Shown piece by piece: positions 1-34,748 of a DNA stretch of 34,748 bases; position 1 is the first letter of the stretch; each line of letters opens with the position of its first letter. The translations under genes were made by a program, and so were the position numbers. This stretch comes from a virus: positions 1 through 34,748 of the IMG/VR virus record IMGVR_UViG_3300017917_000954. One strand, written 5' to 3'. The notes under the pieces are model-generated. The model worked only from the letters and a program-made list of their open reading frames with translations. It was not told the DNA's origin and did no database searches.

Positions 1-34
1 CTCCCCTATTCTTATTTTAAATTAGAGGTGACAT

Positions 35-1099
35 ATGGCTAAGCCATTTGATGTAAGTAAATTCCGTAAAGAAATTACAAAATCAATTGATGGTCTTTCA
101 ATTGGTTTTAATGATCCAACAGACTGGATCTCAACAGGCAACTTTGCCTTGAACTATCTGATCTCAGGGGACTTTAATCGTGGTATTCCTTTGGGCAAAG
201 TAACAGTGTTTGCTGGTGACTCGGGTGCGGGTAAAAGTTATATCTGTTCTGGCAACATTGTTAAAAACGCTCAAGAACAAGGTATCTTTGTTGTGTTGAT
301 TGATAGTGAAAATGCGTTAGATGAAGATTGGTTGAAAGCATTAGGAGTCGACACTAGTGAAAGCAAATTGCTTAAATTGTCAATGGCTATGATTGATGAT
401 GTGGCAAAAACAATTTCAACATTTATGAGTGATTATAAAACATTACCCGACGGCGAGCGTCCAAAGGTTCTATTTGTGATTGATTCTTTAGGTATGTTGT
501 TGACTCCAACTGACGTAAATCAGTTTGAAGCAGGTGAAATGAAAGGTGACTTGGGTCGTAAACCCAAAGCATTGACAGCACTTGTTCGTAACTGTGTCAA
601 CATGTTTGGTAGCTACAATGTAGGCATGGTAGTGACCAATCACACCTATGCTTCACAGGATATGTTTGATCCAGATGACAAGATCTCCGGCGGACAAGGC
701 TTTATCTATGCTTCAAGTATTGTTGTTGCTATGAAAAAGCTCAAGCTCAAAGAAGATGAGGATGGCAACAAAGTAAGTGACGTCAACGGTATTAGAGCCG
801 CATGTAAGATTATGAAAACACGTTATGCCAAACCTTTTGAAGGTGTACAGGTTAAAATTCCTTACACAACAGGAATGAGTCCATATTCAGGCATGGTTGA
901 TCTTGCTGAGAAAAAAGGTATCCTTAAAAAAGAAGGCAATAGTTTGGTATTTGTTACCAGCGATGGTGAGATTATCAAACAATTCCGTAAAAAGTGGGAA
1001 GCCAACGAGGATGGTTGTTTAGACAAACTAATTGCTGATTTTGGAAATCAAAAATCAGAGGTAAGTACTCCAGAAGAAGCCGCAGAAGGAGAAGCATAA
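35..1099 (+). CDS. uvsX: UvsX-type RecA-family recombinase
   Basis: Strand-exchange ATPase that coats ssDNA and drives homologous pairing in T4-type recombination-dependent replication and repair. The 354 residues carry a RecA core: Walker A GDSGAGKS at 61-68, a catalytic-Glu segment IDSENALDE around residue 92 (like the corresponding RecA segment), and Walker B VLFVID at 145-150. An acidic, Glu-rich C-terminus (about 340-354) is typical of UvsX. Start chosen because GAGGTG lies a few bases before the ATG. The upstream region is cut by the window, so its promoter cannot be seen. It is followed after one base by a small acidic protein and, two genes later, by uvsY, its usual mediator. Family assignment is firm; host RecA is excluded by the phage neighbours and length. 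Confidence 0.95.
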   Translation: MAKPFDVSKFRKEITKSIDGLSIGFNDPTDWISTGNFALNYLISGDFNRGIPLGKVTVFAGDSGAGKSYICSGNIVKNAQEQGIFVVLIDSENALDEDWLKALGVDTSESKLLKLSMAMIDDVAKTISTFMSDYKTLPDGERPKVLFVIDSLGMLLTPTDVNQFEAGEMKGDLGRKPKALTALVRNCVNMFGSYNVGMVVTNHTYASQDMFDPDDKISGGQGFIYASSIVVAMKKLKLKEDEDGNKVSDVNGIRAACKIMKTRYAKPFEGVQVKIPYTTGMSPYSGMVDLAEKKGILKKEGNSLVFVTSDGEIIKQFRKKWEANEDGCLDKLIADFGNQKSEVSTPEEAAEGEA

Positions 1100-1100
1100 T

Positions 1101-1361
1101 ATGGCAGTAAATTTAGCGAACGAAGTTTGGCAAGAAATCAAACGTTATGTTAACGGTATGGATCGTGCAGAAGCAGCCGAAGCATTAGTTGGTGTATTAA
1201 TTGACAACGACGTTAGTGCTGAAGAAATCAAGATTGCTTTTAAAAGCGATAGTGAAGTTAAACAAGCATTAAAGCAATACCTTGATGACCACATCGACGA
1301 CGAAGATGACGAAGATGACGAAGACGAGTGGGACGAGGAAGATAATGACGACGACTATTAA
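1101..1361 (+). CDS. Small protein with extreme acidic C-terminal tail
   Basis: Unrecognised 86-residue protein. The first ~65 residues look like a small helical domain; the last ~22 are almost all Asp/Glu, ending in DDDY. The tail is encoded by a short GAN-rich repeat (about 1296-1345). A good ribosome site (AGAAGGAG) lies inside the end of uvsX, so it is translationally coupled to the recombinase. Acidic tails of this kind are known in SSB and DNA-mimic proteins, where they contact basic partners or mimic DNA. A role as a UvsX/UvsY accessory factor is inference from position and charge only. Its last 17 bases overlap the next gene in another frame. Confidence 0.75.
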   Translation: MAVNLANEVWQEIKRYVNGMDRAEAAEALVGVLIDNDVSAEEIKIAFKSDSEVKQALKQYLDDHIDDEDDEDDEDEWDEEDNDDDY

Positions 1362-2547
1362 GGACTATTATTGTTCTTTAAAGTTTAGATTTCAAAAAAT
1401 CGATCTCGCAAGTAAAACAACCTGTGTTTGTCATGCTGCAAGATTACACAATATAGATTTTAAATGGTTGGCAGATAATCCAGGTCAATCATTTAATACT
1501 CCGTTGTTGATAGAAGAACGTCAGATGATGCTGGACAATCAACGAGATTCTAGTTGTGATATAAACTGTTGGTCAGCTGAAGATATTGGGGCACCAAGTC
1601 CTAGGTATCTTCAGCAGTCCGACGGTTCGTTGTTGCGTACTCATACCAATTTGATAAATCGTCCAGAAATTCTTGATATCACTGTGGGTGACAACTGCAA
1701 TCTAACCTGCTCTTATTGTTGTAAAGAATATAGTAGTAGTTGGAAAAGAGATATTGCCAAACACGGCGACTATGCCATTACCAATGGCGATGCGAGATAC
1801 AAGTTATCTAGTAAAGATCGAATATTGTTAAATGTTAGTCAGCCTGAGATAAAAGCAACTACACATTATCAAATGCTAATGAACGAAATAAGATTAGCAT
1901 CACCAACATTGAAAAGATTGGACATTACCGGAGGAGAACCTTTTTTAGACAATGGACTAATCGACTTACTAGAGGAACTTGAGTTACCCAAGGACGCTAT
2001 TATTAATCTATATTCAGGATTAGGGGTCAGCATATCAAGATTTGAAACAATGATTCAAAAACTCAAAAACAAACCAAACTTACGCATTTGGGTTAGTGCA
2101 GAGACCACTGAAAAGTTTTATGAATTCAATCGTTATGGGAACACATGGACTGATTTTTTAAAAAAAATACAAATTATAAAAGATCATGGAATTGAAATAG
2201 TGTTTAGCGTAGTAATTAGTAACTTAACTATTTTAGATTTTATTAATTTTTACAAACGGTATAATCAAGAACATAAATTAGTAGTAGGCCAGTGCTATAC
2301 TCCATCTATGATGTCCCCTTATGTGTTAGATCCAACTACTAAAACTAAGATGCTTGATAAAATTTCAGAACTGTCAGATGATCTACAACAAGAGTTTGTG
2401 CAAGCATTGGCACCAGAGCCCAGCGACTTACAACGTCAAAACATCGGTGAATTTTTAAAAGATTTTACTAGACGTAGACCAGATCTGTCATTGAACATTT
2501 TCCCTCAAGAGTTTTTAACCTGGGCTGGAGTTAATCATGTGGTATAG
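1345..2547 (+). CDS. Radical SAM enzyme (phage twitch/SPASM-like type)
   Basis: Radical S-adenosylmethionine enzyme of 400 residues. Core 4Fe-4S motif CxxxCxxC at C118, C122, C125, followed by another Cys; the SAM-contacting GGEP is at 196-199. Upstream of the core there are five Cys (C10, C27, C29, C71, C75), an N-terminal arrangement seen in phage radical SAM proteins with a twitch-like auxiliary region, so a second cluster is possible. Substrate unknown; relatives modify peptides, sugars or nucleotides. Start at 1345 is preferred over an in-frame ATG at 1282, because the intervening residues are only the frame-shifted reading of the acidic repeat, and GAGGAAG sits just upstream of 1345. 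It sits between uvsX and uvsY, directly before the glycan island, and overlaps uvsY by 11 bases. Confidence 0.88.
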   Translation: MTTTIKDYYCSLKFRFQKIDLASKTTCVCHAARLHNIDFKWLADNPGQSFNTPLLIEERQMMLDNQRDSSCDINCWSAEDIGAPSPRYLQQSDGSLLRTHTNLINRPEILDITVGDNCNLTCSYCCKEYSSSWKRDIAKHGDYAITNGDARYKLSSKDRILLNVSQPEIKATTHYQMLMNEIRLASPTLKRLDITGGEPFLDNGLIDLLEELELPKDAIINLYSGLGVSISRFETMIQKLKNKPNLRIWVSAETTEKFYEFNRYGNTWTDFLKKIQIIKDHGIEIVFSVVISNLTILDFINFYKRYNQEHKLVVGQCYTPSMMSPYVLDPTTKTKMLDKISELSDDLQQEFVQALAPEPSDLQRQNIGEFLKDFTRRRPDLSLNIFPQEFLTWAGVNHVV

Positions 2548-2989
2548 TAAAGTTGTTAGCAGTCTTGGTAATATACCAGATTTTATTCAGTATTACGAGC
2601 GAGAACTAGAAGAAGCTAAACGAGATTGTCGCATTGGTGGATTAGTAGAAAAAAATATCTCTGCTTTACCGGGCATCACTGAGCACAGGTTTAATCAGCT
2701 TCAAGAAATCGAAGCCGTGCTTAATTTTCTTAATATTCAGTTGCGCAAGATTCGCCGCAAGCATTTTCAAAAGTATCTAGAAGCTTATGCTAGAGCATTG
2801 ACTAGCCGTGATGCTGAAAAGTATGTTGATGGAGAAGACGAAGTCATTGACTTTGAAACCATAATTAATGAAGTTGCATTGTTACGCAATAAATGGCTAG
2901 GCATACTTAAAGGACTTGATGCCAAGCAATGGCAAATGGGTCACATTGTAAGATTACGCACAGCTGGCATGGAAGATATTACCGTATGA
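2537..2989 (+). CDS. uvsY: UvsY-like recombination mediator
   Basis: Probable UvsY, the small mediator that loads UvsX on ssDNA covered by gp32. 150 residues (T4 UvsY is about 137), largely helical, with a basic middle (IRRKHFQKYLEAYARAL) and a C-terminal block (WLGILKGLDAKQW, then GHIVRLRTAGMED) that lines up by eye with the conserved UvsY C-terminus (WGILLD...IKHIQDMRA in T4). GGAG seven bases before the ATG supports the start, inside the end of the radical SAM gene. Genomic linkage to uvsX strengthens the call. No enzymatic motif is expected. The assignment rests on pattern and context, not an alignment. Confidence 0.75.
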   Translation: MWYSKVVSSLGNIPDFIQYYERELEEAKRDCRIGGLVEKNISALPGITEHRFNQLQEIEAVLNFLNIQLRKIRRKHFQKYLEAYARALTSRDAEKYVDGEDEVIDFETIINEVALLRNKWLGILKGLDAKQWQMGHIVRLRTAGMEDITV

Positions 2990-3744
2990 CATTTAGAAAC
3001 GCAGAAGAAAGTCACGCTCATAGTTTGCAAACTTTAAACATGTTGTATGAGTACGATGATTTTATGGCCAGCATCAACACTGTGGTAGATTTAGGATGTG
3101 GTTTGGGGTTAGATCTTGAATGGTGGGCAACTCGAACAACTAGAGATGACAATCCGATTCCGTTAAACATTGATTGTATTGGTGTAGATCTATTACCTCA
3201 TTTGTCGGTGGCAAAAAAATACGCAAATATAACTTATCAATCTACAGATTTTGAAACTACAATATATCCAAAAAAAAATACTTCGTTTGATGTGCTATGG
3301 TGTCACGATGCATTTCAGTATGCTCTTAATCCTATAGGGACTCTGAGTCAGTGGTGGCATCTTGCTAGCGATGGAGCAATGTTAGCACTGATATTGCCTC
3401 AAACAACAAATTTTTCTAAAAGACAACATGCATTTACACAACCTCCCGGAGTTTATTATCATTATACATTAGTTAACTTGATTCATATGTTATCAGTCTC
3501 TGGATGGGATTGCGGCAGCGGATTTTTTAAAAAAATGCCCACAGAATCATGGTTGCATGCAGTTGTATATAAAAGTGCTCACCCCCCAATGAATCCCAAA
3601 ACAACCAGTTGGTATGAGTTGTTGGAGAAAAAATTACTACCCGAATCAGCTGAATTGTGTGTAAAAAGATTTGGAGAACTACGTCAGCAAGAGATAATTT
3701 TGCCTTGGCTTGATAAAAGTCTAACTCACTACGGACTTCAGTAA
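2986..3744 (+). CDS. Class I SAM-dependent methyltransferase
   Basis: 252-residue Rossmann-fold methyltransferase. Motif I VVDLGCGLGLDLEWW lies near residue 30; a later strand with DVLWCHDAFQY matches the motif IV/post-IV region. Substrate unknown; as the first gene of the glycan island, sugar or glycolipid methylation is the natural guess. Start at 2986 forms an ATGA overlap with the uvsY stop; a longer in-frame reading from 2929 lies entirely within uvsY and is rejected. The 3' end overlaps the converging minus-strand gene by 24 bases. Confidence 0.82.
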   Translation: MTFRNAEESHAHSLQTLNMLYEYDDFMASINTVVDLGCGLGLDLEWWATRTTRDDNPIPLNIDCIGVDLLPHLSVAKKYANITYQSTDFETTIYPKKNTSFDVLWCHDAFQYALNPIGTLSQWWHLASDGAMLALILPQTTNFSKRQHAFTQPPGVYYHYTLVNLIHMLSVSGWDCGSGFFKKMPTESWLHAVVYKSAHPPMNPKTTSWYELLEKKLLPESAELCVKRFGELRQQEIILPWLDKSLTHYGLQ

Positions 3745-4563
3745 ACGTTGTAATGGTAATCCAGATTGAATTTCTGGTATAGTCCATTCGGTATGTGCTA
3801 ACTGTTCTATCCATTGTGTTCTATCTGGGCGCCATGGATTTTCTATTTGTGCTAAATCTAAATTGCCCACAGATGCAGCCAAACTTGATGCGCCAACAAA
3901 TGCAGGTACACCGTTTAGAATAGCCTGAGTTCCAGGGCCTGAGTTGTGATTAACTACAGCCCAGGCAGTAGTTAAACACTGATTATAGTCAAAACTATCA
4001 TAGGTGCCCGGTATAGGTCTTGGTGATTCAATTACACACCCGGGTATGTTGGCAATGCGTTCTCTAGGATGCGGTCGTATAACAATAGGTTTGTCTGAGT
4101 GTTGTCTAATTTTACGAGCTGTTTCGGTAAGCCAAGCAACAGTAGGAGGTTGATTGGCCCATTGTTCACTATCGCTACGTTGGCAAGCAATAATAATATT
4201 GTATCCTGAGTTAGTCCATGGTTTTACATCTAATCCTAATTCTTTAGCACGGTTGGGTATTAGTTCTTTTCCATAGTCGGCTGTTGACCCTGTGCCATTG
4301 ATGCCCAATTTCCAAGTAAGTCCGCGCCTCAACATACCTACTTCTGCTACAAGCACTGGACGACCAGTTGACTGATACAGTTTCCATATTTCATGATTGG
4401 ATTTCATTCGTCCAGCCCAGAGCATTGACCAAATTATAGCAACATCAGCTGAACTATCCATGCTTGTATGAGCGACACCCAAACGGTCAAGACCAGCACG
4501 AATAGCGGCAAAGACTGGCGCACTATTTAAAGCTCCGTACTGATCAAAAATACTTACACGCAT
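3721..4563 (-). CDS. GT-B / capsule-polysaccharide-type glycosyltransferase (paralogue 1)
   Basis: 280-residue protein resembling the KpsC/KpsS-like capsule polysaccharide family. Visible: VIRPHPRER near residue 160 and NHNSGPGTQAILNGVPAF near 205-222, the pattern of a GT-B sugar-nucleotide site where a Ser/Gly loop follows a conserved RxHP. Its C-terminal block (IENPWRPDRTQWIEQLAHTEW) recurs in the two minus-strand genes at 10078-12133, so the three are paralogues. Single-gene cassette, transcribed against its neighbours from a TAAATA element shared with the divergent gene at 4586. Acceptor and donor sugars cannot be read from sequence. Confidence 0.7.
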   Translation of the reverse strand: MRVSIFDQYGALNSAPVFAAIRAGLDRLGVAHTSMDSSADVAIIWSMLWAGRMKSNHEIWKLYQSTGRPVLVAEVGMLRRGLTWKLGINGTGSTADYGKELIPNRAKELGLDVKPWTNSGYNIIIACQRSDSEQWANQPPTVAWLTETARKIRQHSDKPIVIRPHPRERIANIPGCVIESPRPIPGTYDSFDYNQCLTTAWAVVNHNSGPGTQAILNGVPAFVGASSLAASVGNLDLAQIENPWRPDRTQWIEQLAHTEWTIPEIQSGLPLQRLLKSVVS

Positions 4564-4573
4564 AATTTTTAGT

Positions 4574-4583
4574 TAAATATTTA
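4574..4583. promoter_or_regulatory. Palindromic bidirectional T4-type late promoter
   Basis: The 22-base gap between divergent genes contains the perfect palindrome TAAATATTTA. Each strand therefore presents a TAAATA core of the T4 late promoter (consensus TATAAATA). On the plus strand the core ends six bases before the ATG at 4586; on the minus strand 14 bases before the ATG at 4563. No Shine-Dalgarno fits in either leader. Late function is inferred from the motif and its recurrence in this window. Confidence 0.6.
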
Positions 4584-4585
4584 CT

Positions 4586-5374
4586 ATGATTATACCACCC
4601 CTGCTTGGAAACCTTGACCAATCAAAATTTTTTATCTATGCCGCAGCCGATTCTGTGTATTTTGATCAGCATGCAGTTCCGTTGATCAATAGCGTATTAA
4701 CCAATACTCCAGAAACAGGTGTTCACATACACATATACGACCCACGTCCTGATCAGTTGGAATTTTGTCGAAATCGTGCTGGTGTTACTGTTACACACGA
4801 AACACTGGACCCTGTGCAATTTAACAAAGTAACTGCACGTTGGTTAAAACGCACAGACTTTGCCAACGATCGTCAGCGTCAAATGTACAAAAAAGGTCAA
4901 ACACTGGGCACAGAAGGGTTAAACTTGTTGGTTAGACAGACCTACTATGCTTGCACACGATTTATAAGATTGGCTGAATTAATACGCCCGGGGCAACGTT
5001 GTTTGGCCATAGACGTAGATGGATTGGTGCGAGCACCTTTTGAACATCAGTTAGGACCAGCAGATTTTTATCTATATGAAAAGCCCAAAGACGGTACACA
5101 CCTGGCTGGAGCTCTGTTATTCAACGGCACTGCCGGAAGCCACGAGTTTGTGCAAAAATATGCTCATCAATTACGTTCAGCAATTGAACAAGATGATGTC
5201 TATTGGTTCTTGGATCAGGTGATCTTGGATCAATTGGTCCCACACTATCACAAAGGTCTGTTGCCAATGAGCTACATTGACTGGGCCATGCGAGGAGATA
5301 GTGCTATTTGGTCAGCCAAAGGCAAACGCAAAGAGCTTGAAGTATTCAAACAAGAACAGCGAAAGTATCTATGA
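4586..5374 (+). CDS. GT-A-type glycosyltransferase
   Basis: 262 residues. The sequence starts with a Rossmann-like strand (FIYAAADSVYF) and contains a DxD-type motif in CLAIDVDGLVRAP near residue 145, followed by GALLFNGT and a DQVILDQL segment, an order seen in GT8-like GT-A enzymes that bind a nucleotide sugar through a metal. Donor and acceptor unknown. It is the first gene of a seven-gene plus-strand operon running to 10085, with ATGA-type or short overlaps throughout. The ATG lies directly after a TAAATA promoter core with no ribosome-binding site. Confidence 0.68.
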   Translation: MIIPPLLGNLDQSKFFIYAAADSVYFDQHAVPLINSVLTNTPETGVHIHIYDPRPDQLEFCRNRAGVTVTHETLDPVQFNKVTARWLKRTDFANDRQRQMYKKGQTLGTEGLNLLVRQTYYACTRFIRLAELIRPGQRCLAIDVDGLVRAPFEHQLGPADFYLYEKPKDGTHLAGALLFNGTAGSHEFVQKYAHQLRSAIEQDDVYWFLDQVILDQLVPHYHKGLLPMSYIDWAMRGDSAIWSAKGKRKELEVFKQEQRKYL

Positions 5375-5970
5375 TATTGTATCAGAAAGATTGGATCAAC
5401 GAAGAATGGTTCACTGATATCTATCAGCAACACAAAAAAGAAAACTTTGATCTGTTAGATGCATATCTCAGCACGCCTCCTAAAACAATACTAGACATTG
5501 GTTGCGGATTAGGATGGGAAAGTCGTATGTTCAATCAAAAATACGGAACTGAATTGTATTTGTTAGATGGCGACTATGATGATAATGGTCAAGACGATCG
5601 AATACAGCAACAGGCACGTTATACAACAGATGTTAAAAATTTTGCATTTTATTATAAGTTGGATTTTCTTTGCCGCGAGTTAGATAAGTTAAACACAAAA
5701 AACTATCACTTAATTGACTGTAACAACATCACCATTCCAGAAGATGTCAAATTTGATCTCATAACTAGTTGGGTCAGTTGCGGGTTTCATTATCCGGTAA
5801 ACACCTATCGTGAATTGATTCTTAATCACAGCCACGACAACACAGTTGTGGTAATGGATTTACGTATTCTGTCCAAACAGCGAGAACCAATTGTTGAAGA
5901 TGGTGTTGAGGTTGTTAAAACAATTAACAACCGACCAAAATATTCCACATCGCACATAAGGTTTATATGA
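5371..5970 (+). CDS. SAM-dependent methyltransferase
   Basis: 199-residue class I methyltransferase. Motif I ILDIGCGLGWESRMF lies near residue 40, acidic loop LLDGDYDD near 68, and FDLITSWVSCGFHYP near 130 matches motif IV. Begins within the stop of the preceding glycosyltransferase (ATGA) and ends within the start of the next, so expression is coupled. Sugar O-methylation is the likely role from context; the substrate is not visible. Confidence 0.78.
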   Translation: MILYQKDWINEEWFTDIYQQHKKENFDLLDAYLSTPPKTILDIGCGLGWESRMFNQKYGTELYLLDGDYDDNGQDDRIQQQARYTTDVKNFAFYYKLDFLCRELDKLNTKNYHLIDCNNITIPEDVKFDLITSWVSCGFHYPVNTYRELILNHSHDNTVVVMDLRILSKQREPIVEDGVEVVKTINNRPKYSTSHIRFI

Positions 5971-6728
5971 TATCAATAGTAATGGCTTACTACAATAGGT
6001 TACCTCAATTGAAATTTACTTTGCAGACTATTGCCAATAGTGTGTATAAAGAAGTAGAAGTTGTCATTGTTGATGACTTCAGCGATACAGAAAATAGTTT
6101 AGATAACATACCGCAAGAGTTTCCACAATTGCAGTTTAATATCATTCGCATGAAAGACCGGGTCACAAAAAAAGACTATTGTAATCCGTGCATTCCTTAC
6201 AATGTAGGATTGCGTGCCAGTTGCGGAGATATGATCGTGATACAAAATCCTGAATGTTGTCATATGGGCGATGTATTGAATCATGTTGCTGAAAATCTAA
6301 CCAATGAAAATTATCTCAGTTTTCATTGTTGGGCATGCACCAAACAAGATGTTACAATATTACATCAACAAGGATCAATCCCCACAGTATCAACTTCAAA
6401 AAAAGCACGCTGGTACAATCATGAAACAGAACGACCAGTGGCGTTTCACTTTTGCAATGCCATAACCAGAACCAATCTAATCAAAGTCAATGGATTCGAT
6501 GAAAGATATGCCACTGGACACAACTGGGATGATGCAGAACTATTGTACAGAATCAAACAGGTCTGCAATCTTGAATTTGTGGCTGAACCAATGGTTATAC
6601 ACCAATACCATCATAAGAGTTACGGACATCCTGACAACATTGAGCCCAATCAAAACAACAAAGATTTGTATTTTGATATCACTGTCAATGGTCCGGTACA
6701 TGCACCAAACAAAGAGAGTATACAATGA
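5967..6728 (+). CDS. Family 2 glycosyltransferase
   Basis: 253-residue GT2 enzyme (GT-A fold, inverting). N-terminal ISIVMAYYNR and VVIVDDFSD near residue 37 form the nucleotide-binding start of GT2 proteins. Near residue 176, NGFDERYATGHNWDDAELLYRI matches the acceptor-side GFDE...W-x-D-E/D region that supplies the catalytic base. The usual DxD is less clear (QNPECCHMGD near 95). Both ends overlap neighbours by four bases (ATGA). Acceptor unknown. Confidence 0.88.
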   Translation: MISIVMAYYNRLPQLKFTLQTIANSVYKEVEVVIVDDFSDTENSLDNIPQEFPQLQFNIIRMKDRVTKKDYCNPCIPYNVGLRASCGDMIVIQNPECCHMGDVLNHVAENLTNENYLSFHCWACTKQDVTILHQQGSIPTVSTSKKARWYNHETERPVAFHFCNAITRTNLIKVNGFDERYATGHNWDDAELLYRIKQVCNLEFVAEPMVIHQYHHKSYGHPDNIEPNQNNKDLYFDITVNGPVHAPNKESIQ

Positions 6729-7252
6729 AATTTAAAATCAAAGGAAAAAGAGCTAGTCGCAACGACTTATTGTCGCAGTTTATCAATGAAAATGTGGTGC
6801 CGGGCAGTACAGTATTAGACATAGGTTGCGGTCCAAAGGCCTACTCCTCACCATTGTCGGATCAAGGATGTCGTGTGTTGACCATTGATGCTTGGGATTG
6901 GGTAGAACCAGACATTGTGGCCAATGTAGAAACTACTCCCATTGCTGAGATTACTCCTGAGCGTTGGGATTATATTTTGATGATTGATTTCATTGAGCAC
7001 TTAGACAAAGATGCAGGCGTTCGCTTGTTAGAAGATTGTAAAAAGATAGTTAATAAAAAAATATTTTTGCTTACTCCATTGCCTGAAATTTGGACCGACA
7101 ACACGCACAACATTGAAAATGAACGCATTTGGAGTCACGGCAATCAGTTTGACATACACAAGAGTTCATGGACACACGATGACTTTGTGGGTTGGACTGA
7201 AGTTAAATTGCCCAGTTTAGAGAAATACTATGTAGGATACTATGCCGCGTAA
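6725..7252 (+). CDS. SAM-dependent methyltransferase
   Basis: 175-residue class I methyltransferase. Motif I TVLDIGCGPKAYSS lies near residue 33, acidic residue in LTIDAWDW near 58, and DYILMIDFIEHLDKD near 90 is a clear motif IV with the EHL typical of small-molecule methyltransferases. ATGA overlap with the GT2 gene upstream; overlaps the epimerase by 11 bases. The third methyltransferase of the island; it is not a close copy of the other two by eye. Confidence 0.8.
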   Translation: MKFKIKGKRASRNDLLSQFINENVVPGSTVLDIGCGPKAYSSPLSDQGCRVLTIDAWDWVEPDIVANVETTPIAEITPERWDYILMIDFIEHLDKDAGVRLLEDCKKIVNKKIFLLTPLPEIWTDNTHNIENERIWSHGNQFDIHKSSWTHDDFVGWTEVKLPSLEKYYVGYYAA

Positions 7253-8318
7253 AATACTGACCATACTGGGAACACGTCCTGAAATTATTCGTCTATCAAG
7301 AATTATTCCTAAACTAGATCAAGTTAGCGAGCATAGAATATTGCACACAGGACAAAACTACGATTCTACGCTCAACGACATATTCTTTGATCAACTAGGA
7401 TTACGTCGACCAGACTGTGTGTTAGAAAGTCGTGGCACCATTGGTCAACAGTTGGCTGCCACCATGATTGGCGTAGAACAGTATATCTCAGAATTTAGGC
7501 CCAATGCTGTGTTGGTACTAGGAGATACCAATTCAGGATTGAGTGCTATTGTTTGTGAACGAATGGGAGTTCCTGTGTATCACATGGAAGCTGGTAATCG
7601 TTGTTACGATCTGTTGGTACCAGAAGAAAAGAATAGACGTGTTATAGACAGTATCAGTACTGTTAATTTGCCCTACACTGAACTCAGTAGACAAAATTTG
7701 TTAAGAGAAGGTGCGCCAAACAATCGCGTATTTGTAACAGGAAATCCTATCAAAGAAGTTCTGGATTTTTATGCCAATGACATTGACAATAGCAGTATTC
7801 TACAGAAACTAAAACTAGAATCCAATCAATATATTATAGCCACAGCACACCGAGCAGAGAATGTAGATGATCCAAAACGTTTGGCCAGTATTTTCAATGC
7901 TATGGAAACGATTGCACATGAATATCCCATTGTGTTCAGTTGCCATCCACGTACACGTCAACGATTGCGTGATCTGAATATATCTGTAAGCAATCGTATT
8001 ATGTTATTAGAGCCCATGGGTTTTTTTGATTTTGTTCATTTAGAAAAAAACAGCTACATGTCCATTAGCGATTCAGGCACAGTGCAGGAAGAAATGTGCT
8101 TATTCAATAAACCTACCATAACTATACGTGCTACTACTGAACGTCCAGAAACTGTTTGGTGCGGTTCAAATATTGTAACTGGGCTAGAAGTCAATGACAT
8201 TGTTGCTGGGTATCGAGCTATGAAACAAGCTGACCGAGCATGGACAGTGCCTGCTGAATATGCAAGGACCAATGTCAGTGACACGGTAGTAAACATTTTG
8301 TTAGGAAATCATGTTTAA
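7242..8318 (+). CDS. Non-hydrolysing UDP-GlcNAc 2-epimerase family (WecB/WbjD type)
   Basis: 358-residue GT-B-fold epimerase. Diagnostic: TILGTRPEIIRLSRI at the N-terminus, HTGQNYDSTL near 36, GDTNSGLSA near 94, HMEAGNRCYD...PEEKNRR near 114-131, TAHRAENVDD near 200, and SDSGTVQEE near 278. The HMEAGNRC variant recalls the WbjD/FnlC/Cap5G branch, which epimerises the UDP-sugar made by WbjB-type enzymes, rather than WecB, which acts on UDP-GlcNAc itself. The two genes downstream are the expected dehydratase and reductase, supporting that reading. Start preceded by AGGA. Substrate branch is inference; family is firm. Confidence 0.9.
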   Translation: MPRKILTILGTRPEIIRLSRIIPKLDQVSEHRILHTGQNYDSTLNDIFFDQLGLRRPDCVLESRGTIGQQLAATMIGVEQYISEFRPNAVLVLGDTNSGLSAIVCERMGVPVYHMEAGNRCYDLLVPEEKNRRVIDSISTVNLPYTELSRQNLLREGAPNNRVFVTGNPIKEVLDFYANDIDNSSILQKLKLESNQYIIATAHRAENVDDPKRLASIFNAMETIAHEYPIVFSCHPRTRQRLRDLNISVSNRIMLLEPMGFFDFVHLEKNSYMSISDSGTVQEEMCLFNKPTITIRATTERPETVWCGSNIVTGLEVNDIVAGYRAMKQADRAWTVPAEYARTNVSDTVVNILLGNHV

Positions 8319-9291
8319 CGGAAAAAGAATATTTGTATCAGGAGCCACAGGTTCGTGGGGACAAACACTGATACGTATGTTGTTGGTCAATTACAATCCC
8401 AAAGAAATTATTTGCTTCAGTCGCGGTGAACTGCAACAGGTATTGATGCAACGCCAATTTCATGATCCAAGATTGAAATTTGTAGTAGGTGATATACGTG
8501 ACTATGATGCTGTGCGTTTTGCTATGAAGGATGTAAATGTGGTATTTCACTTGGCAGCATTAAAGCATGTGCCAATCTGCGAAGATCATCCACAAGAAGC
8601 AATCAAAACAAACATTACTGGAACTACTAACATTGTAAATGCCGCAATTGAAAACGGTGTAGACAAAGTCATTGACGTAAGCACCGACAAAGCTGTTGAG
8701 CCGTTGAACTTGTACGGTATGACCAAAGCAGTAGGAGAAAAGTTGGTTATTCAAGGCAATGATCTTAGTCAGCACACACGGTTTGTTTGTATCCGTGGGG
8801 GTAATGTAATGGGTTCTAACGGATCAGTTATACCTTATTTTATTGAACAAATTAAGGCAGGCGGTCCAATAACTATAACCGATCAAAAAATGACTCGTTT
8901 CTTTTTAACTCTCGAAGAAGCTATTGGGTTGTTGTTTAAAGCTGCCGAAGACAGTATTGGCGGCGAAACGTTTGTGATGAACATGCCAGCATGCTATATC
9001 AAGGATGTAGCAGACGTACTAATGGAACACTATGGTCAAGTTGACATAAAAGAAATTGGCAGTAAACCCGGAGAAAAATTAGACGAGATGTTAATCAGCA
9101 AGCACGATGCTGGACTTAGCTATTACTACGATGAAAACTATTTTGTAACCTTACCAGTGAAGCGTACTCCAGATCTTGAAGCAAAATATTCACAATTGCC
9201 AAAATTTGATCAAGAAGAATTCTCATCTAAAACATTTATTATGAATCGTGATCAAATTAAACAAATGTTAATTAAAGGCAAGTTCCTATGA
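8311..9291 (+). CDS. UDP-GlcNAc 4,6-dehydratase/5-epimerase (WbjB/FnlA/CapD-like SDR)
   Basis: 326-residue extended short-chain dehydrogenase. NAD-binding GATGSWG at 11-17, FHLAALKHVP near 83, catalytic YGMTK at 135-139, and GGNVMGSNGSVIPYF near 168. This is the pattern of the polysaccharide-biosynthesis (CapD-type) branch that removes water from UDP-GlcNAc and inverts C5, giving a UDP-4-keto-6-deoxy-L-hexosamine. Flanked by the 2-epimerase (8-base overlap) and the RmlD-like reductase (ATGA overlap), together a three-gene L-sugar module. The alternative, a PseB-like dehydratase for pseudaminic acid, is less likely because no other Pse genes are present. Confidence 0.87.
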   Translation: MFNGKRIFVSGATGSWGQTLIRMLLVNYNPKEIICFSRGELQQVLMQRQFHDPRLKFVVGDIRDYDAVRFAMKDVNVVFHLAALKHVPICEDHPQEAIKTNITGTTNIVNAAIENGVDKVIDVSTDKAVEPLNLYGMTKAVGEKLVIQGNDLSQHTRFVCIRGGNVMGSNGSVIPYFIEQIKAGGPITITDQKMTRFFLTLEEAIGLLFKAAEDSIGGETFVMNMPACYIKDVADVLMEHYGQVDIKEIGSKPGEKLDEMLISKHDAGLSYYYDENYFVTLPVKRTPDLEAKYSQLPKFDQEEFSSKTFIMNRDQIKQMLIKGKFL

Positions 9292-10085
9292 AAGTCTCTG
9301 TAATTGGTAGTCGTGGTATGGCCGGGCATGTAATTGTAAAATATCTTGAACAACAAGGGCACACAGTTACTTCAGTAGATAGAACTCAATTGGACATAGA
9401 AAATGATAATGTTGATCAGTTTTTTAATTCGTTGGATAGTGACTTTGTTGTTAATGCCGTTGGATTATTAGTAAAAGACTCAATTGATAGACCTGATAGA
9501 GCTATCGCTGTTAATTCTTGGTGGCCACAGTATTGTGCTTATCGATTAAAAGATACTAAAACAAAACTAATACATTTATCAACAGACTGTGTATTTGATG
9601 GCAAACAAGGCAATTATATTGAATCTGATCAGCATACTGAAACTAATGCATACGGACGCAGTAAGAGCTTTGGGGAAATCAATAATACTAAAGACATTAC
9701 GTTTAGAATGAGTATCATTGGACCCGAGCTAAAAAATGGTACAGGATTATTGAATTGGGTGTTAACTAATCAAGATCATGAGTTACCGGGTTGGGACAAT
9801 GCTTGGTGGAATGGTATTACTACACTACAGTTGGCCAAATGTATTAATCAATATATCAATAACCCTGTAGCCGCAGGTGTATATCATTTGGTTAATAACA
9901 ATGTGCAGATTAACAAATATGATTTGCTTTGTAAAATTAATGAAGTATATGGTTTAGGAAAAAAGATTTTGCGTACTCAAGGTCCTAAGCCTGTAAACAA
10001 GATATTAGTTAATACTCGTAGTGAAATCAACTTTGCAATTCCCGACTACGATACACAATTACAACAGTTAAAAGATTTTACTTAA
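9288..10085 (+). CDS. RmlD-like SDR reductase of nucleotide-sugar synthesis
   Basis: 265 residues. GSRGMAGH at 7-14 binds NAD(P), LSTDCVFDGKQGNY near 97 is the RmlD-type STDYVFDG motif, catalytic Tyr/Lys lie in YGRSK at 122-126. It would reduce the 4-keto sugar made by the preceding gene. WbjC/FnlB enzymes of UDP-L-FucNAc synthesis are longer and, as I recall, carry a C-terminal cupin-like domain; this protein lacks one and is closer in size to RmlD or the WbvR-type reductase of UDP-L-rhamnosamine/L-QuiNAc synthesis. Last gene of the plus operon; overlaps the converging gene by eight bases. Confidence 0.85.
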   Translation: MKVSVIGSRGMAGHVIVKYLEQQGHTVTSVDRTQLDIENDNVDQFFNSLDSDFVVNAVGLLVKDSIDRPDRAIAVNSWWPQYCAYRLKDTKTKLIHLSTDCVFDGKQGNYIESDQHTETNAYGRSKSFGEINNTKDITFRMSIIGPELKNGTGLLNWVLTNQDHELPGWDNAWWNGITTLQLAKCINQYINNPVAAGVYHLVNNNVQINKYDLLCKINEVYGLGKKILRTQGPKPVNKILVNTRSEINFAIPDYDTQLQQLKDFT

Positions 10086-11028
10086 CGTAATTTCTCATAT
10101 GTGCCCAGCATCTGCCTGAGCGCACATCTTCAAAACTCCAGTGACACTGTGCTAGTTTACGAATCCATTGTTCTCTATCTGGCAAGTTAGGGTTTTCCAA
10201 CAATTTAAAATCAGTATTGGCTATGTCACCGCCTTGGCTGTAACTAGGATCATCGGTGATAAATGCTGGAATACCTTCTATGGGTGCAACAGCACTAGGA
10301 GTTGAATTATGACATACTAGTGCCCAACAATTATGCAAATCTTGTGTTATGTGTCTATCTTGAGGACTTACAGTTACGCCAAACTTGTCTAGTGTGGGTT
10401 TATAATTAGGATATGCTTTCCAATCTCCAGGATGCCAACGCAATACTATAGGCCTATCTGTGTTTTCTCTAATCTGCCCAAGTGTGTGTTTTAACCATTT
10501 CATTAGATCAACTCCACGCATTGACCAACCCAATGGTCGTTGCAACGTAATAAGCACATGATTACCTTGAGTGCGCCATGGCTTCAGATCCATGTTATAA
10601 TCACGACGGATGTTGTTCCAGTTTTCATCTCCGGGATTATCGTTACAGTAGATACCTGTAGCAGGAAATACTCCATTGAAACTGTAGCGTAGATACTTGT
10701 GAGGATTAAACTTGTTCTTGTAGATAAAAACATTGCTGTCGATGCTGAGCCAATACTTGCCTAGCTGTGTTTGTGTGTCCATGACCATTTTACGTACTTT
10801 GTAATGCGGTAGGTTTGTTTTACTTGGATTGGCGTCAAATGCATTGCCAATAATAGCTCCCACATCACATGTTTCATATGTTTGACTGCGTGTAGTTGAA
10901 GCTTGGTCACCACACCGGGCCGCACCTTCGGCAAAGAATGTCAATGCATCAATTTTTTCCTGTCCGTTGATTTTGACAGGCAAGCTACTTAGGTAGCTCT
11001 TAATAATCAAGGGTTGGCCGTTCTGCAT
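10078..11028 (-). CDS. GT-B / capsule-type glycosyltransferase (paralogue 2)
   Basis: 316 residues, related to the genes at 3721-4563 and 11000-12133. Visible: VLRWHPGDW near 200 (the RxHP position), CHNSTPSAVAPIEGIPAF near 240-257, and the shared C-terminal block LLENPNLPDREQWIRKLAQ. Last gene of a four-gene minus-strand operon. Its start lies inside the end of the preceding gene (29-base overlap), which suggests translational coupling. Specific sugar unknown. An N-terminal segment of about 100 residues is not shared with paralogue 1. Confidence 0.68.
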   Translation of the reverse strand: MQNGQPLIIKSYLSSLPVKINGQEKIDALTFFAEGAARCGDQASTTRSQTYETCDVGAIIGNAFDANPSKTNLPHYKVRKMVMDTQTQLGKYWLSIDSNVFIYKNKFNPHKYLRYSFNGVFPATGIYCNDNPGDENWNNIRRDYNMDLKPWRTQGNHVLITLQRPLGWSMRGVDLMKWLKHTLGQIRENTDRPIVLRWHPGDWKAYPNYKPTLDKFGVTVSPQDRHITQDLHNCWALVCHNSTPSAVAPIEGIPAFITDDPSYSQGGDIANTDFKLLENPNLPDREQWIRKLAQCHWSFEDVRSGRCWAHMRNYVK

Positions 11029-12133
11029 TTTCTAATACCATTCTCCAGGCCTGACCTGTTATAATTTCATCTAAACTAAACTGGCTGTATGCAATACTAT
11101 GCAACCACTTTTGTATTAATTCCTCATCGGGTCGATTGGGATTTTCTATCTGTGTTAGATCTTTATTACCTACTGGATCTGCCGCTGTAGGAGCCAGTGC
11201 AAAAGCCGGAATACCCGATTGTATCGCTTCTACGGCAGCGATGCTATTGTAAGTAATTAATGCGTACACATCATTGTTTAAAGCATCATAGATAGTGTCA
11301 TTGGTTCGTTCACCTCTGCTGGCTTTTTCTCTAATGACAATCTCTCTATCAGTGTGTTGTTTTAGCGTGGCAATTACATTGGTTATCCATGCATTTCGAT
11401 CCTCGCCATAATACTGAAAGGGTTTTTCTGTAGATAACACAACAAGAATTTTACTTCCAGGTTTACGCCATCCGCGATAATGTAAATCGGGATTAAATTT
11501 AACTAGATCATCCCATCGATCGCTTGGAACATCATATATGCAATTGTGTTGCATGGCATTTTTGACAATGCGATGAAAGATTTTTCTTCCGGTGCGATTG
11601 TTTTGACAACGGTAGTTGCCAAGGTATCCTGTTTCAATAAAGTAATAATCATCGCCTTTGCTACGTACATGATTGGCAATTTTTCCGCTCGAAATCCCCC
11701 TCAATAACACTGGGCCTGAAATACTATCGCACTCTGTACGATAACGTGCCTTGTCCATAAACCGACTTTCAGGATACGCAGCCATGATCATAGCAGGATA
11801 ATCACTGTATTTCATTAATCTTGTTAACTGTTCGTCTTTTTGAATAGTTGCTTGACTGAGTTGATTTCTAAAAGATCCTTCACCGCCGGCACGCTTGAGA
11901 GCCATACGTTGATCTTTAGTTAATGGAGGCAATGCTGGTTCTGGAATTCCTCCAATGTATGCTTCTATTTCTTTAAACAGTTTTAAATCATAATAGGCAT
12001 TGAGAGCATCTTGAACATTGTGCTTCAATGCCGACTCAATAGTACTGTGCTGGGATTTATAAAGATCTCCTGGCCATCGATCGACCAGTGCCGTGGGTAA
12101 AATTATTGGAGGTTGTTCAATGGGCAAGGTCAT
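11000..12133 (-). CDS. GT-B / capsule-type glycosyltransferase-like protein (paralogue 3)
   Basis: 377 residues. The C-terminal half aligns by eye with the other two paralogues: EIVIREKASRGER stands where the others have RPHP/RWHP, then ITYNSIAAVEAIQSGIPAF, then IENPNRPDEELIQKWLHSIAYSQF. The RxHP His is replaced (REKAS), so donor binding may differ or activity may be lost. About 110 extra N-terminal residues precede the family region. Starts by ATGA overlap with the GT8-like gene. Family by internal paralogy; function tentative. Confidence 0.6.
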   Translation of the reverse strand: MTLPIEQPPIILPTALVDRWPGDLYKSQHSTIESALKHNVQDALNAYYDLKLFKEIEAYIGGIPEPALPPLTKDQRMALKRAGGEGSFRNQLSQATIQKDEQLTRLMKYSDYPAMIMAAYPESRFMDKARYRTECDSISGPVLLRGISSGKIANHVRSKGDDYYFIETGYLGNYRCQNNRTGRKIFHRIVKNAMQHNCIYDVPSDRWDDLVKFNPDLHYRGWRKPGSKILVVLSTEKPFQYYGEDRNAWITNVIATLKQHTDREIVIREKASRGERTNDTIYDALNNDVYALITYNSIAAVEAIQSGIPAFALAPTAADPVGNKDLTQIENPNRPDEELIQKWLHSIAYSQFSLDEIITGQAWRMVLENAERPTLDY

Positions 12134-12816
12134 TTAATATCTCGCTGTAGGCAGTAATCTGCAAGCATATGTTCACGGTGCCACTCATCGCCTTGGGGTG
12201 TTGTAGCAAACTCATGGAAACACGGTGTTCCTAAGGTATAATGTAATAATTTAGCATCAGGGTTTGCTCCATATTCATCTGGTAACCAGTTCCACTCGCG
12301 AGCCAACTCCCCAATACGATCATCTTCAATCCAAGTAAACCTATGTAACTGAGCACCGGTAGACTTTTGAATAAATTCTGGGGTTAACTTTCTGTTAGGA
12401 TGACTGTTACAATTCCAAAGTATTACACTTGACCAATTCTTGCGTGGATAGTTTTCGTTTTTTGCGCCAAGATATTTTTCAGTCATTTTTGTTTGATAAT
12501 CGTGCTTGACTACTTGAACATCAAAATAAGGATTTCTTTGCTCCCATAGCTCAACAATGTCACCACGCACAATCATATCACCGTCCATGAAAATTGCATG
12601 ACCTGTGTAGCCCATTAAATGCGGCACTAAAAATCTACTGTAGATAAATTGATTACTGCCGTCTGTGTGAGTTTCTGTATAGTCATTGAACAGGTTCAAT
12701 GCCAATGGTACAATAGCAACAGGTTGACTGGCCTGCCTAATAATACTATTGGCGCAGGTATGATATGCCACAGCTTCTCTTGGGTCATACCCAATAAAAA
12801 TTGGAATTGGTTTCAT
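12130..12816 (-). CDS. GT8-like glycosyltransferase
   Basis: 228 residues. N-terminal PIFIGYDPREAVAYHTCANSI is the typical start of bacterial and phage GT8-like proteins; AIFMDGDMIVRGDI near 75-88 carries the DxD metal/nucleotide-sugar motif; NWSSVILWNC near 127 is the conserved substrate-pocket region, and LLHYTLGTPCF near 190 supplies the distal His. Retaining transfer from a nucleotide sugar is expected. Start codon shares a base with the stop of the upstream nucleotidyltransferase-cupin gene (TAATG). Confidence 0.8.
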   Translation of the reverse strand: MKPIPIFIGYDPREAVAYHTCANSIIRQASQPVAIVPLALNLFNDYTETHTDGSNQFIYSRFLVPHLMGYTGHAIFMDGDMIVRGDIVELWEQRNPYFDVQVVKHDYQTKMTEKYLGAKNENYPRKNWSSVILWNCNSHPNRKLTPEFIQKSTGAQLHRFTWIEDDRIGELAREWNWLPDEYGANPDAKLLHYTLGTPCFHEFATTPQGDEWHREHMLADYCLQRDIK

Positions 12817-13577
12817 TATTGTCTTTCAATGTCTTCTTCAACACAGTGGTCACCGTATTGCACTTCTACTATTCTACACGGTATATCAAACGGATTGGTC
12901 AATTGATGCCATTCAGCAACGTGTATCTTGTGTTCACGATGTTTCTCTAGTGTTATACTAGGTAACTGGTACCCGCCATCTAATAGAGTTTTTACAACAC
13001 ACCGCCCTTCGCTAACTATCCAATATTCTGCACGTTTCCAGTGGCGTTGTACACTCAAACTACATCCAGGATTGACTGTGAGTTCTTTTACTTTCATACC
13101 GGGTACTTCGTGTAACACTCTATAATAACCCCACTGACGTTCTGTCTTGGGTGCTTTCCATTCTTGCAAAATCCATGAACTAGAATTTGACTTATTGAAT
13201 CCGCCTATACCAAACACAAATTTTACATTTGTGTCATTTAAATCCATTTCGGGAATATTGTCATTGGTTCTATCGCCGCCATTGGCAAAGATGATTTGAT
13301 CTTGAGGGTAACTTTGTCGTACCATCTGAATAGCGTGTTTGGCACTGCCGTCATCGTCATTAAAATCAATAACAAAGTCTATCATCTTTAGATTACGTAC
13401 AATGTTGGCACGTTCCAACAACGGCATAAACGGCGCACCTTTTTTGCGTGTTAACCACGAATCACTGTTGACTCCTACTATCAAGATATCACCAAGTTTT
13501 TTTGCTTCGTTAAAATAGGCAATGTGACCTGAGTGGAGTGGATCAAACCCACCAGTTACTAGTACAATCTTTTTCAT
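12816..13577 (-). CDS. HxGH nucleotidyltransferase fused to a cupin domain
   Basis: 253 residues in two domains. Residues 1-~140: cytidylyltransferase-like fold with VTGGFDPLHSGH (HxGH at 15-18), as in glycerol-3-phosphate cytidylyltransferase and the HldE/RfaE C-domain; the usual ISSTxx motif is not obvious. Residues ~160-253: small cupin with VKELTVNPGCSLSVQRHWKRAEYWIVSEG, resembling the C-terminal cupin of mannose-1-phosphate guanylyltransferases. It probably activates a sugar or polyol phosphate as its CDP or ADP form. First gene of the minus operon. The start at 13577 puts HxGH at the normal place; a longer in-frame reading back to 13664 runs antisense into the neighbouring gene and is rejected. 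Confidence 0.85.
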   Translation of the reverse strand: MKKIVLVTGGFDPLHSGHIAYFNEAKKLGDILIVGVNSDSWLTRKKGAPFMPLLERANIVRNLKMIDFVIDFNDDDGSAKHAIQMVRQSYPQDQIIFANGGDRTNDNIPEMDLNDTNVKFVFGIGGFNKSNSSSWILQEWKAPKTERQWGYYRVLHEVPGMKVKELTVNPGCSLSVQRHWKRAEYWIVSEGRCVVKTLLDGGYQLPSITLEKHREHKIHVAEWHQLTNPFDIPCRIVEVQYGDHCVEEDIERQ

Positions 13578-13582
13578 AAAGA

Positions 13583-13590
13583 TATTTATG
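13583..13590 (-). promoter_or_regulatory. T4-type late promoter, minus strand
   Basis: On the minus strand this reads CATAAATA (7 of 8 to TATAAATA), ending five bases before the ATG at 13577. Transcription would begin at or just before the start codon, leaving essentially no leader. The divergent plus gene starts at 13588, inside the element. Confidence 0.55.
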
Positions 13591-14421
13591 TACGCAGTTA
13601 ACGGTAAATATAGAATCTTGACACTAAGCAAAGAACAAAAACGACAAATCAAAGGACATAGCAAGGATAATCCAATAATTGGATTGCCAGAGACAGAAAG
13701 TCCAACTTATACCTTACCTATTGACTGTGCATGTGTAATACACGGTAATGGGTATGATTGGAAGTATGTTGATAATTTATATAACATGCTGACTAGAAAT
13801 TTAACACGCCCAGTGGTATTACATGTGTACACTGAATCATCAAGAACAGTCCCAGCACCCTATATCAAACATAATCTAATTGATTGGAAAATTGGCGGGC
13901 CAAAACAATCTTGGTGGTACAAAGTTCAAATGTTCAACAGTGAGCATCACCGAGGTTTGCTGTTATATTTTGATTTAGATGTGGTTATTACAAAAAATAT
14001 TGATTGGATTTGGAAACTAAAAACCCGACATTTTTGGGCCGTAAAGGATTTCAAACATTTATGGAGGCCGGCATATCAATCTATTAACTCTAGTATTATG
14101 TGGTGGGACACAACTCAATACGATTGGGTTTGGCGTAATTTTTTAGATTTAGATTTAGCACAAACTGTAAAAAGATTTCATGGGGATCAGGATTACATTA
14201 ATTCTGTAATAACAGAACAACAACGTAGATATTTTAATTCAGATCTAGTAAAAAGCTGGCGCTGGCAGTGCCTAGATGGCGGATACGATTTCAAGCGTAG
14301 GACCTGGAAAACACCTGGTTCTGGTACCAATATTAGTGATAACACAGCTATATTGATTTTTCACGGAAATCCTAAACCCCACGAAATACAGGATTCAGTA
14401 ATAATAAACAGTTGGAAATAA
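13588..14421 (+). CDS. Glycosyltransferase, GT-A type with DLD motif
   Basis: 277 residues. CACVIHGNGYDWKYVDNLYNML near residue 48 begins the nucleotide-binding fold, LLYFDLDVVITKNID near 127-141 carries the DxD motif, SSIMWWDT near 170 and FHGDQDYIN near 200 match the acceptor region, and IFHGNPKPHEI near 260 is a C-terminal His motif typical of GT8/GT32-like enzymes. The start at 13588 is the only ATG that leaves the fold intact; there is no ribosome-binding site, and only ten bases separate it from the divergent gene. Last gene of the glycan island. Confidence 0.75.
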   Translation: MYAVNGKYRILTLSKEQKRQIKGHSKDNPIIGLPETESPTYTLPIDCACVIHGNGYDWKYVDNLYNMLTRNLTRPVVLHVYTESSRTVPAPYIKHNLIDWKIGGPKQSWWYKVQMFNSEHHRGLLLYFDLDVVITKNIDWIWKLKTRHFWAVKDFKHLWRPAYQSINSSIMWWDTTQYDWVWRNFLDLDLAQTVKRFHGDQDYINSVITEQQRRYFNSDLVKSWRWQCLDGGYDFKRRTWKTPGSGTNISDNTAILIFHGNPKPHEIQDSVIINSWK

Positions 14422-14471
14422 CAAGCTAAAACACCGAGTCAAGCGATGTAACAGGGTAATCTTAAATATAG

Positions 14472-14479
14472 TATAAATA
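14472..14479 (+). promoter_or_regulatory. T4-type late promoter (perfect TATAAATA)
   Basis: Exact TATAAATA, 18 bases before the ATG at 14498, with GGAG in between. A second TAAATA core lies at 14463-14468. This is the best match to the T4 late consensus in the window and supports reading the gene downstream as a late, virion-related product. Confidence 0.75.
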
Positions 14480-14497
14480 CACATGGAGAAATAAATT

Positions 14498-15220
14498 ATG
14501 ACCAATAGAACCATATATGTAATCGGGCAGGGCTATAGCCCAACACCTGCGTCAATTGTTGCTACAGTAGATGGAAACGCTGTGTACAGCGGAACAGTTC
14601 CTACTGTCAACGAAAACATTAATATTACGCAAGGATCAAGTCCTGAAGTTGAAGCATTACTAGAACAGTTAGTAGCAAACAAAACAGCATTGTTTAGTTT
14701 TGAAGTAGACATTAATTATGACGGATCAAAGCCTGTAACTATTGAAGCATCTGGTGGTCCAATTTGGTTTGGTGTTGTTTTATCAAACTATGTTTCAGAC
14801 CCACATGTTAATCCATCATTAACTGCAGAACAACAAGCTATTGTCAATAACCCAAGTTCAACAAGAGCAGATCTAGAACAAATACGTTTTGACATAGCAA
14901 GTCCAGCTTTTACAGCTGAAGAAATAGCAGAAATACAAGGATCAGTTTATCCATATCCTTCTGCTATTCAAACTTTAATCAGTCAGCACCATGCGGAAAT
15001 TCGCTACAGCAGTTCAGGTCCTGATGTGTTTAAACGATTACCTGACTTTGTTGGATCTTTAGACGATACTTGGAGTTCTGTTAGTATCAACGGCGTTGCC
15101 CAACCAATAAACCCAGATGCATACGATCCTCCACTTAATGGAACATGGTGGTGGACTTTGTATCCAGGGGATGTGTTTACAGGCACTCTCCGCGTGGTAG
15201 CAGGTGTACCAGCACCATAA
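14498..15220 (+). CDS. Putative virion structural protein
   Basis: Unrecognised 240-residue protein. Begins TNRTIYVIGQGYSPTPASIVATVDG, a beta-rich pattern; a mid-segment (NPSLTAEQQAIVNNPSSTRADLE) looks helical; the C-terminal ~70 residues are again beta-rich and aromatic (NGTWWWTLYPGDVFTG). No signal peptide or enzyme motif. It has its own perfect late promoter and is followed by a strong terminator at 15242, so it is a single-gene late unit. A tail, fibre or baseplate component is inference from expression signals and composition. Confidence 0.6.
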   Translation: MTNRTIYVIGQGYSPTPASIVATVDGNAVYSGTVPTVNENINITQGSSPEVEALLEQLVANKTALFSFEVDINYDGSKPVTIEASGGPIWFGVVLSNYVSDPHVNPSLTAEQQAIVNNPSSTRADLEQIRFDIASPAFTAEEIAEIQGSVYPYPSAIQTLISQHHAEIRYSSSGPDVFKRLPDFVGSLDDTWSSVSINGVAQPINPDAYDPPLNGTWWWTLYPGDVFTGTLRVVAGVPAP

Positions 15221-15241
15221 TACTACAAAATAGCACACTAC

Positions 15242-15268
15242 AAACCCTTGTTTTTACAAGGGTTTTTT
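15242..15268 (+). terminator. Intrinsic terminator
   Basis: Stem AAACCCTTGT (15242-15251) pairs with ACAAGGGTTT (15256-15265) around a TTTT loop, and the T run continues to 15268. It ends the late unit at 14498-15220 and precedes a promoter at 15273. Confidence 0.9.
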
Positions 15269-15272
15269 ATGG

Positions 15273-15301
15273 TTGACCAAAAATAGGCAATTTGCTACAA
15301 T
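15273..15301 (+). promoter_or_regulatory. Sigma70-like promoter
   Basis: TTGACC (15273-15278), a 17-base spacer, TACAAT (15296-15301). Transcription would start near 15308, giving a short leader with GGAG before the ATG at 15331. Nearly the same sequence recurs at 15753-15781, so this is a promoter family. It should be read by unmodified host polymerase (early or middle class). Confidence 0.78.
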
Positions 15302-15330
15302 ACAGTATAAATTAAATCATGGAGCTAACA

Positions 15331-15666
15331 ATGGCACGCAAATTTACGGATTTTTCAGTGGAAGAATTACAAGGTTACTACAGTGATTTCCATAAGGATT
15401 TCTATGGTTTTCGTCCACGTGGTCTTAGCGAAGAACAGTGGGCAAGCAAACAGTATCTAGTTGATCAAATCAACTCAATTCACAATCACATGGACATGCT
15501 CAAAGAAACCTTTGAAGGTCGTGAGCAGTTGCGTGAATCGGGTTGGATTATCGAAGAAACAGATTCAGAAATGGTCCAACAAGCTCAATGGCTGGCCCAA
15601 GAACGCGAGCGTAAACTAGCAGAGGAAATGGCGGATTTTGATGCGACGTACTATGGTGTTGCGTAA
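15331..15666 (+). CDS. Conserved phage hypothetical protein
   Basis: 111 residues, charged and probably helical, starting ARKFTDFSVEELQGYYSDF and including FYGFRPRG, a segment I associate with small conserved phage proteins next to AAA+ ATPases; no function known. Start chosen at 15331 because GGAG lies seven bases upstream; an ATG at 15319 in the same frame has no ribosome site. Own sigma70-like promoter. The AAA+ gene follows with a matching promoter, suggesting simultaneous expression. Confidence 0.7.
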   Translation: MARKFTDFSVEELQGYYSDFHKDFYGFRPRGLSEEQWASKQYLVDQINSIHNHMDMLKETFEGREQLRESGWIIEETDSEMVQQAQWLAQERERKLAEEMADFDATYYGVA

Positions 15667-15752
15667 AAGCAACAGAAGAATATATAAAAAACGCTTGAAA
15701 ATCAAGCACTTACGTGGCTATAAATTACGTCGTAATACATGGATAACTTTGG

Positions 15753-15781
15753 TTGACCAGAAACGGCATAGACTATACAAT
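15753..15781 (+). promoter_or_regulatory. Sigma70-like promoter, copy of the 15273 promoter
   Basis: TTGACC (15753-15758), 17-base spacer, TACAAT (15776-15781). It shares the GGTTGACCA start, the GGCA in the spacer and the TACAAT with the promoter at 15273. It drives the AAA+ ATPase, whose AGGAG ribosome site and ATG lie about 25-35 bases downstream of the predicted start site. The 148 bases between the two genes (15667-15814) otherwise hold nothing I can support. Confidence 0.75.
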
Positions 15782-15814
15782 AGTAGTATATTAACTAAAG
15801 TAGGAGCTAAACAG

Positions 15815-16846
15815 ATGACAACAGTCACAATCAAAAACGGTAGTTATAGAAACCGACCTGTAGCCAATGTAAGTTTTGCATTGGTAAAAGGTTTTCAAAC
15901 TGGTGCCAAGGGTAACTTTGTCACAGTAAAATCGGATGGCTACTTTGGACCAGAGTTTGACGAGGTGCGTATCAAAGTAGATTCAATCGAAGACATTGAA
16001 TTTGCCGCCGGTACTCCTGTCTTGTCCAATGAGTCAGCACCAGAACCTCATGTAGAAGTTGTGCATGAAACTGACGAGCAAGCCATTGAGCGTATTCGTA
16101 CTCGTTTCCAGATCTTGGATGAAATGACCAAGGCAGCAACCACAGGTGACATCCGTGCTATGATTGTGTCGGGTCCTCCAGGTGTGGGCAAATCATACGG
16201 TGTAGAAAAGATTGTGGAACAGGCCTGTTTGTTTGACAAATTGTCGGGCAAGCGATTGCGAGCAGAAGTAGTTAAAGGTTCAGCAACACCGATTGGTTTG
16301 TATCAAACGCTATACAAGTATTCTGACAAGAACTGTATGTTGGTGTTTGACGACTGTGATTCAATTTTGGTTGATGATGTTGCCCTGAACTTGCTGAAAG
16401 GTGCCTTAGACTCTGGTTCCAAACGTAAGATTTCATGGTTATCAGAATCCAGTAGTTTACGTCGCGAGGGCATTCCTGACAGTTTCAACTTCAACGGTTC
16501 CATCATCTTTATCACAAACTTAAAGTTTGACAAGATGAAAAGCCAAAAGCTCAAGGATCACTTGGACGCTTTACAGAGTCGCTGTCACTATCTGGACTTG
16601 ACCTTGGACACAATGCGTGACAAGATCTTGCGTATCAAACAAATTGCCGCAGATGGCGCATTGTTTGAAAACATGGACTTGGACAAAGAAGCAGAAACAG
16701 AAGTAATTGAGTTCATGGAAGAACACCGTAACTCGTTGCGTGAAGTAAGTTTGCGTATGGCAATCAAGATTGGACAGCTACGCAAGAGCTTTGCTCTACG
16801 TTGGAAGGACATGGCTCGTATCACTTGTATGAAAGTAGCAGGCTAA
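15815..16846 (+). CDS. Phage AAA+ ATPase
   Basis: 343 residues. An N-terminal region of about 90 residues contains a small beta-rich part (TIKNGSYRNRPVANVSF) followed by an acidic linker. The AAA+ core has Walker A GPPGVGKS at 120-127, Walker B LVFDDCD at 176-182, a sensor-1 region (GSIIFITNL) near 230, and a C-terminal helical lid. Phages of several groups carry such single AAA+ proteins, sometimes called ATPase or helicase-like; the role is unknown. It lacks the arrangement I would expect of the gp44 clamp-loader subunit. Start supported by AGGAG and a promoter just upstream. Confidence 0.82.
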   Translation: MTTVTIKNGSYRNRPVANVSFALVKGFQTGAKGNFVTVKSDGYFGPEFDEVRIKVDSIEDIEFAAGTPVLSNESAPEPHVEVVHETDEQAIERIRTRFQILDEMTKAATTGDIRAMIVSGPPGVGKSYGVEKIVEQACLFDKLSGKRLRAEVVKGSATPIGLYQTLYKYSDKNCMLVFDDCDSILVDDVALNLLKGALDSGSKRKISWLSESSSLRREGIPDSFNFNGSIIFITNLKFDKMKSQKLKDHLDALQSRCHYLDLTLDTMRDKILRIKQIAADGALFENMDLDKEAETEVIEFMEEHRNSLREVSLRMAIKIGQLRKSFALRWKDMARITCMKVAG

Positions 16847-16847
16847 T

Positions 16848-16988
16848 ATGATCTCACCGTATGCATTGATGTTATACAGTGTATTATTTGTGGTAGGCGG
16901 AACCAACAAACAATCTCGAGCAATTGGATTAGTTGGGTTTGTTATCGGTTTTGTAGAAGCCGTTGCTCCGTTTTTGGGTTACAAATAA
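16848..16988 (+). CDS. Tiny membrane protein, 46 residues
   Basis: Begins one base after the AAA+ stop. Two hydrophobic stretches (PYALMLYSVLFVVGG and IGLVGFVIGFVEAVAPFLG) joined by a short polar, positively charged turn (NKQSR) suggest a two-pass helical hairpin in the inner membrane. Size and topology resemble small holin-like or phage-encoded membrane modulators, but there is no family match I can name. Stop and next start overlap (TAATG), so the next gene is coupled. Confidence 0.6.
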   Translation: MISPYALMLYSVLFVVGGTNKQSRAIGLVGFVIGFVEAVAPFLGYK

Positions 16989-17080
16989 TGGCATGGCTGG
17001 GTGTCTTGTTACTGATGGTATTAGGACACCCAGGCTGGGCTGTGATATTGGCCGTGATGATTTTGTTGGCAGGTGATTGA
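16988..17080 (+). CDS. Tiny membrane protein, 30 residues
   Basis: Thirty residues, nearly all hydrophobic (AWLGVLLLMVLGHPGWAVI then LAVMILLAGD), long enough for one membrane helix or a short hairpin broken at the HPG turn. Its ATG overlaps the stop of the preceding tiny membrane gene. It ends just before a tandem hairpin and terminator, so it is the last gene of the AAA+ transcription unit. Too short to assign; real coding status is supported by position, overlap and composition only. Confidence 0.5.
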   Translation: MAWLGVLLLMVLGHPGWAVILAVMILLAGD

Positions 17081-17095
17081 TAAACAGTTAGCTCC

Positions 17096-17117
17096 TGGAC
17101 TGTATAACCACAGTCCA
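17096..17117 (+). other. RNA hairpin before the terminator
   Basis: TGGACTG (17096-17102) pairs perfectly with CAGTCCA (17111-17117) around an eight-base loop, seven bases before the terminator stem. It may protect the transcript 3' end or be part of a two-hairpin terminator. Confidence 0.5.
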
Positions 17118-17123
17118 TTTTAC

Positions 17124-17154
17124 CAGGTACCCCTAAAAAGGTACCTGTTTTTTT
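17124..17154 (+). terminator. Intrinsic terminator overlapping the uvsW promoter
   Basis: Perfect stem CAGGTACC (17124-17131) with GGTACCTG (17140-17147), loop CCTAAAAA, then seven T (17148-17154). The last two T are also the first bases of the TTGACT -35 box of the next promoter. Confidence 0.92.
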
Positions 17155-17181
17155 GACTTTTGCTTTCAAGGTAACTATAAT
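17153..17181 (+). promoter_or_regulatory. Consensus-like sigma70 promoter of uvsW, leaderless geometry
   Basis: TTGACT (17153-17158), 17-base spacer, TATAAT (17176-17181). Only seven bases separate the -10 box from the ATG at 17189, so the transcript should begin at or one base before the start codon. No Shine-Dalgarno is possible on such an mRNA. Confidence 0.8.
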
Positions 17182-17188
17182 ATATACA

Positions 17189-18664
17189 ATGAGAACCGCC
17201 ACAATTATAATCAAAGACGAAGTAAATATCAAGATTGAAGGTCTGGAACTTGATGTACGCAAAGCTCTAGTAAACAAATTCAAATATGATGTGCCTTACG
17301 CCAGATACCTTCCTGCGGTACGGTTAGGACGATGGGATGGCAAAGTCAGCTACTTTCAATTGGGTGGTAGCACTTATGTGAATCTGTTACCAGAAATTAT
17401 TCCCATATTAGAAGAATACAACTACGATATTGAGTTAGATGATCAACGTGATTATCGAACAGTATTTGACTTTGATCCTGTACAAGAGGACAGCTTTGCT
17501 CATGTGCTATGGCCCAAAGGACATCCAGCTGCCGGACAACCCATAATGATGCGTGACTATCAGTGTGCTATAGTCAATAACTTTTTAAAAAATCCTCAGT
17601 GTTTACAGGAAATTGCCACAGGTGCTGGCAAAACAATCATGACAGCGGCACTGAGTCAGCGGTGTGAACCTTATGGCCGCACCATTGTTATTGTTCCTAA
17701 TAAAAGTCTGGTTACACAAACAGAAGATGACTATCGCAACATGGGACTGGATGTGGGTGTGTACTTTGGAGACAGAAAAGAATGGGGCCGCACACATACC
17801 ATTTGTACTTGGCAAAGTTTAAATGTCTTACTTAAAAATACCAAAGCAGGCAGTGCTGCAGAAGACTGTACCATTTCAGAGTTCATTGAAGATGTTGTAT
17901 GTGTCATGGTTGATGAAGTACATATGGCCAAAGCAGATGCTCTTAAAAGTTTACTCACAGGTGTAATGAGCCGTATTCCTATTCGTTGGGGACTCACAGG
18001 AACTGTACCCAAAGAAGCTTTTGAGTTTCAAAGTTTACACGTAAGTATTGGTCCAGTTATTTCAAGACTGGCTGCAAGTGAGCTACAGGAAATGGGACAT
18101 TTGTCTAACTGTCATGTAAACATTGTACAGTTTCAAGATCATGTAGAGTACAACAACTATCAAAGTGAATTAAAGTACTTGTTGGAAGAATCAGGAAGAC
18201 TAGATGCTATGGCTGAAGTAATTGCTCGTGTAAAAGAAACAGGCAATACCCTGGTGCTAGTGGATCGTGTGGCAGCAGGACAAGAACTAGTTCGACGCTT
18301 GGGTGACCGTGCTGTGTTTGTATCGGGTGCAACTAAAGCAAAAGATCGTAAGGAAGAATATGATGAAGTGGCTGATGTGGATGACAAAATTATTGTGGCA
18401 ACATACGGAGTGGCTGCCGTTGGTATTAATATTCCTCGCATCTTTAATCTTGTGCTTGTGGAACCTGGTAAAAGTTTTGTTCGAGTAATTCAAAGTATAG
18501 GACGAGGTATTCGCAAAGCCGAAGACAAAGACTTTGTGCAAATTTGGGACTTGACCAGTACCTGTAAATTTGCCAAACGGCATCTGACCAAACGCAAGCA
18601 GTATTACAAAGAAGCCAAGTATCCATTTACACAGGAAAAACTTGAGTGGATGAAGATAAAATAA
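17189..18664 (+). CDS. uvsW: UvsW-type superfamily 2 helicase
   Basis: ATP-dependent helicase that, in T4, processes R-loops, D-loops and branched DNA and switches replication from origin- to recombination-dependent mode. 491 residues. An N-terminal double-strand-binding-like region (IKIEGLELDVRKAL, GRWDGKVSYF) is shared with T4 UvsW. Helicase motifs: Walker A ATGAGKT at 143-149, DEVH at 242-245, GLTGT near 269, and the QSIGRGIRK motif VI near 430. Start at 17189; an in-frame TTG at 17153 is in fact the -35 box. No ribosome-binding site, consistent with leaderless translation. Firm family call. Confidence 0.93.
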   Translation: MRTATIIIKDEVNIKIEGLELDVRKALVNKFKYDVPYARYLPAVRLGRWDGKVSYFQLGGSTYVNLLPEIIPILEEYNYDIELDDQRDYRTVFDFDPVQEDSFAHVLWPKGHPAAGQPIMMRDYQCAIVNNFLKNPQCLQEIATGAGKTIMTAALSQRCEPYGRTIVIVPNKSLVTQTEDDYRNMGLDVGVYFGDRKEWGRTHTICTWQSLNVLLKNTKAGSAAEDCTISEFIEDVVCVMVDEVHMAKADALKSLLTGVMSRIPIRWGLTGTVPKEAFEFQSLHVSIGPVISRLAASELQEMGHLSNCHVNIVQFQDHVEYNNYQSELKYLLEESGRLDAMAEVIARVKETGNTLVLVDRVAAGQELVRRLGDRAVFVSGATKAKDRKEEYDEVADVDDKIIVATYGVAAVGINIPRIFNLVLVEPGKSFVRVIQSIGRGIRKAEDKDFVQIWDLTSTCKFAKRHLTKRKQYYKEAKYPFTQEKLEWMKIK

Positions 18665-18665
18665 C

Positions 18666-18694
18666 TTGACTTTTGAACTTGAATACTATATTAT
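18666..18694 (+). promoter_or_regulatory. Sigma70-like promoter, leaderless geometry
   Basis: TTGACT (18666-18671), 17-base spacer, TATTAT (18689-18694); alternative -10 boxes TATATT and TATACT overlap at other spacings. The ATG at 18701 follows six bases later. It shares TTGACTTTTG with the uvsW promoter, so both belong to the same class. Confidence 0.62.
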
Positions 18695-18700
18695 ACTAAC

Positions 18701-19201
18701 ATGAGAATATTAACATTAGACAACCAAAGTTTTGACCTTGATCACTTACCAGAAGAAGTAGATGACATGCGTTTTGCTATACTGGATAACAGTACACCAG
18801 CAGATCCCGATTATCATTACATACCATTGATATTCTTGGAAAGTTTCAATGCACCGGCGTTAGTTCTACGCATTGGCAATAAGAAAATTAAAATGCCTGT
18901 AGACTGGCAAATCCTTATTGGAGAGCCTGATTTAGGCGACCTAGAAGTGTTGCCACTGACATCAATTAACGACCGTGGATTTAAAGCATTCCAGTTTAAT
19001 CCACTCAGCAGTTTCCGCCCTAGTTTTCCCGACATTGAAATTATAGACGTATACCAAGAGGTTGCTTGGTATGCTCCTAAACTAAAGAACGGACAAATGC
19101 TGTGCGTTCCATTGGATGACTCGGACAAACCGGAATGTGTTTACTTTGTCAAAGACATTAGCCGCAACTGTGAAATTGTAGACTACAACAAGGCATGGTA
19201 G
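18701..19201 (+). CDS. Conserved phage hypothetical protein
   Basis: 166 residues, starting RILTLDNQSFDLDHLPEEV. It looks like a compact alpha/beta protein with hydrophobic strands (VLRIGNKKIKMPVDWQILIG, VLPLTSINDRGFKAF). No enzyme motif or membrane segment. The general look is that of a conserved hypothetical in marine T4-type phages, function unknown. Probably translated from a leaderless or near-leaderless mRNA. It is followed by a chain of overlapping small genes running to 22190. Confidence 0.72.
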   Translation: MRILTLDNQSFDLDHLPEEVDDMRFAILDNSTPADPDYHYIPLIFLESFNAPALVLRIGNKKIKMPVDWQILIGEPDLGDLEVLPLTSINDRGFKAFQFNPLSSFRPSFPDIEIIDVYQEVAWYAPKLKNGQMLCVPLDDSDKPECVYFVKDISRNCEIVDYNKAW

Positions 19202-19203
19202 AT

Positions 19204-19464
19204 ATGGGCACACTTAAACCCGGAGCAACTTACATATACGAACGGCACGATGGGATAATCTATGCTCGAGAGATGGGTGCAAATCCTCAAGATAGATTTG
19301 TAGTTGGGTATGAATCTTCTAGCGAGTACGATCCTGTGCGTGCCGATATCAAAGAAAATCAACTTTGGCGCAATATTCATCTAGCTGCTCGATCCAATCC
19401 TGCACTAAAAGAAGCTCTGGATCGTGTCAAAGTTTTATACGAGTTAAGCAAAGATGAGCGATAA
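19204..19464 (+). CDS. Conserved small phage protein
   Basis: 86 residues. TLKPGATYIYERHDGIIYAREMG near the start suggests a beta-hairpin; the C-terminal half is helical (IHLAARSNPALKEALDRV). An alternative in-frame ATG lies at 19195; 19204 is preferred because AAGG then sits about ten bases upstream and LKPGATYIYER starts right after. Function unknown. Overlaps the next gene by 11 bases. Confidence 0.68.
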   Translation: MGTLKPGATYIYERHDGIIYAREMGANPQDRFVVGYESSSEYDPVRADIKENQLWRNIHLAARSNPALKEALDRVKVLYELSKDER

Positions 19465-19897
19465 GTTAAACATAGCAAACGAAATGGCAGTTTTTGATCG
19501 TAAAGATCGAACATTCTACGACAGCTTGACCGACGAAGAACGCAAGAAGTTTAGCACCTTCTTGATGATACGCTGGGGATCAAGCATCAACGGATCACGC
19601 GAACTTCAAGAGTATTATGTACAAAGTTGCAATCATTATCTTAACAAAAACTTCTTTGCGTTGAGCCGGCATCCTAAACTACAGTGGTTGTGTGCCACCG
19701 CGGTTAGTCCGGGCATGGGCACACATAGGCACAACTGGATTGCTCCTAAAAAGAAAGAATCTGGCGCATCGGGGTTAAAGAAACAACTAGTAGAACTATT
19801 TCCGCATTACAAAGACGACGAAATAGAACTATTGGCAAAAATCACTACTAAAAAAGAACTTGATGCATATATCAAGGCACACGGCAACGACAAATGA
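19454..19897 (+). CDS. Possible clamp-loader small-subunit-like protein
   Basis: 147 residues. The order YDSLTDEERKKFSTFLMIRW, then GSRELQEYYVQSCNHYLNKNFF, then HPKLQWLCATAVSPGMG with a basic PKKK and a final DEIELLAKITTKKELDAY recalls, in layout, phage clamp-loader A subunits (gp62-like), where a conserved aromatic N-region is followed by 'H-P-x-L-Q-W' and a helical C-terminus. This is weak resemblance from memory, and no gp44 gene lies in the window. Otherwise a conserved phage hypothetical. Overlaps the next gene by four bases. Confidence 0.45.
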   Translation: MSDKLNIANEMAVFDRKDRTFYDSLTDEERKKFSTFLMIRWGSSINGSRELQEYYVQSCNHYLNKNFFALSRHPKLQWLCATAVSPGMGTHRHNWIAPKKKESGASGLKKQLVELFPHYKDDEIELLAKITTKKELDAYIKAHGNDK

Positions 19898-20598
19898 GTT
19901 TTGAACGATTGGTAGTCAATGGGTGTAGCTACATGGCTCATTATGCCACTGGTCAAGGACACACTAAATTAGCACAGAAACTTGATATACCAACTGCTGA
20001 AAATCTATCTTTGCCGGGTTCATGTAACAGTCGTATAATAAGAACATGCTTGCAGGATTCGTACAAGACAACACAGTCTACATTGTATGTTATAGGATTG
20101 ACTTTTTTAAGTAGAATTGAAATTCCAGTGAGTCTTACTGAACATCCAGTGGAAGGCAAATGGATTAGTTTACAAAATCAAGTTAATTATAATCAAACAT
20201 ACGAGGCGCATTGGACGCATAAAGATACCAAACAGTTATTGGAATTAAACCTAAAACTAGACCTAAGCAGTACACGAGATAGATTTGAAAATCTAATTTA
20301 TAATCTGTTAAGTTTAGTTGATAGTTTACACAGTCGTGGGCATAGTGCATTGATTTATAAACAGGTCAATGATGTGCATACGGATATCATAGATCAAACG
20401 TTGGCTTTATCTTATTGCTCTAACACTAATTTTGTACATAGATTAAACTGGCATGCAAATATTTGGCAGTTTAATCAAGGAGTAAAGTGGGCGCCAAAAG
20501 ATGAATTATTGCCACTGGACGCAAGACATCCACAAATTGGGGATAATATTGCACTTACTGAGTTTTTATCAGATTATATTAAAAATGTATCAGTGTAG
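19894..20598 (+). CDS. SGNH/GDSL-like protein with GCS nucleophile motif
   Basis: 234 residues with the four-block layout of SGNH hydrolases: block I VNGCSYM (Asp of GDS replaced by Cys, Ser kept), block II LSLPGSCNSRII, block III YVIGLTFLSR, and block V LDARHPQIG (Asp...His). Family members are esterases or acyl transferases acting on lipids and sugars; O-deacetylation or acetylation of surface glycan is a reasonable guess here. One of four such genes in the window (with 23717, 25406 and 27541). No signal peptide, so it acts in the cytoplasm or in the virion. Confidence 0.65.
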   Translation: MSFERLVVNGCSYMAHYATGQGHTKLAQKLDIPTAENLSLPGSCNSRIIRTCLQDSYKTTQSTLYVIGLTFLSRIEIPVSLTEHPVEGKWISLQNQVNYNQTYEAHWTHKDTKQLLELNLKLDLSSTRDRFENLIYNLLSLVDSLHSRGHSALIYKQVNDVHTDIIDQTLALSYCSNTNFVHRLNWHANIWQFNQGVKWAPKDELLPLDARHPQIGDNIALTEFLSDYIKNVSV

Positions 20599-21256
20599 AT
20601 ATTGTAAACGAGACTTTGTCAAAGAAACAACGCTAGCGGTTCACGTTTGTGAGCCAAAACGTCGTCATCAAGAAAAAGACGAACGTGGAGTGCAATTAGG
20701 GTTTCAAGCCTACATCAAATTTTATGAAGTAACCCAAGGATCAGCAAAGTTAAAAACGTTTGATGACTTTGCTGAATCAAGTTTCTATCGTGCTTTTGTT
20801 AAATTTGGTCGCTATTGTGTGAGTATCCGGGCCATCAATCCAGCACGCTTTACTGAATGGTTAATCAAGCAAAACAAAAAGATTGACTATTGGTGTAAAG
20901 ATAGCATTTACACAGAATACTTGTTGGATTATTTGCGTGTAGAAAATGTAAACGATGCCTTGGCTAGAGCCATTGAGTACAGCATGGACTGGGCAGAAAA
21001 ATCAGGGCACCCAGCACATGATTGTTTACGCTACGGTAATACAAATACCATGGCCTATGCTGTGACCACTGGACGTATCAGTCCTTGGGTATTGTATAAT
21101 TCAGAATCAGGATTGAAGTTTTTAAGCGAGCTAGATGCCACACAAGTGGCCATGGTTTGGCCTTATATCGACTCTGAAGTTTGGTCTAAAAAGTTTGCCG
21201 ACTACATGGCCGATCAAGAGTATGCACGCGACATATTAAAGAAAGCAGGTTGGTAA
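20585..21256 (+). CDS. Zinc-finger phage protein
   Basis: 223 residues. The N-terminus YQCRYCKRDFVKETTLAVHVC is a C2H2-like or C2HC finger (CxxC at 4-7, then HxC around 20-22) followed by a basic patch (KRRHQ). The rest (FVKFGRYCVSIRAINPARF; GRISPWVLYN; ARDILKKAGW) is conserved-looking but has no named domain. Nucleic-acid binding is inferred from the finger alone. Start at 20585 places the finger at the terminus; a longer in-frame reading from 20501 lies wholly inside the preceding gene. It runs into the next gene with a TAATG overlap. Confidence 0.75.
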   Translation: MYQCRYCKRDFVKETTLAVHVCEPKRRHQEKDERGVQLGFQAYIKFYEVTQGSAKLKTFDDFAESSFYRAFVKFGRYCVSIRAINPARFTEWLIKQNKKIDYWCKDSIYTEYLLDYLRVENVNDALARAIEYSMDWAEKSGHPAHDCLRYGNTNTMAYAVTTGRISPWVLYNSESGLKFLSELDATQVAMVWPYIDSEVWSKKFADYMADQEYARDILKKAGW

Positions 21257-21615
21257 TGGAAACAGTAATTATTTTGTTAGCGTTGTTTGGAATCAAGCAT
21301 TTTTTAGCTGACTTCCTTTGGCAATTTCCGTACATGGTTGCAGACAAAGGGTATTATGGTGCCCCAGGCGGAATGACTCATGCTATGTTGCATGGACTAC
21401 TTACATTCTTTGTGTTGATAGGATTTACCCGACCTGAAGATGCTGTTACACTGTCTCTGATAGATACTGCGATACACTATCACATTGACTGGGCAAAAAC
21501 CAATCTAAGTCAAGGGTTGACCACAGCCGATCATAGATTTTGGGTTTGGTTTGGACTGGATCAGACTTTACATTATTTGACTTATATCGCTATCATAGGT
21601 ATAATTGTGTTATGA
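21256..21615 (+). CDS. DUF3307-like membrane protein
   Basis: 119 residues with about three to four hydrophobic helices. KHFLADFLWQF near residue 12, AMLHGLLTFF near 45, a conserved HYHIDWAK near 72, and WFGLDQTLHYLTY near 97 match the His/Asp-rich pattern of the DUF3307 family, a membrane family of unknown function. Conserved His and Asp facing the membrane suggest metal binding or catalysis, but this is unproven. Coupled on both sides (TAATG start, ATGA end). Confidence 0.75.
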   Translation: METVIILLALFGIKHFLADFLWQFPYMVADKGYYGAPGGMTHAMLHGLLTFFVLIGFTRPEDAVTLSLIDTAIHYHIDWAKTNLSQGLTTADHRFWVWFGLDQTLHYLTYIAIIGIIVL

Positions 21616-22190
21616 GCGCAGATATTGACATTGACTTTGCTGACAGGGAAAGCATACTAAAGTTAATTGACACTGTGCCAGCACGACAACTGCATCAAGG
21701 ACAAGTGAGACGTCATAACTCGGGTGTTTACGTAACAGACATTCCCTATGATCCTGTAAACCAATGTGCAGCCATTGACTACGAAACAGCAGAAGCTCGT
21801 GGTTACTTTAAAATAGACTTTCTTAACATGACTGTGTACAACTTGGTTAAGAGTCCTGAACATTATGAGCAAATGCAAGCACAAGAACCACCTTGGACTC
21901 GTTTATGGACAGACTCTGCTTGGGCTAGCCAACTAGCACACATCGGTAACTACACTGGACTGTTGGCCACAATGCGTCCAGATTCAATACCCAGAATGGC
22001 AGCATTTATCAGTATTATTAGGCCCGGAAAAGCGCACTTACAAAATCGACCCTGGGCAGAAGTGTTCGAATCAGTATGGGATGGAGATGACAGTCGGGGA
22101 TATACGTTTAAAAAAGCTCATGCGGTGAGCTATGCAGCCTTGGTAGCCTTGCACATGAATTTGCTCAATCAACCCGTCGAACCAGCGTAA
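21612..22190 (+). CDS. Miniature DNA polymerase III alpha (DnaE)-like protein
   Basis: 192 residues resembling a condensed C-family polymerase core. ADIDIDF at 3-9 corresponds to the DnaE palm strand PDxDIDF with two catalytic Asp; FKIDFLNM at 66-73 corresponds to KFDFLGL with the third Asp; RRHNSGVYVTD at 33-43 corresponds to the RHAGGVVIA-type segment; MRPDSIPRMAAFISIIRPG corresponds to the LxPxxxxDxxAxxALxRPGP region; and FKKAHAVSYAALVALHM corresponds to FNKSHAxAYAxxSYQT. DnaE is about 1,100 residues with PHP, fingers, beta-binding and OB domains; nearly all are missing here. Polymerase, nuclease accessory or regulator roles are all possible. Start by ATGA overlap. The homology is by eye but covers several ordered motifs. 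Confidence 0.72.
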   Translation: MSADIDIDFADRESILKLIDTVPARQLHQGQVRRHNSGVYVTDIPYDPVNQCAAIDYETAEARGYFKIDFLNMTVYNLVKSPEHYEQMQAQEPPWTRLWTDSAWASQLAHIGNYTGLLATMRPDSIPRMAAFISIIRPGKAHLQNRPWAEVFESVWDGDDSRGYTFKKAHAVSYAALVALHMNLLNQPVEPA

Positions 22191-22542
22191 TTGATTTACG
22201 CTTTGATTTTTTTCTAGCAATATCAATCAAACTACACGCAGGGCCGTGTAAAATCTCTAGATCCTTGTTAACAAAGGTTTTTAAGTAGTTCTTGAAAGGA
22301 TCCCATTCTGACTTTAAGAATATATTAATGGGTATGGACCTATTGCTTTCCCACCACCAAACGTTGGCCAACTCTAAAAAATGTTTTTTTAACTCTAAAT
22401 CTTGTATGCTACCAAAATCGTAGATTGTAGTTATTATATCATCTTTGTTTTGTATAATTCCAACATATTCCGTGGAGCCGTAGACGCACAAAGTTATAAA
22501 AGGATATTTGTCTGCAAGTTTTGAAAAGATATCATTGCCCAT
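22165..22542 (-). CDS. Conserved small phage protein, minus-strand cassette
   Basis: 125 residues, no recognised domain. Features: a beta-rich first half (FITLCVYGSTEYVGIIQN; IITTIYDFGSI), a conserved-looking WWWESNRSIPINIFL near 61-75, and a strongly basic C-terminus (ARKKSKRKS). It looks like a conserved hypothetical of T4-type marine phages. Single-gene unit with its own TAAATA promoter; its 3' end overlaps the polymerase-like gene on the other strand by 26 bases. Confidence 0.68.
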   Translation of the reverse strand: MGNDIFSKLADKYPFITLCVYGSTEYVGIIQNKDDIITTIYDFGSIQDLELKKHFLELANVWWWESNRSIPINIFLKSEWDPFKNYLKTFVNKDLEILHGPACSLIDIARKKSKRKSITLVRRVD

Positions 22543-22551
22543 AATCAGAGA

Positions 22552-22557
22552 TATTTA
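22552..22557 (-). promoter_or_regulatory. T4-type late promoter core, minus strand
   Basis: Minus strand reads GGTAAATATC with the TAAATA core ending nine bases before the ATG at 22542. No ribosome site lies between. Confidence 0.5.
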
Positions 22558-22571
22558 CCAATTTAAAAATC

Positions 22572-22579
22572 GCTAAATA
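22572..22579 (+). promoter_or_regulatory. T4-type late promoter core, plus strand
   Basis: GCTAAATA, core TAAATA at 22574-22579, ending six bases before the ATG at 22586. With the facing element at 22552-22557 it makes a divergent late promoter pair in a 43-base gap. Confidence 0.5.
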
Positions 22580-22585
22580 ATAACT

Positions 22586-23698
22586 ATGTATTCTACCACT
22601 GTTTATCTTTATCAACAAAAAACTCGAGTTATGATGCTGGACTCCAGTGGTCAATATTTTACTTTAAGGTACGATCCAGTGTACGCAAAAAAACTAACCA
22701 TAAACAAAGGTGTTGATAATGTTATATTATTTGAATTTATCAACCAAGACCAAAAACCTGTGAATATCACAGGTAGCAGCCTGATATTTAGACTGATCAG
22801 CCAAGACGGTCTAGAGCTCATGAATGCTACTGAAATGACTATTATCAATGCCACAGCTGGACGAGCTAAAGTCACGTTGTCGGCTGAAGATCTAAACTAC
22901 ATTCAAGCCCAGCCTGCAAATTACAGTATCAGTCGTGCAAGTGGTAATTTAGTAGAAGCGGTGTTTACTGATGCACAGGCAGGAGCCGCAGCTCCAGTGG
23001 ATATTGTGGACAGCATTTATCCAGAATTTGTACCCAGTGCAGAACTTACTATACCCACAACTGATCTAACAGCACAGGCCAGTTATGGTGGATCTAGCTC
23101 CAGCAATTACCCAGACTGGGCACTGCAAGGTGGGTCTCCAATCAACAATTACAGTCCGTATCAGAGTACAGAGTTTTACTCAAGTTTCATTGAACCCCAG
23201 AGTGCTATAACTACAATTCAATTTGACTTAGTTGGATACACAGGAACTATTAAGGCACAAGCTGCTGAAAATTATCAAAGCATATTCTACAATATTTCAG
23301 ATAGTACACAGTACCTAAACAAAACAGGAACAGTATACATGACCATAGTAGGGTGGCACCCGTTGATTAGATTAGCATTTAATAATTCCATTTATACCAC
23401 TGGTGATAACGGCAACCAAGTTATGGGCGTTCCAGCACAGGCCACAGCAGTTGTTGAAGGTGGTGTAGTAACTGGCATCAACGTTACCTATGCTGGACAA
23501 GGTTATCAAGCACCACCATTGGTGGAAATTGTAGGTGAAGGTGCCGGTGCTTCAGCAGTGGCATCACTGAACGAAGGCAGTGTTAGTGGTATCACAGTAG
23601 TCACTGGAGGATCAGGATATCGACCAGTGCCTCCTACAATGACAGGTGCACAAGTTATTATTTCAACAGGACACGTGGTTAATTTAAAGTACCGCTAA
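22586..23698 (+). CDS. Phage tail/baseplate-type structural protein
   Basis: 370 residues. Residues ~38-110 (LTINKGVDNVILFEFINQD, then SSLIFRLISQDG, ATAGRAKVTLS) resemble BppU-like baseplate domains. The C-terminal ~100 residues carry two copies of a Gly-rich repeat with consensus G-x-GY-x-x-P-P-x-V/M (GQGYQAPPLVEIVGEGAGA and GSGYRPVPPTMTGA), common in T4-type tail and neck proteins. No enzyme motif. A late promoter core sits directly in front of the ATG. Baseplate wedge, collar or fibre attachment protein is the likely class. Confidence 0.75.
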   Translation: MYSTTVYLYQQKTRVMMLDSSGQYFTLRYDPVYAKKLTINKGVDNVILFEFINQDQKPVNITGSSLIFRLISQDGLELMNATEMTIINATAGRAKVTLSAEDLNYIQAQPANYSISRASGNLVEAVFTDAQAGAAAPVDIVDSIYPEFVPSAELTIPTTDLTAQASYGGSSSSNYPDWALQGGSPINNYSPYQSTEFYSSFIEPQSAITTIQFDLVGYTGTIKAQAAENYQSIFYNISDSTQYLNKTGTVYMTIVGWHPLIRLAFNNSIYTTGDNGNQVMGVPAQATAVVEGGVVTGINVTYAGQGYQAPPLVEIVGEGAGASAVASLNEGSVSGITVVTGGSGYRPVPPTMTGAQVIISTGHVVNLKYR

Positions 23699-23716
23699 TT
23701 TGTTGATAATTACTGG

Positions 23717-24463
23717 ATGAAATTCAAAAAGATTGTTGGGTTCGGCGATTCGTGGACCTATGGTGACGAACTTGTAGATCCAGAATTACTAAAATCTCGT
23801 CCAGACGCACATTTTTCTTGGGTAGAAAATACCGAGTATAGGCAACGTAACTGTTTTCTTGGACAACTTGGCGCACATTACAACGTACCCACTGAAAATT
23901 TTGGAATTCCCGGTGGCAGCCTAACCAGCACAATGTGGACATACCAGTGGTGGTTAGATCATGAAACTTTGCCACTAAATGAATGTTTGGTTCTTGTTGG
24001 TCTCACAAATTCTGACCGTGTTTCGCACTATAATCCCAATCATCAATACTATTCAAATGATCCACCATGGTATAAATTTGTACACAGTCCATGGGTAGAT
24101 TTTGGGTCTAGCATAGTGCCCAAAGAATTTTGCAATTTGATAAAACAACAAATAGTTTTAACCAGTTGTCCAGAATTAGAAAAACTAAACTATCAACAAG
24201 CTGTTTTGTTTTTTGATGGGGTTAGTGCTAGAAATCGTATACCTACTATACAATTTAATATCATGCCCGGCGAGAGACCGGTAAACACTGCTCCAACATT
24301 GTTGGAACCTGATTTTAATTGGGTTGTATGGTTTAGAGATCATCCAAACAACCAGCAAAGAGAATTAATCAAACCCGATGGTCATCCCAATGAATTTGGA
24401 CACAGTTTGATAAGAGATCGCTTGATTTCTCAAATTGAATCTGTTACAATGTATGAATGCTAG
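23717..24463 (+). CDS. SGNH hydrolase-like protein (canonical GDS)
   Basis: 248 residues with the clearest SGNH pattern in the window: block I GFGDSWTYGDEL with nucleophile Ser near residue 11, block II NFGIPGGSLTSTMW, block III LVGLTNSDR (G...N), block V KPDGHPNEFGH with catalytic Asp and His. Likely esterase or acyl transferase. No signal peptide. It sits between a structural gene and primase and overlaps primase by seven bases, so it is expressed with replication genes despite its unrelated apparent function. Confidence 0.78.
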   Translation: MKFKKIVGFGDSWTYGDELVDPELLKSRPDAHFSWVENTEYRQRNCFLGQLGAHYNVPTENFGIPGGSLTSTMWTYQWWLDHETLPLNECLVLVGLTNSDRVSHYNPNHQYYSNDPPWYKFVHSPWVDFGSSIVPKEFCNLIKQQIVLTSCPELEKLNYQQAVLFFDGVSARNRIPTIQFNIMPGERPVNTAPTLLEPDFNWVVWFRDHPNNQQRELIKPDGHPNEFGHSLIRDRLISQIESVTMYEC

Positions 24464-25425
24464 ACATTCTTGCCTTCTTACCAACAAAACGCAAAACGTC
24501 TAGTTCGGGCTGGGTAAGTTTTAATGCACCTTGTTGCGTACACAATGGTGAGAATCCGGACAAAAGATCACGTGGCGGATTAAAGCTCAGCAACGAAGGT
24601 TGGAGTTATCATTGTTTCAATTGTGGATATACTGCTAGTTTTATACTAGGACGTAATTTAAGTTATAAAGCACGTCGATTATTGGGGTGGCTAAATGTAC
24701 CGCTGGAAGAAATAGAACGCATAAACTTAGAAAGTCTTAAACACAAATCAATTGCTGGCCTTTTGAGTGAACGTCAACAAGTGTCAAATGAACTACAGGG
24801 TATTCGGTTTGAAGATCGTGATATTGCCATGGGTCAAATGTTATCGGTTGAAGATACTCAACACTGGGAATATTTACTGAATAGACAAGCTCCTGTTAAC
24901 TATCCGTACATGCGCCCTCAATTGACCACTGGACGTGACAGCATTATCGTACCATTTACTTACAATCACACTGTGGTAGGGCATTGCCAACGCTTTTTAG
25001 ATGACCGCACACCCAAGTATATAAATGATATGCAACCAGGTTATGTGTTTGGCACAGATTTACAACGCGATGAGTGGAACTATGTGTTAGTAATGGAAGG
25101 TGTGTTTGATGCGCTCAGTATCGCAGGTCTAGCAGTATTGCATGCTGAAATCAATGACGCACAGGTTCGACTGATACGCAGTCTAGGACGAGAGGTTATT
25201 GTAGTACCCGATCAAGACGAACCTGGTATGAAATTAGTTGACCGTGCAGTGGAATTAGGATGGTCAGTGAGCATGCCCAATTGGGACGACAATGTAAAAG
25301 ATGTAAATGATGCAGTAATCAAATATGGCCGGCTTGGTACGTTACTGACTATAATGCAAGCTCGAGAACGTAGTCGAATAAAAATCGAACTAAGGAAAAA
25401 GCAAATTGTCAAAAAAGTACAATAA
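24457..25425 (+). CDS. DNA primase, zinc finger plus TOPRIM
   Basis: Synthesises RNA primers on the lagging strand together with the helicase encoded at 26140 (T4 gp61 role). 322 residues. Zinc-binding C26-x2-H29 and C53-x2-C56 near the N-terminus; catalytic TOPRIM segment with VMEGVFDALS (Glu214) and VVPDQDEPGMK (D252-x-D254), followed by NWDDNVKDVNDA. This is a compact DnaG-type layout. Start in ATGCTAG overlap with the SGNH gene. The C-terminus is Lys/Arg-rich and overlaps the next gene by 20 bases. Confidence 0.9.
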   Translation: MLDILAFLPTKRKTSSSGWVSFNAPCCVHNGENPDKRSRGGLKLSNEGWSYHCFNCGYTASFILGRNLSYKARRLLGWLNVPLEEIERINLESLKHKSIAGLLSERQQVSNELQGIRFEDRDIAMGQMLSVEDTQHWEYLLNRQAPVNYPYMRPQLTTGRDSIIVPFTYNHTVVGHCQRFLDDRTPKYINDMQPGYVFGTDLQRDEWNYVLVMEGVFDALSIAGLAVLHAEINDAQVRLIRSLGREVIVVPDQDEPGMKLVDRAVELGWSVSMPNWDDNVKDVNDAVIKYGRLGTLLTIMQARERSRIKIELRKKQIVKKVQ

Positions 25426-26128
25426 ACTTTGGATTTTTGGAGATAGTTATAGCACTCCATACGTTTGTGTAGATCCTTGCGATAGTTTTTGGATGTTGAC
25501 AGCACAACAGTTAAACACAAACACTGTGTATAACTACTCTCGGTCCGGCAACAGTTTTGAAGCAGTAGTTCATGCTGTTGTCAGCGAATCAGCACAGTAT
25601 GATTGGGAAAATGATTTTTTCCTAATAGGAATCCCGCCGCTGTCTCGCTTGGCCCTGGTAAGCAAGGACGATACGTATTCGCATCATCGCCAGGTGTTTG
25701 ACATTGACTCAAACAAAATAGATGAACAAATGATTTTATGCTTGCACGGAATAGAAAGTATTTCTTTTTATAATGATCCTACCGCGGTGAGATTTGAAGA
25801 TCCGCAGTGGACACAGATACAAGCATTGCGCACTGTATTTTTGTTAAATGCTTGGTTAGACTCAAAAAATGCCAATTATCTGATTATAAATTTAAGCAAA
25901 GATTTTATTGTCGATCAAGCATCAACTGGAGAATTTTTAATAAACTCAGGCATAAATCATCCGCGAAACTCAATAGCAGGTGATACATATTATAATGTAA
26001 ATCTCAATATCAATAAACCAGCGGATTTTGACTTGTATGGATGGCTTGGGCATCATGGCCCAATTGGAAACAAATACTATTTTGATAATGTATTGTACCC
26101 ACGATTAGTAAAAAATAACTTATTATAA
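25406..26128 (+). CDS. SGNH hydrolase-like protein
   Basis: 240 residues read from a TTG start, with AAGGA about ten bases upstream inside primase. Block I LWIFGDSYSTPY, block II NYSRSGNSFEAVV, block III FFLIGIPPLSRL, and a C-terminal GWLGHHGPIGNKYYF that can supply the His; the Asp of the dyad is less clear. Function as for the other SGNH members. Placed between primase and helicase, so it interrupts what would otherwise be a primosome operon. Confidence 0.72.
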   Translation: MSKKYNKLWIFGDSYSTPYVCVDPCDSFWMLTAQQLNTNTVYNYSRSGNSFEAVVHAVVSESAQYDWENDFFLIGIPPLSRLALVSKDDTYSHHRQVFDIDSNKIDEQMILCLHGIESISFYNDPTAVRFEDPQWTQIQALRTVFLLNAWLDSKNANYLIINLSKDFIVDQASTGEFLINSGINHPRNSIAGDTYYNVNLNINKPADFDLYGWLGHHGPIGNKYYFDNVLYPRLVKNNLL

Positions 26129-26139
26129 AAGGAAGCAAA

Positions 26140-27540
26140 TTGTTAAAAGATTATGGATTAGATGTACAGCGACTATTTTTGGAAATGATGCTTCAAGACG
26201 CATCAAGCTATGTGCGTGTACAAAACATTTATAACCCAGAAAACTTTGATAGAAGTTTACGTCCTGCAGCCGAGTTTATTTCCCAGCACGTAAATGATTT
26301 TAAAACCATGCCTGTGGCAGAGCAAATAACTGCTGCAACAGGTATTAAGTTAAATCATATTCCTGATTTAAATGAGGATCATTTTAACTGGTTTATGGAT
26401 GAGTTTGAAGGCTTTACCAAACGCCAAGAACTTGAACGTGCTATTTTAAAATCAGCAGATTTATTGGAAAAAGGTGAATTTGACCCTGTAGAAAAGCTGA
26501 TCAAAGATGCTGTACAAATCTCATTGACCAAAGACATGGGCACAGACTATTTTGACAGTCCAAAAAGTCGTTTGGAAAAATACTTCTCATCGGGCGGACA
26601 AGTATCAACAGGATGGCCCAGCGTGGACAAATTACTATACGGTGGATTTAGTCGCGGAGAATTAAACATTTTTGCTGGTGGATCTGGATCGGGTAAATCC
26701 TTGGTCATGATGAACATTGCACTCAGCTGGTTACAACAAGGTCTAAGTGGCGTTTACGTTAGTTTGGAATTGTCGGAAGAACTATGTGCCTTGCGTACAG
26801 ATGCCATGTTGGCAGGAATGAGCACCAAAGACATTCGTCGAGACATGGACACCACTGAATTAAAAGTTAAATTGTACAGTAAAAAGTCAGGACAATATCG
26901 TATCAAAGCATTGCCAGCACAGAGTAATATTAATGATGTACGTGCATACTTAAAAGAAGTACAGGTACAGACTGGAATCAAGGTAGACTTTGTCATGGTT
27001 GACTATTTGGACTTGTTGATGCCTGTGAGTGCCAAAGTAAGTCCCAATGATTTATTTGTAAAAGACAAGTATGTTTCAGAAGAGCTACGCAATTTAGCAA
27101 AAGAATTAAATGTATTGCTGGTTACAGCTTCGCAGTTAAATCGTGGAGCTGTGGAGGAAGTAGAGTTTGATCACAGTCATATTTCAGGCGGTATTTCAAA
27201 GATCAACACAGCTGACAACGTATTTGGCATTTTTACAAGTCGTGCTATGAAAGAGCGTGGACGCTATCAAATTCAGTGTATGAAATCGCGTAGTTCAACA
27301 GGTGTAGGACAAAAGGTAGACTTAGAATACAACATTGAAACCATGCGTATCACAGACTTAGGCGAAGATCAGCAACAGTCAAGTGGATTTATCAAAAAGC
27401 CCAACGTAATGGATCAAATCAAAGCTTCTAGTAGAGTGGGTATTCAAGATGCTGGTGATGAAGAAACATCAGCACCTGTAGCAGATGTACAAAGTGCCAA
27501 ACTAAAACAACTGCTTGGATCAATAAAAACAAATTTTTAG
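26140..27540 (+). CDS. Replicative DNA helicase, DnaB/gp41 type
   Basis: Hexameric 5'-3' helicase at the fork, partner of the primase. 466 residues: an N-terminal helical domain (1-~130), linker, then RecA-like motor with Walker A GGSGSGKS at 180-187, ELSEEL after the next strand, Walker B VDFVMVDYLDLL near 285, and QLNRGAVE near 330 corresponding to motif H3/H4. TTG start preceded by AAGGAAG with ideal spacing; no ATG gives a full N-domain. It ends one base before the convergent SGNH gene on the other strand. Confidence 0.92.
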   Translation: MLKDYGLDVQRLFLEMMLQDASSYVRVQNIYNPENFDRSLRPAAEFISQHVNDFKTMPVAEQITAATGIKLNHIPDLNEDHFNWFMDEFEGFTKRQELERAILKSADLLEKGEFDPVEKLIKDAVQISLTKDMGTDYFDSPKSRLEKYFSSGGQVSTGWPSVDKLLYGGFSRGELNIFAGGSGSGKSLVMMNIALSWLQQGLSGVYVSLELSEELCALRTDAMLAGMSTKDIRRDMDTTELKVKLYSKKSGQYRIKALPAQSNINDVRAYLKEVQVQTGIKVDFVMVDYLDLLMPVSAKVSPNDLFVKDKYVSEELRNLAKELNVLLVTASQLNRGAVEEVEFDHSHISGGISKINTADNVFGIFTSRAMKERGRYQIQCMKSRSSTGVGQKVDLEYNIETMRITDLGEDQQQSSGFIKKPNVMDQIKASSRVGIQDAGDEETSAPVADVQSAKLKQLLGSIKTNF

Positions 27541-28401
27541 TTAAAATCTTGTTGGTTGATTGAGTGAAAATGAATACATTTTTTGATTTAATAAACACTG
27601 ATCAATGTCAGTGACCCAATCAACAGTTTTTTGACAAACATTATATTCGGGTAAAAAGGTTTTTACCCAGGACAAGTGTTGTAAAGGACTAGGGTGCAAA
27701 TCTATGTCTTCTGTGTATTTGTTAGAAAATGCAAGATCTTTTTCTAGCATTTGTAAAAATTCACAGCATTCGTCTTTGATATTTTGAGAGAGTGGCAAGT
27801 TAATAAAAGTTTGATCAATGATTGATGTCAGATCTGGCCAACTTGGACCTGCCATTCGGTGGTATAAATTCTCCGCTGAAACAAAATCAGTTGCTTTTAT
27901 TTTTTTATATTTGTGGATATTTTTGTTAAATGGTGCATGTGTTAAGTCGGACAAAGATTTTTGGTACAATTTGTAAGAATCAGTGTCAGTATCAAACTGT
28001 TGCCAATGAAACATTTTCCAGTTTACATTGAGTTGATTTAACAACATAATAGCCGAAACAAACCATGCATATGATAATAATTCGTAACCCTTCGGACAAG
28101 AGTATGTTGTATTATTATTTTTTAAGTCAAAATACTGATTATGACAATGCCCCCAGTGGTTTATTTGATAATAATCGGTTCTAGCCAGTCCTGACCAAAG
28201 TATAATTACTGTATCATCTTTGTTTAACACATTTCGACTATGACATTCAACCAATGAATTTAAAATAAAGTTATTTCCAGCACCAGGATCTCCCCAGTTT
28301 TGATATTCACTGAAATTGGGTGCAATGATATCTGCCCAAGTTGGGTAATGATATTTGGTAAAACTACATCCAAATGTAAATAAACGCTGGTTGTTTTTCA
28401 T
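27541..28401 (-). CDS. SGNH-like protein, minus-strand cassette
   Basis: 286 residues, the longest of the four SGNH-like proteins. Block I FTFGCSFTKYHYPTW (GCS instead of GDS), block II NWGDPGAGNNFIL, block III VIILWSGLARTD, block V DIDLHPSPLQHLSW (D-x-x-H). An aromatic-rich insertion (about 100-190) is not in the others. It has its own TAAATA promoter and lies antisense to the replication genes, as expected for an independently acquired cassette. Substrate unknown. Confidence 0.72.
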   Translation of the reverse strand: MKNNQRLFTFGCSFTKYHYPTWADIIAPNFSEYQNWGDPGAGNNFILNSLVECHSRNVLNKDDTVIILWSGLARTDYYQINHWGHCHNQYFDLKNNNTTYSCPKGYELLSYAWFVSAIMLLNQLNVNWKMFHWQQFDTDTDSYKLYQKSLSDLTHAPFNKNIHKYKKIKATDFVSAENLYHRMAGPSWPDLTSIIDQTFINLPLSQNIKDECCEFLQMLEKDLAFSNKYTEDIDLHPSPLQHLSWVKTFLPEYNVCQKTVDWVTDIDQCLLNQKMYSFSLNQPTRF

Positions 28402-28409
28402 AGTCCTGA

Positions 28410-28415
28410 TATTTA
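28410..28415 (-). promoter_or_regulatory. T4-type late promoter core, minus strand
   Basis: Minus strand ATTAAATATC; the TAAATA core ends eight bases before the ATG at 28401. AGGA lies only two bases before the ATG, too close to act normally. Confidence 0.5.
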
Positions 28416-28437
28416 ATAAATTAAATCATCTAGATCA

Positions 28438-28445
28438 AATAAATA
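28438..28445 (+). promoter_or_regulatory. T4-type late promoter, plus strand
   Basis: AATAAATA (7 of 8 to consensus), 20 bases before the ATG at 28466, with AAAAGG in between. Pairs divergently with the element at 28410-28415. Confidence 0.55.
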
Positions 28446-28465
28446 ATAAAAAGGTTCTAGCACAT

Positions 28466-28714
28466 ATGCAAAAGAAAACTCGCAGCTTATTAGAAGAATT
28501 AGATTCAATGTATATTGAGCGTGATCAACGCCATGTCATTGAAAATCGCGCCTCTAACGTGATTGCAAGTGCTATACGCCTGTTGGAATCCATAGAAGAA
28601 ACCTACACACCAGAGCAAGCTGAAAATCTCACACGTAAATTACTCAATGCGATCAAGCTCAAAGACCCTGGTAAATTTACTCGTACAGTGAGAAAAACAG
28701 ATGCAAATTCATGA
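28466..28714 (+). CDS. Small helical phage protein
   Basis: 82 residues, charged and predicted helical: RSLLEELDSMYIERDQRHVI, then NVIASAIRLLESIEETY, ending KFTRTVRKTD. No domain recognised. Start at 28466 follows the late promoter and a weak AAGG; a longer in-frame reading from 28355 crosses the divergent promoter and is rejected. It overlaps the next gene by 14 bases. Possibly a capsid-assembly or head-interior component, given the late promoter, but this is a guess. Confidence 0.68.
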   Translation: MQKKTRSLLEELDSMYIERDQRHVIENRASNVIASAIRLLESIEETYTPEQAENLTRKLLNAIKLKDPGKFTRTVRKTDANS

Positions 28715-29675
28715 GCTAACACAACAACGTCTTGACGAGCAAGGCATACTACAAGGTATCAAATCAGCAGCTGCCGGAGTAAAAGGTGCTGTACAAGGAT
28801 ATCAACAAGCACGTCAAGATCGTAGCACACAGCAAGGCATTCAAAATGTCTCAGACCGTGCTGTCAAGGCCTGGACTCAATACACAAAACAATTAAAGGC
28901 TGCTAATCCTGATCCTGGTAGATATGCTCAATTGTACAAACAGGCTCTGTTGGCATTTGTGCAAAAGAACATGTTGGCTGGACAGCCAGTGGCCAATGCT
29001 GTAAATCGTCAAGAAATCACACAGTTAGTTGATGCACTGACTGACCAAGCAGACAATCCTGCTGCCATTGAAAACTTGTTTCCCAAGCTAGTGCAACAAG
29101 CAGCAACATCCGTCACCGACGTTAATACCAGTGCCGGACAATTGCAGGTTCGAGTGATCAATCCGGACCCTGCTGTGCTACAGTTCCGCAACAGAACATA
29201 TATTATCAATGACAAAGGCGAGTGGGCTGATCAACAGTCTGGTGCTGTAGCTGATCAGAGTTTTCAAGCATTTTTGGATCAAGAGTTGGCCAAAGCAGTG
29301 CCCAATGCTCAATCGCAATTAAATCCGCAGTCTCAACCTCAAGCTAAAATAGAATATCTAGCACCAGATCCTGCATGGAAAAACTTAGACGGTGTGCGTG
29401 GATTCCAAGGCAAAATCATGTTCAAAGACCGTGCTGGCAAATGGTTCAACTACAACAACAATCAACCAGTTGAAGAGACTCGCCCTGAATACATTGCTCA
29501 ATTAAACAAATTATATGATCAAGTCCGACCTGCTGGTGTTGCACCAGCTGCAGGAGGCATAGACAGTGTGCTACAGCAGTTGGGCATTGACAAGGCCAAA
29601 ATAGCTGAATTACAAAAAGCCATTCAAGCTGATCCTGCCGCAGCTGATCAATTAAGAAAGACCTTGGGTTTATAA
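28701..29675 (+). CDS. Putative virion-associated protein, Ala/Gln-rich
   Basis: 324 residues. N-terminus MQIHELTQQRLDEQG, then an Ala/Gln-rich helical body with low-complexity stretches; a central beta part (QVRVINPDPAVLQFRNRTYII) and a repeat of it (EYLAPDPAWKNLDGVRGF...FKDRAGKWFNYN). The short N-terminal signature M-x-[IL]-H-E-[LF] recurs in the gene at 34113 and recalls the shape of T4 capsid-targeting sequences. No enzyme motif. Final ATG of the next gene overlaps its stop (TAATG). Function unknown. Confidence 0.62.
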   Translation: MQIHELTQQRLDEQGILQGIKSAAAGVKGAVQGYQQARQDRSTQQGIQNVSDRAVKAWTQYTKQLKAANPDPGRYAQLYKQALLAFVQKNMLAGQPVANAVNRQEITQLVDALTDQADNPAAIENLFPKLVQQAATSVTDVNTSAGQLQVRVINPDPAVLQFRNRTYIINDKGEWADQQSGAVADQSFQAFLDQELAKAVPNAQSQLNPQSQPQAKIEYLAPDPAWKNLDGVRGFQGKIMFKDRAGKWFNYNNNQPVEETRPEYIAQLNKLYDQVRPAGVAPAAGGIDSVLQQLGIDKAKIAELQKAIQADPAAADQLRKTLGL

Positions 29676-31555
29676 TGAATTTAACAGAAGGTGGAAACAT
29701 TTTCAAAGATGCGTCTGGGCGTGCTCTAACGCAACGCATCAATCAGACTGATGTCAAGTCTACCATTGCTTGGCTAGAACAACTCACAGGCATGGATCTT
29801 CAAGACAATACGCTAGGGTCAACAGGACGCAAACCCACGTCTGGTGATCTGGATCTTGCTGTAGACGCCAATCAATTCACCAAAGAACAAATGGTTGCCC
29901 AATTAACACAATGGGCACAGTTAAACAAATTAAAGCCCGAAGAATATATTCGTAAATCGGGAATCTCTGTACATTTTAAAACGCCAATAAATGGTCAACC
30001 CAGCAAGGGCTATGTACAAACAGACTTTATGTTTTTAAAGGATGTGCCATTTTCTAAATTCATTTTATCAGCTCCTGGAGATAGTAATTATAAAGGACAA
30101 GATCGCAATGTTCTAATGAATTCAATTGCTAAATCAATGGGTTATAAATTAAATCAAAACGCTGGCTTGCAGGATCGCGCAACAAATGAAATTATTTCAA
30201 ATGACCCTGATGCCATTGCACAAATATTATTAAACAAAAAGGCCACACGAGATGACTTACACTCAGTGGAAACCATTGTGCGTGCTCTTGAAAAAGATCC
30301 CAAAAAGGATGAAAAATTAAAAGATGCACGTGAGCATTTTGCTCGTGAGGGTGTGCCTTTTATGGAAGGCATGGAATTACCGCCGCCCACTGGCTATACT
30401 GAAGTTAATTTTTTAGCCAAATTACGTGATCGTATTGTCAATCAAGGCATGGTGCCTTTGGTGGAAAATCAATTGTTAAAAGAAGCCGCGGCGAGAATTG
30501 AACACTTGGAAGATCTAGTGTTCGAAAAAGGCACACGTGGCATAAAGGAAGCCTTGGCTATTATTGAAGCAGCCGCCCAAAACACAGCAGACACTACCAC
30601 AGTTAAATGGGATGGTAAACCTGCAATCATTTGGGGCCGTAAGCCCACTGGTGAATTTGTGCTAACAGATAAATCCGGCTTTTTGGCCAAGGGTTACGAT
30701 GGACTAGCTACCAGTCCAGACATGCTGGCACGTATACAGAATATGCGTTCAGGTGAGCGTGGTGAATTAATCAACATTTATGCAAAGTTGTGGCCCATGC
30801 TAGAAGCCGCTACTCCGCAGAACTTCAAGGGCTATGTACAGGGAGATTTATTATACACAGAAACTCCCCCGGAAGTACAAGGTGCGTATGTATTCAAACC
30901 TAACTTTGTTGAATATCGTATTCCTGCTGCCAGCAAGCTAGGCCAAGCAATTGGCAATTCAGAAGTGGGTATTGCTGTACACACACGCTATGCTGATCCA
31001 GGCAGTGAAGCAGAAGCAATTAAACACATTAAATTCAATCCACATCCAGGATTGTTGTTGATTGAGCCTACTGTAAAAGATATTAAAAATGTCACTCCTA
31101 GTAGAAAACTAGAGCGTGAATTACGCAGTGTTGTGGCACAGCATGGGTCAGCTATAGATAGTTTGTTTAATCCTGCTGATTTGCGAGCTGCTGGAATTAC
31201 AGATTTGCCGCAGTTGTGCAAACGCTATATCAATTCAAGAATTATGACCAACTATGACAACTTGTTGCCGGACTTTGGTGCTTGGTTGCAACGATCAGTG
31301 ACACCACGCAAGTACAACAACATCGTGGAATATCTACAAAGTCCAAGATCAAACTTGGATGGTATTTCGGCGGCTTTTACCAGCTTCTTGTTGTTGCATG
31401 AAATCAAAACAGACATGTTGAATCAGTTGGATCGTCAACAGCCCGGGCAAGAAGGCTGGGTTATTGCCAGTGATGCAGGCCGTGCTAAACTAGTCAATCG
31501 TTTTGGATTTTCGGCAGGCAATCGTATTTTAAATAACCCTAATTTGGGCGAGTAA
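29675..31555 (+). CDS. Nucleotidyltransferase-fold plus KxDG ligase-like fusion protein
   Basis: 626 residues in two parts. Residues ~20-190: GSTGRKPTSGDLDLAVD at 48-64 has the GS...DxD motif of pol-beta-type nucleotidyltransferases, with YVQTDFMFL near 112 giving a possible third Asp. Residues ~270-560: TTTVKWDGKPAIIWGR with Lys311 in KWDG, the nucleotidyl-lysine motif of DNA/RNA ligases and capping enzymes, then GEFVLTDKSGF and YVQGDLLYT as a possible motif III. It matches what I remember as DUF6267-type proteins of T4-like phages; role unproven. Motifs IV and V are not obvious. Nucleic-acid end repair or modification is the leading hypothesis. Confidence 0.65.
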   Translation: MNLTEGGNIFKDASGRALTQRINQTDVKSTIAWLEQLTGMDLQDNTLGSTGRKPTSGDLDLAVDANQFTKEQMVAQLTQWAQLNKLKPEEYIRKSGISVHFKTPINGQPSKGYVQTDFMFLKDVPFSKFILSAPGDSNYKGQDRNVLMNSIAKSMGYKLNQNAGLQDRATNEIISNDPDAIAQILLNKKATRDDLHSVETIVRALEKDPKKDEKLKDAREHFAREGVPFMEGMELPPPTGYTEVNFLAKLRDRIVNQGMVPLVENQLLKEAAARIEHLEDLVFEKGTRGIKEALAIIEAAAQNTADTTTVKWDGKPAIIWGRKPTGEFVLTDKSGFLAKGYDGLATSPDMLARIQNMRSGERGELINIYAKLWPMLEAATPQNFKGYVQGDLLYTETPPEVQGAYVFKPNFVEYRIPAASKLGQAIGNSEVGIAVHTRYADPGSEAEAIKHIKFNPHPGLLLIEPTVKDIKNVTPSRKLERELRSVVAQHGSAIDSLFNPADLRAAGITDLPQLCKRYINSRIMTNYDNLLPDFGAWLQRSVTPRKYNNIVEYLQSPRSNLDGISAAFTSFLLLHEIKTDMLNQLDRQQPGQEGWVIASDAGRAKLVNRFGFSAGNRILNNPNLGE

Positions 31556-31576
31556 CTCTGGATTTCTCCAAACTGA

Positions 31577-31584
31577 CATAAATA
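31577..31584 (+). promoter_or_regulatory. T4-type late promoter
   Basis: CATAAATA (7 of 8), 39 bases before the ATG at 31624. Predicted start site near 31590. Confidence 0.65.
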
Positions 31585-31586
31585 AG

Positions 31587-31606
31587 TGTAGGGCAACAAG
31601 CCCACA
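31587..31606 (+). other. 5' mRNA hairpin of the 31624 gene
   Basis: GGGC (31591-31594) and GCCC (31600-31603) pair around an AACAA loop; TGT (31587-31589) and ACA (31604-31606) can extend the stem past one bulged base. It falls at the predicted 5' end of the late transcript, where stem-loops commonly stabilise abundant phage mRNAs. AAGGAG follows at 31611. Confidence 0.5.
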
Positions 31607-31623
31607 TATTAAGGAGATTTAAA

Positions 31624-32046
31624 ATGGCAACATTCGCAAAAACAAATGGTTCAACACAACCAGTATTCGCACTAGACGTTCGTGACGGTTCAATCGCTCA
31701 AGGCGCCAACATCGCTGCACAAGGTCCAGTACAACCACAAGGTCCAAAATTGGACTTTTTCTCATTGATTGCTAACGCTTCATTGGTAGCTCAAGGTGGT
31801 GTAAATGGTTACGTAGGTAACGTATTGCAAGCTATTCAAAACGGCGGCCCAACAACTGGTGCTGGCGGCACAGTGGCTATCTACGAAGTTGCGGCAGACG
31901 GCGTAACATTGAACTTGGCTATCTATCCAACTGGTGCTTACACAACAGCAACATTGGTAGCGGCTGCTCAAGTAGCTAACTCAAGCATTGGTATTCCAAC
32001 TGCTAACGTAGCTGCATCAGCAACATTCACAAACACACAAGCCTAA
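31624..32046 (+). CDS. Probable abundant virion protein
   Basis: 140 residues, rich in Ala, Gly, Asn, Thr, with no Cys or Trp and no enzyme motif; a beta-type surface protein composition (GSIAQGANIAAQGPVQPQGP; GNVLQAIQNGGPTTGAGG; AIYPTGAYTTATLVAAA). It is flanked by its own late promoter, a 5' hairpin, AAGGAG and a strong terminator, and its codon choice is more uniform (many AAC, GGT, GCT) than in neighbours. These signals together suggest very high late expression, as for a head decoration, tail tube or capsid-associated protein. I do not recognise the family. Confidence 0.68.
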   Translation: MATFAKTNGSTQPVFALDVRDGSIAQGANIAAQGPVQPQGPKLDFFSLIANASLVAQGGVNGYVGNVLQAIQNGGPTTGAGGTVAIYEVAADGVTLNLAIYPTGAYTTATLVAAAQVANSSIGIPTANVAASATFTNTQA

Positions 32047-32069
32047 TTTAACCGTTAACTTGTAAAAAG

Positions 32070-32098
32070 AACCTCAGTTATTACTGGGGTTTCTTTTT
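32070..32098 (+). terminator. Intrinsic terminator
   Basis: AACCTCAGT (32070-32078) pairs with ACTGGGGTT (32083-32091), one T-G wobble, loop TATT, followed by TCTTTTT. Closes the single-gene unit at 31624. Confidence 0.85.
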
Positions 32099-32104
32099 GG
32101 CCGT

Positions 32105-32110
32105 TAAATA
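32105..32110 (+). promoter_or_regulatory. T4-type late promoter core
   Basis: TAAATA ending nine bases before the ATG at 32120, directly after the terminator. No ribosome-binding site between it and the ATG. Confidence 0.5.
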
Positions 32111-32119
32111 TGCCTGTAA

Positions 32120-32524
32120 ATGAAAATTCAATGTCAAACTCTTTTCGATATCACAGCAACAGGCACCACTGGGCATGTCAAACCCAGTCGTATGCCATAT
32201 CAAGACCGTGCTGGCACAAAAATTGCAGACAGTGAACAATGGAACCGCTCAAGAAATCAACAAAGAAATTGGGAAACCGTTACACAGTTGATTAGTTTGC
32301 GTACTCAAGTTACGTCATTGACAGAACCTAAAAAAATCAATGATTGTTGGCAATTTGAATTTGAAGTAGAAAATGAAAATCTTTTCACGGTGGCCGCAGA
32401 TAAGTTGGCAGTGTTAAAAGAAGATTGCAATGGAGTACCCATGTTGACTGGGTTAAATGAATCAGCAGAAACTGGTACAGTTTTAACAGTAGATACAAAC
32501 ATATGGTTCGCACTGATAGAATAA
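32120..32524 (+). CDS. Conserved phage hypothetical, possible structural accessory
   Basis: 134 residues. N-terminus KIQCQTLFDITATGTTGHVK, then a conserved-looking segment (EQWNRSRNQQRNWETVTQLISLR) and a beta-rich second half (CWQFEFEVENENLFTVAAD; VLTVDTNIWFALIE). No enzyme motif or membrane segment. It has the look of a conserved hypothetical of T4-type phages lying among structural genes. Very short predicted leader, as for other TAAATA-driven genes here. Confidence 0.65.
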   Translation: MKIQCQTLFDITATGTTGHVKPSRMPYQDRAGTKIADSEQWNRSRNQQRNWETVTQLISLRTQVTSLTEPKKINDCWQFEFEVENENLFTVAADKLAVLKEDCNGVPMLTGLNESAETGTVLTVDTNIWFALIE

Positions 32525-32527
32525 ATA
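32520..32527 (+). promoter_or_regulatory. T4-type late promoter
   Basis: AATAAATA (7 of 8), overlapping the stop of the preceding gene and 19 bases before the ATG at 32547, with AGGAAA between. Confidence 0.5.
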
Positions 32528-32546
32528 TATCATAGGAAAATTAACC

Positions 32547-32810
32547 ATGTCTGAAACCACAGAAATTGAAAAAAAGAGTTTAGAAGCACACGTAGAGCTG
32601 TGTGCAGAACGTTACAGCAGTCTGGACATGCGGTTAGACACATTGGCAGACCATATCAAAAAGGTTGAGCAATGTACAGCTGACATCAGAGAAATGATGG
32701 CCGATCACGTGGAAAAACACAACGATAGATTAATAGCCTGGGGTGTAGGCATAATTGGTGTCTTGGTTGGCACAATTGGTTGGTTAATGGCCTCCTACGT
32801 TTTTAAATAA
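32547..32810 (+). CDS. Coiled-coil plus C-terminal membrane helix protein (XhlA-like layout)
   Basis: 87 residues. Residues 1-60 form a charged, heptad-like helix (SLEAHVELCAERYSSLDMRL; DHIKKVEQCTADIREMM); residues 62-84 (LIAWGVGIIGVLVGTIGWLM) are a single membrane helix with a short C-terminal end. This layout resembles XhlA-type haemolysin/holin-associated proteins of phages. A lysis role is inference; it could instead anchor a complex to the membrane. Stop is immediately followed by the next ATG. Confidence 0.65.
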   Translation: MSETTEIEKKSLEAHVELCAERYSSLDMRLDTLADHIKKVEQCTADIREMMADHVEKHNDRLIAWGVGIIGVLVGTIGWLMASYVFK

Positions 32811-33305
32811 ATGAAAGATCAAGAATTAGAAGCCTGGGTGCGTAGCGAATTACGCACAGTTACTCCCAACCTTATTTGGTGCAATGAACACGGAGATTAT
32901 GAATTATTTGGTCGATATCGAATAGTGTCAAATCGTCCTGGATACACTGTATATTGTGCGGCCAACAGCATTGGCGAATTTGGGTCGACTAGAACTGCTG
33001 TGAGCTGGTGTGTGGCTGACAAATATCGCAATTACAATCTGGCACGTGACATACTACGCACAGACAATAGATTAACTGCAATCAACAATGATGTATTTGT
33101 TAGAATGGGTGTGGCTAGTCGAAGTAAAAAACCCGAATTTAAAGAATCAATTGATACAAAATTAGAAACCAAAATAATTCGAAAAAAAGAGCTGGAAAAA
33201 CAATTGGCCAAATACGTTAATTTGGCTAAATATTTACAACAAAAAGGATTTGAAAATGAAACTGCAAGATCTAGCCGCGCAACCGCAAACAAAACAAGTC
33301 GCTAA
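32811..33305 (+). CDS. Conserved phage hypothetical with C-terminal coiled coil
   Basis: 164 residues. N-terminal alpha/beta part (LEAWVRSELRTVTPNLI; YELFGRYRIVSNRPGYTVY; RTAVSWCVADKYRN) and a basic helical C-terminus (TKIIRKKELEKQLAKYVNLA). It appears to be a conserved hypothetical of T4-type phages. Its last 50 bases overlap the next gene in a different frame, a long overlap that suggests translational coupling. Function unknown. Confidence 0.68.
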   Translation: MKDQELEAWVRSELRTVTPNLIWCNEHGDYELFGRYRIVSNRPGYTVYCAANSIGEFGSTRTAVSWCVADKYRNYNLARDILRTDNRLTAINNDVFVRMGVASRSKKPEFKESIDTKLETKIIRKKELEKQLAKYVNLAKYLQQKGFENETARSSRATANKTSR

Positions 33306-34113
33306 AGTGATGGAGAGTCACTTTGGTCAATCAGTGAGCTTTGACTCCATTTCAAAGCGTCAAGCCCATGATATGTTGACACGTGTACGTGGCTTGATTC
33401 AGGAACATCGTCGTCAGCCTGCATTCCATACCAGTGAGCAAAACCCTGCTTACTTGAAATTGGTCATGATGGAACAGGCTTTGTCTGCCAAACTCAGTGA
33501 GCAAGAAGTTGCAGCAACTACTACTGCACCAGCTGGGCAAAATCCACAACAGGCAGCTGCAATGAAAGCTGCTGAAATGAGAAAAGAGCAACAACAACGC
33601 CAAGAACGTCGAAAAGAAATCGACCAGCAAATTGCTGAGTTAAACAAAGAAAAAGCAGAACTAAACAAACCCATGCCAACTATGGAAAATCATAGTTTGC
33701 GTCGTAAACTAAAAGAAAGCGAAGTTCAGCAGGCTCAAGTTGTATTGGCTTCACAAGACATGGTTGATCAAGTACAAAAAATGATTGAGCAAGTTACTAG
33801 TATGCAGTTCAAAGATTTACCAGCTCTAGTTGATCAAATCAAGAACGAAGTGGGCGTTGACCAAGCTCAGCAATTCAACGCTGATGCCACTGCTGCTCTT
33901 GCAGGTTTGACACAAAACTTGCAAGGTTCCAAAGCTCAATTAGAAACAGCATTGGGTGTTGTTACAGGACAGGCTCCAGCAATTCCTGGTGCTGACATGG
34001 CACCTGCAGAACTTCCAGCTCCGGAAATGGGTACAGAGGAATTACCTGCTCCTGAAGAGGAAGAAGAAGAAGTTTCGGATCTAGAAGTTAGTCTAGGACG
34101 CGGCAAAAGATAA
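33256..34113 (+). CDS. Putative head-interior/scaffold-type protein
   Basis: 285 residues, mainly helical and coiled-coil. After KLQDLAAQPQ comes a helical region with RQAHDMLTRVRGLIQEHR, an Ala/Gln/Lys-rich coiled coil (about 100-150), a conserved-looking RRKLKESEVQQAQVVLAS then QDMVDQVQKMIEQ, and an acidic, Pro-rich tail (LPAPEEEEEEVSDLE). Composition resembles phage prohead-core or internal head proteins. ATG 33256 is preferred to the TTG at 33250 because AAGGA is correctly spaced. The next gene starts on its last base (TAATG). Structural role is inference. Confidence 0.65.
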   Translation: MKLQDLAAQPQTKQVAKVMESHFGQSVSFDSISKRQAHDMLTRVRGLIQEHRRQPAFHTSEQNPAYLKLVMMEQALSAKLSEQEVAATTTAPAGQNPQQAAAMKAAEMRKEQQQRQERRKEIDQQIAELNKEKAELNKPMPTMENHSLRRKLKESEVQQAQVVLASQDMVDQVQKMIEQVTSMQFKDLPALVDQIKNEVGVDQAQQFNADATAALAGLTQNLQGSKAQLETALGVVTGQAPAIPGADMAPAELPAPEMGTEELPAPEEEEEEVSDLEVSLGRGKR

Positions 34114-34451
34114 TGCGTCTACATGAGTTTGCTGATCCCAACACACCCAAGTTGTTGGCATTGACAACTTGGTTGGCCGATCGTGCTCAGGATGAAAATG
34201 CTCAAGGACAAATCAGTCAACAAGCATTTATCGACGTAGCCAAAAGTCTTGGAGTCAACGTTACAGAAACAAATCTAGGCGATCTCATTGCCAAAGAGCC
34301 TCTTAGCAACGTACTAGAGCCTTTAGATCCAAATTCAGGGGTTGTCCGATTCAAAGGCGAACTAGAAACCACAGCAGGTATGACAGTGGATCAAGCCCGA
34401 GCCACAGTGGATTCCAATGCCAAGGCCGCACTGCGTCGCCGAATGAAATAA
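34113..34451 (+). CDS. Small phage protein with MRLHEF N-terminus
   Basis: 112 residues, no domain recognised. MRLHEFADPNTPK begins with the M-x-[IL]-H-E-[LF] signature also seen at 28701. A helical middle (LLALTTWLADRAQ; QQAFIDVAKSLGV) and a C-terminus with a basic end (KAALRRRMK). Coupled to the preceding gene by TAATG. Possibly another head-associated protein; evidence is limited to context and the N-terminal signature. Confidence 0.62.
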   Translation: MRLHEFADPNTPKLLALTTWLADRAQDENAQGQISQQAFIDVAKSLGVNVTETNLGDLIAKEPLSNVLEPLDPNSGVVRFKGELETTAGMTVDQARATVDSNAKAALRRRMK

Positions 34452-34460
34452 CCAAAACGG

Positions 34461-34489
34461 TTGTAAATACTCAAGCTGTATGTTATACT
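34461..34489 (+). promoter_or_regulatory. Sigma70-like promoter of iscU, with embedded TAAATA
   Basis: TTGTAA (34461-34466), 17-base spacer, TATACT (34484-34489); predicted start near 34496, then AAGGAG and the ATG at 34509. TAAATA at 34464-34469 overlaps the -35 box, so the gene may be read in both early and late phases. Confidence 0.7.
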
Positions 34490-34508
34490 GTCCTTAAGGA
34501 GATTTAGC

Positions 34509-34748
34509 ATGGCCTATTCAGAAAAAGTACTAGATCATTATGATAACCCACGTAACGTAGGCAAAATGGATGTTTCTGATCCCACTGTGGGCACAGGAAC
34601 CGTGGGTGCGCCAGCATGCGGCGATGTCATGCGACTACAAATAAAGGTTGAAGATGGTATTATTACGGACGCCAAGTTCAAAACTTACGGCTGTGGATCG
34701 GCAATTGCTAGCTCCTCACTCGTTACCGAATGGGTCAAGGGCAAATCA
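34509..34748 (+). CDS. iscU: IscU Fe-S cluster scaffold, 3' end beyond window
   Basis: First 80 residues of an IscU-type scaffold, on which IscS sulfur and iron are assembled into 2Fe-2S clusters for delivery to apo-proteins. Starts AYSEKVLDHYDNPRNVG; cluster ligands Cys37 in APACGDVM and Cys61 in TYGCGSAIASSS; the third ligand Cys lies past the window end. Residues SSLVTEWVKGK are near-identical to proteobacterial IscU as I know it, so transfer from a proteobacterial host is likely. Strong AAGGAG ribosome site and its own promoter. Whether iscS, iscA or hscA/B follow cannot be seen. Clear family match. Confidence 0.93.
   Translation, partial: MAYSEKVLDHYDNPRNVGKMDVSDPTVGTGTVGAPACGDVMRLQIKVEDGIITDAKFKTYGCGSAIASSSLVTEWVKGKS

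Follow-up and report, generated by a model that had tools for sequence, protein, structure and literature searches.

Does a protein of 192 amino acids that carries the catalytic aspartates of bacterial DNA polymerase III alpha (DnaE), encoded by a T4-related phage, represent a polymerase, and if so, with which other protein does it work? The window, by which we mean the whole analysed stretch of 34,748 nucleotides, is a 34.7-kb fragment of such a phage and encodes UvsX (35-1099) and UvsY (2537-2989). The open reading frame in question starts with an ATG at 21612 that overlaps the TGA of the preceding frame (ATGA) and ends with its stop codon at 22190. Its product matches PHROG 11778 (“DNA polymerase”) with E=1.2e-51 over residues 3-186 of 192. 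The gene and its main elements are as follows:

21612..22190, + strand: Asp half (metal- and template-binding, C-terminal) of a split minimal DNA polymerase III alpha, phrog_11778; assigned from PHROG, hhalign, AF2 model and PDB folds
21621..21635, + strand: codons of D4-I-D6-I-D8, equivalent to E. coli D401-F-D403-V-D405, i.e. catalytic Asp 1 and 2 plus the DnaE-type third Asp; invariant in 88 sequences
21714..21716, + strand: codon of H35, aligned by hhalign with E. coli H511 of KHAGGV, where the palm resumes and the thumb is absent; invariant
21810..21818, + strand: codons of K67-I-D69, equivalent to E. coli K553-F-D555, catalytic Asp 3; invariant, hhalign
22020..22031, + strand: codons of R137-P138-G139-K140, equivalent to E. 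coli R639-P640-G641; R, P and K invariant, hhalign
22113..22136, + strand: codons of K168-A-H170-A-V-S-Y174-A, equivalent to E. coli K758-S-H760; H170 and Y174 invariant, HMMER segment
22184..22202, + strand: terminator-like hairpin and T run at the gene end, between convergent genes; weak hit of a consensus scan

With the 192-residue sequence alone, neither Pfam nor phmmer against the PDB gave anything useful. The relationship to DnaE requires a family profile because pairwise single-sequence searches miss it. With a profile of 28 relatives, the best seven PDB matches were all DNA polymerase III alpha (E from 0.011), and the DIDID, RPG and KSHA segments were matched in order. Aligned by hhalign to E. 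coli DnaE and three DnaE proteins from phage records, the family reached E=1.1e-11. With a larger alignment against the same four DnaEs the score was 76.8 (E=1.5e-9), compared with 27 for the best of 60 column shuffles and 15 for the reversed profile. This alignment spans residues ~32 to 140 and pairs H35 with H511, K67 and D69 with K553 and D555, and R137-P138 with R639-P640, while the equivalence of D4/D6 with D401/D403 is given by the motif and by weak HMMER segments. The AlphaFold2 model of the protein (pLDDT 91.9, pTM 0.83) points in the same direction: its 12 best fold matches in the PDB are all Pol III alpha, with E-values from 1.8e-3, even though it reaches modest TM-scores (0.37-0.58) when compared with the whole of Pol III. 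Homology of the 192-residue protein to the palm of Pol III alpha is thus supported.

The catalytic metal ligands of E. coli DnaE, D401, D403 and D555, occur without exception throughout the C family (PMC3919608). In the phage family D4, D6, D8, H35, K67, D69, R137, P138, K140, H170 and Y174 are invariant among 88 sequences down to 35% identity, and D4, D6, D8 and D69 are also kept in XacN1, Stenotrophomonas phage CM1 and Slicko01. PolC has Asn at the position of D405 of DnaE (PMC3919608); the invariant D8 therefore marks the protein as DnaE-type and not PolC-type. The original prediction, made from the window alone, had read the motifs D4-I-D6-I-D8-F, K67-I-D69-F-L(NM), RPG and KxHAxSYA in the order of DnaE, and this was confirmed for all of them. 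Its mapping of D4, D6 and D69 on D401, D403 and D555 is borne out by the motif and hhalign alignment, since these are the published catalytic residues (PMC3919608). The compressed spacing between the first two motifs was also correctly recognized (63 residues as against 152 in E. coli). The two checks it had proposed, a palm fold in the predicted structure and conservation of the aspartates among phage relatives, both turned out in its favor.

Homologs were found in 90 of 50,697 phage records, mostly of jumbo phages from the groups 121Q/RaK2/CBB, PA5oct and Atu_ph07/Phosso, and in hundreds of viral contigs; a search of the phage records for nearly identical DNA gave none. The scan of a genome collection for a cellular origin of the gene yielded only ten contigs (L291-L300, GTDB) from metagenome-assembled bacterial or archaeal genomes, all with phage synteny, and these are probably jumbo-phage contigs binned by mistake. 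Between relatives, dN/dS is ~0.09, indicating purifying selection.

The GRGS nucleotide-binding segment, which precedes the DxD motif in all four DnaEs compared, is absent from the 192-residue protein. D6 and H35 are 29 residues apart, against a distance of 108 in E. coli, which shows that the thumb has been lost. The profile aligned to a full-length phage DnaE in pieces, skipping 463-599 and 699-799, from which we conclude that most of the fingers are missing too; the YQEQVM and RRAMGKK finger stretches are absent. A poor grip on DNA is therefore to be expected. As originally described, the protein has one sixth of the length of DnaE, and Pfam gave neither a PHP nor an OB match; the partner half described below likewise had no PHP match in Pfam. 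A full finger domain encoded by another gene was also considered, but PF17657 gave weak matches to the 192-residue gene only.

The missing nucleotide-binding segment is found in a second gene of the same phages. This partner (PHROG 11127, ~175 amino acids) contains an invariant GRGS, matches PF07733 at positions 16-98, and aligns to DnaE by hhalign with E=2e-6, far better than shuffled controls. Its AlphaFold2 model has only C-family polymerases as top fold matches in the PDB. The C-terminus of the partner reaches E. coli residue 393 and the 192-residue protein starts at about residue 398; hence the two halves abut without overlap. The chain break thus lies between E. coli residues 393 and 401, and neither chain has a complete active site. 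Residue R396 of DnaE falls into the linker missing between the halves. In the partner (contig L118, 5001-5522) an invariant glutamate, E171, stands in place of R390, which never varies in DnaE. This charge reversal is close in sequence to the metal-binding aspartates, and substrate handling may therefore differ from that of DnaE.

The two halves are distributed almost identically. The partner occurs in 87 and the Asp half in 90 of the 50,697 phage records, with equal counts in Escherichia (34), Pseudomonas (11), Salmonella (8), Erwinia (8) and Xanthomonas (3) phages and 10 against 11 in those of Klebsiella. Both were found in 12/12 isolate genomes examined, and the Asp half was present in 12 of 14 large contigs picked for carrying the partner. 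No single frame encoding both halves was detected among 11,136 ORFs. A family B polymerase is encoded in all 12 isolates and in 13 of the 14 large contigs. The window itself contains no partner gene, so its presence in the source phage is deduced from relatives, including one of 345 kb (76% identity) in which the partner was found. A DnaQ/epsilon exonuclease was considered as a constant third partner and rejected: it is encoded in most isolates and absent from the nearest large relatives of the window.

The Asp half lies in a replication and recombination cluster of T4 type (UvsX, UvsY, UvsW, gp61, gp41), with the same gene order in relatives:

17153..18664, + strand: UvsW-type helicase of the replication/recombination cluster (phrog_16, E=5e-74; UvsW_N)
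20501..21256, + strand: upstream neighbor phrog_11058 (E=2.7e-50) with an N-terminal C2H2-like zinc finger; the true start may be internal
21250..21615, + strand: DUF3307 membrane protein (Pfam PF11750, E=4e-14)
22165..22542, - strand: convergent neighbor phrog_11637 (E=7.9e-33), no function known
24457..25425, + strand: gp61-type DNA primase (phrog_47, E=6e-28)
26140..27540, + strand: gp41/DnaB-type replicative helicase (phrog_19, E=4e-72)

Three of these neighbors are constant. The zinc-finger gene phrog_11058 lies upstream of the Asp half in 142/142 loci (65/65 + 77/77), phrog_11637 lies downstream in antisense in 151/151 (77/77 near and 74/74 more distant loci), and the primase is found within ~2 kb in 104/104 (46/46 + 58/58). 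DUF3307, by contrast, was seen beside the Asp half in 8 of 73 near loci and in none of 79 more distant ones; it is a sporadic insertion, an incidental neighbor, and was rejected as a functional partner. The partner gene is located upstream of the gp31-like co-chaperonin (71/71) and of the gp44 clamp loader (65/65), genes that occur near the Asp half in 0 of 160 control loci. Thus both halves belong to replisome gene clusters, one beside the primase and the other beside gp31 and gp44, but to separate ones.

Several other genes of the window deserve mention. Four proteins encoded among the replication genes (19894-20598, 23717-24463 and 25406-26128 on the + strand, 27541-28401 on the - strand) have an N-terminal GDS/GCS-like motif and resemble SGNH hydrolases by eye, with no Pfam match. 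Between UvsY and UvsW lies a block of ~11 kb for sugar-nucleotide and surface-glycan metabolism (2929-14421), which encodes a UDP-GlcNAc 2-epimerase, nucleotide-sugar epimerases, a heptose adenylyltransferase-like protein, glycosyltransferases and methyltransferases. A radical SAM gene is situated just ahead of UvsY (1282-2547), and at 34509-34748 (+) the start of a gene for an IscU/NifU-N iron-sulfur scaffold (Pfam, E=3.6e-35) runs off the fragment.

From sequence comparison and gene distribution we propose that the 192-residue protein is probably one chain of a two-chain minimal nucleotidyltransferase/polymerase of the C family (DnaE type) in T4-related jumbo phages. We read it as half an enzyme because the GRGS segment missing here is supplied by an abutting, co-distributed partner gene. 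The 192-residue chain would provide the three metal-binding aspartates together with a reduced palm and finger base, and the partner, encoded beside gp31 and gp44, would provide the GRGS nucleotide-binding segment. By binding each other, the chains could rebuild an active site of the pol-beta type. At the gp41/gp61 primosome the pair might then serve as an accessory DNA polymerase whose synthesis is short and distributive, for instance in primer extension or gap filling before the family B polymerase takes over. In a narrower version, the two proteins form an obligate second polymerase of the T4-type replisome, comparable to Pol alpha or DnaE3, whose active site is shared by chains from two replication operons; it would lengthen gp61 primers and then give way to the family B polymerase. 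This is conceivable, although we would not rate its chances as high. To our knowledge, such a two-chain enzyme would be the smallest C-family polymerase.

The main rival to a polymerase is an active two-chain nucleotidyltransferase that is not template-directed and instead adds nucleotides to primers or ends without a template, or nucleotidylates another molecule. Such an activity would fit the retention of GRGS, DxD and D, which form the core shared by pol-beta-like nucleotidyltransferase folds, the loss of the thumb and of most finger elements that hold the template, and the change of R390 to an invariant Glu. However, the finger-base RPG and KxHAxSYA motifs that are typical of C-family polymerases have been retained and both genes reside in replisome clusters, and we therefore regard this role as rather unlikely. 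The severe reduction in size, the loss of domains and the fact that the phage relatives already own a family B polymerase could also speak for a derivative that has lost catalysis or has become regulatory and binds DNA, the clamp or parts of the host replisome, perhaps keeping host Pol III out. A decoy would need neither the metal triad nor a separate, co-occurring GRGS half, and the three catalytic aspartates with their neighbors are invariant among the 88 sequences at a dN/dS of ~0.09; such a derivative appears improbable. A decayed relic, also raised originally, is unlikely in view of the same selection and invariant active-site residues, although a loss of activity is conceivable.

The original prediction, with its “minimal C-family polymerase core”, would make the 192-residue protein a complete polymerase by itself, in agreement with the full Asp triad and with the confident predicted fold of the single chain. 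As stated this is wrong, for the chain is without GRGS, which is encoded by the co-distributed second gene, and we give it very little credence. A sequencing or assembly artefact, a pseudogene or a chance resemblance might be suspected from the empty single-sequence searches against Pfam and the PDB, but is already refuted by the relatives in hundreds of viral contigs and 90 phage records, by the synteny and by the low dN/dS, which reduces its probability almost to nil.

A split minimal Pol III alpha has been predicted earlier for the jumbo phages of group 2.2 (Iyer et al. 2021, PMC7824862), and the gene studied here is a further member of this family. As in the relatives of the window examined here, the system described there (PHROGs 11778 and 11127) has the nucleotide-binding and the Mg/template-binding parts in distant genes and coexists with a family B polymerase; there is no difference in kind. 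Our analysis adds the split point, the division of the motifs, the invariant residues, the gene neighborhoods, the near-identical phyletic counts and the universality of the pair, and predicted structures of both halves. The gene had initially been regarded as unexpected in T4-type phages, which is true for the classical ones, whereas in group 2.2 it is a standard gene, as described in 2021. Experimental work on the pair was not found in the open-access literature. In the parts of the genome papers accessible to us, a short Pol III alpha homolog is noted for Pectobacterium phage CBB (CBB_328; PMC5259590) and for Atu_ph07 (gp316; PMC6102473). Judged by size and PF07733 content, both are probably the partner half, the only half mentioned in those parts. 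The Asp half of phage CBB is gp287, annotated as “DNA polymerase” or as membrane protein. Bacterial DnaE1 (E. coli, M. tuberculosis, Taq) has the metal triad, RPG, KxHA, the DnaE-type Asp 405 and the predicted fold in common with the Asp half, but is six times longer, possesses PHP, thumb, HhH, OB and clamp-binding domains, and has GRGS on the same chain.

If the pair is active, it would show how little protein C-family catalysis requires, and one phage lineage would have a replisome with two polymerases, one of the B and one of the C family. The family is also relevant to the origin of the split form, which may be ancestral, as suggested by Iyer et al., or a product of gene fission. It is widespread and includes laboratory-cultivable jumbo phages of E. 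coli, Klebsiella, Salmonella and Pseudomonas.

Unsplit and differently broken polymerases were observed as well. In marine relatives (L305:499-2190, - strand; L306:1408-3132, + strand) gp41 and an EndoIII-like gene are followed downstream by the gene of a C-family polymerase of 563 amino acids. Like the Asp half it is without PHP; unlike it, it is unsplit and contains the whole PF07733 region with the thumb and the finger motif RRAFAKK. It was found in four contigs of the set, which also hold a homolog of the Asp half, and a homolog of 38% identity is encoded by the 484-kb uncultured phage LR756508. In Tenacibaculum phage Larrie (ON950054.1; L289:2646-6226) two neighboring genes together make up a full-length DnaE, with the break at the same FERFLN|PDxDxDF junction, which suggests that breaks are tolerated, or even attracted, there. 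Beyond FERFLN the tail has an intein-like look, but an intein origin of the split, considered on account of this protein, received no support, as Pfam gave no intein match. Matches to the family B polymerase fall into two separate open frames in Paride (OR805295; 825 + 379 amino acids), Atu_ph07 (NC_042013; 578 + 418), Slicko01 (OQ508956; 578 + 322) and contig G016 (560 + 417), so that the B polymerase of these phages may be split or interrupted, too.
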